Assembly (NCBI GenBank): GCA_951813085.1 | Contig: OX638348.1 | Location: 1,807,627 to 1,871,626 of the forward strand | DNA from: an uncultured Opitutaceae bacterium | GTDB lineage: Bacteria; Verrucomicrobiota; Verrucomicrobiia; Opitutales; Opitutaceae | DNA length: 64,000 nucleotides | Direction: 5' to 3' | Shown: in pieces, positions 1-64,000 of the stretch | Layout of the letters: the number at the start of each line of letters is the position of its first letter | How positions within the stretch are numbered: the stretch's first letter is position 1 | Notes under the pieces: model-generated | What the model was told of the DNA's origin: nothing | The model's input: only the letters and a program-made list of their open reading frames with translations | The model's database searches: none | Position numbers and translations under genes: made by a program

Positions 1-2575
1 GACTTCCCTCGGTGAAGTTATAGTTAGTCAGCAAGCTGAATTTCCATTCCCGCATTTCGGCCTGCTTTGATCCATCTTGAGCCTGAATGAAAGCCATTCT
101 GTCATCCATTTCGGCTACGACCTCGGAAACGGAAACGTTCCCGCGATCAGGTACTAAAACGTCAGCATGCCCCAGAACATTGCCTCGATTTTCCGAGAGG
201 TATTGCAGGGCGGCCGGCATGATGCGGGAACGGACCGCTTCATTTTGGCTTCCGAAAACGGCAATTCTCCAGTTCGTGGTCGGCAGGTAGTTAACCATCA
301 TTTCCATACCTTCCGCCGCGACGTCCGTGCTAGCTTGAATTGTGGTGTTGAAGATCAGATCATGCCAAGAAGGATCGACTGTATCGCCCAGCGCCTGGTA
401 GATATTGTTGAATGCGCCGGGGAAAATGTCGGCGCTAGTTCGGGCATTTCTCTGCGAGCTCTCGAACCAGCTGATTTTCCCATTCAACTTGCCTTGGAAA
501 AACGAGGCTTTAAATCCGTAGTCGATCGTCTGTCCGGTTGAATGGGGCCGCGGAAGGCCAAGCATGTCAGGATCCGCTACCGAGGGTTCGAAGTTCTTTG
601 AGCGATTGTAGCTCAGGGAGAAATTGTCGACCGCGCCTTGGTTCTGAACCAAGTGAAAGACGCCTCCTAGGGAATAAGTCGTCTCCTCGACATCGGAAAC
701 GCCCACATTAGGCGTCCGCGTGTTGATTCCAGAGAGGTAAGAGACGTACGTTCCATCACTGTTTCTCTCCCAATTACCAGCTGTTACATCCGTTACATCC
801 TGAGTATCTATGCGATGCCCAAGAGTGGTTACCAATCGGTCATTGAAGAAATAGCTTTGGGCCGCGAGCATGGCAATCCCCTGAGTCGTCTCCGTGTCGA
901 CTCCGGAGCGGAAATTAGCATACTCCGCATTGACCCCCGGCAATTCGGAAAACTGCGAATCGAAATTCCTCAAATCAAGTTCGTCGAAAGACGCTCGGTC
1001 GCCGTCTTCCAGATCAACGTAAAATACGGGCCGTAGAAAGTTCTGGCCATTCAAGATGTTGTCGTTGAATCCAGATAAAGGCGTGGTGTTTACCAAGCGC
1101 TGGCGATCTGTGAAGCGACGGCCTTTGCTATCCTGATACATACCGGAAATCAGGTGGCGACCCGCCCATTTGGCCTGTTCCCGAAGATCCAGATCGTAGG
1201 AAGCTGTCAGCCGATAGTTCTCATTCCGGTAAAGAAAATCCCGATTCTCCACTGTCCCTCCGCCGTAAAAGTAGTCGCCTACATTGGGATTCGGAGACCC
1301 GTCTGGGAGGGTCTCGCTGGCATCGGCGTAAAGCTGATTGCCGCCGGTAAAGCGTATGTCTTTCTGGTGATCGTTTTGGAAACCGGCGAATTGCAAAAAG
1401 AAATTCTCGCCAATCTTCTGCTCGATGCTGAAGTCCCCGATAATTATTTTCCGGTCGTCCAGATTGTGTTTCCCCATGCTGCTGTCGTAGTTCATGAAAC
1501 CATCCAGTGGCACCGACAAGTTGCTGTGGTTGCTCAACCCACCTCGATGCCAATCGGAAACAGCGTAGTTCCTCCAATTCTGCAGCAGATCGATCGGAGA
1601 CGCAGAACCAAATATGACCCTCGTCTGGTTGCCTCCGCTGGCACGGGTTATCCCGTGCGTGCCACTTGGGTTGGCTACGCCATCTATGGGAACTGTCGGC
1701 TGGCCAACACCGCGCCAAAGGCCACTGCGGTCGACGCTAACGGTGGGAGCCGATAGGTTGCGTTCCAAATCAATGTATTCGATATTCAGGTTGATGGTCG
1801 TGTTTTCCGCAGGCTTCCAGACCATAGCCCCATAAAAACGGTGCTGGTCCTGCCATTGGGGGTCCCGGTAGAATTCCTTCTCCTCGTGTAGAGCGGCAAT
1901 TCGAATGGCGAACTTTTCTTCCGCCAAAATCCTGTTCAGATTGATCTCGAAGCGCTGGGACCCTTCGTCGTCCCAGCGATGACGGAAATTTGTGGAATCC
2001 GCCCCCAAAGAGGCTGGGGCCACTTGAGTGTTGATAATCCCAGCGGGGTTGGCACTGCCAAACAGGATGGAGTTAGCCCCCGCTGAAAGCGTTACACGGT
2101 CCGTATTGTATCCATCCGATGGGGGCATATACTCGCCAATGGGAGCGGAAAAGTAATTGCGAGCCACCGATTCGGAGAAAAGGCCCCTAATACGAACCCG
2201 ATTGTGCCGGAAAATGCCGGCTCCATCGTTGGGACCGCCTTGGGTCGTCTCCGCCTCCGTACTGGGGAGGAAACTGGCAACCTCCATGATATCCGAGGCC
2301 CCCAAGTCGTCCATGTAATCCTTAGAAAGAATGGTGATCGCCGCCCCGATATCTTTTACATTGGCTCGCAATCGGCTTCCTGCCAAGGTGTCGGTTACAT
2401 GGTAGCCATCCGAGCCCTCGGTAGTTTGAACGGTAAAAGGACTCAATTCAAATATCTCGTTTTCATTGCTGTCCTGAGCAACGAGATTGGGATCACTGAC
2501 AACAAAGGCCGCGGTCAATACCGTGCCGATGGTTTTTAAGAACGGGTTTCGTTTCTTTTGGTCGGATAAGTTCAT
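1..2575 (-). CDS. TonB-dependent receptor, 3' end outside window
   Basis: Reading the minus strand from ATG at 2575 gives one open frame of about 858 codons that runs off the left edge, so the C-terminal strands of the barrel are missing. The N-terminus (MNLSDQKKRN...) has a hydrophobic export segment, then an FELSPF motif and a plug domain with 'RIRGLF' and 'GANSILFGSANPAG', the usual plug-domain signature. These proteins are outer-membrane channels for ligand uptake driven by TonB. It is a paralogue of the receptor at 12040-14976: both share the plug motifs and the order of a divergent sensor kinase next door. No SusD-like lipoprotein is present. The substrate is inferred to be a carbohydrate or its degradation product from the neighbouring enzymes; the sequence does not show it. 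Confidence 0.9.
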   Translation of the reverse strand, partial: MNLSDQKKRNPFLKTIGTVLTAAFVVSDPNLVAQDSNENEIFELSPFTVQTTEGSDGYHVTDTLAGSRLRANVKDIGAAITILSKDYMDDLGASDIMEVASFLPSTEAETTQGGPNDGAGIFRHNRVRIRGLFSESVARNYFSAPIGEYMPPSDGYNTDRVTLSAGANSILFGSANPAGIINTQVAPASLGADSTNFRHRWDDEGSQRFEINLNRILAEEKFAIRIAALHEEKEFYRDPQWQDQHRFYGAMVWKPAENTTINLNIEYIDLERNLSAPTVSVDRSGLWRGVGQPTVPIDGVANPSGTHGITRASGGNQTRVIFGSASPIDLLQNWRNYAVSDWHRGGLSNHSNLSVPLDGFMNYDSSMGKHNLDDRKIIIGDFSIEQKIGENFFLQFAGFQNDHQKDIRFTGGNQLYADASETLPDGSPNPNVGDYFYGGGTVENRDFLYRNENYRLTASYDLDLREQAKWAGRHLISGMYQDSKGRRFTDRQRLVNTTPLSGFNDNILNGQNFLRPVFYVDLEDGDRASFDELDLRNFDSQFSELPGVNAEYANFRSGVDTETTQGIAMLAAQSYFFNDRLVTTLGHRIDTQDVTDVTAGNWERNSDGTYVSYLSGINTRTPNVGVSDVEETTYSLGGVFHLVQNQGAVDNFSLSYNRSKNFEPSVADPDMLGLPRPHSTGQTIDYGFKASFFQGKLNGKISWFESSQRNARTSADIFPGAFNNIYQALGDTVDPSWHDLIFNTTIQASTDVAAEGMEMMVNYLPTTNWRIAVFGSQNEAVRSRIMPAALQYLSENRGNVLGHADVLVPDRGNVSVSEVVAEMDDRMAFIQAQDGSKQAEMREWKFSLLTNYNFTEGS

Positions 2576-2910
2576 ATTGGTTTTTAGGTCATTGGCACCC
2601 ACCGGAAACTCAGCCGAGATTTTGGCTTGAGCTCTTGATAGGGGTGAAGTAGTAGTTGCACTCTCATCGAAGAATACTCTCTTATCCTATCATCTCTTCT
2701 TGCAAGAGAACTTCTTGCAAGAGAAAAGGGTATTTTTCCTGGTTTTATGAATAACTTGTCTGATGAACGTCTTTTAAAAGGACGCTGGGAAAAAATCTTC
2801 GCCCGCTCCCGCCCCCGTTCAAATTGATAGTATGCAAAGAAGCTGACTTTTGCGTTAAATAGCCGACAAGGAAGTCATCGCCTAAGCTGCTACGCCCACA
2901 TACGTTGTTC
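2576..2910. promoter_or_regulatory. Divergent intergenic region with tandem palindromes
   Basis: This 335-base gap lies between the divergent receptor and kinase genes. A perfect 15-base tandem duplication sits at 2696-2710 and 2711-2725, and each unit contains the palindrome TCTTGCAAGA. Two palindromic half-turn-spaced sites in a divergent promoter look like an operator, plausibly for the NarL-type regulator at 4634. That assignment is inference. No convincing ORF is seen here. Confidence 0.5.
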
Positions 2911-4608
2911 ATGATAAAAAATCCCGTCATTCGCGCATTCGCTCTGCATATGGTTGCTCGCCATAACATTTCAGGGCCTTCACGCGAGCGAAGCTCCGAG
3001 CGAAATCGAGTCCATGCCTCTATCAAACTAGAGGAACGACTCGAAGATATCGATTCACGCCTTGAAGAACTGTCCAGCTACACACTAAGAAGCGGCGTTG
3101 GTTCCATCGGGTTTCATTCCGTGAGTAACAAAGATGACGCATGGGTCGAAATCTATTTGGATAAAGAATATCCGATCGATCAAATCGTCATCGTTCCCAC
3201 GGTCAGGCGTGATACAAACGAGGGATTTCAAGCGGACGGGTTTCCAAAACAGTTCCGCATTGTTGCCGGAACGAATGACAATGAAAACGGCGACGTTATC
3301 GCCGAGTACGATTCCCACAACTCCATTTCCAACGGAATTGCGCCGCTCGTCATTTCAATCCCCGAAGTAGAGATCTCTTGGATACGGCTCGAAGCGACCG
3401 AACTCGGTATTAAGGCGTGGTCAGGATCCCGAACGTTGATGATCTCCGAAATTATGATTTTCAGTGGCCCGGAAAACGTCGCGTTCCGAAGACCTCTCGA
3501 AACCTCGACCAACGCAACCGGATGGGCTAAGGCGTGGGACAATCGATTTCTGGTCGACGGGCACACGCCCTATCTAATGAACTCAGCCACCGGCAAACAA
3601 AGCGTAGCGTATGCAAGCGATCCTGGGGAAAGTCCTGCTTTGATGATCGACTTGGAAACATCCACCCAATATTCTAGAATACACTTACACGCAATCGAGC
3701 AGGGAGACACGGTACCTCAAGCCTTCAGAGGCGATCTAGGTATCCCCCAAGAGATGCGGATCAAAGGAGCCACCAAAGCCGACTTTTCAGACAGCCGTGA
3801 TTTGCTGGTTTATCATCGGGAAGGCGTAGTCGATTCAGGACCCATCATGATGTGGCGGATACAGGAAACCCCATGCCGCTACGTAATGATCGAAGAAATT
3901 CATCCCGAAGACCCTTCCCAATCTCGTCTTGAACCGTATCGGATCGGATTCGCCGAAATCGAACTTATCTCAAAGGGGGATAACGTCGAGCTTGGCGCTC
4001 CTGTAACAGCGATTCCCACGAGCCAAGCCAGTCGCATTCGTGAACGCATCGCCGCCGACCTACACGACGAGCTGGGAGCCGACTTGCAAACAATCGGTTT
4101 GTACAGCGACTTCGCGATGGATTCGCTGGACTCGCGCGAGGAGTTGGTGGAATCGCTTCAACTGATCCGCGAGTTCACAGACAGGAGTGGAACCTCGGCT
4201 AAACACTGTATAAACATTTTGGAGGCTAAGGGAGTCCGCGAGGATCTAATCGAGGAAATAAGGACTCTGTCCAAACGCATGCTCGCGGATCATCACCACT
4301 ATGAAATCGATATTGAAGGCGAGGAATTCATCCGCGATCTCAAACCGCAAAAACGTATCGACCTCTTTCTCTTCTACAAAGAATGCCTGACCAATATTCT
4401 ACGTCACTCGGAATCTACTGAGGTCTCCGTCCGCATAGAATCAAACGGCAGCTCGACCAAAGTTTCCGTAAGCGACAATGGAATAGGAATTGCCGAATCA
4501 AACGGCAACGAAACGCCCCCATCACTCAAACGAAGGGCACGGCTGATGAAAGCCAAAATAAGAGCCGAACGACCCCCAACGGCGGAACGCTCATTTCACT
4601 TTCGTTAA
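2911..4608 (+). pseudogene. Discoidin-type sensor histidine kinase, decayed
   Basis: This is a paralogue of the kinase at 15188-17176. It keeps two discoidin-like (F5/8 type C) sensor modules, a HisKA_3 H-box ('ADLHDELGADLQ') and an ATPase domain with 'DNGIGI'. Three lesions are visible. Near 2950-3030 two compensating single-base shifts replace a signal peptide: the alternate frame reads 'GLHASEAPSEIE', matching the paralogue. About 80 residues including the transmembrane helix are missing just before the H-box. One C is missing from the C run near 4573, which scrambles the last residues; restoring it extends the frame to TAG at 4632-4634, overlapping the GTG of the next gene exactly as expected for an operon. 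ATG 2911 is preferred over TTG 2905. As written the product would be soluble and unlikely to sense the periplasm. Confidence 0.8.
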
Positions 4609-4633
4609 AAAACAAAAATTTTGGTTTCCTGTA

Positions 4634-5314
4634 GTGGATAAATTAATACAAGTCATGATGGTCGAAGACCATGCAGGTTACCGCCAAGCCCTGGAGCTGT
4701 CCCTCAGCCGATGCGAAAACATAGAATTGCGCAGCAAATATGGTACTGCCGAGTTTGCTCTACGCGAAATCCAATACATGGCTCCCTTAGATGTGCCGGA
4801 TATCCTACTACTCGACTTAAACCTGCCCGGAATGAACGGACTCGAGTCAATTTCCTGGTTCAGGAAATACGCTCCCAAGCTGAAGATCATCGTCCTCAGT
4901 CAATCTAATGCGGAAGAAGACATCTTAAAGGCCATAAGACTCGGCGCTGCAGGCTACCTACTGAAATCAGCTAGATTCCGAGAGATCGCCGACGGTATAC
5001 AAACCGTGATTGATGGCGGCGCATCCCTGGATCCCAAAATCGCTAGTTTTATTATGGACAGAATAAAGGCGCTCCAACCCGATTCCAAGCCGAACCCAAA
5101 GACACTTACGGATCGAGAAATCGAAGCGCTTTCTCTCCTTAGTGAAGGTCTTTCGAAAAAAGAAATCGCAAATCGAATGAATATCACTACAGCAACTGTA
5201 GCCTATCACGTCAGGAATATTTTCGATAAGCTCGACGCATTCAACGCCCCAGCAGCCGTCGCGAAGGGCTTTCTAAGCGGAATACTCCCCGTAAAGAAGC
5301 CTCCAGCGAAATAG
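4634..5314 (+). CDS. NarL/LuxR-family response regulator
   Basis: 226 residues. The receiver domain occupies roughly 1-125, with acidic residues 'MMVEDH' and the phospho-acceptor Asp in 'LLLDLNLPG'. A LuxR-type helix-turn-helix lies at about 150-215 ('LTDREIEALSLLSEG', 'KKEIANRM'). The likely start is GTG at 4634, which shares a base with the restored stop of the kinase gene, so the two are translationally coupled. It is the cognate regulator of the HisKA_3 kinase by position and family. It is about the same length as, and paralogous to, the regulator at 17176-17856. The target is probably the divergent receptor promoter, which is inference. Confidence 0.9.
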   Translation: MDKLIQVMMVEDHAGYRQALELSLSRCENIELRSKYGTAEFALREIQYMAPLDVPDILLLDLNLPGMNGLESISWFRKYAPKLKIIVLSQSNAEEDILKAIRLGAAGYLLKSARFREIADGIQTVIDGGASLDPKIASFIMDRIKALQPDSKPNPKTLTDREIEALSLLSEGLSKKEIANRMNITTATVAYHVRNIFDKLDAFNAPAAVAKGFLSGILPVKKPPAK

Positions 5315-5346
5315 CAGCGCCTATAACGTCGAAAGTAATCTAAAAA

Positions 5347-6692
5347 ATGACTTCTTTATCCCGAAGAAAATTCACGGCTGGTCTGGCTTCGGCCGCTGGT
5401 CTGACAGCGATGGGATCTTTCAGTGGTTGCGGCGAATCAGCATCGCAACGGCCCACTGGCCAGAAAGATCTCCGTATCCATCCTCTTGAAGGCATTGCCC
5501 GAGAGAAACTCAAGATCACGGGCGTGAAAGTCACTCCCTTATCCTATGTAGACCCGAACGGCAATATCTGGAGAAGCAAGCGGGAAATGGTCTGGAAGAC
5601 CGATGCCTGTATACTGCAGGTGTTTACCGACTAGGGAATCGAGGGGGTCGGGGAGCCCAGTCCGTATTGTCTATCCACCTGGGATAACGGCTGGGGTAAA
5701 TCGGATGGAGCTACCTTGATTAAAAAGTATGTGGCCGAAGTGATTGAACCCGGCCTGCTTGGGCAGAACCCATTCGATGTGGATCAACTTTGCTCCGGAG
5801 GTGAAAACTGGGGGGAGCGCTGGGCCGGGGTGGATGCCGCATTGTGGGGTATTATCGGCAAGGCGAAAGGACTACCGGTTTATAAGCTTCTCGCCACAGA
5901 TGGCGAACCGGACACCCACTTACACATGTATGCCAGCGCCGGCGTCGAGCATGAATGGTATAATAACGGTGAAGAGGCGCTCCGATACAAAGAGATGGGC
6001 TTCGATGCCATGAAGCTTCGGGTGGGAACGGATTGGGAATTCAGTGGTATGACGCTGGATAAATATATTCCGATCATGCAACGGCTGCGGGAGGCCGTGG
6101 GACCCGACTTCAAGCTCTGTCACGAAAACATGAATAACTCCGTGATCACGATTGAGGATCTGGTGCAGAAATTCTGTTCAGCCATCGAGGAGCTCGAATT
6201 CCACTGGTTTGAACATCCGTTCGGGGGAATTGAGAGTTACCTGAAAGTCAATGAGGCCCTGGATGTGGTGAAGGTCTCGGGTGGGGAGGGCGCGCTTACC
6301 CGTTTCGAAGTCCGGGAATGGCTGAACCGAAAGGCCTACGAAATCGTTCAGTCCGATACCAATGTGACCGGCATCACCGAGTGCTGGCACATCGCCCGTA
6401 TGGATCACCTGTTAATGTGCCCCATTGTCCGCACAGCTGGCACGGGTCCGTAACTATGTTGATGAACGCCCATCTGGTTGCGGCGATCCCGAATCGTCAT
6501 ATGCTCGAGCGCAACATGACCTTTAATCCGTTTCATACCGACCTAGTTAAGGACATGCCTCCGATCGTGGACGGTTATATGGAACTTCCGGATAAGCCGG
6601 GCCTAGGTATCGAATTGACAAATGATCTAGAAAAACGGTTTCCGTATTCGTCTGGTCACTACGGAATGCCAAATCCGAATTTAGCTAGTTAA
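5347..6692 (+). pseudogene. Enolase-superfamily dehydratase-like protein, broken
   Basis: The product starts with a twin-arginine signal ('SRRKFTAGLA') followed by a mandelate racemase/muconate lactonizing-type barrel. Visible family features are the 'GIEGVGE' loop, 'MKLRVG', 'LCHENMN' and 'WFEHPF', the usual metal-ligand and base positions of the superfamily, acting on sugar acids. The frame is interrupted by TAG at 5632-5634, and a one-base loss near 6410 moves the C-terminus ('VPHCPHSWHGS', to 6692) into another frame. With both lesions repaired the protein would be about 445 residues, a normal length. The exact substrate cannot be told. The gene follows the regulator by 32 bases and could be part of that operon. 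Confidence 0.8.
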
Positions 6693-6727
6693 GCGTCGAA
6701 TTCCTAGAACCTATCCCAAAACCCCTC

Positions 6728-8236
6728 CTATCGCTGCCGAACGCTATGCTCATGTCGTTTCCTTGGGGGTTTCCACTGGCGATCGGGGTCTTTGCTAACA
6801 CCGTCGGAAGCGCTCTTCCACATTTCCATAAGCTCACTTATGTTGCTGCGGTACGCGCCACTATCGCCTTGGACTATTGAATAGACGTTCTTATTGGCCA
6901 TCTTGATTGGCCCGGAGACTTCTGGACGATCGCGTCCCTTTCTGTCGAAAATGCCCTGCTCTCCCACCGCGAGACGGGAAGTGCGATCGCGCTGATCATA
7001 CAGGCAGTTGCAATAGGAAACACCCAGCATACCTGGGTGGCTCGCGACGGTTTTCATTATTTGGGTGTATAACTGCCCCCGCCAATCGTGGTTCTCAACC
7101 GCAGCGAACCGAATCTTGTCGGGATAAACAACGCCAAACAGCTGATCTGAGACGAGGACTGGCAGGCCGGAAATCCGAATAAAATCGTCTATGTCGGGGA
7201 TATCCACAACGTGCTGCGGCGATATGGCGTCAAGATAGGGCGCTACGGATTTCCAGGTCCGAGCATCGAGGGAATGGGGCTTCAGATAAGCTCCGAAAAT
7301 CAGATGGTTCGGATCCCATTTCCGGATCTCAGTGTATCCAAACTGGTATATGTGTTCGGCCACCTTAGCCACAAGCACCTCGAAGTCTTCGAGCAAGTTC
7401 GAATCCAGACCACTCGTTCCACCAGGCATATGGCGTCCATTCATTGATCTTGGAAATATAGGACTCTCCAAAGCTAAGATATCCTCTTCCGATTGCGCGT
7501 CCTTACCGTAAATCGAATTATACCGAGCCAGATCATCTCCATATTTGGCCACGAAGTGCTCAAGAAGGACCCGCCTTCCTGCGCTTGACTCAGGATTCTG
7601 CAGAAGCGCGTTAATCAAGCCAGCCTCATCGTTCAGCCCCCCATATCCGTAGTAATAGCCCATGACCAGAGGATTGTCTTTGTATCGCAAACAGGTCTCT
7701 TTGATCGTGTCGGCCCAGATACTCAAATAGGCTTCCGAGAAGATGTCAGGATAAGACTCACCGGGAGAGAATTCAAGAGGATGTTTGAGTAAGTAAATAC
7801 CAACCGCATATGGGAAGTTACGCTCTTCAAAAAGCTCAAGTATCGGATCCGCCTGCACGAAACCGTTCAAGTTGCGTTCAGGGCTTGTATGCTCGGAGAG
7901 TGAACAATTGAACCCCAGATCTAATAGCTTTTCGAACGAGTCCTCAACATAAGCTTCGTAATCCCCTCCAAACTGCTCACAACAGATGAAGGCCGTTTCT
8001 CCAGTGTAAGGATGACTCAGGGCCACAGGATAGAATACGTTTCCTTCTGGTGTAATAAACCAGTCCCGACCGTCGATTTTTTCTAGGTGGAAGAAACCCG
8101 TTTTCTCACCTTGAACCCCGGTCCATCCACCGTATTTGTCCAACTCATACAGAGAACTCCTCTCTACCGAAAAAAGCGAAGCGCACGTGAGCGTGATGGC
8201 GACCCCAAGAGCAAGGTTATTTGCTTTCATATCCAT
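6728..8236 (-). CDS. Secreted agarase-like glycoside hydrolase
   Basis: 502 residues with an N-terminal signal peptide. The segment 'GFFHLEKIDGRDWFITPEG' followed by a predicted alpha/beta barrel resembles agarase-like proteins of the GH50/GH-A sort often seen in marine Verrucomicrobiota. It is a distant paralogue of the next gene, with which it shares the 'DGxxWFI(T/S)PEG' opening, 'YPDIFSEAY' versus 'RPDVFSDAF', and 'KWDPNHLIFG' versus 'KYDPNHLILG'. The start is ATG 8236; ATG 8230 is an alternative two codons in. It probably acts on a polysaccharide outside the cytoplasm. The catalytic residues cannot be assigned with certainty, so the enzyme activity is inferred from family resemblance. 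Confidence 0.65.
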   Translation of the reverse strand: MDMKANNLALGVAITLTCASLFSVERSSLYELDKYGGWTGVQGEKTGFFHLEKIDGRDWFITPEGNVFYPVALSHPYTGETAFICCEQFGGDYEAYVEDSFEKLLDLGFNCSLSEHTSPERNLNGFVQADPILELFEERNFPYAVGIYLLKHPLEFSPGESYPDIFSEAYLSIWADTIKETCLRYKDNPLVMGYYYGYGGLNDEAGLINALLQNPESSAGRRVLLEHFVAKYGDDLARYNSIYGKDAQSEEDILALESPIFPRSMNGRHMPGGTSGLDSNLLEDFEVLVAKVAEHIYQFGYTEIRKWDPNHLIFGAYLKPHSLDARTWKSVAPYLDAISPQHVVDIPDIDDFIRISGLPVLVSDQLFGVVYPDKIRFAAVENHDWRGQLYTQIMKTVASHPGMLGVSYCNCLYDQRDRTSRLAVGEQGIFDRKGRDRPEVSGPIKMANKNVYSIVQGDSGAYRSNISELMEMWKSASDGVSKDPDRQWKPPRKRHEHSVRQR

Positions 8237-8258
8237 AGTTCGTTTTCGAATTTAAATT

Positions 8259-8271
8259 ATATTATAGTCTA
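8259..8271 (-). promoter_or_regulatory. Putative promoter -10 motif
   Basis: On the minus strand this reads TAGACTATAATAT, containing a perfect TATAAT about 25 bases before the 8236 start. The same TAGACTATAATA string occurs before the gene starting at 11687. This suggests a shared promoter type for the two carbohydrate genes. No clear -35 box at a standard distance is seen. Confidence 0.45.
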
Positions 8272-8317
8272 CCAAATAGCATCAACGTTCTAGATCAAAG
8301 AGCAGAGAGACCCGCTC

Positions 8318-9736
8318 TCAATTTCCGCTCAATTCGTGGAGTTCCTCAACCTTCCCATTGACCTCGCGAATAACGTCCGTCCACTCGGTGTAATGATTCT
8401 CGAATGGATCTACAAATCCAGTTTCATTCATTGGAGAGTCTCCGCGTTCCGAGGAATCCCATTGCTGTATAAATCCGCAATGGTGCCACCCAAGCACATA
8501 AGGCGTCGCCATCATCCCTCTCAGCGTTTCCTCGTAAAGCCGCGCCACATCCCCAAGGTTCTTCGCATCGGTCTTCGCCCCTTTAACGCTCCATTTCTGC
8601 TGATGCTCGTTGGCGAAAGCAAAACACCCATCGCCATTATAAATCGGCTTGCCTGTGGCTGCGAAGATCTTGTCTGCCACCTTCTTGTCATGAATCCATC
8701 GTCCATAGGCCTGTATCGTAACCACATCTACATATTTGCCTAGAGCTTCCAGTACATAGTCGTAGTGCCAAGCGTACCAGTTCTTGTCCCCGAGTATCAG
8801 GTGATTCGGATCGTATTTGCGAATCAGCTCATAGTGCAGCCGATACCATTGATCGGCAATCTTATACATAAAGCTGTTCATATCCGCATCCGCCTTCTCA
8901 GCATCTGCTGGATCGAACCAAGTATTCAGTCGCGCCATCTTATACCAACTGATACCATAGGTCGGACTGATGGGCAGCCCCCACACCTTGGCCGCTTCGA
9001 CTGGCGAACCGTAGCGGGATTGCAAGTGCTCAACCCAAGCCCATTTCCCAGCAGAAGTTTCCCCAAGGGTCAAAATGGCATTGATCCATGGATACTTCAT
9101 CGCCGGATGATCCGGATTCCCTTTTTCCCAACTGGGAACATCCGTATAAAGATAGCCCAAAAGATTACGGCTATCCCGATGCGCGTCGCATAGCTCCTTT
9201 ATCCGACCTTCAAGGAATTCGTGGAACGCATCAGAGAAAACATCCGGACGCGGCCCTTCCCCATTTCGCTCCCTCCAACCCGCAAGCGGTCCCGTTTGGG
9301 TTGAGACGACGTAATACATCTGATCCTCATAGAGCTTGGTATCGATGCTCGGATGGGTATGTCGCCCGAAGGTATTGAAGCGCAGGTCTCGGCTGGTTTT
9401 CACCTGCTGGTCGATCCATTTCTTCACCGCTCGCCCGTGCGGATTGAAAAATCCGTCTTCATCCACCATATCCGCGCCATAGCGCATCAGAGTAGTCTCC
9501 TTGTTGTACGGCGCCAACCAAAGGTGCGGCTCAATATGGTTCACGCCCATACTGATGAATTTCTCGCCTTCTGGGGAAATAAACCACCAGACCCCTTCAA
9601 TCTGTTCAACACGGACGAACCCAGTGGCGGCTAATTCATTCTCTTCTACAGCCTGCCCCTGACGCAGGCCGAGTCCTAAAACGAAGAAAGCTGCCCACAC
9701 CCTATTCGCGGTTCTTAATAGATGCACTAGATTCAT
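8318..9736 (-). CDS. Secreted agarase-like glycoside hydrolase
   Basis: The ATG at 9736 is preferred over the upstream one at 9817 because it is followed directly by a signal peptide ('MNLVHLLRTANRVW...'), giving about 472 residues. The mature part opens with 'VEQIEGVWWFISPEG' and continues as an alpha/beta barrel with 'GYLYTDVPSW' and 'KYDPNHLILGDKNW', matching the pattern of agarase-like proteins. It is a paralogue of the 6728-8236 product. The three minus-strand genes 6728-11687 are arranged head to tail and were probably acquired or amplified as a polysaccharide-use cluster. The exact substrate is unknown. Confidence 0.65.
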   Translation of the reverse strand: MNLVHLLRTANRVWAAFFVLGLGLRQGQAVEENELAATGFVRVEQIEGVWWFISPEGEKFISMGVNHIEPHLWLAPYNKETTLMRYGADMVDEDGFFNPHGRAVKKWIDQQVKTSRDLRFNTFGRHTHPSIDTKLYEDQMYYVVSTQTGPLAGWRERNGEGPRPDVFSDAFHEFLEGRIKELCDAHRDSRNLLGYLYTDVPSWEKGNPDHPAMKYPWINAILTLGETSAGKWAWVEHLQSRYGSPVEAAKVWGLPISPTYGISWYKMARLNTWFDPADAEKADADMNSFMYKIADQWYRLHYELIRKYDPNHLILGDKNWYAWHYDYVLEALGKYVDVVTIQAYGRWIHDKKVADKIFAATGKPIYNGDGCFAFANEHQQKWSVKGAKTDAKNLGDVARLYEETLRGMMATPYVLGWHHCGFIQQWDSSERGDSPMNETGFVDPFENHYTEWTDVIREVNGKVEELHELSGN

Positions 9737-9806
9737 TTTATATATTGTATTTTCTGCCGCAGCATGATGGCGACTCATTTTCACAGAATCCGCGAAGTAG
9801 GCTTCA

Positions 9807-11687
9807 TCACAACTCATGACGTATGACCCGGTAGAACAAATTTGGGATGGGGCTCGGAGGCAGGGCGACTAGGTGGGTATGGAGTCTTGATGATTTGGAC
9901 TCATAGTAGGACTCGCCAATGCATGTCCACGTTTGCAAGTCCAGGGAACGTTCCACGCTGTAGCCATACCCGTCATCCGCCATGTACGAGATCTCCACAT
10001 TCCCGTTCTCAAGGTCGACAGCGTTGTGCTCGATGACGAGCGCCTCGTCGGCAAGCCCTTCGATTTGCCAGTCCTGTTCGATATCGATGTAAGTTACGGA
10101 GTACGGAGGCAGAGTCATACCTGGGACTTCCCCCGCATTGTAAGTTTCAATCGTAAGAGATTCTTCATCATACAATGCGGTAGAGAGCGCTTGTCCTTCG
10201 AGGGGTCGCACTTGCTTCGCTCCCAAGATGCGAACATCGTGACTATCAACCAAATTCGCAACCGAGAGAGCACCGAGACTGTATTCTGTGTCAAGCTTGT
10301 TGAGCAACACAAGCGTTCCTTTGGATCTACCGTGTAAGTAACAGGCCAATACATCGTCGAACTCCCCGACGTAACTGTTGGTTCCCGAATAGGTTCGAAC
10401 GCTGGTGAGGTTGACGGGTGAAAAGTATCCGTGCTGTTCCACGTATTCGCCCAATGTTCTGAGCACCTCGAAGGTAACCCGTTTGTCGAGCACGGTGCTT
10501 TCATCGGGCGTGCCTGAGGGAACGGTGAACATTTGCGTAAAGCTGTGCCAATGGGTGACTGTAACCTGAGGTTCGCTCAGCAGTTTAAAGAAAAAGTAAT
10601 TGGCATACATGGCACCCAGATAGGAAAAGCGCAAACGGTACGACCTAACGTTACCACCAAATCCCCCCACATGGAATTCGGTCACCCATATGTCCTTATC
10701 TGGGAAGTCCGTACCCAAGGTATCCATCACCCCTTCAAACTCGAAGTCCGCATGCGAGATGCAGTTTTTGTAGGCATCCTCGTAGGGTATAAAATTCTCA
10801 GTCGGGGTGTCGTTCGCCATGCCCAGGCTTGAGTAGAGGTGGATGATGAGCGCATCGTAAAAGCGGTTGTTGGCCACCAACAAATTGTACCATTCTTCCT
10901 GACGGTTTGGATTGGGCTCCTCGGGGTCGGGCAGAAACGACTCGCTCGTGTAAAGCTGGCTTGGAATAATCGCCCCGTATTTGGCATCGGGGAACACTTC
11001 GCGCATAGCGTTTGCATGGGCTTCCGCTTCGGCCACATAGGTGGCTCCGTCTTCTGTGTAATTATCGTAGGTGCCGAAATAGAGTTCATTCCCCAGCTCG
11101 ATATAGCGCGGCGAGGCTCCCAACGCCTCGATGGTCTGCATGTAGCTTCGATTGTTCGCAGGCACAAAGCTGGTCATGTTTACCGTCAGCGAATAATCAG
11201 CGCCGGTAAGATCGGCAAACTCGAAGAAGTCATCGGGCGTCATGCCGCCGCTGCCCCAATTGTTTGCAATGCTTGCGTTCCACGAGTCGAGTGTCGCTCT
11301 TCTGTTGGCATCGTCTTCCGAAGTGGTATCCAGAAAGCCAGTCTCGTAGTTGTAGAAATTGGACGGAGTTCCTCTTGGGAATCGAATAAAGGGCTTATGT
11401 GCTTCTTCATACAGGTCTACAAATCCAGGCAGTGTATAGGCTGCCCGATTCAGCATTTGCAGGCAGTTCGCCCAAAAAAAGCTTCTCCTGTATTTGTGTC
11501 CCACTTCATCCGGCAGTGTGACTCCAATCTCGTCTGCATTTATAGGCCCGACCTGCAGATGCAAGAGAAGCGCGATCAATAGAGTGAATTTGAAAGCTCG
11601 CTGAGGCAGGTATTTAGGGCGAACGATTAAACTCTGGAAGCTCCGACTGTAGTCGATGTATTTGTGGCGTGCAATTAATAACAACAT
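9807..11687 (-). CDS. Secreted clan GH-A glycoside hydrolase-like protein
   Basis: About 626 residues. ATG 11687 follows an alternative GTG at 11690. A hydrophobic export segment lies near residues 34-52. The barrel shows 'IELGNELYFG', the classic NE acid/base motif of clan GH-A, and 'DIWVTEFHVGG', a candidate nucleophile Glu. The overall pattern resembles arabinofuranosidase or beta-galactosidase-like proteins. The last ~80 residues ('YSVERSLDLQTW') form the small C-terminal domain seen on several secreted proteins in this window. The stop lies just 70 bases before the start of the next gene, consistent with co-transcription. Exact specificity is not resolved. Confidence 0.65.
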   Translation of the reverse strand: MLLLIARHKYIDYSRSFQSLIVRPKYLPQRAFKFTLLIALLLHLQVGPINADEIGVTLPDEVGHKYRRSFFWANCLQMLNRAAYTLPGFVDLYEEAHKPFIRFPRGTPSNFYNYETGFLDTTSEDDANRRATLDSWNASIANNWGSGGMTPDDFFEFADLTGADYSLTVNMTSFVPANNRSYMQTIEALGASPRYIELGNELYFGTYDNYTEDGATYVAEAEAHANAMREVFPDAKYGAIIPSQLYTSESFLPDPEEPNPNRQEEWYNLLVANNRFYDALIIHLYSSLGMANDTPTENFIPYEDAYKNCISHADFEFEGVMDTLGTDFPDKDIWVTEFHVGGFGGNVRSYRLRFSYLGAMYANYFFFKLLSEPQVTVTHWHSFTQMFTVPSGTPDESTVLDKRVTFEVLRTLGEYVEQHGYFSPVNLTSVRTYSGTNSYVGEFDDVLACYLHGRSKGTLVLLNKLDTEYSLGALSVANLVDSHDVRILGAKQVRPLEGQALSTALYDEESLTIETYNAGEVPGMTLPPYSVTYIDIEQDWQIEGLADEALVIEHNAVDLENGNVEISYMADDGYGYSVERSLDLQTWTCIGESYYESKSSRLHTHLVALPPSPIPNLFYRVIRHEL

Positions 11688-11697
11688 CACCGTATTT

Positions 11698-11708
11698 ATT
11701 ATAGTCTA
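11698..11708 (-). promoter_or_regulatory. Putative promoter -10 motif
   Basis: The minus strand reads TAGACTATAAT, ending about 10 bases before the start codon. With TTAAGA 16 bases upstream as a possible -35, transcription would begin at or next to the start codon, giving a nearly leaderless transcript. The same motif lies before the 8236 start. Confidence 0.45.
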
Positions 11709-11733
11709 AAATCCATCGATCTTAATCTCAAGC

Positions 11734-11764
11734 AAATGGGCTCATGCTAGTTTTGAGCCCATTT
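11734..11764 (-). terminator. Hairpin downstream of TonB receptor
   Basis: An 11-bp perfect stem (AAATGGGCTCA with its complement) with a 9-base loop. It lies downstream of the minus-strand receptor gene and upstream of the glycoside hydrolase gene. It may terminate transcription, but it lacks a strong T run. Confidence 0.4.
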
Positions 11765-11942
11765 AATGACACGAAAAAGTAGCTTTTATTCAGATACAGC
11801 TCGGGTCTTGCCCCGTGATGATTACCGATAAATATCTTGGCTCCAGAAGCTCCCCAAAGGCCTGCACAGCCTCCTTGAAGAATTCCTTGGCGCAAATAAA
11901 CGATAGAAGAAGGGTCGAAACTTTGCTTTATTTAAAGGCTAA

Positions 11943-11968
11943 AGGCACAACCCCCATTGGTTGTGCCT
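11943..11968 (-). terminator. Probable rho-independent terminator of TonB receptor gene
   Basis: A stem of GGCACAACC paired with GGTTGTGCC and a short loop, followed on the minus strand by TTT. It lies about 75 bases past the receptor stop at 12040. The rest of the 349-base gap at 11691-12039 shows only this and the hairpin at 11734-11764. Confidence 0.55.
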
Positions 11969-12039
11969 CATAGCCCACTACTATACACTAATACATATAA
12001 ACCCCATTATTTTGATAAAACAGGGCCTGATTTTTGATA

Positions 12040-14976
12040 CTAAAAACTAAGTGTGGACGTATAAACAAACGAACGGGGCTCCGTGTATCTATAGTTCCAA
12101 ATGTATGGAGTTTTACTCATGAATGAGGTTTCATCCGCACGGATCGGCTGAACATCGGTATCATCAAATACATTTCTGATATTCAGTTGGTTACTCCACG
12201 TCACCTTACCGTCGCGTAGATTTGTAGTATAACCGATATTAAGCCCCGTAGTCAGCTGAGAATCTCCATAAAAACGCTCCTCCGGAATCGGAGTTCCCGT
12301 TTCATCTCTGGCATATCCAATCCCAGGCTTATCTCGCCACTGGAAAAAACCGCCAACAGACCATCCTTTGAGTCTCTCCGTAAAGCGATAGTTCGTGTTG
12401 AGCGAAAACTTATCTCTCCTTTGTTGCAATGGCGAGATACCTTCCTCTGCAAATAGAACTTGGAGATCAGCAAAGGCATCATCCAAACGATCATTCACAG
12501 TTCGGGTTCCACCGTCGGAGGGGATAAAGTCACCGTAGGCAGCTCTCAAAGCCGGCCAGTTTTCCGCGATGAACGCCTGAGTAGCTGGCAAGACATTCGT
12601 ATTGATCGTCTCATTCCTTGACGCCATGAATGCAATTCTCCAGTTCGGGATCGGATTATAGCTTAACTGGAACTCGATCCCCTCTGCCGCAACGTCGAAC
12701 GTGTCCCCATTAGAACTTTGTTCAGGCACCAGATTATTGAGGAAACTTAGATCTCCGGTTTCTTCCTCCAAATCTTCCCAAATGCCGTTCCAGGTATTCG
12801 TCATTTGGCCCACGTTTTTACCACGCGCATTCAGCTGAGCGCTTTCAAAGAAGTTCAAGCTTGCGTTCAACTTCCTTTCAAAGAGTCCGACCTTGATTCC
12901 GATATCTTCAGTTTCTCCCGAAGAATTGCCACGAACGGATCCGTCGAACGTTAGGAAGCCCTGTGAAGGCTGGAAGTTAGTCGACGTGTTGTAGGTGAGA
13001 GAAATGTGATCAATATCGCCTTTATTTTCTATCATATGGAATACGCCACCGAGTGAATAGGTATCCACCCATTCGCCCGATACATCCTCAACAAGCTGAG
13101 GCGCGTTGGTGATATCCTGATAGGGAACAAAAAAGTTCATCTCGTCTCTTTCCCAACCGTCAACAAGAGTATAAAAATCTTGCTTATCCTCTCTGTATCC
13201 AAGCGTTGTTACGAGACGACCTTCCATAAATTTGCTTTGTACAGCGAGGAGAGAGCTCTTCTGATAGTTTTCCTCACTTGTTCCTGCTCTGAAATTTTTC
13301 CATTCAGCATTCATGCCTGTATCAGAGAACGTGTTGAAGTAGCCTGCTAGATCACGCAAATCCGGATCCGCGTTGTTAGTAGTTGTAGGATCCACAAAAA
13401 CAATGGCTCGAAGCTTATTTTGCCCGTTGAGATAATTGTTTTGATTATTCCTAGAAGAGCCTGTGTTGAACAATTGCGCTCGATTCGTTTCACGTGTTCC
13501 TTCCCGATCTTCAAACATCGCTGCAAACTGATGACGTCCCAGCAAATTTGAGCGTTCTTGAAGATCCAGATCATAGGTTGCTGTCACACGAAGACCTCGG
13601 TTCTCAAATGTGCTGTCGCGAAGCTGCGGCACCCCTATATCCACATAGTATCCACCGTAATTAGGATTTCCTGTAACTCCATCACGTAAAGTGCTTGCAG
13701 CATCGCGAATCAAACTTTGAGCATTCCATGCAGTCCAAACATCTTCTTCACGATCTGCATAAAAATACGCGAGTTGCATGTAGAAGTTATCGGTGAATTT
13801 GTGCTCAATAGCGATGTCTCCAATCGTGCCGGTATTGCTATTGATTCGCTGGTTAATGCTAAAGTTGCGGCCCCCTGTAATCGCAGGATCCATTGGCTCT
13901 CTTGTGAAGCCGACTACCGTAACCTCATTAGGAGCTGAACGCGGTCGGTTCCTCCAATCGTCTCCAGCGAGTGTGAATGTACTCGTATCACCTAGTCCAT
14001 CTTCGCCAAAGACCAACTGTTGAAAAGGAGCATTGCTCGTATACCAAATACCGTCGTCATCGAAATTGCCGGTGCTTCTCGTTCCATCGAAAACAATCGG
14101 GTTCTCGCCTGCATCTTCCCAAGCGCCAGCATTGTTGCGGTAGTTTCCCCAAATCGGCGCGTTTCTTACAATGTCCGCGTACTCAATATTACCGGTCAAG
14201 ATCGTTTTGTCGGTGATTTTCCATTTACCTGCAAGATAGTATCGTTCCTGATCCCTAAAGCTGGGCTCTGGAAAGCGTTCGCCTTTTTCTTCCAGCAAAG
14301 CGACACGGAGCGCAACACGATCGTCTAGCATCGATTCGTTGTGGTGAAACTCGAAACGCTGGGTTCCATATTTATCGGTTCGATACACCAGCTTACTGAA
14401 ATCTCGACCGGTCATCGCCTTTAAGGTGGATGTATTGATAACTCCGGCCGGATTAGCTGCGCCAAATAAAATGGAGTTTGCGCCAGCAGATACAGTCATA
14501 CGGTCGGCATTGTAGCCATCGGATCCGAGCATGGTTCCAGAAGACTGCGAATGATAGTTCCGGGACGCGAATTCGGTGAAGATTCCCCTGATTCTAAAAC
14601 GTTGATCTCTCCAGGCTCCGTTAACGTCTGTGGATCCTCCTTCTTCGGTCGTAACCGCCGTTACACTCGGAAGTAAATCTGCAATATCCATGATATTGGA
14701 GACACCCATATCATCCAAAAAATCTTTGGAAACATGAGTCAATGCAGCCCCAATGTCTTTCATATCGGTTCTCAATCGATTGCCAGCAAGGGTATCCGAT
14801 ACGTGATAAGAACCATCATCAGTTAACGCGACCTCGAACGGTGAAAGCTCGAAAATTTCCTCTACGCTTTCATCGTCTTGGGCGAACGCCAAGGTTCCGA
14901 ACAAGGCGCTACATAGGAGCGCGACCCGCCGCATTTGGGTACGGGTGTCAAGTTGTGGGTATTCAGTGTTATTCAT
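12040..14976 (-). CDS. TonB-dependent receptor
   Basis: 978 residues, full length for the family. A signal peptide ending near 'GTLAFAQ' is followed by 'IFELSPFEV', a plug domain with 'RFRIRGIFTEF' and 'GANSILFGAANPAG', and a long beta-barrel ending in aromatic 'TSTLSF', the C-terminal Phe needed for outer-membrane insertion. It imports a ligand across the outer membrane with energy from TonB. It is a clear paralogue of the receptor at 1-2575. The sensor kinase and regulator genes are divergently placed, so the receptor is probably induced by a signal that the kinase senses, which is an inference from layout. No SusD partner is nearby. Confidence 0.93.
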   Translation of the reverse strand: MNNTEYPQLDTRTQMRRVALLCSALFGTLAFAQDDESVEEIFELSPFEVALTDDGSYHVSDTLAGNRLRTDMKDIGAALTHVSKDFLDDMGVSNIMDIADLLPSVTAVTTEEGGSTDVNGAWRDQRFRIRGIFTEFASRNYHSQSSGTMLGSDGYNADRMTVSAGANSILFGAANPAGVINTSTLKAMTGRDFSKLVYRTDKYGTQRFEFHHNESMLDDRVALRVALLEEKGERFPEPSFRDQERYYLAGKWKITDKTILTGNIEYADIVRNAPIWGNYRNNAGAWEDAGENPIVFDGTRSTGNFDDDGIWYTSNAPFQQLVFGEDGLGDTSTFTLAGDDWRNRPRSAPNEVTVVGFTREPMDPAITGGRNFSINQRINSNTGTIGDIAIEHKFTDNFYMQLAYFYADREEDVWTAWNAQSLIRDAASTLRDGVTGNPNYGGYYVDIGVPQLRDSTFENRGLRVTATYDLDLQERSNLLGRHQFAAMFEDREGTRETNRAQLFNTGSSRNNQNNYLNGQNKLRAIVFVDPTTTNNADPDLRDLAGYFNTFSDTGMNAEWKNFRAGTSEENYQKSSLLAVQSKFMEGRLVTTLGYREDKQDFYTLVDGWERDEMNFFVPYQDITNAPQLVEDVSGEWVDTYSLGGVFHMIENKGDIDHISLTYNTSTNFQPSQGFLTFDGSVRGNSSGETEDIGIKVGLFERKLNASLNFFESAQLNARGKNVGQMTNTWNGIWEDLEEETGDLSFLNNLVPEQSSNGDTFDVAAEGIEFQLSYNPIPNWRIAFMASRNETINTNVLPATQAFIAENWPALRAAYGDFIPSDGGTRTVNDRLDDAFADLQVLFAEEGISPLQQRRDKFSLNTNYRFTERLKGWSVGGFFQWRDKPGIGYARDETGTPIPEERFYGDSQLTTGLNIGYTTNLRDGKVTWSNQLNIRNVFDDTDVQPIRADETSFMSKTPYIWNYRYTEPRSFVYTSTLSF

Positions 14977-15187
14977 ATTGGTCGTCTAGTTTGGATTAAA
15001 AATTTGCGCCCTGAACGAAAGGATCAGGGGAAATTTGGGGGAAGAACGGTCAACAGGGTAGCATTCATTGAATAGTCGCCTATCCTCATTTTTGAGGATG
15101 CTCCGAACCCTCGATATGGGGTACAACCTTCCAGCAAAGAAATGCCTGTTGTGTCTGGTCTCGCATATCTTTTTTATCCCGCTGGAA
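14977..15187. promoter_or_regulatory. Divergent promoter region with inverted repeat
   Basis: This is the gap between receptor and kinase. It contains an inverted repeat at 15082-15099 (ATCCTCA, 4-base loop, TGAGGAT). It has no sequence match to the tandem palindromes at 2696-2725, so the two cassettes may use different operators. The reading frame continues upstream of the kinase start to 15068, but those residues do not look like signal-peptide sequence. Confidence 0.4.
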
Positions 15188-17176
15188 ATGAATCGCTTTC
15201 GAATAATCCTCTCAATCCCTCTGCTGGCTGCGAACGCCCTCGCCTCGCCAGAAAACGGGACGCCTTTCGAAAACACGCCGCTTCCTGTTCTCGAAAAACG
15301 GCTCGTCGACCTCGATAAGGAACTCGAACAGCTCCCAACTTACAGCCTCCGAGGGGGACTGGGATCGATCGGCCATCGCTCGAAGGAACACGAAGATCCT
15401 AATAATACCGAATGGGTGCAAATAGAGCTGGGCGAGACCACTTCCATCGATCAGGTCGTATTGGCGCCCAATCTCTGGCGAGATTCCAATCGAGGTTTCG
15501 TCGTCGACGGGTTTCCTTCAGAATTCCAGATCATCGCGGGGTTAGGAGATCACGAGAACGGTACCGTTTTGGCCAGCTATCGGAAAGATGATCGGCCATG
15601 GCCCCGAATCGCCCCAGTCGTTTTCTCCTTTCCCCCTATTGCTGCGGACTGGGTACGCATCGAAGCCACTAAACTATCCGATGTTGGATTTGACGGACGC
15701 TACGTTTTGCAGCTAGCGGAAGCTTTCATATTCAGTGGCGAGGAGAATGTAGCGCTCCAGAAGAAGGTATCCGTCTCCAGCGAAAGTGGATTCGATCGCC
15801 TTTCCCGTGGAAAACACACAATTGTCGATGGATTCATTCCGTATCTAATGGATGCTGCCGAAGGGGATGCCAGTGTTGCGTTTTTCAGTCGATTCGAGGA
15901 AGAACATACCGCTGTCATCACCATCGACCTGGGCAGTATCGAGCCTCTAAACGGCCTCCATCTACACTCTGCAGATCAAAACGACAGCGTTCCGCTAAAC
16001 TATCCGGGAGATTTCGGCATCCCAGAACACCTAATCCTCGAAGGTTCCAATGAGGCCGATTTTTCGGACCGGGTTCGCCTCCTGGAATACCGTCATGAGA
16101 CCATTTACGATGCGGGCCCTATAATCATGCTGGCGTTTCCTGAAAAACGTTGCCGTTACGTTCGACTAGTCGCCGAAGCAAGCGGCACAGATCCCCTACG
16201 AATTGATCTTGACGATCAGACAACGCAAATCGGATTCGCTGAAATCGAAATTTTATCCAAAGGACGCAATCTCGCTCTGGGAAAACCTATCCAAACCAAT
16301 CTCCGCCCAGACGCACCGCATAGAGAGATTGAAGCCTTGACGGACGGGCGCAACTTCTACGGTCCAATAATCCCCCTTCGCGAATGGCTAAACAAACTGG
16401 CTCGTCGCCATGATCTGGAAACAGATCGCCCCTTGCTCGTCGCGGCTCTAAATGAAGGCTACGCGCGGCAGAAAGCGAATCTGAATCGCACTTACTGGTT
16501 GGTCGCTCTTTTAGGTGGAGTCATCGTTGCCATCATCTTGATCGATCGGATTTTTCGCCTGCGTCAAGTCGCGTCCATCAAGGAACGGCTTGCCGCCGAT
16601 CTTCATGACGAATTGGGAGCAGACCTCCACTCTATCGGACTTTTGAGCGACCTAGCAGAGGAGTCCAAGCACTCTCCAGCGGAGTTAGCAATGCTCCATA
16701 AACGTATCCGTAATCTGACTATGCAATCGGGCGATGCGGTTCGCCACTGTACCGATATGCTTGAAACAACAGAGAGCAATGTCAGTATCAAGGATAGTAT
16801 ATACCAAGCATCTCGACGAATTATGGCGAAACTCGAAAATCGTATCTTGATCGAGGGCGAAGAGTATCTGGATAAACTAAAACCGAAAACCCGTTTCGAT
16901 TTGTGCCTTTTCTACAACGAGTGTCTCGTTAATATAAGCAAGCACTCGGGCGCATCCAAATTCATTACGCAACTGATTGCGGACAAAAACTGCGTAATTC
17001 TCGCAGTGAGCGACAATGGCCGGGGCCTTTCCGACTCACACGCAAACGGAGTGCCCAAGTCACTTAAACGCAGGGCGAGACTGCTGGGCGCCAAAGTCTC
17101 CGTCGAACAACCCGATTCAGGCGGAACGCGCATCAACCTGAAACTGAGAACACGTAATTGGGGCTTCCGGAAGTAA
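15188..17176 (+). CDS. Discoidin-type sensor histidine kinase
   Basis: About 662 residues from ATG 15188, chosen because a signal peptide ('MNRFRIILSIPLLAAN...') follows. The periplasmic part has two discoidin-like (F5/8 type C) modules, seen as 'WVQIELGETTSIDQVVLAP' and 'ITIDLGSIEPLNGLHLHS'. One transmembrane helix ('YWLVALLGGVIVAIILI') precedes a HisKA_3 domain with H-box 'ADLHDELGADLH' and a HATPase domain with 'VSDNGRGL'. Such proteins phosphorylate NarL-type partners. The discoidin fold suggests binding of a glycan or glycan fragment, an inference. The stop overlaps the regulator start (TAATG), showing tight coupling. It is the intact version of the decayed kinase at 2911-4608. Confidence 0.88.
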   Translation: MNRFRIILSIPLLAANALASPENGTPFENTPLPVLEKRLVDLDKELEQLPTYSLRGGLGSIGHRSKEHEDPNNTEWVQIELGETTSIDQVVLAPNLWRDSNRGFVVDGFPSEFQIIAGLGDHENGTVLASYRKDDRPWPRIAPVVFSFPPIAADWVRIEATKLSDVGFDGRYVLQLAEAFIFSGEENVALQKKVSVSSESGFDRLSRGKHTIVDGFIPYLMDAAEGDASVAFFSRFEEEHTAVITIDLGSIEPLNGLHLHSADQNDSVPLNYPGDFGIPEHLILEGSNEADFSDRVRLLEYRHETIYDAGPIIMLAFPEKRCRYVRLVAEASGTDPLRIDLDDQTTQIGFAEIEILSKGRNLALGKPIQTNLRPDAPHREIEALTDGRNFYGPIIPLREWLNKLARRHDLETDRPLLVAALNEGYARQKANLNRTYWLVALLGGVIVAIILIDRIFRLRQVASIKERLAADLHDELGADLHSIGLLSDLAEESKHSPAELAMLHKRIRNLTMQSGDAVRHCTDMLETTESNVSIKDSIYQASRRIMAKLENRILIEGEEYLDKLKPKTRFDLCLFYNECLVNISKHSGASKFITQLIADKNCVILAVSDNGRGLSDSHANGVPKSLKRRARLLGAKVSVEQPDSGGTRINLKLRTRNWGFRK

Positions 17177-17856
17177 TGCCAGAGTCGATAAAAAAAATCC
17201 AGGTCATGGTGGTAGAGGACCACCCAAAGTATCGCGAAGTAATGGAACTCGCGTTGAACAAGGATCCCCAATTCGAATCGCATAGCCAGTTTGGAACTGC
17301 CGAAAGAGCGCTACGCTATTTGCAGGAGCTCCGCTCCACCGACCACCCAAGTGTCATTCTCCTTGACTTAAACCTTCCAGGCATCTCCGGCCTCGATTCT
17401 ATCCGTTGGATCAAAGAATACGCGCCAGAATCGAAGATAATCGTCCTCACCCAGTCTGATAAAGATGCGGACGTCCTCAAAGCGATAAAGGCAGGGGCCT
17501 CAGGCTATCTCTTGAAATCCTCTTCCGTCTCTCAAATAAAGGAAGGTATCCAGTCAGTAATGACAGGAGGCGCGTCACTGGACTCCAGCCTAACCGCATT
17601 TATTCTCAAAACAATTAAGTCTAAACTACCTGAATCAGGTGCAGGAAACGCGCTTACCGACCGCGAAGTGGATGTTCTTAAACTTCTCGCAGAAGGCTAT
17701 TTGAAGAAGGAAATTGCGTCCTTATTGGGCATCAGCAATACCACCGTCGTAACGCACGTAAACCATATTTACGAGAAGCTCGACGCTCGCAACGCGCCCG
17801 CTGCGATTGCGAAAGCATACCGATTTGGCATCTTCTCACCGGGAAAAGCCGAATAA
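17176..17856 (+). CDS. NarL/LuxR-family response regulator
   Basis: About 226 residues from ATG 17176, which overlaps the kinase stop in TAATG; the longer frame from 17158 is less likely. The receiver domain has 'MVVEDH' and phospho-acceptor Asp in 'ILLDLNLPG'. The C-terminal LuxR helix-turn-helix shows 'LTDREVDVLKLLAEG' and 'KKEIASLL'. It is paralogous to the regulator at 4634-5314 along its length. It is the evident partner of the kinase just upstream. Likely targets are the divergent receptor gene and possibly the downstream secreted hydrolase at 17911. Confidence 0.92.
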   Translation: MPESIKKIQVMVVEDHPKYREVMELALNKDPQFESHSQFGTAERALRYLQELRSTDHPSVILLDLNLPGISGLDSIRWIKEYAPESKIIVLTQSDKDADVLKAIKAGASGYLLKSSSVSQIKEGIQSVMTGGASLDSSLTAFILKTIKSKLPESGAGNALTDREVDVLKLLAEGYLKKEIASLLGISNTTVVTHVNHIYEKLDARNAPAAIAKAYRFGIFSPGKAE

Positions 17857-17910
17857 TACCACACTCTTCATTGATTCGGGAAAATCCATTAGTCTTTTCG
17901 AACAACTGCC

Positions 17911-19512
17911 ATGATCATTCGTAGTACCACCCTACTCCCTCTCCTTTTTATAATCGCGGCTCACTTTGCTAAAGCCGCCGAAACGATCGAAGTCGAACGC
18001 TGGGACGTCATCGACATACCTTTCGATGCCCATACTCAAACGGACGCTCCCTTCGAACTCGACTTCACCGCGACCTTCACTGGTCCCGACGATGAATCGC
18101 TCGCAATCCCCGCATTCTACAACGGCGACAAACAGTGGATCATCCGCTTCTCCGCGCCCACAGCGGGCGATTGGAAGTACCTCACCCATTCTTCCGCCAA
18201 GGAATTCGACCAGCTCCACGGCGAGCTCAAGGTTTCCAAAAATACAAATCCGGATCGCCACGGAGGAATTGTCACGCGCAAAAACAATCCCCAACACTTC
18301 TTCTATGAAGACGGAACGCCCTACATGCAGCTCCCGTTCGAGTGCGACTGGCTCTTCGCGCTCGATTACGACAATCCAGAAGCGACTCCTAAAACAGATC
18401 ATCTGCTCGATCTCCTAGCCAAAGAAGGCATCAACCAAATCGTCACCACCGTTTACTCCTACGACGTCACCTGGGACAAAGATCCAAGACTTTCCCAACA
18501 TCCAGAACATGAATACGGGAGCCGCAACGACATCTTCCCCTTCCTCGGATCCAACGAAGATCCCGATTTCAGTTCCCTCAACATCGAGTTTTTCCAAAAG
18601 TTCGACCGCATCGTCGAATCCATGAACGACCGTGGCATCTCTGCCCACCTCATGATCTACGTTTGGAACAAGCTCGTCAATTGGCCCGATACGGAATCCC
18701 TAGCCGACAACCGCTACTTCGACTACATCGTCAAGCGCTACCAAGCCTACCCCAACATCGTCTGGGACGTTTCCAAGGAAGCCCTCAACAACCCGCGTTG
18801 CACCGAGGCTTACGGCGTCGAGCGTATCCAACGCATCCGCAAGCTAGACGCCTACGAGCGTCTCATCTCCGTCCACGATTACGGATTCTGCGTCCGAAAC
18901 ACTGAGCACGTCGACTTTATCTCCATTCAAAGCTGGAGCGCCACGATCTACAGCGAGATGCTGGAGATTCGCGAGAAGTATCCTCATCTTCCCATCTTCA
19001 ACATAGAACACGGCGGATACGAAGAGTCGCCCTATACGGTCTTCCCCGGCTCATACGAAGACGCCGAGCACTGCCTGCGCCGCAACTACCTCATCCAATT
19101 CGCTGGAGCCTATTCCACCTATTATTGGCAAGGAGCCGCCTGGAACGCCATCATCCACAACCCCTTCGAACAGCCCGACGACTTCATCAAACCCAAATTC
19201 GAATGGTACGGACACCTCATCGATTTCTTCGAGAAGCATCCATTCCACGAATACGTTCCCGATCCCGAACACAATCAAAGCGGCTACTGCCTTTCTAACG
19301 GGAAAGGCGCCATGCTCTTCTACGTTCCCAAGGAGAACTACCAACTCTCTCTCTACTGGCAGCACCCCGTCGCTCAACCCGGCGGCACCCTCCAATGGTT
19401 CAACACCTTAACAGGCGAATACACCGACCCTATTCCCTCCACGAGCAAGTACTTCTTCCCGTCCCCTTACCAAGGAGAAGCAGATTCGATCCTGATTAGA
19501 AGGTACGAATAG
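17911..19512 (+). CDS. Secreted DUF5060/DUF4038-type glycoside hydrolase
   Basis: 533 residues. A signal peptide ('MIIRSTTLLPLLFIIA...') is followed by a DUF5060-like beta-sandwich at about 25-115 ('VERWDVIDIPFDA', 'WIIRFSAPTAGDWKY'), then a barrel of the DUF4038 (apiosidase-like) sort with 'PYMQLPFECDWLFAL', 'NIVWDVSKEA' and 'LPIFNIEHGGYEES'. The acidic residues in the last two motifs are candidate catalytic residues. It starts 54 bases after the response regulator and could belong to its operon. It is expected to cleave a glycan outside the cytoplasm; the substrate is not evident. Confidence 0.8.
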   Translation: MIIRSTTLLPLLFIIAAHFAKAAETIEVERWDVIDIPFDAHTQTDAPFELDFTATFTGPDDESLAIPAFYNGDKQWIIRFSAPTAGDWKYLTHSSAKEFDQLHGELKVSKNTNPDRHGGIVTRKNNPQHFFYEDGTPYMQLPFECDWLFALDYDNPEATPKTDHLLDLLAKEGINQIVTTVYSYDVTWDKDPRLSQHPEHEYGSRNDIFPFLGSNEDPDFSSLNIEFFQKFDRIVESMNDRGISAHLMIYVWNKLVNWPDTESLADNRYFDYIVKRYQAYPNIVWDVSKEALNNPRCTEAYGVERIQRIRKLDAYERLISVHDYGFCVRNTEHVDFISIQSWSATIYSEMLEIREKYPHLPIFNIEHGGYEESPYTVFPGSYEDAEHCLRRNYLIQFAGAYSTYYWQGAAWNAIIHNPFEQPDDFIKPKFEWYGHLIDFFEKHPFHEYVPDPEHNQSGYCLSNGKGAMLFYVPKENYQLSLYWQHPVAQPGGTLQWFNTLTGEYTDPIPSTSKYFFPSPYQGEADSILIRRYE

Positions 19513-19547
19513 CAGGACGATAGCCACACGCCAACAGAATCAACCCC

Positions 19548-19707
19548 GATTTGCTAACTATTTGCTGGATTCACTGCATTTGGCTGCATCTATCCGCATT
19601 TCCTTGGAGATCCGTTCTGCAGCAAGATGCTGGTAAACAACATCAAGTGAAACGAGATGAAAATAGATGAACGCAACCAGCAGGTTCGAGTCCCCCCCTA
19701 GGTACCA
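19548..19707 (+). repeat. 160-bp repeat copy A with tRNA-like 3' end
   Basis: The first of three related copies, the others at 21325-21485 and 25352-25512. Shared features are the opening ATTTGCTAACTATTTGCTGG, a central CTTGGA tract, 'AGCAAGATGCTG', 'ATAGATGAACGC' and an end resembling a tRNA T-arm and acceptor (TTCGAGTCC ... ACCA). There is no matching 5' tRNA half. The best reading is an attachment-site relic left by an integrase that targets a tRNA or tmRNA 3' end, which is inference. Confidence 0.65.
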
Positions 19708-20266
19708 TTATGTTGATAGTCAACGAGTTGTGAAGGTGATTAGTGGGGGCGACAACCCATAATCTGGTCAAGTGAAGTACAAGCTATAAACTACTACAAA
19801 TCAACTACTTGCAAAACATCCGATTCGAGTGCCTTAGTTCGCAAGCTTAGATTTGCTAATTCCATTTAGCAAATCAGCCGGATAGTACGCCCAAATCCGA
19901 ATTTTTTACCTACGCACACGAGAACTCCAAGCCCGTTCCCTAGATTGGACCAAATTCACGCTCTAAGCATTCCGCACGCTTGAAGCGTTCGACTTGCCCG
20001 CGTTACTTTGCATTCGGACGGCCCCTTCCCCAGTTATACATTCTTTCGAATAGCGCCAACGACGCGACTGTTTTTCCGTAGCCGATGGCGATCACTTTGG
20101 ACACGGATGCCACAGTTGCATCATGCATCACAATCTGAATTATTGTATCCGCTATTCTTGGACATTAAAAATAAAATCCATCGCATCTCTTTCGCGATCG
20201 ACAATGCGAATTGGAATTCCTACCGCAGGATTAAGGTCAGTCTCAAATTCGAGAAGTTCGCAAGCT
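19708..20266. other. Intergenic stretch, no gene seen
   Basis: Between repeat A and the stop of the nucleotidyltransferase gene. Short ORFs on both strands lack codon bias, start context and recognisable motifs. Nothing else was found. Confidence 0.5.
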
Positions 20267-20998
20267 TCACTCTCCGTGGCGCCTTCTGAACTCACTAATG
20301 GCGAACGCTGCCAGTTTACCCTTCGAGTTCTCAAAATCCTCCAGAGGAAGGTAATCATCGAAACAGATTCCATACTCATCTTCGAACAACTTTGCATTGT
20401 CCGACTTTAAAACATCGACGGAGCTACGCACGATTCGAAGCAGGTCTCGCTCATTCCCAACACTGGCCATATTGGCTAAATCAATAAGGTGTTCGCGAAG
20501 AACGATGGCTAAGAGACGTACATGCTTCACGTCTTGGCGGTCTCTCTGGCTCAACTCCATCGCGTTGGCAAGTTTCGCCTTCATCAATACATGGGGAAGA
20601 GGCACCAATATCTCGCTACTGGAAACGTACAACGAAGCCCTGCTCTGCAATTCCTCATCCGTAACCCCGTTTACGGTCCGCAACGCTTCGATCATGAGAA
20701 GGTGTCCTCCGACTTGCAGCTCAATCGCGCCGAGAACGATCTCTCTTGGACCGCTGGTATATAACTTCCCGCCTAGCTCTGAATTCAGCCACAACAAGGC
20801 ATTGCGTGTCGCATAGATATCCATGTCCGAGCTAGTCAAAGGTTCATGGGGCGAAAACTCCGCCTGGACACGATTGTAGTAGTTCAACGCCCAGACATTA
20901 ACCGCATGGCCGCCAACGAGGAGGATAGGCTCCTGCGAGTCTCTGAAAGCCGCGAATACTTCGCCGAAATCCTCGACTGGCCTGGGCTCGCCCTCCAT
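20267..20998 (-). CDS. Nucleotidyltransferase, AbiEii/MNT-like, probable toxin
   Basis: 243 residues from ATG 20998. The N-terminal half shows 'LLVGGHAVNVWAL' and then 'SSDMDIYAT', the glycine-rich and Asp-x-Asp pattern of the DNA polymerase beta-type nucleotidyltransferase fold used by AbiEii and MNT toxins. The C-terminal half is helical. The start overlaps the stop of the 60-residue gene upstream in TGATG, the usual coupling of a toxin-antitoxin pair. The pair lies between repeats A and B, so it may be cargo of a small integrated element. The enzyme may modify tRNA or protein by nucleotidylation as relatives do; the activity here is inferred. Confidence 0.7.
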   Translation of the reverse strand: MEGEPRPVEDFGEVFAAFRDSQEPILLVGGHAVNVWALNYYNRVQAEFSPHEPLTSSDMDIYATRNALLWLNSELGGKLYTSGPREIVLGAIELQVGGHLLMIEALRTVNGVTDEELQSRASLYVSSSEILVPLPHVLMKAKLANAMELSQRDRQDVKHVRLLAIVLREHLIDLANMASVGNERDLLRIVRSSVDVLKSDNAKLFEDEYGICFDDYLPLEDFENSKGKLAAFAISEFRRRHGE

Positions 20999-21180
20999 CA
21001 AGCGTCGAATAGCTTGGCAACTCTAACTTCCGAGTCACTATAGGGGGCATTACGCAGCTGCATCTCTCGCCGAGTCGTTTTGCCACTCCTAATCATAGCC
21101 GCAGTCCTCCGTCGCTCTTTCGCTTTTCGCCGAGAAAGTGTCTTCATAGAAATCGCCGGACCTGTCTGTTTTGCTGCCAT
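20998..21180 (-). CDS. Small basic protein, probable antitoxin partner
   Basis: 60 residues from ATG 21180; the frame extends to 21204 but the inner start has the better context. It is rich in Arg and Lys ('SRRKAKERRRTAAM'). No named domain is recognised. Its stop codon shares a base with the start of the nucleotidyltransferase gene, so it is a likely antitoxin or regulatory partner by position only. Confidence 0.5.
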   Translation of the reverse strand: MAAKQTGPAISMKTLSRRKAKERRRTAAMIRSGKTTRREMQLRNAPYSDSEVRVAKLFDA

Positions 21181-21324
21181 TGCCGTTCCTTCATATCTGC
21201 ACAAATTGCCTGAAAATCAAGCAAACTCAGGAATCCCTATATTATAATGAAACTACTGGTCCCTCCTCTAGAGGTCTCAAAGCGTTAGAAAACGCACCGC
21301 CTTTGACAACTACAAGAGTTATTA

Positions 21325-21485
21325 AATTTGCTAACTATTTGCTGGATCCACTGCATTTCGCTGCATCTATCTGCATCTCCTTGGAAATCTGTCCAGCAGC
21401 AAGATGCTGATAGGTAACATCAAGTGAATCTAGATGCAAATAGATGAACGCGACCAGTGGATTCGAGTCCCCCCCTTGGGCACCA
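21325..21485 (+). repeat. 160-bp repeat copy B with tRNA-like 3' end
   Basis: The second copy, closely matching copy A and ending TTCGAGTCC...GGGCACCA. The segment between copies A and B is about 1.6 kb and contains the nucleotidyltransferase pair. Confidence 0.65.
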
Positions 21486-21869
21486 GGCTTCGCGAGGCGC
21501 AAGCCGTAGACGAAGCCTGTCCCGGCGTATCAACGAGAAGCCGGACTGCCCACCCAACCAGAGAGCTTCCGTCTCCTCCCCCGAACCGAGATACGCCGGG
21601 TCAAGACGCCCGGGCAAGCCAAACATCGATAACTCGAAGCGGTCTTTTTTTATGGCCAGCGGAGGGGACGAAGTTCCGAGCGCTAGCGACAAGACCGGAT
21701 CGCAAAGCGAGACCGGAACACCTCCGGGGTTCGACAGAGCGATCCCGCTCAGCGGGAAAGCGAAGATGGGGTAACGCACAGCGTTAGTCCAACAGACTTT
21801 GAGCGTTCTAGCTCAAACCCAATCGACGGATTAGGAAACGGCATGCTTGATCGCTTAATTACTTTAGCC
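21486..21869. repeat. Dispersed GC-rich repeat after copy B
   Basis: Directly after the CCA of copy B comes GGCTTCGCGAGGCGC, also found after copy C (25513 on). Farther on, CTTCCGTCTCCTCCC, GATACGCCGG and AAGACGCCCGGGCAAGCC recur at about 33620-33690. The region is a non-coding repeat mosaic; ORFs on both strands are mirror artefacts of GC-rich sequence. Confidence 0.55.
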
Positions 21870-24767
21870 TTAATGCACAAGCAAGACGCCGCGCATGACT
21901 TGCCAGTGGCCCGGGTAGGTGCAGAGGAAGGGGTACTTTCCAGCCGACGTAGGCGCGTTGAAATGCACGGTATGCGATTCGCCGGGGTTGACGACGATTG
22001 TGTGGGCGACGATCTGGTTGCTCTCCGGAATATACTGTTTCTGGATGGCGAGCGGGTCGCTGATCATCTGGTCGGCAAGTCGTCCCACTTTCGTATAGCC
22101 TTCCCAGCGGACCAGCACCCAATTATGCGGCATGACATCCTCGTTTTTCAGCGTCAACGAGAGGCGTTCGCCCGGGCTGGCGCTGATTCGCGTCTTGTCA
22201 TAAGCGAGCCCGGTCACCGCGGATAGGACAATCGACCTGCCGTGAGTGTCATCGCTCGTGTCGGCAGTTGCGAGGCCCTCGACATCGAGCGATGGCATCT
22301 CAAGTTCGCTAGGCTTGTCGGCGATAATCGGTGCCGGATCCTCAATTTCAAGAAAGGGAGGAGCCTGTTGGTAAATCGTGGGGAAAAGCTCAGTGTCGAA
22401 GCGCTCTCCATCCGCGAATTCGAGTCGCATTCTAAGGTGCGCCTGCATGGCGGGAGCGAGATCGGGGATCTCCACGAAGATCGAATGGCCATCGTTGAGA
22501 AGATGCGCCGACGAAACTGGAAGCGGGTCGTGTCCCATCACTCCCGGATGCCTGACTGAGAATTCGGGGGACCCGTAGCCCTTCGAGTATTGATAGTTCC
22601 AGGCCTGAGCAAAGAAATGCTCGTTGATCGACTGCGTATTGGCTCGCGAAAGCGGTAAATCGAAATCGACTCGTATCCCATTCTTGTATACCTTGTACCC
22701 AATCGGGTATCGCAAGGGTTCGCCTGTGTATCGGACGCGCTCGAAGCTCCCGGGGACTTGAGAGTAGTTCCCCCACCCTTGCGAGCCGACAACGTACAAC
22801 TGCTGGTCCTTAGGATGAAAACGACCGCGATGGATGCCCGAAAGGAATTCGCCCTGGAGCGGGACGACCGCCCCTTGCGGCCGACCGTCGCTATCGTCCT
22901 TGAGAACCAAATACTGCGTACAGTCGCCAAACGAGAAACTGAGCAAATGATCTTTCAAGGGGCCCCAACCGTCGCTCGTGACGACAAGCTGACCGCCCGT
23001 GGAATTGTCAATTCCTCTCGGGACGAAGCAAAGCGGCCGGTCTATGCCGCGGTTTACGATATGCTTACCGTGACCGTAGAATTCCCCCATGTGTACTTGT
23101 ATAATCATGGACGCAGGATTCCATTGGCCCTCTTGCGGAGTCGTGTACACGGTGCCATCCGGGTCGACCCCGATACCGTTGGGATTGCGAAAGCCTGCAG
23201 CCAGTGTTTCGACTTCCTTTCCATCTGCGGATACGCGGAATACACCCGCATGCTTTGTTGCGAAATAGAAGTTTCCCTCGCCGTCCCGCTGGAGTCCGGT
23301 GTTGTAGTCGTGACCCCCTGCAGACGAAGGAAAGCGATTGCAGAAATTCTCGAAGTAGTCGGCCTCGCCATCACCATTGAGATCGTGGAGTTTGGTGATT
23401 TGATCGCGGCAAATCGCATAAACAACGTCGTCAACGACTTCCAATCCGAGCGGCTGGTTCAACCCCTGGGCAAATCGTTTCCAGGTTACGGACTCAAGCG
23501 TGTCATCGATTCCGGTGACGATCCAGATATCGCCAAAAAAAGTTGCCACAGCCGCGTCTCCGTTCTCGAAAAACGAAACACCCGAAAGAAACATGGGAGA
23601 ATCCCATTCATTTTCCAGCGGCGTGGGAAGTATATCCACGACATAAGGACCTTCTCCGCTTCCAAGCGTGCCCGACTGGGTATATTCATTAGGCCATTGG
23701 GCAGGGCCTCCGCTCGTGTAATCTAAAGGGTTGGAGATTGCGTCCGCTTCGATCGCTTCCCGGACTTGGGAATCCAAGTCGGAGGACGCTTTCCAAATAT
23801 AGATTCGCGCCGCGGCGCCCGCCTCCGCGTTGAACGCAGCGCTCAACTCTGTTTCGGTCGTGTCGCTGAACGAAACCGACGAGGACTTTATGACGAAACC
23901 GATTCTCTCGTTCTCAATACTGAATAGGGTCGTTCGAGTCGAGGGAGCCGATTCGACTGAAATGCGTTCTGCGCCCGAAGGTAGATTGAAAAGTGAAAGT
24001 GAGCCATCGCTTATCCCTTTGGGGAACTGTAGCGTACGCGTGAATACTCTTACATTTCCCGCGGACAGCGAACCCGGCTGATCGAGAATGGGTTGGTTGT
24101 CGACAGTGTAGCTGAAAACGACCTCGTCGTTGAATCGATAATATCCAAGATACTCGGTTTCCGCAGTCTCTCCCCATGCATTCCCGCCGCCGGAAGTGAA
24201 TTGAGGCGCGCTCGCGGATTGAACGTTACTCATCATCCCCCAGCGAATGGAGCCATATTTGAGAAACCCGCCCGTCCATACCATTCGGTAGTTCAGCGCC
24301 AAGGGGTCGAACGTAGTGGACAAGGCGCCATCGGACGAGAGCCTTAGATTGACCGCCTTGGTGATCGGCTCGCGATTGAATCGGATAACGCTTCCCACTA
24401 AACTTCCGTTGTCCATCCGGCTCCAGCTTTCATCGAAGTAGTCAAACTGCGAATACTTTCCCCAATGACCGAATCGTCCCGCTTCCATGCCCGGAAAGGC
24501 GGGCAGGATTTCCGGTAATTCCGGCTGGCTTGCGTAGTAGTCCGCTTGCCGCGCATAGAAATCGTACAGCCGGAATTCGTTTACCTTAGCGCTTGAGTAG
24601 CTAAAGCGTTCGCGACCTTGGGCCGGATCGGCGTAGGGATGCGCTTCGGGATCGGCTAAGTTTGGGACTTCCGACGAAGGCGGCGCGAGTTGCGAGATAA
24701 GAACCGTGGGCAAGAAGACGACGACGGCAGCGATCGCCACGCGGACTCTCCGGAACAGGGGTTTCAT
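21870..24767 (-). CDS. DUF6797-like protein with C-terminal plastocyanin-type copper domain
   Basis: About 965 residues from ATG 24767. A membrane or signal segment ('VRVAIAAVVVFLPTVL') leads into a DUF6797-like region, then a six-bladed propeller part resembling sorbosone dehydrogenase/heme-binding-domain proteins of PVC bacteria ('GLNQPLGLEVVDD', 'GFRNPNGIGVDPDG'). The last ~120 residues form a cupredoxin: the His in 'VMPHNWVL', then Cys, His and Met in 'FLCTYPGHWQVM' are the type-1 copper ligands of plastocyanin/azurin proteins. It is therefore probably a periplasmic or membrane-attached redox protein with its own electron-transfer domain. No CxxCH heme site is seen. It lies between repeats B and C. 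Confidence 0.75.
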   Translation of the reverse strand: MKPLFRRVRVAIAAVVVFLPTVLISQLAPPSSEVPNLADPEAHPYADPAQGRERFSYSSAKVNEFRLYDFYARQADYYASQPELPEILPAFPGMEAGRFGHWGKYSQFDYFDESWSRMDNGSLVGSVIRFNREPITKAVNLRLSSDGALSTTFDPLALNYRMVWTGGFLKYGSIRWGMMSNVQSASAPQFTSGGGNAWGETAETEYLGYYRFNDEVVFSYTVDNQPILDQPGSLSAGNVRVFTRTLQFPKGISDGSLSLFNLPSGAERISVESAPSTRTTLFSIENERIGFVIKSSSVSFSDTTETELSAAFNAEAGAAARIYIWKASSDLDSQVREAIEADAISNPLDYTSGGPAQWPNEYTQSGTLGSGEGPYVVDILPTPLENEWDSPMFLSGVSFFENGDAAVATFFGDIWIVTGIDDTLESVTWKRFAQGLNQPLGLEVVDDVVYAICRDQITKLHDLNGDGEADYFENFCNRFPSSAGGHDYNTGLQRDGEGNFYFATKHAGVFRVSADGKEVETLAAGFRNPNGIGVDPDGTVYTTPQEGQWNPASMIIQVHMGEFYGHGKHIVNRGIDRPLCFVPRGIDNSTGGQLVVTSDGWGPLKDHLLSFSFGDCTQYLVLKDDSDGRPQGAVVPLQGEFLSGIHRGRFHPKDQQLYVVGSQGWGNYSQVPGSFERVRYTGEPLRYPIGYKVYKNGIRVDFDLPLSRANTQSINEHFFAQAWNYQYSKGYGSPEFSVRHPGVMGHDPLPVSSAHLLNDGHSIFVEIPDLAPAMQAHLRMRLEFADGERFDTELFPTIYQQAPPFLEIEDPAPIIADKPSELEMPSLDVEGLATADTSDDTHGRSIVLSAVTGLAYDKTRISASPGERLSLTLKNEDVMPHNWVLVRWEGYTKVGRLADQMISDPLAIQKQYIPESNQIVAHTIVVNPGESHTVHFNAPTSAGKYPFLCTYPGHWQVMRGVLLVH

Positions 24768-24957
24768 AATTTCAATTACTAACACTAGTCAGAATCAGTG
24801 CACAACGACAATCAGCGACTCAGCTACCTCTCACTCCAAATGCCCGTTCTGCTTGTTGAAACGGATTGTACTACCGTATGGCGCTCAAAGGCAGTTGACC
24901 GGCTTCATGCACATCCGGCTAGACTGCGTTCACACACCTCACACTCACACCCAGCCA

Positions 24958-25188
24958 ATGAAAGCGACCCGATTGGTTTCATCTCTACTCCTTCTCGGCT
25001 CTACTGCTCCAATCTCACATGCCGCCGATCCGAGCGAGGCAATCCTCGGCGATGTCTTACACAACGAAAAGGCCTATACGTTCCTGGAGAATATGGTAGG
25101 GCGCCGGCCATCGGCAACGCCCAATGGCTCCGTGCACCTCATAAGCGCTCATTCCCAACTCAGAAGCCAAGACGGTATAGGGACATGA
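24958..25188 (+). pseudogene. 5' fragment of a secreted protein gene
   Basis: ATG 24958 starts a clear signal peptide ('MKATRLVSSLLLLGS...SHAA'), then about 50 residues ('GDVLHNEKAYTFLENM') reminiscent of the start of M28-type peptidases, before a stop at 25188. It is too short for such a protein, so it is likely a truncated remnant. The family guess is weak. Confidence 0.4.
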
Positions 25189-25351
25189 ATCTGCCCCCTC
25201 TGAAAGGAGCTTCAAAGCAACCACTACATCCTAGGGTTTAATTGCCATCGATCAATGTTCGCTATTCGCGAATAGTCAGGTGCAATTCACTTTAACAGAC
25301 CAATATCGAAACGAATCAGCATCAGCCTGATATCCGAAGATTCCCATACCC
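25189..25351. other. Intergenic, no gene seen
   Basis: Between the truncated gene and repeat C. No ORF, hairpin or motif worth naming. Confidence 0.5.
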
Positions 25352-25512
25352 GATTTGCTAACTATTTGCTGGATTCCCATCACTTCGCAGCATCTACCTG
25401 CATTTCCTTGGAAATCCGCCCGGCAGCAAACTGCTGATAAGCAAAACTAAGTGAATACAGATGCAAATAGATGAACGCAACCAGTGGGTTCGAGTCCTCC
25501 CCCTGGGCACCA
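25352..25512 (+). repeat. 160-bp repeat copy C with tRNA-like 3' end
   Basis: The third copy, opening GATTTGCTAACTATTTGCTG and ending TTCGAGTCC...GGGCACCA. It is followed at 25513-25570 by the same GC-rich sequence that follows copy B, so copies B and C share a longer unit than copy A. Repeats B and C bracket the copper protein. Confidence 0.65.
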
Positions 25513-25585
25513 GGCTTCGCGAGGCGCTAGTCGAAGACGAAACCTGTCTCGGCCTAGCAACGAGAAGTCGGAACCACCGTACACA

Positions 25586-26572
25586 CTAATCTCGCGATTC
25601 GCTGAGAAATAGCTGGTATAAATCGGCATGAGCTTGGGTCGTATCTTCAGGCTTCGCAATGATCTGCAAACGCATGCGGGAGCGGTAAGTTTTTCCCGCT
25701 TCAACATCGTGTCCAAAGGCGCTGAAGTATAAGGCGCTATGTTGCTCTACAGAATTCCAATCTTCCGGTGAACCGGATGTTGGCAGCGGCGTAGCGCACA
25801 CGGCGCTGATTGATTCGGGATTGGCCATCAGCACGACCTGAAGCCGTTCATCCTCGGCAAATACGATCGGCAACGCAGCGCGTTCTTTCGAGACCACCGA
25901 TCTCCATTTCCATTCGGAATGAATGCGCCCGGAATGTTCCTGAGCCGCCCTGGCCTTTTCGCCCAATGGGTAAAATGCATAATTTAGAGGATCTCCGAAT
26001 TTCTTATTTGGTCGCAGCTCATGAATGACCGCCCCTCCGCTTCCTTCCAGGTAAATGAACTTTCCCATATGCACGGCCAGATAGACCGCCGGCAGAATTT
26101 CAAAGTTGCGAATCGGTTTCGTCGGAGTGGCTTCGATGAGCAGATCGAATTGAGCCGGGCCCGTTATTCGCCACGTGCCTGAGATGGTAACAGGACGATC
26201 CTCGGAAGCAGGCCAAGTCAATCGCGCTCCATCTTCCAGGCGTTCTAGCTGGGCCTGGTCATCGCGCAACGAGCCGAAGGACTCGGTGGATGAGTAGACT
26301 CGATAGAGGTTCAAGATCCCCTGGTGCCGGCGCTTTGCGCCAATCGGCGAATCGGGCGCGCTTAAATCATGTTCGTTAAACGTTAATTCTCGAATGCCAT
26401 GCTTTCCAAATCCTCTGCCAAGGTCGCGCGTATCCTGTCCCACAAGCACGCCCGCCATGTCACGGGTCTTAAAATACAAGCCCTCAACGCCGTCGACCGA
26501 TTTCCAGTCAAAATCATCAGCCACAACCGTGCTTGATATACAGATACAAAGGAATATAATGACGTTTCTCAT
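25586..26572 (-). CDS. Secreted protein of unknown function
   Basis: 328 residues with a signal peptide ('MRNVIIFLCICISSTVVA'). The body is beta-rich ('VEGLYFKTRDMAGVLV', 'VTISGTWRITGPAQFDLL'), lacking a catalytic signature that I recognise. The stop of this gene lies beside the repeat C extension. The next minus-strand gene upstream, the acetylesterase, ends 20 bases before it, so the two are probably co-transcribed and may act on the same glycan. Function is not assigned. Confidence 0.6.
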   Translation of the reverse strand: MRNVIIFLCICISSTVVADDFDWKSVDGVEGLYFKTRDMAGVLVGQDTRDLGRGFGKHGIRELTFNEHDLSAPDSPIGAKRRHQGILNLYRVYSSTESFGSLRDDQAQLERLEDGARLTWPASEDRPVTISGTWRITGPAQFDLLIEATPTKPIRNFEILPAVYLAVHMGKFIYLEGSGGAVIHELRPNKKFGDPLNYAFYPLGEKARAAQEHSGRIHSEWKWRSVVSKERAALPIVFAEDERLQVVLMANPESISAVCATPLPTSGSPEDWNSVEQHSALYFSAFGHDVEAGKTYRSRMRLQIIAKPEDTTQAHADLYQLFLSESRD

Positions 26573-26591
26573 AAGGGTTCTGGGATAGGTT

Positions 26592-28118
26592 CTAGTCTGT
26601 CAAAAAGGGTTCCGATGGCAGATCCGCTGAATTATAGAGATTAAGCGGCGGCTCGAAAAATCCGCGCCATGCATAGCGAGCGAATTTTGGCTTAGCGACC
26701 GATGACGCCCGCAGCGTGATCTCGTTTTTTCCCGTAATGCGGGCATCCGCTACGACAAACTGCTTGTCGCTTCCAGCGATCTCAAATCCGGTTACGGCGC
26801 CTTCGCCCCCTATAGTTTTAAGCCCATCCTCTACATGATCGAAGGTCAGGATGATTGCATCCGCTTTCGGCCGAGCGGATTTAAGCATCGGTCCGCGTGA
26901 CGGGGTATCAACCCCATACACATCATCGAGCGCCAGATACGCCAGTCGCTGACCGACCGGTTTTTTATCTCTCGGATGGATATCGGTTTTGTCTCCTTTA
27001 TCCAGCGAAAGCGCCAGACTGGTGTTAGGGATCGTGTCGCGTACTTTGGCCTGGGCCACGCGGAAAGCAGGCCAATACTGTTCACCCCTCCCCCAGGCCG
27101 ACAGCTGAACAATGTAAAACGGCATCGTTTCATTTTTGAAATCCTGACGCACCCGACCGATATGGGCGGACAACAACTCAACATAGTCATCCGGCATCGC
27201 CGCATTGGCTTCACCCTGATACCACAGCACGCCACGCGCGGTGTGGGGAATGATCTCCTTGGTCATCGATTCATAAAGGGATGACGGCGTCTTCTGCCAA
27301 AACGGATTTCCCCGTCGTGGCTGCGTCGATTTCGGCGGCTGTTCCCCCTGCTTCGTATTCGCCCATTCTTTCTCGGCGGTCCTCGCTGCGTCATAGTCGG
27401 CGACCTCTTTTTTCCATTCGTCTACGCCGAAACCGCGTTTGCGTTCATTCTCAAACACGCCCTGGATCCATTCGCCACGCGGAGTGCTCAGCAGCAGCTC
27501 TTTCGGCATCCAGCTCTCGATCGCTGTTCCTCCATAAGAGCACTGAATCACGCCGACATGTTTTCCGATCTTCGGTTGCAGCTCCTCGGCAAAATGAAAG
27601 GCGACCGCGGCGAGCTGATTATGATCCGGGCCGAACGCGCCCCAGACTAGCTCTTCTTTTGTACTGGGCGGAATGTGCGGCGCTCCGGCGCGCAGGGGCA
27701 CCTTGGAAAAGTGAATTTTCGGGTGAACCCTCTTAAGCGCCTCGCGTCCCTCTGCCGTAACCTGCGCAGGTTGCACCATGTTGGATTGACCGGTTGCCAG
27801 CCAAACCTCGCCAACATGAACGTTATCGATCTTTGATTGCCGATTTCCTGTTGATAAATTGAGCGAGCTCGGCTCGGAGGAAGCGTTCATCGGGTCGAGT
27901 TGGAGCATCCACTTGCCATCTTCATCCGCCACGGCGGTTTTCCTTTGCCCTGCAAACGAAACCGTTACCGATTCGCCGGGATCAGCGGAGCCCCAGATAT
28001 TCACCGACATCTCGCACTGCAGCACCGCGCCTTCATTAAAAATCGGCGCAAAACCGAATTCTCCTGCCAGCGCAGGCGCGCAAAGCCCGATCAATAGAGA
28101 TACTACTATTTTTTTCAT
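26592..28118 (-). CDS. Sialate O-acetylesterase-type SGNH hydrolase
   Basis: About 508 residues from ATG 28118, chosen because 'MKKIVVSLLIGLCAPALAG' is a signal peptide. The mature protein shows 'GEVWLATGQSNM', the nucleophile-Ser block of this esterase family, 'VIQCSYGGTAIESWMP' and 'VLWYQGEANA', then a C-terminal beta-sandwich. These enzymes remove acetyl groups from sialic acids or plant/algal glycans in the periplasm or outside. The length is typical and the frame is intact. It is co-directional with the unknown secreted gene downstream. Confidence 0.85.
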   Translation of the reverse strand: MKKIVVSLLIGLCAPALAGEFGFAPIFNEGAVLQCEMSVNIWGSADPGESVTVSFAGQRKTAVADEDGKWMLQLDPMNASSEPSSLNLSTGNRQSKIDNVHVGEVWLATGQSNMVQPAQVTAEGREALKRVHPKIHFSKVPLRAGAPHIPPSTKEELVWGAFGPDHNQLAAVAFHFAEELQPKIGKHVGVIQCSYGGTAIESWMPKELLLSTPRGEWIQGVFENERKRGFGVDEWKKEVADYDAARTAEKEWANTKQGEQPPKSTQPRRGNPFWQKTPSSLYESMTKEIIPHTARGVLWYQGEANAAMPDDYVELLSAHIGRVRQDFKNETMPFYIVQLSAWGRGEQYWPAFRVAQAKVRDTIPNTSLALSLDKGDKTDIHPRDKKPVGQRLAYLALDDVYGVDTPSRGPMLKSARPKADAIILTFDHVEDGLKTIGGEGAVTGFEIAGSDKQFVVADARITGKNEITLRASSVAKPKFARYAWRGFFEPPLNLYNSADLPSEPFLTD

Positions 28119-28138
28119 TATCGTGACCATCCGTTTGT

Positions 28139-28333
28139 TTAATCGATACGCAAATCCGTCACATGATGCGCGGAGATAGGACTTTCGAGCGGATCGCCAG
28201 CTTCGCTATTGAACGCGCTGTTGGTAAAGACGACATTCGGGCGACATTCGCTTTGAGCTCGCAGGATCCCGCAAAATCCAAAAACGATCGCAATCAAGAC
28301 GATCCAAGGCGCTGTAAAATTCAATCGCGGCAT
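28139..28333 (-). CDS. Short secreted peptide or remnant
   Basis: 64 residues from the inner ATG at 28333. A hydrophobic N-terminal segment ('APWIVLIAIVFGFCGIL') looks like a signal peptide, followed by about 40 residues with no recognised domain. It ends 20 bases before the acetylesterase start. It may be a deletion relic whose two ends only survive. Confidence 0.3.
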   Translation of the reverse strand: MPRLNFTAPWIVLIAIVFGFCGILRAQSECRPNVVFTNSAFNSEAGDPLESPISAHHVTDLRID

Positions 28334-28417
28334 ATGGGTTTTCCCTACTCTCAGGAAGGAAGCGATCGCTCTCGCCCTGCCAGCATCCTCCGCATAGGGG
28401 TGTCTATTCGCAAGCAT

Positions 28418-28888
28418 TCATCGCTATATCTCTTTCAGGCGAGGGTCCAACAGATCATTCCTTGAAAGGTCGGCGCTTGTTGCGAAGCGATTGAAATCCC
28501 TATCCACTTACGCGGCGTGTCACAAGCGATAGCCCTACATTGAATATGCGCCAAATTCCGACAATATCAGGCACTCCCTTCCTTGCCGACAAAGCCTTGT
28601 AGTCCACACCAACCCACGAAATTTCCAACTTGATAGGGCGACGTAACGGAGTGAAGATGGCGAAGCAAACCAACCTTTAGTCTCCCCTCCGAATCACTCA
28701 CGCGCTTGCGAGGAGGCCAGCCATCGGAACCATGGTACCGAACCTGCCAAGCCGTACGCGACATGACCGCAAGGGCCCAGCAACAACTTCATTTCCTATC
28801 AACCCAACTTATACTCATCTGCGCCGCGATTGGCACTGACGTGCCTCAAACAATCATTTCCCTTAGCCGTATTCCCACTCCCCATTAA
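28418..28888. promoter_or_regulatory. Leader region with sequence repeated at 32267
   Basis: This gap contains, at about 28600-28700, a block (CCACACCAACCCACG, CAACTTGATAG, CCAACCTTTAG) that recurs at 32267-32335 before another plus-strand gene. A second shared string, ATTTCCTATCAACC, lies at 28791 and 32349. It may be a duplicated leader or the upstream part of a duplicated gene. No ORF is supported. Confidence 0.5.
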
Positions 28889-29002
28889 ATGAATCGTCGC
28901 TCTTTCACTTCCCGCAGTGGGCTGGCCGCGCTCGGGCTCGCATTGAAGTCCAACCTGGTCGCCGCAAGCGGCGGGGCATTCAACCCGAACCGAATAGACT
29001 AA
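28889..29002 (+). pseudogene. Twin-arginine signal peptide remnant
   Basis: A 37-codon frame begins 'MNRRSFTSRSGLAALGLAL', a textbook Tat signal, and stops 15 residues later. The stop lies 3 bases before the sulfatase ATG. It is best read as the surviving 5' end of a deleted Tat-exported protein gene. Confidence 0.5.
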
Positions 29003-29005
29003 ACG

Positions 29006-30783
29006 ATGCATTCTATGAAGCCCCTGATTCTCAAAGCCCTATTCATCGTTTTAGTTTTCCCCGTCTATTCAGAGTTGCCGGCCCGGCCCAATGTCCTTTT
29101 GATTCTGACCGACGACCAAGGCTATGGGGATGTTTCCCTGCATGGGAACCCGCAACTGCAAACCCCGGCCATGGATCGCATTGGACGAGAAGGCGTGCGG
29201 CTGGACCGCTTCTACGTTGCCCCCGTTTGCTCACCCACACGAGCGAGCCTGTTGACCGGGCGCTACCACCTGCGTTCGGGGATTTTCGAAATGTCGCGTA
29301 GGGAAGAGGTGCTCAACTCGGATGAGGTTACCGTGGCGGAACTGTTCCAGAAGAATGGATACGAAACGGGTCTGTTCGGAAAGTGGCATCTCGGCTCGGT
29401 CTATCCAGAGACGCCCAATGGCCAGGGCTTTGATGAATTTTTTGGCATACTCGGAGGACTCTCCCAACTCTACTTCAACCCGGTCCTGAATCACAATGGG
29501 AAGGAGGAAGCGCACCGGGGATATATCACTGAAATCCTCACGGATGCCGCCATTGACTGGATGGACAGACAGATTGAGGCGGACCAGCCGTTTTTCTCGT
29601 ATGTCTCCTACAACGCCCCGCATACGCCGGGCCTAGTGGAAGACGAATACTGGAAGCCTTATTACGACAAGCAGATCGGACGTTGGGAAGCGGTCGTATA
29701 TGGAATGATCGAAGTGATCGATGAGCAGATCGCGCGCATGCTTCAGTTTCTCGAGGTTAAAGGCGCGTTGGAAGATACCATTGTTATTTTCATGACCGAT
29801 AACGGCCCCGCCACCTTTCGCTACAATGCCGGTCTCCGGGAAAAAAAGGTCGTATCTATGATGGTGGTACGCGGGTGCCCTGCTTTATCCGCTGGCCGGA
29901 AAGATTGGAACCCGGTCAAGTGGATTTCCCCCTCGCCCACATTGATCTTCTTCCCACCTTGGCCGACTGGTGCAAGCTGGATGGAATGGAATCGTTGAAC
30001 CTCGACGGGAAGAGCTTTGCTGAACTGGCAGAGAATCCGGAAATGCCATGGGCCGACCGTAAATACATTTCCTTCACCTACCGAGACTCGGAGCGAATAA
30101 GGAACGAGGCTGCCGTCTACACGAATCGCTGGTCTGCGGTCCAGAGGCGGGGAGCCTGGGAGCTTTACGATATGATGGTCGATGATCGCCAACTGGATGA
30201 CGTGGCGGAAAACTATCCGGAAGTCGTTAGGGATCTACGAAACCACTTTGAACAGGTTTTGGCTACGATGCCGCCTCAGGGGATCAGTAAGCCCTATCCC
30301 CTGCGGGACAATGGAGTGGACCGAGTGTGGATGCACGGGCATGGGGCTCAATTGCCGGCGTCCTTCAAGGGCAAGGGGATCGATTATAATTTTAGCGGAG
30401 GGATCAACGGAACATGGGTCAGTTCCTGGACCGATTCGGACGCCGTGCCTGAATGGAAAGTGGATGTGATCGATGGCGGGACCTTCGAGGTGTCACTCGC
30501 CTATTGCCTCCCCGCGAGCGACCTCGGCGTGAAGGCCACTTTGGAGATTCAAGGGGAACATTTGCCGATTCACATCACCGAGGCGTTTGACCCGCCGCCC
30601 AACCCGCAGCCCTTTCTCCTAGAGGGAGAATCTGAAAAATACGAAAACAAGGATTGGAAAATTCTCCCCCTTGGCAAGGTCACCCTCACTCGCAGTGAGA
30701 CCCGGCTGCGGATTAAAGTCACGGACATCCCGGGCGCAGCCGCAATGGAGGTCGGCGCTGTAGTGTTGGACCGGGTTAGATAG
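29006..30783 (+). pseudogene. Arylsulfatase, single frameshift
   Basis: The first part (29006-29998) has a signal peptide, 'VLLILTDDQGYGD' metal-binding Asp residues and 'CSPTRASLLTGR', the formylglycine motif C-x-P-x-R. Near 29845, in 'cggg' followed by seven A, one base is missing; the correct continuation ('YDGGTRVPCFIRWP') lies in the next frame and runs to 30783. Repaired, the protein is about 590 residues, normal for a sulfatase A-type enzyme with a C-terminal extension. It would remove sulfate esters from glycans in the periplasm. An anaerobic or FGE-type activating enzyme would be needed and is not in this window. Confidence 0.85.
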
Positions 30784-30909
30784 GATCTCACCGAATTTTT
30801 CAGGTAAGGGCAACTTGCCGGACTCATTGCCAATAGTGCAACGGTACCCATTTGGAACTACCGGAATTCGTAAACGGAAAGATCGCTACCCAGGTTCTGC
30901 AGTATCTGG

Positions 30910-32130
30910 CTACGAACGAGCCGCCCATTCAGGCGGGTCCTGTAGTTGGTGCAACATCTCCCCGGCCTTCCGTACAAGCAGCACACCTTCGTCTTCGCGA
31001 TTGGCAAAATCCTCGATGTTGATCGTGGCCGGATCGCGATACCCGACGTTGATCTGACGGCAAATGCTCTCGGGAATCTGACTCGCGATGGTCAGCTTGA
31101 TACGACATTGTTCCTCGCCGTTCACCATTTTACCGATACCACGGACATGGGTAGAGTGCGCCACAACGCCCCAAGGGTAATTCTTAAACTCATCCCATTG
31201 TTCCAGAAAGTAGTCCCGACAGTGATACCCGATCTCCAGCATCGTCTTGCCATGCGTGACAGAAACCTCGGTGATGTGCGGGGCATAAATAATCAGCTCA
31301 CCCCCGTCTGCAACGACTGGCTCGAGCTTGTACATCCCCTTCCCTCCAGTCCACAAATCCTCGTACATCGGCGGCACCCACGACAGCACCGTGTGGAAAG
31401 GCTTTTCTTTGAGCGTGATGTGCGTGTTCCGGGAAACTTCACTGGCTTCATCCCAAGCGGCCTCGGGTGAACCGCCAAACAAGCCAGCCAGTGACTTATC
31501 GGGACGCACGACCATGCAGAAGCACTTTTTTTGCACATCCACAAGCGCGCCCGCCTTGTCCACAACCTTGCGTACGGGAGTCCACTGGTTGCCGATGATC
31601 ATTGGATTGGTCACGACCGCGCCGAGCCAATGAAAGAAATTCAGGATCTGCGGTCCGCCCACGCCAGGAAAGAGATATTTATTGCCACCGGAGAAACCAA
31701 CCACCTCGTGCGGAAAAACCGGCCCAATGATTATCACTTCGTCGTACTCGTAGAGCCGCTTGTTGATCTCGACCGGCACGTCCATCGCGAACCGCCCTTC
31801 GGTCAAAGCGCTGATTTCTTCCTTGGTAAGAGTGCCAATGTTCCGGAGGGCATCGGGATTGTCCCACTCGTGATTGATGAACTCGACGTCGCCAAACTGG
31901 CTCGTTCGCTCGTCCATTGAAATCTCCAGTCGATTACAGATGGCCGCCTCAGACATGGGCTGGTGAGTACCCAGCGCGATCATGACGTCGAATTTCCGGG
32001 TCCCGCCGCTGATCTGGTCGAACAGCTTTTTGAAAACAAGACCCACCGGCGCCGTTCGGGTCCCGTCAGGCACAATCAACAGAACGCGTTTCCCCTCGTA
32101 ATCCGCCGCCGGACATAGATCGGCGACCAC
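30910..32130 (-). CDS. larA: LarA-like nickel-pincer racemase, start uncertain
   Basis: 406 residues from GTG 32130. Family motifs are 'VLLIVPDGTRTAP', 'ALGTHQPMS' and 'HEVVGFSGGNKYLFPGVGG', the last holding the conserved His and cofactor-linked Lys. LarA-type enzymes racemise lactate or related 2-hydroxy acids with a nickel-pincer nucleotide. The conserved N-terminus continues upstream in frame ('APVGGAVSDEQVAD') to about 32210 without an ATG, so the true start is not resolved or the 5' end is damaged. No larB, larC or larE cofactor gene is near. The substrate here could be another hydroxy acid. Confidence 0.8.
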   Translation of the reverse strand: MVADLCPAADYEGKRVLLIVPDGTRTAPVGLVFKKLFDQISGGTRKFDVMIALGTHQPMSEAAICNRLEISMDERTSQFGDVEFINHEWDNPDALRNIGTLTKEEISALTEGRFAMDVPVEINKRLYEYDEVIIIGPVFPHEVVGFSGGNKYLFPGVGGPQILNFFHWLGAVVTNPMIIGNQWTPVRKVVDKAGALVDVQKKCFCMVVRPDKSLAGLFGGSPEAAWDEASEVSRNTHITLKEKPFHTVLSWVPPMYEDLWTGGKGMYKLEPVVADGGELIIYAPHITEVSVTHGKTMLEIGYHCRDYFLEQWDEFKNYPWGVVAHSTHVRGIGKMVNGEEQCRIKLTIASQIPESICRQINVGYRDPATINIEDFANREDEGVLLVRKAGEMLHQLQDPPEWAARS

Positions 32131-32381
32131 ATCTGCTACCTGTTCATCGGAAACCGCGCCCCCTACTGGAGCGATCGCGGAAATTACCTGTGCTTCATTC
32201 TTAACGATACTTGCTAGCTACTAAGGAAGGTCTCGCTTGTCACGGCCAATTCTACTAGATCCTGCAGGCCACACCAATCCACGGAACTTCTAACTTGATA
32301 GCGCAAAACCAACCTTTAGCCTCCACTTCGAATCAATTTGGAACAATTGAATTTCCTATCAACCACCCCTTAACGAGCCCC

Positions 32382-33584
32382 ATGAAACTTATCCTCTGCT
32401 CTACTTTGTTGCTTGTATTCGTTTCCCCTTTAAACGCCGCGACGGTAATCGACGAGCCAAGTCCTCCCCTAGTCATCGAGGACAGCTCCAGAATTGTTAT
32501 AACTGACGGCGCCGACATTGGGGATGCCGACAGCAACGAGATTGCGAGCGAGTTTAAAGGATCCAACAACAGCCCAGATCTCGACATCAATGGCGGGATC
32601 ATTCGGAGCCTTATCAGAATTGAAACGAAGAATTCGTTAATATCCATCAAAGGTGGGATGATTCTTGGAGTCCTCGATTGCTCCTTGGCTGAGGACGCAA
32701 TTGTCGAGATTTTCGGAAAAGATCTCGTTTACGCAAAAGACCCGGGATTTGATGGGGGCACCATTACGGGAACACTAGCAGACGGTACCGCATTAAATTT
32801 AAATTATTCAGGCAAAACAGAATTCTTAAGGTTGCACAATACGCAGGAATTCGAAGGCGTCGCCGTTTGCCGAGGACCAAGGGCGTTCGCGGATAGAGTC
32901 GTCTCGTTTAGTCCTGGGCTGGGCTTTGATGAGATTGTTCCAAATTTACAAGACACGCAACAAGTACTAGGAATCAGCGATTGGATTGGGAGTCCCAACT
33001 GACGCCGGATACATCCGGCGGGTTGTCCCTCGCCAATGGGGGAAGCATCATAGTCGAGTTTGTGAATAACGTCCTTATAGCTGATGGTACAAGCAAACCT
33101 GATTTGGTATTTTTTGAAGGGGGAGCCGTTGTCGAACAGGTCACTATCGAGATTAGCCAGGACGGCGAAAACTGGGTTGAAGTTGGCACAACGACCGGAA
33201 GCATATCTCAGATTGATATTGATATTCACATCCCTGAGATCAATGCCGATGACCACTGGTCGCTTGCTAGAATTACAGACGTAAAAGACCAGGGGAGCAA
33301 CACTTCCCACCTCCCTAGGCGCAGAATTTGATGCCATTGCGACCCTCAATGATCGTTCCGTAGATCCAGTTACTCCTTTGGAAATCTGTCCCGCTGTGGA
33401 AGTGAAATTCATGGCCTATCTCGATAGCATCTACCAAATCGAGTCGTCGCCTGATGCTGAGAACTGGGAGTTTGAAGGCGTAGAAATTGTTGGTGATGGA
33501 ACGATGTATTCAGAACGCTATAGCCTTACGGATACAAAGCAATTCTATCGCGTTAGACCCAAACTAGTTACTCCAGATCCCTAA
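32382..33584 (+). pseudogene. Secreted protein, two frameshifts
   Basis: ATG 32382 begins a signal peptide ('MKLILCSTLLLVFVSPL'). The frame changes near 32990 and again near 33310; three consecutive ORFs join into about 400 residues. The central region ('GPRAFADRVVSFSPG' and 'LVFFEGGAVVEQVTIEIS') resembles a repeat-less beta-sandwich domain found in PVC secreted proteins, and the end ('YQIESSPDAENWEFEG') is the same type of C-terminal domain found on other genes here. Catalysis is not suggested. It may be a surface or extracellular protein. Confidence 0.6.
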
Positions 33585-33614
33585 AGCGTCGATTCCTATT
33601 CTTCCACAACAAGA

Positions 33615-33719
33615 AAACTTCCGTCTCCTCCCGCGAACCGGGATACGCCGGAACAAGACGCCCGGGCAAGCCAGGTTCTCGAGGAACCGGCCGAGACGAA
33701 GTCTGCCGCGGCGCAATTG
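33615..33719. repeat. Dispersed GC-rich repeat relic
   Basis: CTTCCGTCTCCTCCC, GATACGCCGG and AAGACGCCCGGGCAAGCC also occur at 21567-21617. It lies directly downstream of two converging genes. Confidence 0.5.
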
Positions 33720-34814
33720 TCAGAGTCTTCCGGCTAGGCCCGGATGATTCGGATCGAGCTTATAAGCTCGGAACATTCTACCCAGTCCAGGGAAGTTATA
33801 ATCGAGCACACGCTCTCCTTCTGGCGTTACTTCAATCAATCGCTTGTTATGTGAATTGACGATTAGCGTGTTGCCATTGGGCAAACGGGACGCTCCGCCC
33901 ATAAATGGGGAATACCAGCTGTTTTTAGGCTCTGCGGTAAAGGTCCAGGTTCTTTCTCCTCCGAAGGGCTTTCCAGCTTCCTTGTCGTAACTCCCATCCT
34001 CGTTCATGCCGATATCAATTTCGACTATCGAAGAGAAGCGACTGCCAACCTGGAAAATGGTTTTGCCGACTACGCCATCGACAACTCCAGCAACATTATT
34101 GTGCACGGTGATATCTCCCTTGCCCGAAAGCCCCCGAGTCCAGCGCGCGTCATGCTGACCAACTAATTGCCTTTCGCTCTCCGGGCCTGAGTCATAAGCG
34201 GCTGGCATCCCCCATCGATAAATGAGATCGCCCCCCTTACCTTGTTTTCCACCCTTATCTGTCGCGGCCTCGGCTGTCGTTGTACTGTGATCAAGAACCC
34301 ATACTTCGCCAAACATCAGGCTGCTTAACAGGATCTGCCGCGTTTCCGGGTCATAATCGATTGAATTAAAGTGCAACTGGCGCGCTTGCATGGCGCGAAA
34401 GTTGAGATCTATTTTGCCCGGCTCATCTTTAATCACTCCGTAGTTTGGCTTGTCCGGGTCTACGTCCTGGACCACGTGATCCCAGGAATTCCATTCCCAG
34501 ACAATCTCCGTGCTGCCATCATCCAGATTCGGTTTTAGCTCCAGGATCTTCTCCATCCAGATGACTTCAGGCGATGGAGCATTGGGTCCTTGCCCTGCGT
34601 TAATTTGCGTGCGCGTCTTAGTCGGATCCCAGCCCATGGCTTTCACCGCATCGGCTGAAAATGCCTCGTAGGAGGTCACTAGGATATTCCCATTGGGCAA
34701 AGGCTCCATGTCGTGGTGCAGACTGTGTTTACCAATCTCGCACCGAATAAACTCCCATAGGACATTCCCATCCCAATCGACCAGTTGGACCCCGCCGTGA
34801 GCGCCCACTTCGAA
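33720..34814 (-). pseudogene. Arylsulfotransferase-like gene, 3' part split by island
   Basis: About 364 residues that begin at the island junction with 'FEVGAHGGVQLVDWDGN'. The pattern of propeller repeats ('LHHDMEPLPNGNILVTSYE', 'HFNSIDYDPETRQILLSS') and 'IYRWGMPAAYDSG' matches the ASST-like family. Its N-terminal half lies at 50158-51149 on the other side of the island. Joined directly at 34814/50158 the frame continues as '...HAHQ' then 'FEVG'. In the sequence as given it is fused in frame to the foreign fragment 34815-35186, which can create a false full-length gene of 488 residues. It is a close relative of the gene at 51641-53438. Confidence 0.8.
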
Positions 34815-35186
34815 GTGATCCATCATTCGGCTTAGTGAAGCTACAACATCAAGAGCTGTGATTTTGTAACCATTATGAAATTTAGCGTTCTCATTTAATA
34901 TAAAGGTAAGGGTTTTACCGTCCTTACTTGTGTTCCAAGATTTGGCAATTCCAGCTTGAACGCCATAAGATTCGGTGAATCGTAGAAGTCCTTCATAGAC
35001 AAGTTCTGAAAATATTAGAGAAGCCCCATCATTCATTTGGGCTGGATCATAAGTGACTGGCCTGGAGTACACCGCCTTGATGTAGGGAACCTCTACATGG
35101 TCAGTTTCAGGTTCAGATTGTTGGTGATAAAAACCTCCAATCGAAACAAGTGCAGTGAATGTTGTTCCAAGAACAATTTTTTTCAA
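34815..35186 (-). pseudogene. N-terminal fragment of SBP family 5 protein
   Basis: 124 residues: a signal segment then 'SRPVTYDPAQMNDGAS', 'EGLLRFTESYG' and 'LTFILNENAKFHNGYKIT', the start of an oligopeptide-type (SBP_bac_5) solute-binding protein. The remaining ~380 residues are absent because the island edge cuts the gene. It is not part of the downstream arylsulfotransferase-like protein, despite the uninterrupted frame. The host of origin is a different, AT-rich organism. Confidence 0.8.
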
Positions 35187-35614
35187 GCTTTCTCCCAGCG
35201 GTGTAATTAGCTATCTGCACAGTCTATAGGCAAGGCCCGTGCCAATTTGAAAATTTCGATACAGCAGGCAGTACAATCGTTTTAGAGGTGGATTGGCAAA
35301 TCGAGTCTGTAATATTTTCAGGTGTTTAAAGGGAAACAGGATATTTCGATACCAGTATGTTTGGAAATCGGGACTTTTGTTTAGAGTTTAATATTGCAAG
35401 TATGCAAAAAAATATTGCATGCAATATTTTTTGAAGCCCATAGCTTCCTTAATTTTTCATAAACCTTTTAAAAGTGGTGAAAACTCTCAAGTCTATTTTT
35501 GGCATTATGCTTCCTTATTATATCTGAGTGAGGGCTAAATTATAGCTTGTTATAACTAATTATAACTGGTTGAATATAGGTATTAAATTATTGTATTTAT
35601 TAAGGGGTTAAAGG
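35187..35614. promoter_or_regulatory. Island regulatory region with 26-bp palindrome
   Basis: The gap between the two divergent island genes. A perfect palindrome of 26 bases lies at 35407-35432, with core AATATTGCATGCAATATT flanked by A4 and T4. A partial copy (AATATTGCAAG) sits about 20 bases upstream. Nearer the operon, TTATAACT occurs twice within 20 bases. This is the likely promoter and operator region for the defence operon, plausibly bound by the HTH protein. Confidence 0.6.
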
Positions 35615-35812
35615 GTGACTGAGCCTGAACGATGGTATTCCGTCGAAGAAATTGCTTCTCACTTGGGTGTTTCCAAGGAAACCATTTATAGGTGGGTGGA
35701 AAAAGAAAAAATTCCTGCTCATAAGGTTGGCCGACAATGGAAATTTAGGGTTAGCGAAGTTGATGCGTGGGTTACAAATGGCAATGCCGATGAGCGGGGT
35801 GAGAAAAGGTGA
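35615..35812 (+). CDS. Excisionase-type helix-turn-helix protein
   Basis: 65 residues from GTG 35615, which follows AAGGGG at a good distance. It is a MerR/excisionase-type DNA-binding domain ('WYSVEEIASHLGVS', 'ETIYRWVEKEKIPAHKVG') covering almost the whole protein. Its stop overlaps the GTG of the helicase gene by four bases, so it is co-translated with it. In such operons this kind of protein is a candidate autoregulator of the restriction genes, rather than an excision factor, because no integrase is present. Confidence 0.8.
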   Translation: MTEPERWYSVEEIASHLGVSKETIYRWVEKEKIPAHKVGRQWKFRVSEVDAWVTNGNADERGEKR

Positions 35813-38772
35813 ACACTGCTTATCATGCAAAACTATTTGCTCATGAATTATCATTGGTTCAAGCTGGGGGTTCAGTTAATCGCCTTTCTCAGGCAATGTT
35901 TGATGCCTGTATTGACCTCAATCCTCACCAAATAAATGCAGCAATATTTGCTTTGAAAAACCCATTGAGCAAAGGGTGCATTTTAGCTGATGAGGTTGGT
36001 CTTGGTAAAACTATTGAGACTGGCCTTGTTCTTTCTCAGCTTTGGGCCGAGGGCAAGAGATCATTTTTAATCATCGCTCCTAAGTCACTTCGCCATCAAT
36101 GGAAAGATGAATTATCAAATCTCTTCTTCTTAGACAGCGAAATCATGTCAGGGCAAGACTTTAAGAAAATAAATAGTTCGGAAAAAGAAAATCCACTAAA
36201 TAGAAAAGAAAAAATAATTATTACAAATGAACATTCTGTAGATAGCTATCATGAAATTATAAAAAATGAAGATTGGGATTTAATTGTTATTGATGAAGCT
36301 CATAAGCTAAGAAATGTATGGAAAAAAGGAAAGAACGAAGCAAAGCGTGCTAAGCGAATCAAAGATACCCTTCAGCCATTTAAAAAATTACTTTTAACTG
36401 CGACTCCTATGCAAAATCACCTTATGGAGCTTTATGGACTTACAAGCTTTATTGATGAATATATTTTAGGAACAAGAGAAAGCTTTCAAAGCCTTTTTTG
36501 TAACTTGTCTGACTCCATTCGCGAGGAACGAATGATTGAGTTACAAAGTCGGATGAAAAGTTTCTTTAGAAGAGAGCTTAGGAAGAATGTTCTTGAGTAT
36601 ATTGATTATACTAATAGAAACACTCTTACCTTTACTTATGATCCTACAGACTATGAAGAAGAATTGCGGATCACCTTTGAAAATTTCCTAAGAAGAGAAG
36701 TTCTTATTTCTATCCCTGCTTCGGCCCTTCCATTATTAACACTTGTTTATTTGAAGCTTATAGCAAGTTCAACCTTTGCCATAAAGAACAGTCTTTTGAA
36801 CTTATACAAGAGACTTATTTTAGCAACTGTTTCAATAGGCAATAAGACTCTGTTTAATAGCTTGCTTGGTAATATTACAGAAAGTCTAACCCTTGGTGAT
36901 GGGAAAAAGTCAGACTCCTTGGAGAAATTTGAGAAAATTCTTTTTGGAGATGTTGTTACTAAAAATTATGAGGGATTAAAGAAGGTTTTCAAAAGCCATG
37001 ATCCGATAGAGGAAGTATCGACTGAAGAAACTGAGCTGAAGGACAATTATTCAGACCAAGATTTAGAAATTGAGGAAAGTGAAATTCAATTATTTAGTCC
37101 TGAAGAAATTCAAGATGAAGCAGAAATAATATTAAGAATGATCGTTTTAAGTTTGAAAATTGAGCAAAATAAAAAAGCCGATGCTTTAACACAACAATTT
37201 GAAAAAGCGAAAGTCGAAGGCTGGCCTGAAAAAGCCGCTATATTTACAGAATTTAGATCAACACAAGATTATATTCTAAGAAAGCTATCCGAAATGGGAA
37301 TCAATATTGAAAATGAAGTTGTTATTTTTAATGGTGATTCTGGTGACGCTGAAAGTAGAAGATTACTAGTAAAACAATTTAAAGAATCTAAAAAGATATT
37401 TTTAACAACCGAAGCCGGAGCAGAGGGTTTAAACCTACAGTTTTGCAACCTTTTAATTAACTATGATTTGCCATGGAACCCACAACGAATTGAGCAAAGA
37501 ATAGGTCGTTGTCATAGATATGGTCAAAAACTTGATGTGATAGTCGTAAATTTCGTTAACACTAAAAATGTTGCTGACTTAAGAGTTTTTGAGCTACTTC
37601 AAGAAAAATTTAGTTTATTCAAAGGAGCCTTTGGAGCTAGTGATGAAGTTCTTGGTGATATTGAAGATGGCCATGATGTTGAAAAGGAAATTTTAAAAAT
37701 ATACACATGTCGAACACAAGAAGAGATTGATAAGGCCTTTGAAAATTTACAAATAAAATCATCAAAACAGATTTCTGAGAAACTAAGCGAAACGAAAAGT
37801 ATCGTATTGGAGAAGTTTGATGAAGATGTACATTCAAAATTAAAAATGCAATTGGATGAAGCAGAAAAAAGGGTGGATAACATATCTAATATGTTTTGGA
37901 ACCTTACAAAAAGCACGCTAAATGAATATGCTGATTTCAATGATTCAAATTATTCTTTTGAATTAAAAGAGTCTCCATTTCAAGAAATTTCCCCCGGCCA
38001 GTACAAGCTTGGGGCATATAAGATGATCTCTAAGGGTCAAGAGAGAGGGGGTGATTTACATAGCTATAGATTAAACCACCCACTTGGGCAGAGAGTTATT
38101 GAGAGCGCAAAATCCTCTTGCCTCGAATTAGCTAGTCTGACGTTTGATTTATCTAGCTATGAAAATAAAATAACAGCCTTAGAGGATTATGTTGGCAAAT
38201 CTGGCTGGCTAGAAGTCTGCTTACTTAATGTTAGTTCACTCGATCACAGTGAAGAGATGGTATATGTTGGTATTACTGAAGATGGAGATGAAGTGCCAAC
38301 AGAAGTGACCCGTAAAATGTTTAACATTTATGCTTCGGCTTCCGATGATAGTGGAGAAGTTCCAAGCGAGATCGAGCAAAATCTTTGCAAACTTAAAAAG
38401 AAGGCAACATCTTTATATTTAAAAGAAATTGAAAAGCGAAATCATTCCTTTTTTATTGAAGAATCAGAAAAATTGGATAAGTGGAGCGAAGATATAAAAG
38501 AGGGCCTTGAGGTTGAGATAAAAGAACTTGATAAAGAAATTAAGAAAATGAAAAAAGATTCTAAAAACATTACTCTTTTAGAAGAAAAGATTAAGGTGCA
38601 GAGAGCGGCAAAAAATCTTGAAAAAAAGAGGAATGATATGAGAAGAAAACTTTTTGAAGAGCAAGATCGTATTGAAGAAGAAAAAGAGAAGTTAATTGAA
38701 GACATAGAAAAGAGAATGAAACTAGAACATAAAGAAAAAAATATCATAAAGATAAAATGGGAAATCGTTTAA
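35809..38772 (+). CDS. RapA/SNF2-like helicase of a restriction module
   Basis: 987 residues from GTG 35809. Helicase motif I is 'LADEVGLGKTIETG', motif II 'VIDEAHK', motif III 'LLLTATPMQN', and the C-terminal lobe shows 'FTEFRSTQDY', 'AGAEGLNLQFCNLLINYD' and 'QRIGRCHRYGQ'. The last ~250 residues form long charged helices ('EEQDRIEEEKEKLIEDIE'), a likely coiled coil. It translocates on duplex DNA as other SWI2/SNF2 enzymes do. It is translationally coupled to the HTH gene, and the methyltransferase follows 9 bases later. The combination suggests a multi-subunit restriction system, not a chromatin-type or RNA polymerase-bound RapA. Intact. Confidence 0.88.
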   Translation: MNTAYHAKLFAHELSLVQAGGSVNRLSQAMFDACIDLNPHQINAAIFALKNPLSKGCILADEVGLGKTIETGLVLSQLWAEGKRSFLIIAPKSLRHQWKDELSNLFFLDSEIMSGQDFKKINSSEKENPLNRKEKIIITNEHSVDSYHEIIKNEDWDLIVIDEAHKLRNVWKKGKNEAKRAKRIKDTLQPFKKLLLTATPMQNHLMELYGLTSFIDEYILGTRESFQSLFCNLSDSIREERMIELQSRMKSFFRRELRKNVLEYIDYTNRNTLTFTYDPTDYEEELRITFENFLRREVLISIPASALPLLTLVYLKLIASSTFAIKNSLLNLYKRLILATVSIGNKTLFNSLLGNITESLTLGDGKKSDSLEKFEKILFGDVVTKNYEGLKKVFKSHDPIEEVSTEETELKDNYSDQDLEIEESEIQLFSPEEIQDEAEIILRMIVLSLKIEQNKKADALTQQFEKAKVEGWPEKAAIFTEFRSTQDYILRKLSEMGINIENEVVIFNGDSGDAESRRLLVKQFKESKKIFLTTEAGAEGLNLQFCNLLINYDLPWNPQRIEQRIGRCHRYGQKLDVIVVNFVNTKNVADLRVFELLQEKFSLFKGAFGASDEVLGDIEDGHDVEKEILKIYTCRTQEEIDKAFENLQIKSSKQISEKLSETKSIVLEKFDEDVHSKLKMQLDEAEKRVDNISNMFWNLTKSTLNEYADFNDSNYSFELKESPFQEISPGQYKLGAYKMISKGQERGGDLHSYRLNHPLGQRVIESAKSSCLELASLTFDLSSYENKITALEDYVGKSGWLEVCLLNVSSLDHSEEMVYVGITEDGDEVPTEVTRKMFNIYASASDDSGEVPSEIEQNLCKLKKKATSLYLKEIEKRNHSFFIEESEKLDKWSEDIKEGLEVEIKELDKEIKKMKKDSKNITLLEEKIKVQRAAKNLEKKRNDMRRKLFEEQDRIEEEKEKLIEDIEKRMKLEHKEKNIIKIKWEIV

Positions 38773-38781
38773 GGGGATTTT

Positions 38782-40371
38782 ATGAGTCATAAGCAAAGAC
38801 TAGAACTGGATTGGGTTGGCAAAGATGAAGTTACTTATCTGGAGCCAAGGATTTTCGTAGAAGATGAAAATCTATCATATGGAAAGAATAGTGATCATAA
38901 CAAAATCATTAAGGGGGACAACTTACTGGCCCTTAAGGCCCTAGAGTCAAACTATAGTGGGCAAATTAAATGTGTTTTTATCGACCCTCCATATAATACT
39001 GGTTCAGCCTTTTCATATTATGAAGATGGACTTGAACATTCGCTCTGGCTATCTCTGATATCTGAAAGGTTAAATATATTAAGGAAATTATTGGCTGAGG
39101 ATGGTTCTATTTGGATTACATTAGATGACAATGAACATCCTTATTTACGTGTTTTATGTGATGAAATTTTTGGGCGATCTAACTTTGTTTCCAATCTCGT
39201 TTGGCAGAAAAGAGTAAGTCCTGCGAATGACGCAAAGTATTTTAGTTCTGACCATGATTATATTATTGTTTATGCTAAAGATAAAACTCTCTGGAAGCCA
39301 AATCGTTTGGAGAGAACAGCTGAGCAAAATAAACTATATAAAAATCTTGATAATGACAAAAGAGGGCCATGGAATTCTGTCACTTATACGTGCTCTAAGA
39401 ATAGTGATGAAAGGCCTAACCTATATTATGCAATAAAAAATCCTAATACAGGTGAAGAGATTTGGCCAAAGAAGACTGCTGTTTGGAAGTATGGACAGGA
39501 AACAACAATTGAAAACCTTAAAAACAACCTTTTATATTGGGGAAAGGATGGGAAATCCAAAAGTCCAAGATATAAAAAATTTCTATCTGATGTTGGGAAG
39601 GTCGTACCAAGGTCTGTTTGGAGTTATAGCGATGTGGGACATACGCAGGAAGCACAAGATGAAAGTAAAACGATCTTTCCAGATTCTCCATTTCCTACTC
39701 CAAAGCCAGAGAGGTTGTTAAAAAGAATAATTGAGATTTCAACAAATGAAGGGGATGTTATCTTGGATTCGTTTGCTGGTTCGGGAACAACAGGAGCCGT
39801 CGCACATAAAATGAATCGAAACTGGATTCAGATTGAACTTGGGGATCATGCGGAATCACATATTGTGCCAAGGATGAAGAAAGTTATTGACGGAAAAGAT
39901 GCTTTGAAAATTTCAGATGAACTAAATTGGAAAGGAGGAGGAGGTTTTTCTTTTTTTAATCTTGCACCTAGTCTGCTTAGAAAGGATGAGAGGGGCAATT
40001 GGATTATCAATGATGATTACAATGCCATTCAACTTACTGAAGCAGTATGCAAACATGAAAAATTCAAATTTCATCCAGATGAGAGTTTATATTGGAAGCA
40101 AGGCTTTTCGTCAGAGAGAGATTTTATTTTTGTAACGACACAATTTTTAACTTCAGAACACTTAGATAGTATTCAATCTCAAATGAAAAAGGATGAGTCT
40201 CTCTTAATTTGTGCAAAAGCATTTCGCGTAAAAAGAGATAAATATCCTGATATTACATTAAAAAAGATACCTCAGATATTATTAGGGCGATGTGAATTTG
40301 GAAAAGATGATTATAGCTTAAATATTATTGAGCCAATACAAGAAGAACTAGATATGAGCACGGAAGCTTAG
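38782..40371 (+). CDS. Type III-like adenine-specific DNA methyltransferase (Mod)
   Basis: 529 residues. Motif IV 'VFIDPPYNTGSAF' precedes motif I 'DSFAGSGTTGAVAHKM', the order of beta-class N6-adenine methyltransferases such as type III Mod subunits. The region between contains the target-recognition domain and the C-terminus is a helical extension. It starts at ATG 38782 after AAGGGG and overlaps neither neighbour. It would mark self DNA and give sequence specificity to the complex. Intact frame. Confidence 0.92.
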   Translation: MSHKQRLELDWVGKDEVTYLEPRIFVEDENLSYGKNSDHNKIIKGDNLLALKALESNYSGQIKCVFIDPPYNTGSAFSYYEDGLEHSLWLSLISERLNILRKLLAEDGSIWITLDDNEHPYLRVLCDEIFGRSNFVSNLVWQKRVSPANDAKYFSSDHDYIIVYAKDKTLWKPNRLERTAEQNKLYKNLDNDKRGPWNSVTYTCSKNSDERPNLYYAIKNPNTGEEIWPKKTAVWKYGQETTIENLKNNLLYWGKDGKSKSPRYKKFLSDVGKVVPRSVWSYSDVGHTQEAQDESKTIFPDSPFPTPKPERLLKRIIEISTNEGDVILDSFAGSGTTGAVAHKMNRNWIQIELGDHAESHIVPRMKKVIDGKDALKISDELNWKGGGGFSFFNLAPSLLRKDERGNWIINDDYNAIQLTEAVCKHEKFKFHPDESLYWKQGFSSERDFIFVTTQFLTSEHLDSIQSQMKKDESLLICAKAFRVKRDKYPDITLKKIPQILLGRCEFGKDDYSLNIIEPIQEELDMSTEA

Positions 40372-40379
40372 GGGTAAAA

Positions 40380-43085
40380 ATGAGTTCAAACATCAATTAT
40401 GTAAATCAACGGCTAAGTTTAAGAAAGCCTCAAAAGGAAAGTGTTGATATATTGTCCAAGCTCGTATCGAGTATTGAATTAAATAAAAATACAAAACTAG
40501 AAGATGCCCTTACTGCATTTAAAGGGTGTGGAGAGTTTGACAAGCTAATTGATTTTGAACGTGGTTTTCCTTCAGTCGCTTTTGCTCTCGCAACAGGGGT
40601 AGGAAAGACTAGGCTTATGGGAGCTTTTATTAGCTACCTATACAAAGAAAAAGGGCTACGCAACTTTTTAGTCTTGGCCCCTAATCTGACCATTTATAAT
40701 AAATTGATAACAGATTTTAGTAATACTGCGCACCCCAAGTATGTGTTTAAAGGAATACAAGTTGATCCAAGAGTTATTACTGGTGATAATTATTTAAAAA
40801 CAAACACTGTTAAGTATTCACAAAATCGTTTTGGGCAAGCAACATTATTTGAAGATGAAATTACTATTAATGTGTTTAATATTTCTAAAATTAACTCGGA
40901 ATCAAGGGGCGGTAAATCTCCCAAGATAAGAAAAATATCAGAATACTTTGGAGAGTCGTACTTTCAATTTTTACAAAATACTGAAGACCTCGTTCTCTTA
41001 ATGGATGAATCTCACCATTATAGAGCATCGAGAGCTATGGAAGTTCTAAATGAGTTAAAGCCAATCTTGGGCTTAGAGCTAACGGCAACTCCTACATCGA
41101 CTAAAGGAGTTCCCTTTAAAAATATTGTATATGAATATACTTTGGCCCACGCAATTAAAGATGGTTTTGTTAAAGAGCCAGCAGCAGCGACAAGAAAAAA
41201 CCTCACTAAAAAGCAGCTCAAAGATTTATCACCAGATGAACTTGATAAAATGAAGTTGCTAGATGCCATGCATGTGCATGAGATTACAAAAACAAATCTT
41301 GAAATATATGCAAGAAACTATAAAAAGCCATTAGTTAGGCCTTTTGTTCTAGTTGTAGCCCAAGACACGAAACATGCAGAAGAATTGCGTGCATTAATTC
41401 AATCAGAGTCTTTTTGTAATGGGCAGTATGCAGACAAAGTATTTGAAATACACTCGAATCAAAAAGGAACTGAAAAAAAAGAAAATATTCAAAAGCTTTT
41501 AGAATTAGAAAACCCCAAAAATAAATTTGAAATAGTAATTCACTGTAACATGTTAAAAGAGGGATGGGACGTTACAAACTTATACACGATTGTTCCTTTA
41601 CGTACATTTGCAGCTAATATTCTTACAGAACAAACATTGGGAAGAGGATTGCGGCTCCCATATGGTGAAATTACGGGAGTTCCAGAGGTTGATACTTTAA
41701 CAGTTATGGCCCATGAAAGTTTTGAAGACTTGATAAAGAAAGCAAATGATCAAAATTCAATAATAATGAAAGAGTACTTTATTGATCCAGATGATGACAT
41801 TTTCAAAAAGAATCAAGAGGTTGTTACAGCAGTTACTCCAGCAGAGGAAGAGTTTACTCAAAGAGAAGTTGAAATTGAAGCGATCAAAGATGAGTCAGAA
41901 AAGAAAGTCGAAACAGATAAACTTTCAGTGGAGAAGGAATTATTCAAGAGCTGCTTTAACAGCGATAATGTAATTAATGTTGAAGATTTATCAAAAATAG
42001 AAGTTAAAGAGAAATTAAAAAAAGCAATAAAAGAAAAGGCATCTCAGGGAACTATGTTTATTAATCTTGAAGAGGGACAGATAGACGAGGTGTTTGAGGA
42101 GAAATATAAAAAAATAACTGAATCAATTATTGAAAAAACAATAGAGATCCCAAGAATTACTATTCAGCTAAAGAATGACATTGAATTTGATTTTAAACAG
42201 TTTAGCCTTGATGTCAGCACAATGGCAAAATTTCCACCTGTCGAAGAAGAGATTTTTGTGCGTTATCTACAAGAGCAAAAAAAGACATTTACTCACTCTG
42301 TGACAAACGATAGTTCCACTGGTGAGCAAGGTTGGCTTAAAACAATTGTTTCTGAGCTACTAAATTATGACGAAATTGATTATGACGAGCATGGAGATTT
42401 GCTTTATCAACTTAGTGAGGAGGCCTTAAGCCACTTTAAATCTTATCTTGCAAAAGATTCTGAAATAGATAATATTGTTCAATATTATAGAGTTAAAATA
42501 GCGGAATTCATCTACGCTCAGATGATGGAAAACTTTTATTGTAAAACTGGCGAATTTGAAAACGCTGAGATTAAGCCATTCACAAGAATTGAAAACCATA
42601 ATTACAGCAAGTTCAAAGATGACAAAATATATGATTCCAGAGACCATGTTGCGACAAAAGCAGAGCTTACAAAAAGGGTCTTCGATTATTACAAGAAGTC
42701 ATGCCATACGCTGTACAAATTCGATTCTTTATCAGAGAAGGAATTTGCATCATCTCTTGATGAGGATAAAACTGTCCTCAGATGGTTAAGACCTTCAGTT
42801 AAGCAGTTTAATATTTATTGGGATCATCATTCTAGACTTTATGAGCCGGACTTTGTTGTTGAAACTGACAATGATTTATATCTAATAGAAGTAAAGGCAA
42901 GCAATGAGCTTGAAAGCCCTGACGTCATAGAAAAAGCAAAAGCAGCTCAGGAGTATTGTCGTGTAGCCACTCAGTATGCAAATGAGAATGGTAGAAAGCC
43001 TTGGTCTTATTTGCTAATTCCTCATGATGAGATCACTTCCACAAGAGATATGAGTTACTTTCAGTCTTTTTCCTATAAAGATTAA
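40380..43085 (+). CDS. Type III-like restriction subunit (Res) with PD-(D/E)xK nuclease
   Basis: 901 residues. Helicase motif I 'ATGVGKTRLMGA', motif II 'LMDESHHYR', motif III 'LTATPTST', then 'KEGWDVTNLYTIVPLRT' and 'TEQTLGRGLRLP' identify a superfamily 2 Res helicase. The nuclease is at the C-terminus: 'YEPDFVVETD' and 'LYLIEVKAS' give the PD and ExK residues. It cuts unmodified DNA together with the Mod subunit. The start ATG follows GGGG by about five bases and the Mod stop by eight. Intact. Confidence 0.92.
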   Translation: MSSNINYVNQRLSLRKPQKESVDILSKLVSSIELNKNTKLEDALTAFKGCGEFDKLIDFERGFPSVAFALATGVGKTRLMGAFISYLYKEKGLRNFLVLAPNLTIYNKLITDFSNTAHPKYVFKGIQVDPRVITGDNYLKTNTVKYSQNRFGQATLFEDEITINVFNISKINSESRGGKSPKIRKISEYFGESYFQFLQNTEDLVLLMDESHHYRASRAMEVLNELKPILGLELTATPTSTKGVPFKNIVYEYTLAHAIKDGFVKEPAAATRKNLTKKQLKDLSPDELDKMKLLDAMHVHEITKTNLEIYARNYKKPLVRPFVLVVAQDTKHAEELRALIQSESFCNGQYADKVFEIHSNQKGTEKKENIQKLLELENPKNKFEIVIHCNMLKEGWDVTNLYTIVPLRTFAANILTEQTLGRGLRLPYGEITGVPEVDTLTVMAHESFEDLIKKANDQNSIIMKEYFIDPDDDIFKKNQEVVTAVTPAEEEFTQREVEIEAIKDESEKKVETDKLSVEKELFKSCFNSDNVINVEDLSKIEVKEKLKKAIKEKASQGTMFINLEEGQIDEVFEEKYKKITESIIEKTIEIPRITIQLKNDIEFDFKQFSLDVSTMAKFPPVEEEIFVRYLQEQKKTFTHSVTNDSSTGEQGWLKTIVSELLNYDEIDYDEHGDLLYQLSEEALSHFKSYLAKDSEIDNIVQYYRVKIAEFIYAQMMENFYCKTGEFENAEIKPFTRIENHNYSKFKDDKIYDSRDHVATKAELTKRVFDYYKKSCHTLYKFDSLSEKEFASSLDEDKTVLRWLRPSVKQFNIYWDHHSRLYEPDFVVETDNDLYLIEVKASNELESPDVIEKAKAAQEYCRVATQYANENGRKPWSYLLIPHDEITSTRDMSYFQSFSYKD

Positions 43086-43238
43086 GTATAGGCTAACTCG
43101 ACTTTAGTAGAAGTAAGGCCTGTTCATTCCTGAATAGTAACGTCGGATAATGAATAAACAAAGTCTAATTATCTACAGTTACTAGACCTTTAGTTAAGAA
43201 ATCTTAAGTGTCGGTTTTTACTCAGATATCTTGTAAAT
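43086..43238. other. Gap after restriction operon
   Basis: Short AT-rich gap. No clear hairpin terminator is seen. It may hold the promoter of the secreted nuclease gene. Confidence 0.4.
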
Positions 43239-43736
43239 ATGACGATAAGAAACCATGAGATTTTTGGCTTTTTTCTATTGGCAATTTTGTCGCTGCCCAC
43301 CTATGCAGATGATTCATGCAAGCATGATGCAAGTAACTTCCGTTGTGTAAAATATGTAAGAAACTATGATGCCGACACCGTTACTTTCAATGTGACTAAT
43401 GTCCACCCTCTCATTGGGGAAAAAATCAATGTGAGAGTTAATGGTGTGGATACTCCTGAAATTCGCACAAAAAATAGATGTGAAAAACAGAAGGCTAGAA
43501 ATGCCAAGAAACTAGTGGCCAACTTATTCAAGAATGCTAAGCGAATAGATTTAGAAAACATACATAGAGGGAAATATTTTAGAATTGTAGCGGATATCAA
43601 AATTGATGGAAAATCCCTAACATATTATTCAATCAAAAATGGCCTTGCCTATTCTTATGATGGTGGGACTAAGAAAAAAATGGATTGGTGTAAATCATCC
43701 AGAGATATTGCATCTGAAAACATGGGTGGTCTTTAA
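43239..43736 (+). CDS. Secreted thermonuclease-like (SNase) protein
   Basis: 165 residues with a signal peptide ('FGFFLLAILSLPTYA'). The staphylococcal-nuclease fold shows 'YDADTVTF' and 'VNGVDTPEIR', holding the metal-binding Asp and active-site Arg, and a second conserved Arg in 'HRGKYFRIVADI'. It hydrolyses DNA or RNA outside the cytoplasm. Its stop overlaps the ATG of the DUF2779 remnant. Two cysteine pairs suggest disulfides. Confidence 0.85.
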   Translation: MTIRNHEIFGFFLLAILSLPTYADDSCKHDASNFRCVKYVRNYDADTVTFNVTNVHPLIGEKINVRVNGVDTPEIRTKNRCEKQKARNAKKLVANLFKNAKRIDLENIHRGKYFRIVADIKIDGKSLTYYSIKNGLAYSYDGGTKKKMDWCKSSRDIASENMGGL

Positions 43737-43878
43737 TGAGCAAACCAAGGTATTTAACAAAATCAAGGTTCAAGCTTGGAATCGAGTGCCCAACAAAACT
43801 TTTTTTATGCAGGGGAAAAAATATCCAGATCGAAAAATGGATGACTCATTTTTATCTGTATCCAAAAAAGGTAGCTAA
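43736..43878 (+). pseudogene. 5' end of a DUF2779 gene
   Basis: ATG 43736, overlapping the nuclease stop, begins 'MSKPRYLTKSRFKLGIECPT', the start of DUF2779 proteins (predicted nucleases of defence islands). Two one-base expansions in runs (seven T near 43800, four G near 43812) break the frame; repaired it reads on as 'GKKYPDRKMDDSFL' to 43878. The middle of the gene is replaced, and its C-terminal end lies at 44995-45345. Confidence 0.6.
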
Positions 43879-44166
43879 TTATCGGCCAAACCAGTAATAC
43901 GGTATGTCGGACTCACTTGGATGGGAAAGTATCATCAAATTTATTATTGGAAATAAAAATATTTCCCACCCCTTAGTATAATACTCACCCGAAATCTCGT
44001 CTAGCCAATCGTTTATTCTGGTTTTTTGAAAGGTAAGTAAATTCAGGATCTCACAGCAGAAAAGATAAAATGAAGAAAGATAAAATCCCAGCAAAATCAT
44101 GGCAACCGGTAAGCCAAAAAGGAGCAACAGAGGTATAGATATCAGAGTCAATATAAAATCAAGCAT
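43879..44166 (-). CDS. Small membrane protein of unknown function
   Basis: 95 residues. The first ~45 are strongly hydrophobic ('FILTLISIPLLLLFGLPVAM', then 'ILLGFYLSSFYLFCC'), giving two likely membrane helices, and 'IFLFPIINLMIL' may be a third. It lies antisense within the interval that separates the two ends of the DUF2779 gene, so it came with the inserted DNA. No family is recognised. Confidence 0.4.
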   Translation of the reverse strand: MLDFILTLISIPLLLLFGLPVAMILLGFYLSSFYLFCCEILNLLTFQKTRINDWLDEISGEYYTKGWEIFLFPIINLMILSHPSESDIPYYWFGR

Positions 44167-44660
44167 AATAAATAAGTTATTAGCACTTTTTATGCCAAAG
44201 CCTCAGCCATTTTAATAGCCCTCAGAATGATTACACTGATCTTTTTTTCACTCCTGACTAAATTATAAGCATCCCAAAAAAGATAATTTAATGCTCAATC
44301 TCTGCTAAGGCTCCTTTTGTAGAAGGTTTTTGCAGTTTGTGAGGTGAAGCTAGTAGCACCTAGCTAGATACTAAGCCTGAATGCACCATTAAAAAATTTA
44401 GCCCACGATTAGCATTTGCGACGAATTTTGATCCAAGCTCACCACTTGTCACAACCTTGTGTCGAAAATTTAAGTCATCAGATACTATTATTGTACAGGA
44501 TTTTGTGAATTTCAATGCTCAAAAGATGACGAATCTAATGGATTAAAAAATGGTTTCAAAGAATATTGGGGAACATCTTTGAAATAGACTGATGCAGATT
44601 TCGATGAAGCAACCGTTCTTGATATTTGGAGCTTTAGAAGAAAAGACAATTTCATCCAAT
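44167..44660. other. AT-rich stretch, no gene seen
   Basis: No frame with codon bias is seen on either strand. It is part of the DNA inserted in the DUF2779 gene. Confidence 0.4.
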
Positions 44661-44699
44661 CTTGCGATAAGGCGCGCGTTTGCAAGCTCTAATGGGATT

Positions 44700-44915
44700 G
44701 AAGGCAAATTGTAGACGATCCAGAAGCAAGTGGGGGTATGGGGGTACCCCCCATAAAGGCAAAATCGGATTAAAAGCAAATTTTGGCCTAGTCCGGGGCC
44801 TAATCCATAGCGTTTTTGTTTTGGGAACAAAAACGCTATGGAGTCCCGCATTTTTTATTTCCATGCCCTGCAGCGTCATTTTTTTATGTAAAAGGCGTTT
44901 TTTGGGTTGACGCCT
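44700..44915. repeat. Cluster of three inverted repeats
   Basis: 44737-44755 is a near-perfect palindrome around GGGGGTACCCCCC. 44804-44842 is a hairpin with a perfect 17-bp stem (TCCATAGCGTTTTTGTT) and 5-base loop. 44893-44915 pairs AGGCGT with ACGCCT. Such clustering is uncommon and GC-richer than its surroundings. Possible readings are a structured RNA, a recombination site or a replication origin of the inserted element. Candidate ORFs here are by-products of the repeats. Confidence 0.55.
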
Positions 44916-44994
44916 ATGAAATACATATTTTTTAAAGGGGTTGTCTGAACGGCAAACCATAACCATAAGATGGGAAGATAAAAATATCTGATAT

Positions 44995-45345
44995 TAAAAA
45001 GATTGACATATCACCATCCCAAGATCAGAAAGAAGGACTAAAGAGCTTGAATTTGAGAATTGGAAATGGATTGAGACTGAAAATGGGAGATTGTTGATCC
45101 ATAATAAATGTCTCCCAAAAATGTTTTAAGATGTCTCTGACAAGAACATGAATATTCTGTCGGAAGATGATGAGTTGAGAAATGGTGGTGCTGCATTAAC
45201 CGCTTATGGTAAAATGCAGTTCATAGAAATAACTGATTATGAGAAAGATGAGCTTTGCAAAGCTTTATTAAAATATTGTGAATTAGATACTTTTGTCATG
45301 GTGATGATTTATGAGGCTTGGCGAGAGATAGTAAAAGAAAATTGA
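44995..45345 (+). pseudogene. 3' end of a DUF2779 gene
   Basis: In one frame 'ENWKWIETENGR' and 'CLPKMF' are followed by TAA, then 'NGGAALTAYGKMQF' and 'LLKYCELDTFVMVMIYEAW', the conserved C-terminal motif of DUF2779 proteins with its nuclease-type 'YCELDT'. The internal stop and missing upstream part show that it is dead. It lies 14 bases before the SIR2 gene. Confidence 0.75.
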
Positions 45346-45359
45346 ATTGAGGAGATCAA

Positions 45360-46560
45360 GTGCAAAAATTTGACTTAATAAGAGAGGTAAAGGAATTAAA
45401 AAACCAATTGTCTTACGCTAAAAATATTGGTTTTTTTATGGGGGCTGGTTGTTCATGTGCACTTAGGATTCCCAACATTGTTCAGTTAACTGAGGAAGTT
45501 GACAAATCTCTTGAAGGAGAGGAGAAGATAAACTTCGATAAGGTAAAAAAAGATTTGTCTGAGTCTAACGTCGAGGATAAGCAGGTTAATATAGAAGATA
45601 TATTAAATCATGTAAGACGAATTAGAGAAATTACTTCCGAACAAAAAGACAAGAAATATATAGAGATAAATGGCGAAAAGGCTAGAAACTTAGATATTAA
45701 AATCTGTAAGCATATATATGATATTCTTTCAAAAAAAGAGGGAGAAGCAGATTTTAAAATCACAAAGCAGTTTTTAGCGTGGTTCACACATGCAAAACAG
45801 GGATTATTCAAAAGAGATTTTCACAACAAATTATGATTTAATAATTGAGAAGGCTCTTGAAGAAATGCAAATTCCATACTTTGACGGATTTGTTGGTTCC
45901 TATGAACCATTTTTTTGGCAAGAAAGTATTGATAAATTTATTTCAAAATCAGATTTGACACAAAATTGGATTCGTCTTTGGAAGATACATGGCTCTTTAA
46001 ACTGGTTTTGGAAGAAAAATACCAAGTTAAATACCCACAGAGTTATTAGGGCAGGGAAATTTACTGAAACAGAGGGCGATGGTCATGAGTTGGTAATATA
46101 TCCATCAAAAGAAAAATACGATTCGTCAAGAAAGCAGCCCTTTATAGCTTACTTTGACCGATTTAAAAATTATTTATTGAATGGTGAACTATTATTCTTT
46201 TTTTCTGGTTATTCATTCTCCGACGAGCACATAAATGAGATTATCTTTAATAGTTTACGACAAAATAACCGCCTTTCGATTACAGTTTTTTTATATAATG
46301 ATGTTGAAGTGGAAGACCTATCCAAGGTTTCAGCACCTTATTTAAATTTAACTGTGTATGGCCCAACTAAAGCTATCATTAATGGAGTTTTGGGAGAGTG
46401 GCAATTTGATAAGGATATTTGCAAACAAAATGAAAAATCTGACTTGTACTGGGACGAAAAGGAAAAAAATTTCTTACTGGGTGATTTTGTAAGGTTGGTA
46501 ACATTCTTTATTTCAAATTCAAATAAGGAGATTTCTATTGAGGAGAATATAAATGGATAG
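45360..46560 (+). pseudogene. SIR2-domain protein of SIR2-HerA pair, frameshifted
   Basis: The start is a GTG at 45360 preceded by GGAG. The first frame has the NAD-binding 'FFMGAGCSCALRIP', and the second frame, from about 45790, has 'FTTNYDLIIEKAL', 'IHGSLNW' and 'FFFSGYSFSDEHIN'. The shift of one base near 45788, at 'cacacatgcaaaac', joins them into about 400 residues, the family length. SIR2 domains of this sort deplete NAD on phage infection. If the shift is real the pair is inactive; it could be a single sequencing error. Its end overlaps the HerA start by eight bases. Confidence 0.85.
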
Positions 46561-48325
46561 AGATATAACATTTCTAGGTCATGTTATACGGGTTGACTCG
46601 GGTGTTGTTGAAGTAGAGGTAACAGATTCACTTCCATCATCTGCTCCCATTATTAACGGTCGATTATATAAAATAGGTCAGATTGGCACCTTTGTAAAAA
46701 TGCCTATAGGCAATATAAATATTTATGGAATAGTTTCTTCAGTGAGCAATTCACCAAGTAGAGATGAAGAGAATCATGTTAAACAGCTTGTGGGGTCAAG
46801 ATTTCTGTCTGTGCAGTTGATTGGAGAAAAAATAGGTGATGATGATTTTGAGAAAGGAATCGGAACCTATCCTACAATCAATGATGAAGTACACATAGTT
46901 GTTGAAAAAGATTTATTTGATATTTATGGCCAAAAAAAATCTGGATCAATTGAAATAGGTAAGCATTCTTCATCTGAAAACTTAGGCGTCAATGTTGATC
47001 TGCATAATTTGATTCTTCGCCATTCCGCCGTGGTAGGTTCTACAGGTAGTGGGAAGTCTAATACGATAGTTAGTGTTTTGAAGCCAATATTAAATGATTA
47101 TGATGGCTCAAGGGTGGTATTAGTTGATCCTCATGGGGAATATGCATCTGCATTTCCAGATGCGAAAGTGTTTAAAATAAATGACCTGGCAAACCCTCTC
47201 GTTATTCCTTTTTGGCTGATGAACTTTGATGAATTAGCGTTCTTTTTGGTCGGAGCTAACCCAGAAGATGACCAAAGAGTTGAATATCGTATGTTTCGTG
47301 AGCTTGTTCAAAATTACAAGAAAGAAAATTGTGAATTAAAGTCAGGACAAGTTAATAAAAACTTTGTAACAGCTGACTCGCCAATACCGTTTAATATACG
47401 GAAATTGTGGCACGAAATGAACTGGTGGCTTAATGCGTCCTTTTCTGAATCAGTGAAAGATAAGCAAACAAAAACAACAGCAAAAGTAAAATGTATTGGT
47501 AACTTTGAAGATTTGATTGGCTCATCCTTTGAACCTTATGCAATGGGTCAAGAGGCACCATATAAATCTAAACATATGGATTATTACTCTTACGAAAAGA
47601 AATTATTGGCTCGGCTAAAAGATTCTAGATATGATTTTTTATTTAATCCTAGGGATTATAAAGATGAGACTTCTCTGAAAGACCTTCATAATCTACTGAA
47701 TGGATGGATTGGAGGAAAGGAAAAATTAACAATTCTTGACCTAAGTGGTGTTCCCTTTGAAATTTTAGATATTACTGTTGGCCTTATTACTCGATTTATT
47801 TATGACTCAATGTTTTGGGGAAGAGATGAAGAGTATACAGGAAAGAAAAGGCCTCTGCTTTTGGCGTATGAAGAGGCACATGTTTATTTGAATAAGAATG
47901 AAAATAATAGCTACTCAAAGAGAGCAGTAGAGAAAATCTTTAAAGAGGGGCGAAAGTTTGGGGTTGGAGCGATGATTATTTCGCAAAGGCCATCAGAAAT
48001 TTCAGAAACTATCTTGGCTCAAGTGGGAACTTTTTTAGCATTAAGATTAACCAACTCTTCAGACCAGTCTATTGTGAAATCTAGTGCACCTGACAATTTG
48101 AATAGCCTTATGGACTTGTTGTCTTCCTTGAGAATTGGAGAGGCGGTAGTTGTTGGTGAATCTATTAAGATTCCTTCACGAATTAGAATCAAATTAAACA
48201 ATCCTCGCCCCTCAAGTGAAGATCCAAAATTAGTTGAAGCTTGGAGCAAAGATCATACAGAAAATGAAGATAATTACAAAAAAGTGGTAACAAATATTAG
48301 GGAACAAAAATTTAAGGGGAAGTAA
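46553..48325 (+). CDS. HerA-like ATPase of SIR2-HerA defence pair
   Basis: 590 residues. An N-terminal HAS-barrel-like region (about 1-110) is followed by Walker A 'VVGSTGSGKSNTI' and Walker B 'LLLAYEEAHVYL', with 'IISQRPSEIS' and an arginine-finger region ('EKIFKEGRKFGVGA') after it, as in HerA/FtsK hexameric translocases (DUF87). HerA forms a hexamer that assembles with SIR2 to sense and act on phage DNA. Start ATG 46553 overlaps the SIR2 end; the KTSC gene overlaps its stop (TAATG). Intact. Confidence 0.9.
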   Translation: MDRDITFLGHVIRVDSGVVEVEVTDSLPSSAPIINGRLYKIGQIGTFVKMPIGNINIYGIVSSVSNSPSRDEENHVKQLVGSRFLSVQLIGEKIGDDDFEKGIGTYPTINDEVHIVVEKDLFDIYGQKKSGSIEIGKHSSSENLGVNVDLHNLILRHSAVVGSTGSGKSNTIVSVLKPILNDYDGSRVVLVDPHGEYASAFPDAKVFKINDLANPLVIPFWLMNFDELAFFLVGANPEDDQRVEYRMFRELVQNYKKENCELKSGQVNKNFVTADSPIPFNIRKLWHEMNWWLNASFSESVKDKQTKTTAKVKCIGNFEDLIGSSFEPYAMGQEAPYKSKHMDYYSYEKKLLARLKDSRYDFLFNPRDYKDETSLKDLHNLLNGWIGGKEKLTILDLSGVPFEILDITVGLITRFIYDSMFWGRDEEYTGKKRPLLLAYEEAHVYLNKNENNSYSKRAVEKIFKEGRKFGVGAMIISQRPSEISETILAQVGTFLALRLTNSSDQSIVKSSAPDNLNSLMDLLSSLRIGEAVVVGESIKIPSRIRIKLNNPRPSSEDPKLVEAWSKDHTENEDNYKKVVTNIREQKFKGK

Positions 48326-48537
48326 TGGAAAGACAACTAGTAGAATCATCAAATTTAGCCTCCATAGGTTATGATCCAGAAACGTCTACATTAGAAGTTG
48401 AGTTTAATAATGGGGCTATTTGGCAATATTTTGATGTGCCAGAATCTGTTTGGCATGAGTTTGAATCATCTGAATCCAAGGGGAAATTCTTTGGCCAAGA
48501 AGTAAGAGGCCAATATAGCGAATCACAAGTTGGTTAG
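48325..48537 (+). CDS. KTSC-domain protein
   Basis: 70 residues. 'SSNLASIGYDPETSTLEVEF' and 'YFDVPESVWHEF' match the KTSC domain, a small fold named for its resemblance to the C-terminus of some lysyl-tRNA synthetases. Its ATG overlaps the HerA stop (TAATG), so it is co-translated with the SIR2-HerA pair. Function is unknown; it may be a regulator or nucleic-acid-binding accessory of the defence system. Confidence 0.85.
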   Translation: MERQLVESSNLASIGYDPETSTLEVEFNNGAIWQYFDVPESVWHEFESSESKGKFFGQEVRGQYSESQVG

Positions 48538-48542
48538 TTTTC

Positions 48543-49219
48543 GTGAGAAATGTATCAAGAAGCTCACCTTGCCCTTGTGGCTCAGGAAAAACTGCTTGGA
48601 TAATGTTATTGAATTTCCTAAGAAGGATGGATTTAAAGGGGAAGGTCTAAAAAGTGCCTCTGATATTCTTGAAGTGGTAAGGGTAATTTTGAGCAAAGGG
48701 AATTTACTTCAATTGATGAAATGAACGAAGAGCTTCAATTATTTAGTGCAAATCAAAACTCTATCCCGAAAATCACCATTTCTTGGACTTGCTCCTGATC
48801 ATATTCATAAAATAATTTATAGTCCTTTTGGGTTGAATAATGGGATTTTTGGTTTTTTCTTCAAAAATACGGTTAAATTGAAGAAGGTTCCTTTCGTTGA
48901 GCAAGCTCTTTATATAATGACTAAACTTAAAGAGGCTGGGCAATTAAAAGCAACCCAAAAAGGTAATTTATCAAAGGCCTTCGTCATTGAGCTATATCAC
49001 CAGTTTTATTCAAATGAGCGTTATGCTCGTTTGCCCAATAAAGAAGATGATATGCCTGAAGTCACAGGGTTAAAACATATTTTGGATACGGCTGGATTAA
49101 TTAAGAAAAGAGCTAATAAATTTTCTCTTACCAAAAAAGGAGAGAAGATAATTGATGGTGAAAAAATATCAGAATTGTTTGATGTTTTGGTTGGCACTTT
49201 ATTTAATAAGTGGAATTGA
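48543..49219 (+). pseudogene. SEC-C motif protein, several frameshifts
   Basis: From GTG 48543 one frame gives 'RSSPCPCGSGK', the zinc-binding SEC-C motif. The next frame continues with 'NCLDNVIEFPKKDGFK', a third with 'FTSIDEMNEELQLFS', and the last ORF (48746-49219) with 'FLGLAPDHIHKIIYSPFG' and a helical C-terminal part. Together they form a SEC-C-headed protein of about 220 residues. Three or more frame changes show that the gene is decayed. It follows the KTSC gene by five bases. Confidence 0.65.
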
Positions 49220-49229
49220 GGATATAGTG

Positions 49230-49551
49230 ATGGATATTCTGAATTAACATTGATTCAGACAAGTGCTATTTTTAACTTTTATTTATTGAAAAAGATGGCT
49301 CAAGATTGTGGGTTTTAGATAAAGAACTTGGTGAAATATACCTCAACGCATTTCCAGCATTAATAAATGAGGTTGCAGACAGCTATTTTGGCTCGGAACA
49401 AGAAATTATCAACTGCTTTTGTGTACGATTTCTTGATAGAGTTTGCCTTCCGGTGGGGCTACTAGAGTCAAAAGAAGAGGGCAAAATTTTAGAGCAAAAA
49501 GTGTTTTATAAGGTAACGCTTTTTTTCAAAGAATTATTCAAGTTTTTTTAG
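49230..49551 (+). pseudogene. Broken small ORF, unknown family
   Basis: Two frames join: the first reads 'YSELTLIQTSAIFNFYLLKK', the second continues 'LGEIYLNAFPALINEVADSY' to 49551. No single start codon leads into both. I do not recognise the family. It converges on the next, minus-strand, small gene, with which it overlaps by four bases. Confidence 0.35.
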
Positions 49552-49787
49552 TTGCTTTCATGGTTGGTCATTTTTTTAGTAAAAGCCTCTAGCGATGGAA
49601 GCCCTTTTTGAACTTTGATAAGGACCTCTTTTTTTACTTTGTTATTAATAATATGAAGTGAGCCAGAGCCAAGTATCACTGAAAAAATTATTGCAAGAAT
49701 TATCTCAATTATCGCACGTATGATTTGCCTCCTAGTTTTGGTTGCGGTTGATGATGTCTCCAACCGTTGTTTTATTCCATTTTCCAC
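49548..49787 (-). CDS. Small single-span membrane protein
   Basis: 79 residues from ATG 49787. A basic start ('KQRLETSSTATKTRRQI') is followed by one membrane helix ('IIEIILAIIFSVILGSG') and a charged tail. It overlaps the end of the recombinase-like fragment by 56 bases. No family is recognised. Confidence 0.45.
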   Translation of the reverse strand: MENGIKQRLETSSTATKTRRQIIRAIIEIILAIIFSVILGSGSLHIINNKVKKEVLIKVQKGLPSLEAFTKKMTNHESN

Positions 49788-50157
49788 CCAGCTTTGATGG
49801 AACCTTTTTCTCGTTTAAGTAATTTGCTATGGCCCTGAATGAGAGGCCTTTATTGCGAAGAGTTATTATCTTCCTGATAACTTTTTGTTCTTCTTTACGA
49901 GGGGCACATTTACCACCAACGAGCTTTTCCCCAAATTTGAGATTTGGTGCTTTTCTACTTTCTTTTGATAGGTCTAGGATTCTCAATGCATCACTAATGC
50001 TAGTTCTAGACCATCCAGAAATTTCGGCAATCTGATAGCTCGACAGGTCTTCTTCAATATAGAGCTTCCTTAAAAGTTCCTCATTTTGAATTGGCGTTGA
50101 AAGGTAGTGAAAAGCCAGTATAATAAGGCTTGAGTAATTATTATCAACGGATGAGGA
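49732..50157 (-). pseudogene. Recombinase-type DNA-binding fragment at island edge
   Basis: About 141 residues beginning at the island border. Two helix-turn-helix regions are visible: 'SSYQIAEISGWSRTSISDAL' and 'LSFRAIANYLNEKKVPS', the latter with 'GGKWNKTTVGDII' as in the C-terminal part of large serine recombinases and related proteins. No catalytic resolvase domain is present, and the native start is lost. In the given sequence it is fused in frame to the arylsulfotransferase-like N-terminus, making a spurious 388-residue ORF. Confidence 0.65.
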
Positions 50158-51149
50158 CTGGTGCGCGTGGCATCTTCCTTCCTCCATCATCAGCCAGTCA
50201 TCTGGGGCGGTATTTCTTAGGAGCAATCCATTATCGAGCAAATACGATCCCGAACCTTCAGGCATTCCCTCCCGGTTGTGCTCCCACTTGTGCACGACCT
50301 CACCCTTCGAATCCAACAAATAGGTGTCGCTTGCCATCTGCAGGTCGGAAGCGACGTTGACTTCACTAAACAGGGTGTATCCGGAATAAGCCCGATCGTC
50401 TTCGCCAGGCATAATCGCATCGGTGACTTCCGGATTATTCAGCAACACGGCCAGAGATCCCTCGATCATGCCACCGGGGAGTTGACGGAAACGAACAAAC
50501 TCCTCCATCAATGATTCACGAACATCTTCGGGCAGACCCTCAAGCCGTTCAGACATGGCATTTCGCATCATTTCGTCCCGGTTCATGCCTTCGCCATTCA
50601 TTCGTTCCCGCATAAGCTCCCTCATGCGTTCCCGGTCCATCCCTGGCTGGTTCATGCGTCGTTGCCGGCCAGATTCTACATCCCTTTCCCCGGTATCACC
50701 AACTGCGACCGCTCCGTAAGCGCCGCCCCCGGGGCGGCGCACTAGGGTGGCGTCGAGCAACTCTTCAATAACCAGTTTCCCATCATCATTAATATCCAGC
50801 CTTTTAAGCTGATCAATGGATCCTTCGATCTCCTCGGGTGAAGTGACATATCCGCGTTCCGGTCGATAACGCGGATTGCGGTTTGGAGCCTCACCCATCC
50901 AGGAAAAGGCCCAGGACCACCCAATTCGGATTCAGAAATAGCGCCGTCTTTATCGCCATCAATTGCCAGCAGGGCTGTTCGCGCAACATTCATTTCCATT
51001 GCGTCAACTACCTGATCGCTGTTAGAATCCAATGCCCTCATTATCGGCGTGCCATACCAATAATCTAAATTCTGAGCATTGGCATCAATATATATGAGAG
51101 CTAAAGGTAGCGCTAAAAAATGAGCCAAAAATAATTTATTGATTTTCAT
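50158..51149 (-). pseudogene. Arylsulfotransferase-like gene, 5' part split by island
   Basis: ATG 51149 begins a signal peptide ('KLFLAHFLALPLALIYIDANA'). Then come EF-hand-type calcium loops ('DSNSDQVVDAMEM', 'DGDKDGAISESEL', 'DINDDGKLVIEEL'). A frameshift near 50898 splits the first and later EF-hands. The frame then enters the arylsulfotransferase-like part ('SDTYLLDSKGEVVHKWEHN'), which is cut at 50158 by the island. The rest is at 33720-34814. Whole, the protein would be about 695 residues with calcium-binding N-terminal repeats. Confidence 0.75.
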
Positions 51150-51640
51150 ATTCGGGTTAATCGATATTTCTAGGTCTTTCTCGCGATCAAGATATATTCA
51201 GTTTATATTCTAATGTATATGTACCTGAACGCCGATTCGCATTGAAATGTTACAGTTTTGAGATTAGATTTTTCAGACGTGAATTCGGGATTGTTTAGTG
51301 GGGGATCGTCAAAGAAATTGAGGATGTATATTAGCGTGAAGAGCAATGAAGATAATCAAAATAGATGAGCAAGTGCTTCAGGTAACGTTTCCGACAAGAC
51401 GATTATAGTTAGCCCTATTATTTTTAGTTAAGTTGGAACGATCATCGTGACCGTTCCTATTGTAGTCTCGCTCAGCTACACACCTAAAATTAAGTTGATC
51501 GCTCATCTCTTCTCGGTAAGCGCTATTAGTTCCTTAAGTTTTCCTAAAACCTCCGAGAGTGTTTTATCGTTTTTGTATTCAGATAGCATATACATTTAAA
51601 TCCGATCTCCTATTAGTTGATCCCTTAATTCGGGTCGCCG
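51150..51640. other. Intergenic stretch with one hairpin
   Basis: No gene is seen. A hairpin at 51435-51457 (GGAACG ... CGTTCC, 10-bp stem with one mismatch, 3-base loop) could be a terminator for the preceding minus-strand gene at 51641, though it lacks a T run. Confidence 0.4.
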
Positions 51641-53438
51641 TCATTTTGCCGAAATGCTAAGACGAAAGAACATCCCGCTACCCTCTTCTTTAGTAAATCT
51701 AACAAGCACGTTTTCCGTACCATTTTGGTTATCGGTTACCTGCTCGGCATAATCGACATCCGGAACCGCTAGTCGCCAATTCAACAGATCCGTTGAGTAC
51801 TCGTAACTGAATGGCTCGTTGCTGAAGTTGCCTTCAATTCTAGTATATTCTACAACAAACTTATCCTCTGCTTCACTCAAAGCTTCAGGCAAGTTACTCA
51901 ACTCGCCGGCCGCTGAGTTTTGGGGATCCATGCCCAGCGCGTACTCAGCTAAATTCTCGATACCATCAAGGTCCAAATCGTCCAGAATACCTGTTCCTGG
52001 CAAGTCGGTTGAGCCAAAGACACTCTCCCTCCAAGCGTCGTAGGAATCTTCAAGAGTGATGCTAGTCAATCGCGATAGGCCCGAATAATCCAACGGGTAC
52101 TTTTGAGCTTTGAAGATCTGGCCGCCTCTTTGTGATTCTGGGCGGTCCAATTGAAGTTGTCTCGCATCGAAATCCCATACGAGATTTCCGTTCTCATCAT
52201 GTTCGACCAACCAGAAGAGCGAAGCCGACGTTGTCAAAATATGCCCATTCTCGAGCTTCTGACCTCCTCCGGAAAACGCGCTGTTCAATAGAGGATTGCT
52301 GGGACTGTATTCAGCCAGTATTGTAGGCGCGCTGGGCCCGAATGGGGCGCCCGGGGTATAGGCATACCCATCGCCCTCATAGGGGACTTCGATCTCCATA
52401 AACTGCGACCAGGCGTTTCGCCCGGCGGGGCGCGGGTCGGTTGTAGAATGGTTGTTGTGGATAGTGATCTTTCCGCTGCCGTCCATTAGCCATCGCGCGT
52501 CGTGCTGGGTATCCGTCCACCACCATGAAGTATAAGGTCGCCGGATCTCCGCCTCCATAGTCGTAGGCGGCGGGATTGCCCCAGCGGTAGAGAATGTCGC
52601 CGCCCTTTCCTCGATTGCCACCGCTTGAAGAAGCCGCCTCTTCGGTTGTCGTGCTGTGGTCGATTACGTAGATTTCATCGTAGGTAACGGAACTGAATAG
52701 TATTTCATCCCTGATGGGGTTGTAATCGATTGAATTCATATGCGTATGGGTGCCGACCAATATAGGGAAAAAACCACCCGATGAATCAAAGTAGTGGAGG
52801 TCGAATTTTTCGGGATGATCAGCAACGACGCCGTAGTTGGGGAGCTCAGGATTACGATCCTGAATGACATGATCGATCCATCTCCATTGCCACACGATTT
52901 CGGTAGATCCGCCTTCCAAGTTGGGTTTGAGTTCGTAGAGGACGTCGATCAGCAGTCTTTCTTGGTTGGGAACGTCCCAGCCAAATTCTGCAACGGCCTC
53001 TTGTGGATCGTATAAATGGTAGGCGGCAACGAGAATGTTTCCATTGGGCAGAAGCTCCACATCGTGGTGATAGCACTCTATATCGTCGGATCCATCGTAC
53101 TCCCAAACGACATTTCCCTCCCAGTCTACCATCTGGAGAAGCCCCCATTTCCCGACGCTGAAATCGTTTACCCTAGCCGCGTCGCTCAGAACGCCTCGCA
53201 GGAAGAATCCATCCGGAGTCAGATAGCCGGGGGATGATTCGGGTGAAGTGATGTCGCTGTTATCCCATCGATGAAGGACATCGCCATCGGAGTTTATTAT
53301 ATAAGCATCCTTCGCCAGGTCCTGATTCGTAGCGATACCGCTTGTATATATAAAAATGAGGTGGTCTGGATCTTGCAACTGAGCGAAGGCCTTGCCAGCC
53401 GAGAACAAGACAAAACTCAAAACGAAGCAGATCGCCAT
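51641..53438 (-). pseudogene. Secreted arylsulfotransferase-like protein, one frameshift
   Basis: From ATG 53438 a signal peptide ('AICFVLSFVLFSAGKAFA') leads into propeller repeats ('YIINSDGDVLHRWDN', 'HDVELLPNGNILVAAYHLY'). Near 52530 one base is lost, and the product continues in a second frame ('TSWWWTDTQHDARWLMDGSG') to 51641. Repaired length is about 600 residues. The end has 'DLDLDGIENLAEYALGM' and a 'YEYSTDLLNWRL' C-terminal domain. It is a close paralogue of the island-split gene and probably moves sulfate groups or binds a ligand in the periplasm; the specific catalytic His is not identified. Confidence 0.7.
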
Positions 53439-53739
53439 AACTCTATATGGACTACATCTTTGTGAACGTTCTCTTTTTGACGCGATGGCGCGTCGCGCAA
53501 ACAGATGTTTCGTAAACCAAGTGAATTGGGTTAGCTGAATCATGCATTAAGAATAGCGCGACGCTTATGACATCTACATGAAGCTGGATCATTTTATATT
53601 AAAAATAAGGCTGAACAGCTTCATCTTCCTGTCATTTAAAGGAATGTATACTTTCGCATCCGCATCTAGAATTATAGAGGGTGGAAGCGTGCCCAGCGAT
53701 TGACGGAACGCCCCTAGCCCAACTAAACTCAACCAGACA

Positions 53740-54390
53740 ATGAGAACCCTCGTCATCGAAGACCAACCCGACTTGCTTCGCACTTTGGCAAAGACGTTGC
53801 GGGAGGAAGGCTTCGCGGTGGACACCGCCGCTGACGGCGAAGAAGGGCTCACCAAAGCGCTCTACACCGGCTACGATGCGATCGTGCTCGACCTGATGCT
53901 CCCAAAGCTAAATGGCTGGGAATTTCTCGAGCGCCTGCGTCAGAGTCGAGACATGCCAGTGCTTGTCCTGACTGCCCGCGATGCAGTTCCAGACCGAATA
54001 CGCGGCCTCGATGGCGGAGCGGACGACTACCTGACCAAGCCCTGCGACCTCGATGAACTGCTCGCCCGAGTGCGAGCGCTGATCCGACGCAGCGCCGGCA
54101 AGCCGACACCGCGCATCGAAATTGACGACGTCGTGATCGACACCGCTTCGCGCCGGGCTGAGAAAGCGGGAAACCAATTGACCTCACCGCTCGCGAATAT
54201 TCCCTCCTCGACGTTCATGATGCTCCGCCGCGGCAGTGTCGTGTCCCGTACCGAACTCTACGAACACCTTCTCGACGAAGACGAGGACACGCTCTCGAAC
54301 GTGATTGACGTACACGTCTATCGCCTCCGCAAAAAAATCGGTCAAGACTTCCTCAAAACGCGCCGCGGGCTCGGCTACTGCATAGAGTAA
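53740..54390 (+). CDS. OmpR-family response regulator, internally altered
   Basis: 216 residues. The receiver has 'TLVIEDQPDLLRTL' and phospho-acceptor Asp in 'IVLDLMLPKLNGWEFL', with 'VLTARDAVPDRIRGL'. The winged-helix end is 'VIDVHVYRLRKKIGQ...RGLGYCIE'. Between 54178 and 54220 the protein reads 'LTSPLANIPSSTF'; the neighbouring frame reads 'DLTAREYSLLDV', the conserved sequence. So a pair of compensating indels has replaced about 14 residues of the DNA-binding domain entry. It is followed six bases later by the kinase gene. Confidence 0.8.
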   Translation: MRTLVIEDQPDLLRTLAKTLREEGFAVDTAADGEEGLTKALYTGYDAIVLDLMLPKLNGWEFLERLRQSRDMPVLVLTARDAVPDRIRGLDGGADDYLTKPCDLDELLARVRALIRRSAGKPTPRIEIDDVVIDTASRRAEKAGNQLTSPLANIPSSTFMMLRRGSVVSRTELYEHLLDEDEDTLSNVIDVHVYRLRKKIGQDFLKTRRGLGYCIE

Positions 54391-54396
54391 TACCCA

Positions 54397-55812
54397 ATGA
54401 GCGCCTTCCACCAATCGATACGCTGGCGCCTGCAGCTCTGGCACTCTACGCTCCTCGTTGTCGTCCTAGTGTCCTTTGGCTTAACCGCCTACTGGGCTCG
54501 TCAAAGACAAGCTCTACAAGCAGGTCGACGCCGACCTGCGAGACCGTATGTCTCTTGTGATTGCCGGGATCGGGCCGGAGCAGAGCGAAACCGGCGGGTT
54601 TCTGAAGGCAGGATTTCGTCTTGCCGAAGACCAGGAAGCCTTGTTCGGCCGTGACCAGCCGGACGCCTATACTATGTGGTTTGGCTACCCCCTGGAGACG
54701 AGCAGCGCGCTTCCGCCGACGCGCCCTCGGATATCCCAAGGCCAGAAACAGATGAAATTCCGCAAGGAGGCAGCGTGCGTATGAGCGGCGACCTCCGAGA
54801 GCTCGTAGCCGTTTCCGATCGTCGCCGAGGATCGCAAGTGACGCGCGCCAACCGTCCACCCTTGGCGGTGGCAGTTGTGGGCATCTCGACCGCCACTACC
54901 CAGGCGGAGCTCGAGCGCTTCGCATTTCTGCTCACCCTTACCGGGAGCTGCGTGTTTGTCATAGGATTGGCCGTCGGATGGCTCGTCTCTGGACGTGCGA
55001 TCCGTCCAATCAAAACCATCAGCGCCACAGCGAAAACCATAGCAGAAGGCAACCTCTCCGAACGGATCGATGTCGGGAATACCCAGAGCGAACTCGGCGA
55101 ACTCGCCGCGGTTCTAAATGACACCTTCGAGCGGCAAGCCCAGTTCACAGCCGATGCCTCCCACGAACTGCGCACCCCGACATTCGTAATCCTCTCCCAG
55201 GCGCAGTCCGCGCTGCGACGCGAGCGCTCAAAAGAGGAAAACCGCAAAGGCTTCGAGATCTGCGAACGCGCCGCGCGCCAGCTGCAAGATCTCATCGAGG
55301 CCTTGCTCTTTTTGACCCGGATCGATGGGGGAGAAAACCATCAGGACCGGGATCCTTGCGACCTCGGAACGATCGCTACCGAGGGGGTCGCACTCCTCCA
55401 ACCGCTCGCAACAAGCCGTGATATCAACCTGCGGGTCGATAGCGAGCCCGCATCCGTCGAGGGTGACGCTCGGCAATTGCGACAAGTCGTATCCAATCTC
55501 GTGGGCAACGCGATCGAGCACATCCGTCCGGGAGGCAACGTCCATGTGACGGTGGCCAAAAAAGACCAAAGCGCCATTTTGAAGGTCAGCGACAACGGTC
55601 CTGGGATTCATTCCGACGACACGCCTCACATCTTCGACCGCTTTTACCGAGCCGATAAATCGCGCTCTTCAGCCGACGGTCACCTTGGACTCGGCTTGGC
55701 GATTTGCAAAGTCATTGTCGAAGCGCACGATGGCTCGATCGAGGTCTCGAGCCAAATAGGCGAAGGTTCGGTATTCACCGTCACCATACCGGCTCTGTCA
55801 GCCAATGCCTGA
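54397..55812 (+). pseudogene. Sensor histidine kinase with two frameshifts
   Basis: ATG 54397 starts a membrane anchor ('WHSTLLVVVLVSFGLTAYW'). Near 54500 and near 54670 the frame changes; the intermediate frame reads 'KQVDADLRDRMSLV' and the final frame, 54676-55812, holds a second helix, HAMP ('GRAIRPIKTISATAKTIAEG'), H-box 'DASHELRTPT' and HATPase 'DNGPGIHSDD' with 'GLGLAICKVIVE'. It is the partner of the OmpR-type regulator. Repaired length is about 470 residues, normal for the family. Its ligand is unknown. Confidence 0.8.
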
Positions 55813-56138
55813 CTTGGCGCCCTTCCGGAGAGAACCAGATCGCTTCACATCGATTTGCTGATAGGCAACATCAAGCTCAAGCAGTCCCGCGGGATCCATT
55901 CCCAACCGCGACGTGGCTTGGGCAGATTATCCACCAATTTGGCTCCTTTGCGTTCCAACTCAACCAATAAACCGGGGATGAACAGAAAACCACAGGAAAA
56001 GAACTATCACGACCAACGAACCGACTGTCAACTTCCAAGGTGACGCGTCCGACAAACCAGAGCGCTTCGCTATCTCGACAATATTCGCTTCAACGAAACG
56101 TCCCGAAGCTTGTCATGTAAATTCCAATACACTCCTCT
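55813..56138. other. Intergenic stretch with repeat-like string
   Basis: At about 55852-55876, GATTTGCTGATAGGCAACATCAAG resembles the inner part of the 160-bp repeats (without their tRNA-like end). The rest has no gene or motif that I can support. Confidence 0.35.
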
Positions 56139-59100
56139 TCATTGCGACTGGGGACTGTAGTTGATTCTCAAGCGTAGATAGCTCGCATCCTCCAGAGTAT
56201 TCAAATCCAGAGCAACCTCGTAAACGATGTAACTCGCCGTTTCTTCGATTTGCTGAGCAGCCGCGCTGGAATCATTCCATTGACCAGTGAAAGAACTTCG
56301 CAACGCCTCAACCGTTATCCCTATCGCCTCTTTGCTTTGCGCATATCGCAAGTAGACCAACGAACCTTCCCTCCGAACTCCCAGGAGCAAAAGATCAAGG
56401 TCTTTATCTCCAGCGAAACCGAGCGCATAGTCTTCCAAATTACTTCTGCCATCGCCGTCTCGATCTTCGTCAATACCGTTATTCTGCGTATCGCCATACG
56501 TCGATTCGAACTAGGACTCGTAGGTTTGGCCAAACTGGGCGAATAGCTCGATGTCTCTCCCGACCGATAGGTCTATCGTTGATTGCGAGCTGTTGATATC
56601 GCCTTTCCAACCGAGAAAGAGCCAACCTTCTTCGGGAGTCGCCGTGAGAGAGATCTGATCCCCAAACTCAGCCTGCCCGGTTCCGGGCGCCCCTGTTATC
56701 GATCCACCGCGACCGGAGGAAATATCTACCGCGTAAACACGAGGCATGAATGTGCCGACCAACGAGTAGTCCTGATCCATGGTAAGGGAGGCGACCTCCT
56801 CGCGTTGCGCGACGGCGCCGGTCCATTGGTCGAATTCAAATCCGAATGCCGCTTTTGCCACTAATTGAACGTCCGATCCTTTCGCATACATTCCGTCTCC
56901 ATCGAACCCGAGGACTTCACCTTCGCCATTCAGTTCCAAATTCAGCCGGAAGCCCTCGACCGATACAGCGATCCCTTCCGAGAAATAGAAGTCGTTTACG
57001 GAGTTTCCATCTCGCGAAACCATGTCATTGTTCAAACGCGTTTTTAGATAGAAATCTCCAGGCGATATATCGTCGGGAACCGAAAAGGACTGACTAAACG
57101 TAGCCGTTTGGCCCGGAGCAATAACAGTCGAATCAAGCGCCAGCTGAGTCCACATCCCCGACCCAGCATCCGGTCTTCCAAACGGGCCTTTGCTCTTGCT
57201 CAAGACAAGATCTACGGCTCCCAGCGAACTTGTTGCGATCGGCTCGGATCCGAAGTTCCTCAGACTCAACTCCAGTGAAACCGAGTTGCCCGGAGCAAAC
57301 TCTGTCGCCTGAATCTCGGCGTCCACGATGCCAACATCGTTCTTCGTGAGATCGATAAACGCCAAGTTTTCATCGTACAGCTGTATCGCTCTGCCACTGC
57401 TAGCCAACTTCACCTTGTAGGGGAAATACTGCTCCCAAGCTATTCCATCGGCGGATCTCCACACAGACTCTCCAACCGAATAAAAATAATCCATGTCGCG
57501 ATAAACTTCGTTGGTCGCCTCGGCAGGCAAACTCCGTTCAATCCAGTTCAATCCGTCAGAGCTCGTCAGAAAACGGTTTCCTTCTAAAGCAGCCCCAATC
57601 AAGTCTTCAGTACGGACGATGGAGAGCGTAAAGGACTCTGAGATTGTGACCTGCGTCCAATTTCGACCGTCGTCAGTTCCGGTATACAAACGTCCATTGT
57701 CCGTCTTCAGATAGAGCTTGTTTTTAAAGAAAAAGACGCCTTCGAAAAAATCCGTATCCGCGGGTAACGATCGTCGCTCCCAATTGATGCCATCAACCGA
57801 CCGACCCAAGTCCAGTCCGTGTTCAAACATCCAAAACGCCTGTTCTCCGTCGCTAAACACATACTGTGGACCACCCATCCAGTTTGGTGGAGAAGCCGCG
57901 CTCCAACTCGTTCGATTGGCGCCCAAAAATACATCTCCATTCCAAATACCGACAAATCGGCCATTCAGTTCCGCCGCTTTTTCGATCACGACAGATGAAA
58001 CCCAATCCCACTCGCCGTTTGCCGCTTGCGCGTACGCTCTCTGTCCTATCACCGCAAGCAAGTCCTCATCTCCGTACAGCGCAACGCCCTCGAAATTGAA
58101 TACTGGATTGATTACCGTACGCGTCCAATTCGATCCGTTTTGCGAAACTCTCAATAGTTCCTCCCCGGTTCCAGATTTACTCAACAATGCAAAACCCGCA
58201 TTCGATACGGTCAGGTCATTAAAGCGAGTCGAATAAAAGGAATCCCAGGACTCTCCAAACGGTGTCCATGAAACACCGTCTTCAGAACAGGCGAGCGAAA
58301 CAATCGGCCCATCGTGTCCTGAACCAACTCTGGCAATGCTATAATAGGACCCTGAATAGTTCTCAACCAAACCGATCAAATCAACCCCTTCGATGCCTTG
58401 CCAAACCAGTCCATCGTCCGATGCAAAGGCAACGCTTTGTCCTTCATTCAATATAAAATGCTTGTCGCCGATTTTCTCTATCTTCCAGGAAGAGTTCAGT
58501 TCAAAATCGAATCCCGAAACCCGCGTCCAGGACTCAAGATTCTCGCTCCACCAAAGCGCTCTATCGATTATAGCAATATAGTAATTTGTAATTTGGTGAG
58601 CATATCCAACCCAATAAGGTATTCCCATTGAGAATCGTCTCGATGCGCTCGGAGACACGCCCAGGACCACCAATATACGACAAGCCATCACTTCGGTGGA
58701 AACGTATTCTACCGAATCGTCAAAGTCTTCAACCCCGTTCAATTTTTCTCCTGTCGAAGTCGAAAACCAGCTAACCCCATCAAGAGACAGAATCTCGTTC
58801 CCGACAAAAAGACCGCCCGCTAGAATCAAATCGCGGTCTACCGGAACATCAATGAACGTCCATTCCGCTCCGTCGTCACTATAGGCCAATCCCGCCTGTG
58901 GCGCGACGGCGACTATGACGTCGTCATTCGCGACAACTCTCTCGAACAACTCGACGATTGGAGTCTGGACCCCCTTCCATTCGATCCCATCTAGCGACTG
59001 GTAAATTCTGCCTCCCACTCCCACTCCGTAGACCGCGCCATTGAATTCCACCGTATCGTAAAACCAATTATCGCTCCCGGGCACGCTGGTATAGATTTTA

Positions 59101-62100
59101 GGCGCCACTTGTATTACGCGCGTATCGCTTGTCACCTCCCCATTCTCATTCTCGAACTCTACTTTCAATTGGTAGACTCCGGGACCGTCCGCTTCGAATT
59201 CGAATCGTCGCTCCGACGGCAACAATTCTCTCCAAAGTACGTCGTCAATGAACACGCGAACAGAAACTACGTCTCCTTCAAACGACACCGACTCGACCTC
59301 TATCGCCACTCCGGATCCTTCCGAAACCAGAACATTCGAGTCGATATTTGAAATTCCACCGACAATTCCGCGATCAGCAGGACTCCCCACGATGCCCCAC
59401 CCAAAAGCAGTGCGCGCTAGGAGCGCTTCGCCGTCCTCCACGAAATCGGAAAGCGATATTCTACCGACATACACCCAGCCTTGCCCATTTGTGGAAGTAA
59501 ACGTAGCTCGATTCGACGTTACCGCGTAAAACACCCCATCGCTAATGCCAAAATTGTCGATTCCAAATCCGGCCTCCGGGTGGTTGATGCTCCCTGTACT
59601 CGCCCAGCTGATACCATCCGAGGAACGATAAATCCGCCCACTCGCCAAACCGTAAAAGGAACCATCCCAATAGGACAACTGAACGAGCTCCGATTGACTC
59701 GGCTGAGAACCCACCTCCCAATTGATCCCATCTGTGGTGGCTGCCACCCCAGAGTGGGTAGACAGGACAAGCCGATCTTCGCTCTTTGCGAAATAGCTAA
59801 ACCCAAACCAGGGAACCCCTAAACTAGCCTCGACCCATGCCGCGCCGTCTGTCGATCGCAATACGCGATCACCCGTAAAAGCAAAAAAGTACCCATTGAA
59901 GAAAACGACATCACCAAACGCACGGCCATGAGCTCTGAGCAACGATAGAGCGGGCCCAACCTGAGACCGACTCATATAGAAGCCATTCCCGTAGTGGATC
60001 CTTCCAGTTTCGTCCCAACCATTGATTCGCCCGCCTTGATTTTCCCAGTTGGATCCGTCCTTCGAAACATACACCCTTCTGTCCGTTGCCGCTATATAGG
60101 CGCCATTTGAAAAACTAACCTGAGCCGTTTCCCACCAACGTCCATCCGGCTCATGCTCAATAAACTTTTTGTAATCTTTATATGGATACAAACCGCTCGC
60201 GTCTCGAATATAAATTTCCCCATCTATCACGAGCACCATAGGATATCCCGAACTTGACTCATTCCGGTCGTCTAGAGTTTTAAGGTGCACCCATTCACCC
60301 TCTCGAAATTCATACAGTTCCACTGTTTCGCGCTGCTGAAAGCCAACCGAGTATTCATCGCTCCCAATTACGAAAACACGATCTGCTCCTTCATCTACAA
60401 TCAGTGAAGAAAACTCCAACCCTTCCGGGGCAGCATTTACCCAAACTTTTCCATCCACCGAATACTGCAGTCCCGCATTCGTCCCCCACCAGCGCCCTTG
60501 AGCGTAGTGGAAAAACCAATTCGCATTCGATCAACTCGCCCACTCAGCCCAAGTCTCTCCGTCCTAGGATATGGAAATCTTGTCGGAGGTGAACAGAAGA
60601 AAACTCCCATCTGCATAGGAAATGCCGAAAAACTGATCAGCTCCAGGAAACGGGACACTCGTCCAGTTCACGCCGTCTACCGAGCGAAGGAGATCATCTC
60701 CTGCGGCCGCTAAAAATATACCCTCCAAAAAAGCAACGCCATAGTTCGATCCATCCGTGATGCTCGTAGGTTCCCAGTTCAGAAGATTCTCCGAAACAAA
60801 ATATCCTTCTTCAGTGGATACTACATATACTCCGTTTCCTTGAGCAAAACCGGAAAACTCTCTTGAGTCCTCGATCACCCCGTACTGCCAAAACAGTCCG
60901 TCCAAACTAAACGCGATTCCATCCTCTCCGCTGGACACCAGGTAATCGCCGTCCGTCCGGGTTTTCGACCAGTATCTGGGCGATTGCCCTAGTATCGGAT
61001 TGACGATCCCTTTCCAATCCGGGTTGCTCGACACGTCGGCATAGGCTAATGCCGAATCGTAGGCGCGAGTACCGTCATCCGCGACCAATCGGTAGAATCC
61101 ACTGTCCGAAACAGCCGCGACCTCGATCGTATAGGCGGGATCCGTAGCTCCGGGAATCGCTTCTCGATCCCGATACCACTGATATGATAGCGTATTTGGC
61201 GAAGTTACGAGTCCTCGCAATTCTATATCGTCACCCGCGAAAACAGACTGATTTGCCGGTTGCACCAAAAATTGAGTAAATCCAGCTCCCAACTCCAACT
61301 TGGCGGTTCGCGAACGGAGTGTCTCCCCGCCCAACTCTATTTCTACATGATAGTCCCCGACATCCGATTCTCCAGCGTTGGCGATCCGCAATTTGCTGCC
61401 CGTCTCCCCATTCATCAACACTTCGTTGAAATACCACTGAAACACCGGGGTACCCGCTCCAAATACCGAAATATTGAATACAGCTTCCCTCCCCTCTTCC
61501 ACTGATTGATCCGTCGGTTGCCGCAGAATAATTGGTTCATCGAAAAACCCGCCATCCAATCTAAAGCCGCCACCCGATTCAGAAACGCTGTCAACAGCGA
61601 TCGAATATTGCACGCCCTCAATTGCATTGAATACTACATCCCCGAGATCAGCAGACGAAAGACTCGTAGAAACATCCTCTAGCGTCTCGAGCGAATTTCC
61701 AGAAAATGCGCGAGTGAGCATCCGCCGTTGGTCCCCAACAATATTCAAATAGACCTGCCCACTCCGGGGCGCATCCCATTTATACCAAACACTGCGACCG
61801 CTGGCGGAGGGATGGACGAGCGGCTCGTTCAGGGCGCCTACAGCCGCTTCATTGCTTCCGTTGATCGAAAAGCTCTCCCCGATAAGCGTCTTCGCATCAT
61901 CGAATGCGTCGTTGATTGGAGCCATAGCTAGAGCTAGGGTAAATGGGCCTCCATCCGAACCAGAAGAATCCAATTGTATGGAGTAATTCTTATTCTCCTC
62001 AACCGAGAACGAGAGCGTCGCCTCCGCGCCCTCGCGGAAAGAGACCGCTGATTCCAAACTGACCAACTGAGAGATCGAAGCTCCTTCAAACAGTTACACC

Positions 62101-63867
62101 ACGCCTCGAAATCCGAGAGGGCTGTAAATTAATCGAAGTTCGCTATCTCGAGGAGGGCTCCATCGATACCAGACCGTATTACCCGCCGCTCCTGCAACTA
62201 CCTGCTCAACCTCCTCGCTCGTGGCCAATGCCGTCGTTCCCGAGTCCTCGCCACTCGCACCCTCGATTGTAGTCGCGTTGGAAAATGCGTCGTTCACCGG
62301 AATATTGGTCAGCCCCAGTAACGCGCGATTTATATTGAGCCGACCTTTACTCAAACTGCTTTCAGCCAAACCGAACCTCAACTCAACCGCGTTCAGTAAA
62401 CGATTGATATACCAGGAAGTCGAACGATTGGGCTCTGACTCCATTAGCAACGCCAGGGACCCTGCAACCAGGGGAGCTGCCATCGACGTGCCGGAAAACG
62501 ACCGATAGGAACTGTCGCTCTCATTGTATGCGCTGGTCGCTTCACCCGGAGCAACGAGATGAACCAAGGAAGTATCGTAGTTGGAAAATCCGTACAAACT
62601 CCCGTTTCCCTGCGATGCTCCGACCACCAGTTGAGAAGGAATTCGAAACGCAGCTGGATTGGTCGGGATCTCCGAAAGCCGATTCCCTTCGTTACCCGCA
62701 GCCGTCACGATCAATATCCCTCCGACGCAAAGCCCTCTCAAGCGACTGGCTCCTCTCAGAGCCGCCCCAACTGTTGTTTATAATATCCGCTCCCTTTTCT
62801 ATAGCGTAGTCGACACATTGGATCGCGTCCGACGTAGAGCCTTCTCCTGTCTCGTCTAGAAACTTTAGAGACATCAACTGGACATCCCAGGCTACGCCCG
62901 CAATGCCGAGTCCATTGTTGCCCTTCGCGCCTAATATCCCAGCGACATGGGTTCCGTGTCCATCGTCGTCGTCGATATTTCCGTTGTCAGCAATCGCGTT
63001 GAACCCATGCAAATCGTCAATAATACCATTGCCATCATCGTCCACACCATTGGGGAATTCGCTCGGATTTCGCCACAAATTGTCACGCAAATCCTCGTGC
63101 GTCGCGCGAATTCCGGAATCAACCACCGCGATCACAATACTCGAGGCGTTCCTCTCTATATCCCACGCCTGGGGAGCGTCGATGTCTTGATTCAAGCCTC
63201 CAATCGAATCGCGTTGCAGATTCGATTGGAGTGAAAAATCGGGATCGTTGGGAATGAATGCGCTCGCTCGAACCAAATAGTCCGGTTCGCCGTACTCGAT
63301 CCAATCGTTCGACTCTGCCAAATTCTCGAGGAAAGGACGGAATCGCAACAAATCGTCCGCGCGATCGGTAGAAACTAAGCAAAGACTCCCCGAACTCGCT
63401 ATCGCTTCCACACCATATCCATGAGATTCGGCCAGCGACTCGAGCTCGCCGATTCTCGAAGGATCCGAGAGCCTAAGGAGATATTGATTGGCAATCGAAG
63501 TCGATCGAGACTCCAGCACCGGGGCCTGTCCACTTTCCTTGTACCGAAAAACCGAGTCAGTCCGGATATACCTGCCGGCAACGTTACGCGAATTTATCAA
63601 GATTTCCCTAAATCCGCCAATCATTGGAATTCGCGATTCCACCAATATGTCTCCATCGATTCCGGGTGCTTTCTCCAGATCGAACTCAACGCTAGTATCC
63701 GGATTGTCACCTCGAGATTCTTCTAATGAAGCTGAACCGGAATCGTCTTCCTCTAATGCTGGCACCCTCTTCGAATGATCGCTCGAATCGAACAAACGCG
63801 TCGAAACCCAAAACACGCTTGGAATCGAAAGCGCAATTAACAATGCGACTGACAACCGTTTATTCAC
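56139..63867 (-). pseudogene. Giant secreted subtilisin-like multidomain protein, broken
   Basis: From ATG 63867 the frame holds a membrane or signal segment, then an S8 peptidase: Asp in 'VIAVVDSGI', His in 'DDGHGTHVAGILG', Asn in 'INNSWGG' and, after a frameshift near 62710, Ser in 'FSGTSMAAPLVAG'. Next are two bacterial pre-peptidase C-type domains, two Ig-like domains ('PTDQSVEEGREAVF'), a long array of 'SxDGxxW' propeller repeats (about 60500-57400), a CARDB-like domain and two InlB-type repeats ('WLFLGWKGDI'), ending in 'DRDGDGRSNLEDYALG' and a C-terminal domain to 56139. In-frame stops lie at 62094-62096 (TAA), 60564-60566 (TAG), near 60530 (TGA) and 56511-56513 (TAG). Whole length is about 2575 residues. 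Confidence 0.8.
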
Positions 63868-64000
63868 TCAGTACTTATTCGCGAATGTCGTATATTGATC
63901 AAGCGTTTTTAGCAATTGCCCTTAAGGGCAAACAGCTAGTAGAATGGTGCTCCATCAGAGATACCATCTCTGCTCTGTCAACTTCCGCGGAATAGAAGGC
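63868..64000. promoter_or_regulatory. Upstream region with two palindromes
   Basis: A perfect 16-base palindrome TTGCCCTTAAGGGCAA lies at 63916-63931, and a hairpin of CAGAGAT/ATCTCTG at 63956-63972. Both lie upstream of the giant protein gene and may be operator or terminator elements. The short plus-strand ORF crossing them is not convincing. Confidence 0.4.

Follow-up and report, generated by a model that had tools for sequence, protein, structure and literature searches.

A low-GC defence island of very probable Bacteriovoracales origin within an ASST-like gene of an Opitutaceae chromosome

The interrupted gene and the ends of the island

The window (the whole 64-kb stretch of DNA analysed, from a host genome assembled as one contig of 4.85 Mb) contains an arylsulfotransferase-like (ASST-like) gene on the minus strand that is split by a low-GC block. 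The 3' part of the gene lies at 33720..34818 (within ORF 33720-35186; Pfam Arylsulfotrans / Arylsulfotran_2) and the 5' part, with an EF-hand-like N-terminus (Pfam EF-hand, below the cut-off), at 50191..51149. A reading made from the sequence alone (hereafter the sequence-only reading) had described a defence island that interrupts one ASST gene with both halves present, and the low-GC block and both host parts were found. With its ends corrected, the island spans 34827-50182 (15,356 bp) and is flanked on each side by an 8-bp direct repeat that reads TCCATCAT on the plus strand (34819-34826 and 50183-50190). On the minus strand the same repeat reads ATGATGGA and is present in both joints; two random 20-bp stretches of the window flanks have an 8-mer in common by chance in 0.27% of 20,000 trials. 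The GC content of the island is 0.349 versus a sampled host mean of 0.523 (sd 0.037; 400 one-kb windows from 20 evenly spaced chromosome stretches), with five of the 400 host windows lower than 0.40, four of which fall in a single patch carrying restriction-type genes. In 1-kb windows the island ranges from 0.32 to 0.39 and the flanks mostly from 0.50 to 0.61, with a single flank window, at 51 kb, of 0.40.

The joints were compared with relatives from a panel of 129 donor-order genomes, which belong to the same order as a Halobacteriovoraceae MAG; the NCBI lineage of this family gives that order as Bacteriovoracales. The right boundary had previously been placed at 50157, with 50158-50182 (the 'EGRCHAHQ' region) given to the host. 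Donor relatives keep matching past 50157, and these 25 bases are therefore donor and not host: on the inner side of the right edge 33 of 40 bases match G359 and 31 of 40 match G447, and on the outer side only 8 and 9 of 40, respectively. An HAHQ-like stretch also occurs in donor relatives, and the earlier 'HAHQ|FEVG' joint has to be replaced; flanks joined across one repeat copy read ...LLLRNTAPDDWLMMDHFEVGAHGGVQLVDW..., with the ASST frame kept. At the left joint, donor SBP genes part from the window sequence after CGAATG. Because the donor relatives read ATG at the left joint and TGGTGGA at the right, the 8-bp repeat may represent microhomology, target duplication or part of each; with the donor's own bases taken from these relatives, a target site may have been duplicated over 0 to 8 bp.

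That no host sequence was lost, as claimed with the support of a paralogue, holds only to within a few codons; the paralogue loop is poorly conserved and does not fix the joint. The relatives are distant (43-46% identity for the best relatives of the 3' part, among 56) and the loop variable, and a few host codons may have been lost at the joint. An ortholog of the host gene above 46% identity, with which an empty site could have been compared, was absent from the 56 relatives, and the same insertion from 10 genus relatives. The statement that the ends carry no inverted repeat holds, as no such pair was found (seed 12, minimum length 18); that they carry no target duplication is weakened by the 8-bp direct repeat at the joints. 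Both ends had likewise been read as cut genes; only the left gene is clearly cut, and the right gene keeps an ATG, the island stopping there at the edge of a repeat unit. The 64-kb window has no tRNA gene, the insertion site being within the ASST-like gene.

The 5' part of the host gene carries a frameshift of its own close to 50.9 kb (ORFs 50742-51149 and 49732-50898). This frameshift (50742-50898) and another in the neighbouring paralogue (52377-52621) may mark pseudogenes or may be errors in the assembled sequence. With two host genes nearby affected in this way, single frameshifts within the island could be sequence errors as well.

Defence cargo and a host-type repeat

The first cargo genes form an HTH-helicase-Mod-Res operon on the plus strand, with an HTH_17 excisionase/controller-like gene (35615..35812; Pfam HTH_17, E 1.6e-19), a DrmD-like SNF2 helicase (35809..38772; PADLOC DrmD, E 3.5e-159), a type III methyltransferase, Mod (38782..40371; PADLOC MTase_III, E 1.6e-184), and a type III restriction subunit, Res (40380..43085; PADLOC REase_III, E 6.4e-173). 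Type III restriction-modification is thereby represented by adjacent Mod and Res genes. The operon is collinear with that at L032, a locus of a Halobacteriovoraceae MAG, with identities of 61, 72, 58 and 70% for HTH, DrmD, Mod and Res, and it is probably still working as a restriction system. The HTH_17 protein gave weak HTH_Tnp matches, to DNA-binding parts only.

Further plus-strand genes encode a staphylococcal-nuclease-like protein (43239..43736; Pfam SNase, E 7.7e-8), a SIR2-like protein (45360..46560), a HerA-like ATPase (46553..48325; PADLOC HerA, E 4.9e-159; Pfam DUF87 and HerA_C) and a KTSC-domain protein (48325..48537; Pfam KTSC, E 1.1e-25). The SIR2-like gene is split by a frameshift into two ORFs that match consecutive parts of PADLOC SIR2 PDLC04093 (positions 1-147 and 146-390 of 395), and the SIR2-HerA pair is thus not intact, HerA being open. 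A decayed winged-helix gene follows (48599..49513, plus strand); it is 47% identical (tblastn) to its G380 relative, which is intact at 502 aa, and departs from it by in-frame stops and a change of frame. Open frames are kept by the helicase, Mod, Res, HerA and KTSC genes; those damaged are SIR2, the winged-helix gene, a DUF2779-type gene in pieces and the cut SBP gene, and part of this decay could predate the transfer. The nuclease, SIR2, HerA and KTSC genes found no match in the selected donor-order stretches; their composition suggests that they came in the same donor block.

The decayed DUF2779-type gene (43736..45345, plus strand) was traced by tblastn with the intact gene of G400, whose 667-aa protein carries Pfam DUF2779. 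The remaining pieces, which contain in-frame stops, lie at 43736-43872, 44498-44659 and 45025-45339. For the last of them identity is 72% with G400 and 65% with a gene of G007, a genome of the host's own genus, which makes the donor of this gene less certain. The gene is interrupted by a dispersed repeat of host type (44659..44893, plus strand), related sequence being present in four other clusters on the same chromosome (12 further matches at E<=0.1, near 29.6-30.0, 1298.8-1299.3, 3904.7-3906.9 and 4517.5 kb; cluster flanks GC 0.40-0.64). The island copy matches these clusters at 78-100% in blocks of ~20-80 bp, in largely similar order, and is partial; among the host clusters themselves the matching stretches are longer, at 76-98%. 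The repeat was found in none of 37 host relatives, and the 129 donor-order genomes gave no convincing match (best five candidates per genome). Two donor-order matches were recorded, one being the DUF2779-type gene itself and the other, in G369, 24 bp within a coding gene, which was taken as chance. Judged from these sequences, a repeat belonging to this host chromosome seems to have entered the island. The host dispersed repeat (L182, L183, L184, L185) has palindromes, and the L182 and L183 copies lie beside methyltransferase-like genes.

Donor-type ends and the Rec-TM79 unit

The left end of the island is the 5' stub of a donor SBP_bac_5 transporter gene (34827..35186, minus strand; Pfam SBP_bac_5, profile positions 2-50 of 368), cut at the joint. 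The stub is 85-86% identical to the intact transporter gene of G370 and has matches in 41 of the 129 donor-order genomes (E<=1e-8), the five best at 85, 79, 78, 75 and 74% over residues 1-122. As the gene has an open frame of 513-517 aa in G370, G380 and G407, the left island end lies inside a normally intact gene. A local host rearrangement was rejected as its source: no SBP remainder was found, and the host's four other SBP_bac_5 matches (of five) span nearly the whole profile.

Relatives of the HTH_17 gene, 89% identical in G380 and 74% in G407, adjoin SBP in both genomes. In G380 the order and strands are those of the island, namely SBP(-), HTH(+), winged-helix gene(+), TM79(-) and Rec(-), with a type I restriction system between HTH_17 and the remaining genes, where the window has helicase-Mod-Res. 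Between SBP and Rec, G370 and G447 carry a heavy-metal-type ATPase and a multicopper oxidase, among others. With different cargo between SBP/HTH_17 and Rec from genome to genome, this part of the chromosome resembles a hotspot whose content varies. The whole block was seen in no single donor-order genome; in the SAT1401 genome that has the closest operon (L032), the SBP relative is only 31% identical.

Inside and outside, which the sequence-only reading had proposed to compare in GC and k-mers, differ in both. The tetranucleotide distance of the island is 0.097 to the donor order and 0.602 to the host, with ranges of 0.075-0.102 for six donor chunks and 0.074-0.267 for 20 host chunks, each chunk being contained in the reference with which it is compared. 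Elsewhere on the host chromosome, a second patch of low GC (L210:7082-11702) has genes of 1009 and 534 aa beside a truncated-looking nuclease/helicase gene; from their motifs we take the two to be methyltransferase-type restriction genes. The patch has no DNA match to the donor-order stretches compared. Over 4.2 kb it is as donor-like in tetranucleotides as an island piece of equal size (0.173 vs 0.175), so composition alone names no donor.

The assignment comes from gene order and from close relatives of the two end regions and of the restriction operon, and by this evidence the island almost certainly originated in Bacteriovoracales, the order of Bdellovibrio-like predators. Plasmids were rejected as a source: 14,686 island bases compared with 72,556 plasmid records returned one 28-bp match, and the best protein matches were 50% for Mod (best 20 of 874 records) and 36% for SBP (best 20 of 770). 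Viral contigs were also rejected, with no match for HerA and two distant loci for Res.

The right end of the island is occupied by two partner genes on the minus strand, a Recombinase/ParB-HTH gene, Rec (49732..50190; Pfam Recombinase PF07508 and HTH_ParB; 81-83% to G359), and a gene for a small membrane protein, TM79 (49548..49787; a 36-residue stretch is 86% identical in G380). Rec has matches in 47 of the 129 donor-order genomes (E<=1e-8; best 83% in G359). Its ORF encodes 152 aa, compared with 154-203 aa for the open frames of the ten top-scoring relatives, and its ATG lies within the 8-bp repeat and so possibly consists of host bases. Against PHROG, Rec matched an integrase over positions 253-308 of 651 only and gave weak invertase, HNH and regulator matches; no catalytic domain was seen with the Pfam and PHROG profiles, the matches covering DNA-binding parts only. 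The earlier statement that the island has no integrase is borne out, as no catalytic integrase or transposase domain was found among the island proteins scanned (some small ORFs lie outside the scan). TM79 adjoins Rec in nine of ten short Rec loci (L135-L144), and within the stretches taken 28 copies of the Rec-TM79 unit were counted, spread over 15 donor-order genomes.

Edge alignments placed a conserved outer edge of the unit at 50153..50189 (minus strand), which coincides with the island end. Similarity upstream of Rec starts at TGGTSG. Of 19 copies compared (the window copy and 18 relatives), 16 have the TGG at an equal distance from a protein-based anchor; the remaining three, those of G359, G447 and the window, have it 13 bases nearer. 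The distance being counted from a protein-based anchor, the place of the edge is not fixed by the motif alone. The alignment comprised 18 of the 28 copies, anchored by eye on a TGG also picked by eye, and left out G379, G385_55, G407_52, four of G441, G461_51_7426, G461_53 and G461_8_5584. In an identity profile of 11 copies, one each from 11 of the 15 genomes, the first six bases of the edge have a mean pairwise identity of 0.93 and the preceding 20 bases one of 0.29; a CGAAC block ~25 bases inside the edge is also well conserved. A loose fixed pattern, applied without a chance control, detected the edge in 25 of the 28 copies. The edge motif was seen at the right island end only, and we estimate that a random break in the hotspot would fall within three bases of the edge about once in a thousand.

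Units form arrays near variable genes, with five copies in ~20 kb in G441, three in G380 and several in G461 (loci L147/L148, L129/L130/L145 and L149-L153). Some arrayed units have hairpin-like facing copies of the edge (GTTCGTCCAGC...GCTAGACGAAC). An integron-like attC reading of the edge was discarded, since a hairpin ending in GTTGGGC was present in G461 alone and not in the other copies inspected. Rfam gave no match in nine loci.

Proposed arrival of the block in the host

Overall, the island is best explained as a fragment of a Bacteriovoracales hotspot captured by microhomology-based joining, with a probability of about 0.75. The source would be a hotspot between an SBP_bac_5 transporter gene and the repeated Rec-TM79 unit on a Bacteriovoracales chromosome, and the right end of the fragment would have been produced at the unit edge. 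The block would then have arrived in the host as linear DNA and been joined at ATGATGGA in the ASST-like gene, without detectable host loss, by microhomology-based end joining that does not require Ku. Ku-type end joining was rejected, as the host has no Ku match; the control search was positive in Bacillus subtilis only (14 controls). Short identities that could have served at the joints are those of donor edge TGGTGGA with window TGATGGA and of donor SBP CGAATG with host ATG. After arrival, host repeat DNA would have replaced part of the DUF2779-type gene, and the HTH-helicase-Mod-Res operon would have stayed open. For microhomology joining as the mechanism, taken by itself, we would offer even odds.

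An end lying exactly on the unit edge is not expected of a random fragment and speaks for a more directed mechanism. Rec-TM79 could have driven a site-specific or transposition-like event in which the edge (TGGTSG...CGAAC) is the recognised end and the other end is cryptic or arbitrary (one-ended); the 8-bp repeat would then be a target duplication or common core. Conservation of that edge across copies, the recurrence of units in arrays next to variable genes and the 8-bp direct repeat are all consistent with this, but Rec has DNA-binding domains only, no transposase is present among the island proteins scanned and the SBP-side end has, by eye, no visible likeness to the unit edge. We therefore hold such an event to be rather unlikely, and it is somewhat more doubtful still that Rec-TM79 is an undescribed mobile or recombination unit, with a precise edge and an arbitrary other end, that moved a predator defence hotspot across phyla. 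An ordinary integrative element or mobile genomic island, which had recombined as a circle into the chromosome at a short core, would also suit the direct repeat at both ends (itself perhaps microhomology), the defence cargo and the excisionase-like HTH_17 gene near one end. This origin is improbable: neither integrase nor relaxase was found in the proteins scanned, the window has no tRNA, and the left end falls inside the normally intact SBP gene and not at any known element end.

The sequence-only reading had left the choice between a real insertion and a chimera, and the evidence now favours the former. A chimera, formed by assembly, ligation or amplification from the DNA of two organisms in one sample, would account for the cut gene at the left end, the wholly retained donor-like composition and the lack of the same insertion in the 10 genus relatives. 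The earlier case for a chimera from the state of the ends is weakened by the direct repeat at the joints and by the fact that only one end clearly cuts a gene, the other stopping at the unit edge. Moreover, the contig exits the host and returns to it at one and the same 8-bp sequence, a host-type repeat lies within a decayed island gene, and the joints have at most 8 bp in common, which we infer to be too short for an assembler overlap. The argument from the repeat is tempered by the absence of its family from the 37 host relatives and by the partial nature of the island copy. Nevertheless, with the repeat inside the island and the return to the host at the same 8 bp, we are confident that the insertion in the host chromosome is real, and consider a chimera highly improbable.

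Foreign linear DNA can be captured illegitimately at microhomology, as in natural transformation. The island resembles such captures in its short identities at both joints, the lack of an integrase and the one cut gene, and differs from them in its length of 15.4 kb, its passage across phyla, the absence of detected host loss and the end on a repeat-unit edge. With defence islands and integrative islands it has in common the grouping of restriction, SIR2-HerA and nuclease genes; unlike integrative islands, it has no integrase that we could find and no tRNA site, and it includes part of an ordinary donor transporter gene. It also differs from DDE transposons in having no terminal inverted repeats and, among the proteins scanned, no transposase.

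The sections of PMC5760749 on 'region B' of Halobacteriovorax marinus describe a chromosomal hotspot with alternating defence cargo and with a TonB receptor and a hypothetical protein at its borders; in strain SJ, site-specific recombinase and phage regulator genes stand there beside a type I restriction system. Region B belongs to a member of the same taxonomic order as the proposed donor, and its content in strain SJ is much like the HTH and type I restriction genes of G380; its bounds are not SBP and Rec. The paper concerns genes entering the predator lineage and treats it as unsettled whether genes are acquired from prey; PMC3539863 concerns transfer into Bdellovibrio. In the titles and abstract openings of the predator-prey transfer literature we found no case of transfer out of a predator. 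Gene flow into predators has been discussed already, and a whole chromosomal block leaving a predator lineage did not appear in those titles and abstract openings. With a donor order that can be traced, joints that are defined and a host repeat that seemingly came later, the present case gives an ordered chain of events; it also draws attention to the sharply edged repeat unit of predator hotspots, which is open to direct test. It is a guess that the host is prey of such predators.

The DrmD-like helicase, Mod and Res recall both DISARM (DrmD) and type III restriction-modification. Unlike DISARM, the island has no drmA, drmB or drmC among the ten proteins scanned, the DrmD-like protein being the only one with a drm model as its best match. 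At least 11 of 80 loci, counted among the best 30 of the 80, have this trio of helicase, Mod and Res; they come from several phyla and include L032-L037 and L041-L045, and this recurrence suggests a variant of type III restriction with a dedicated helicase.
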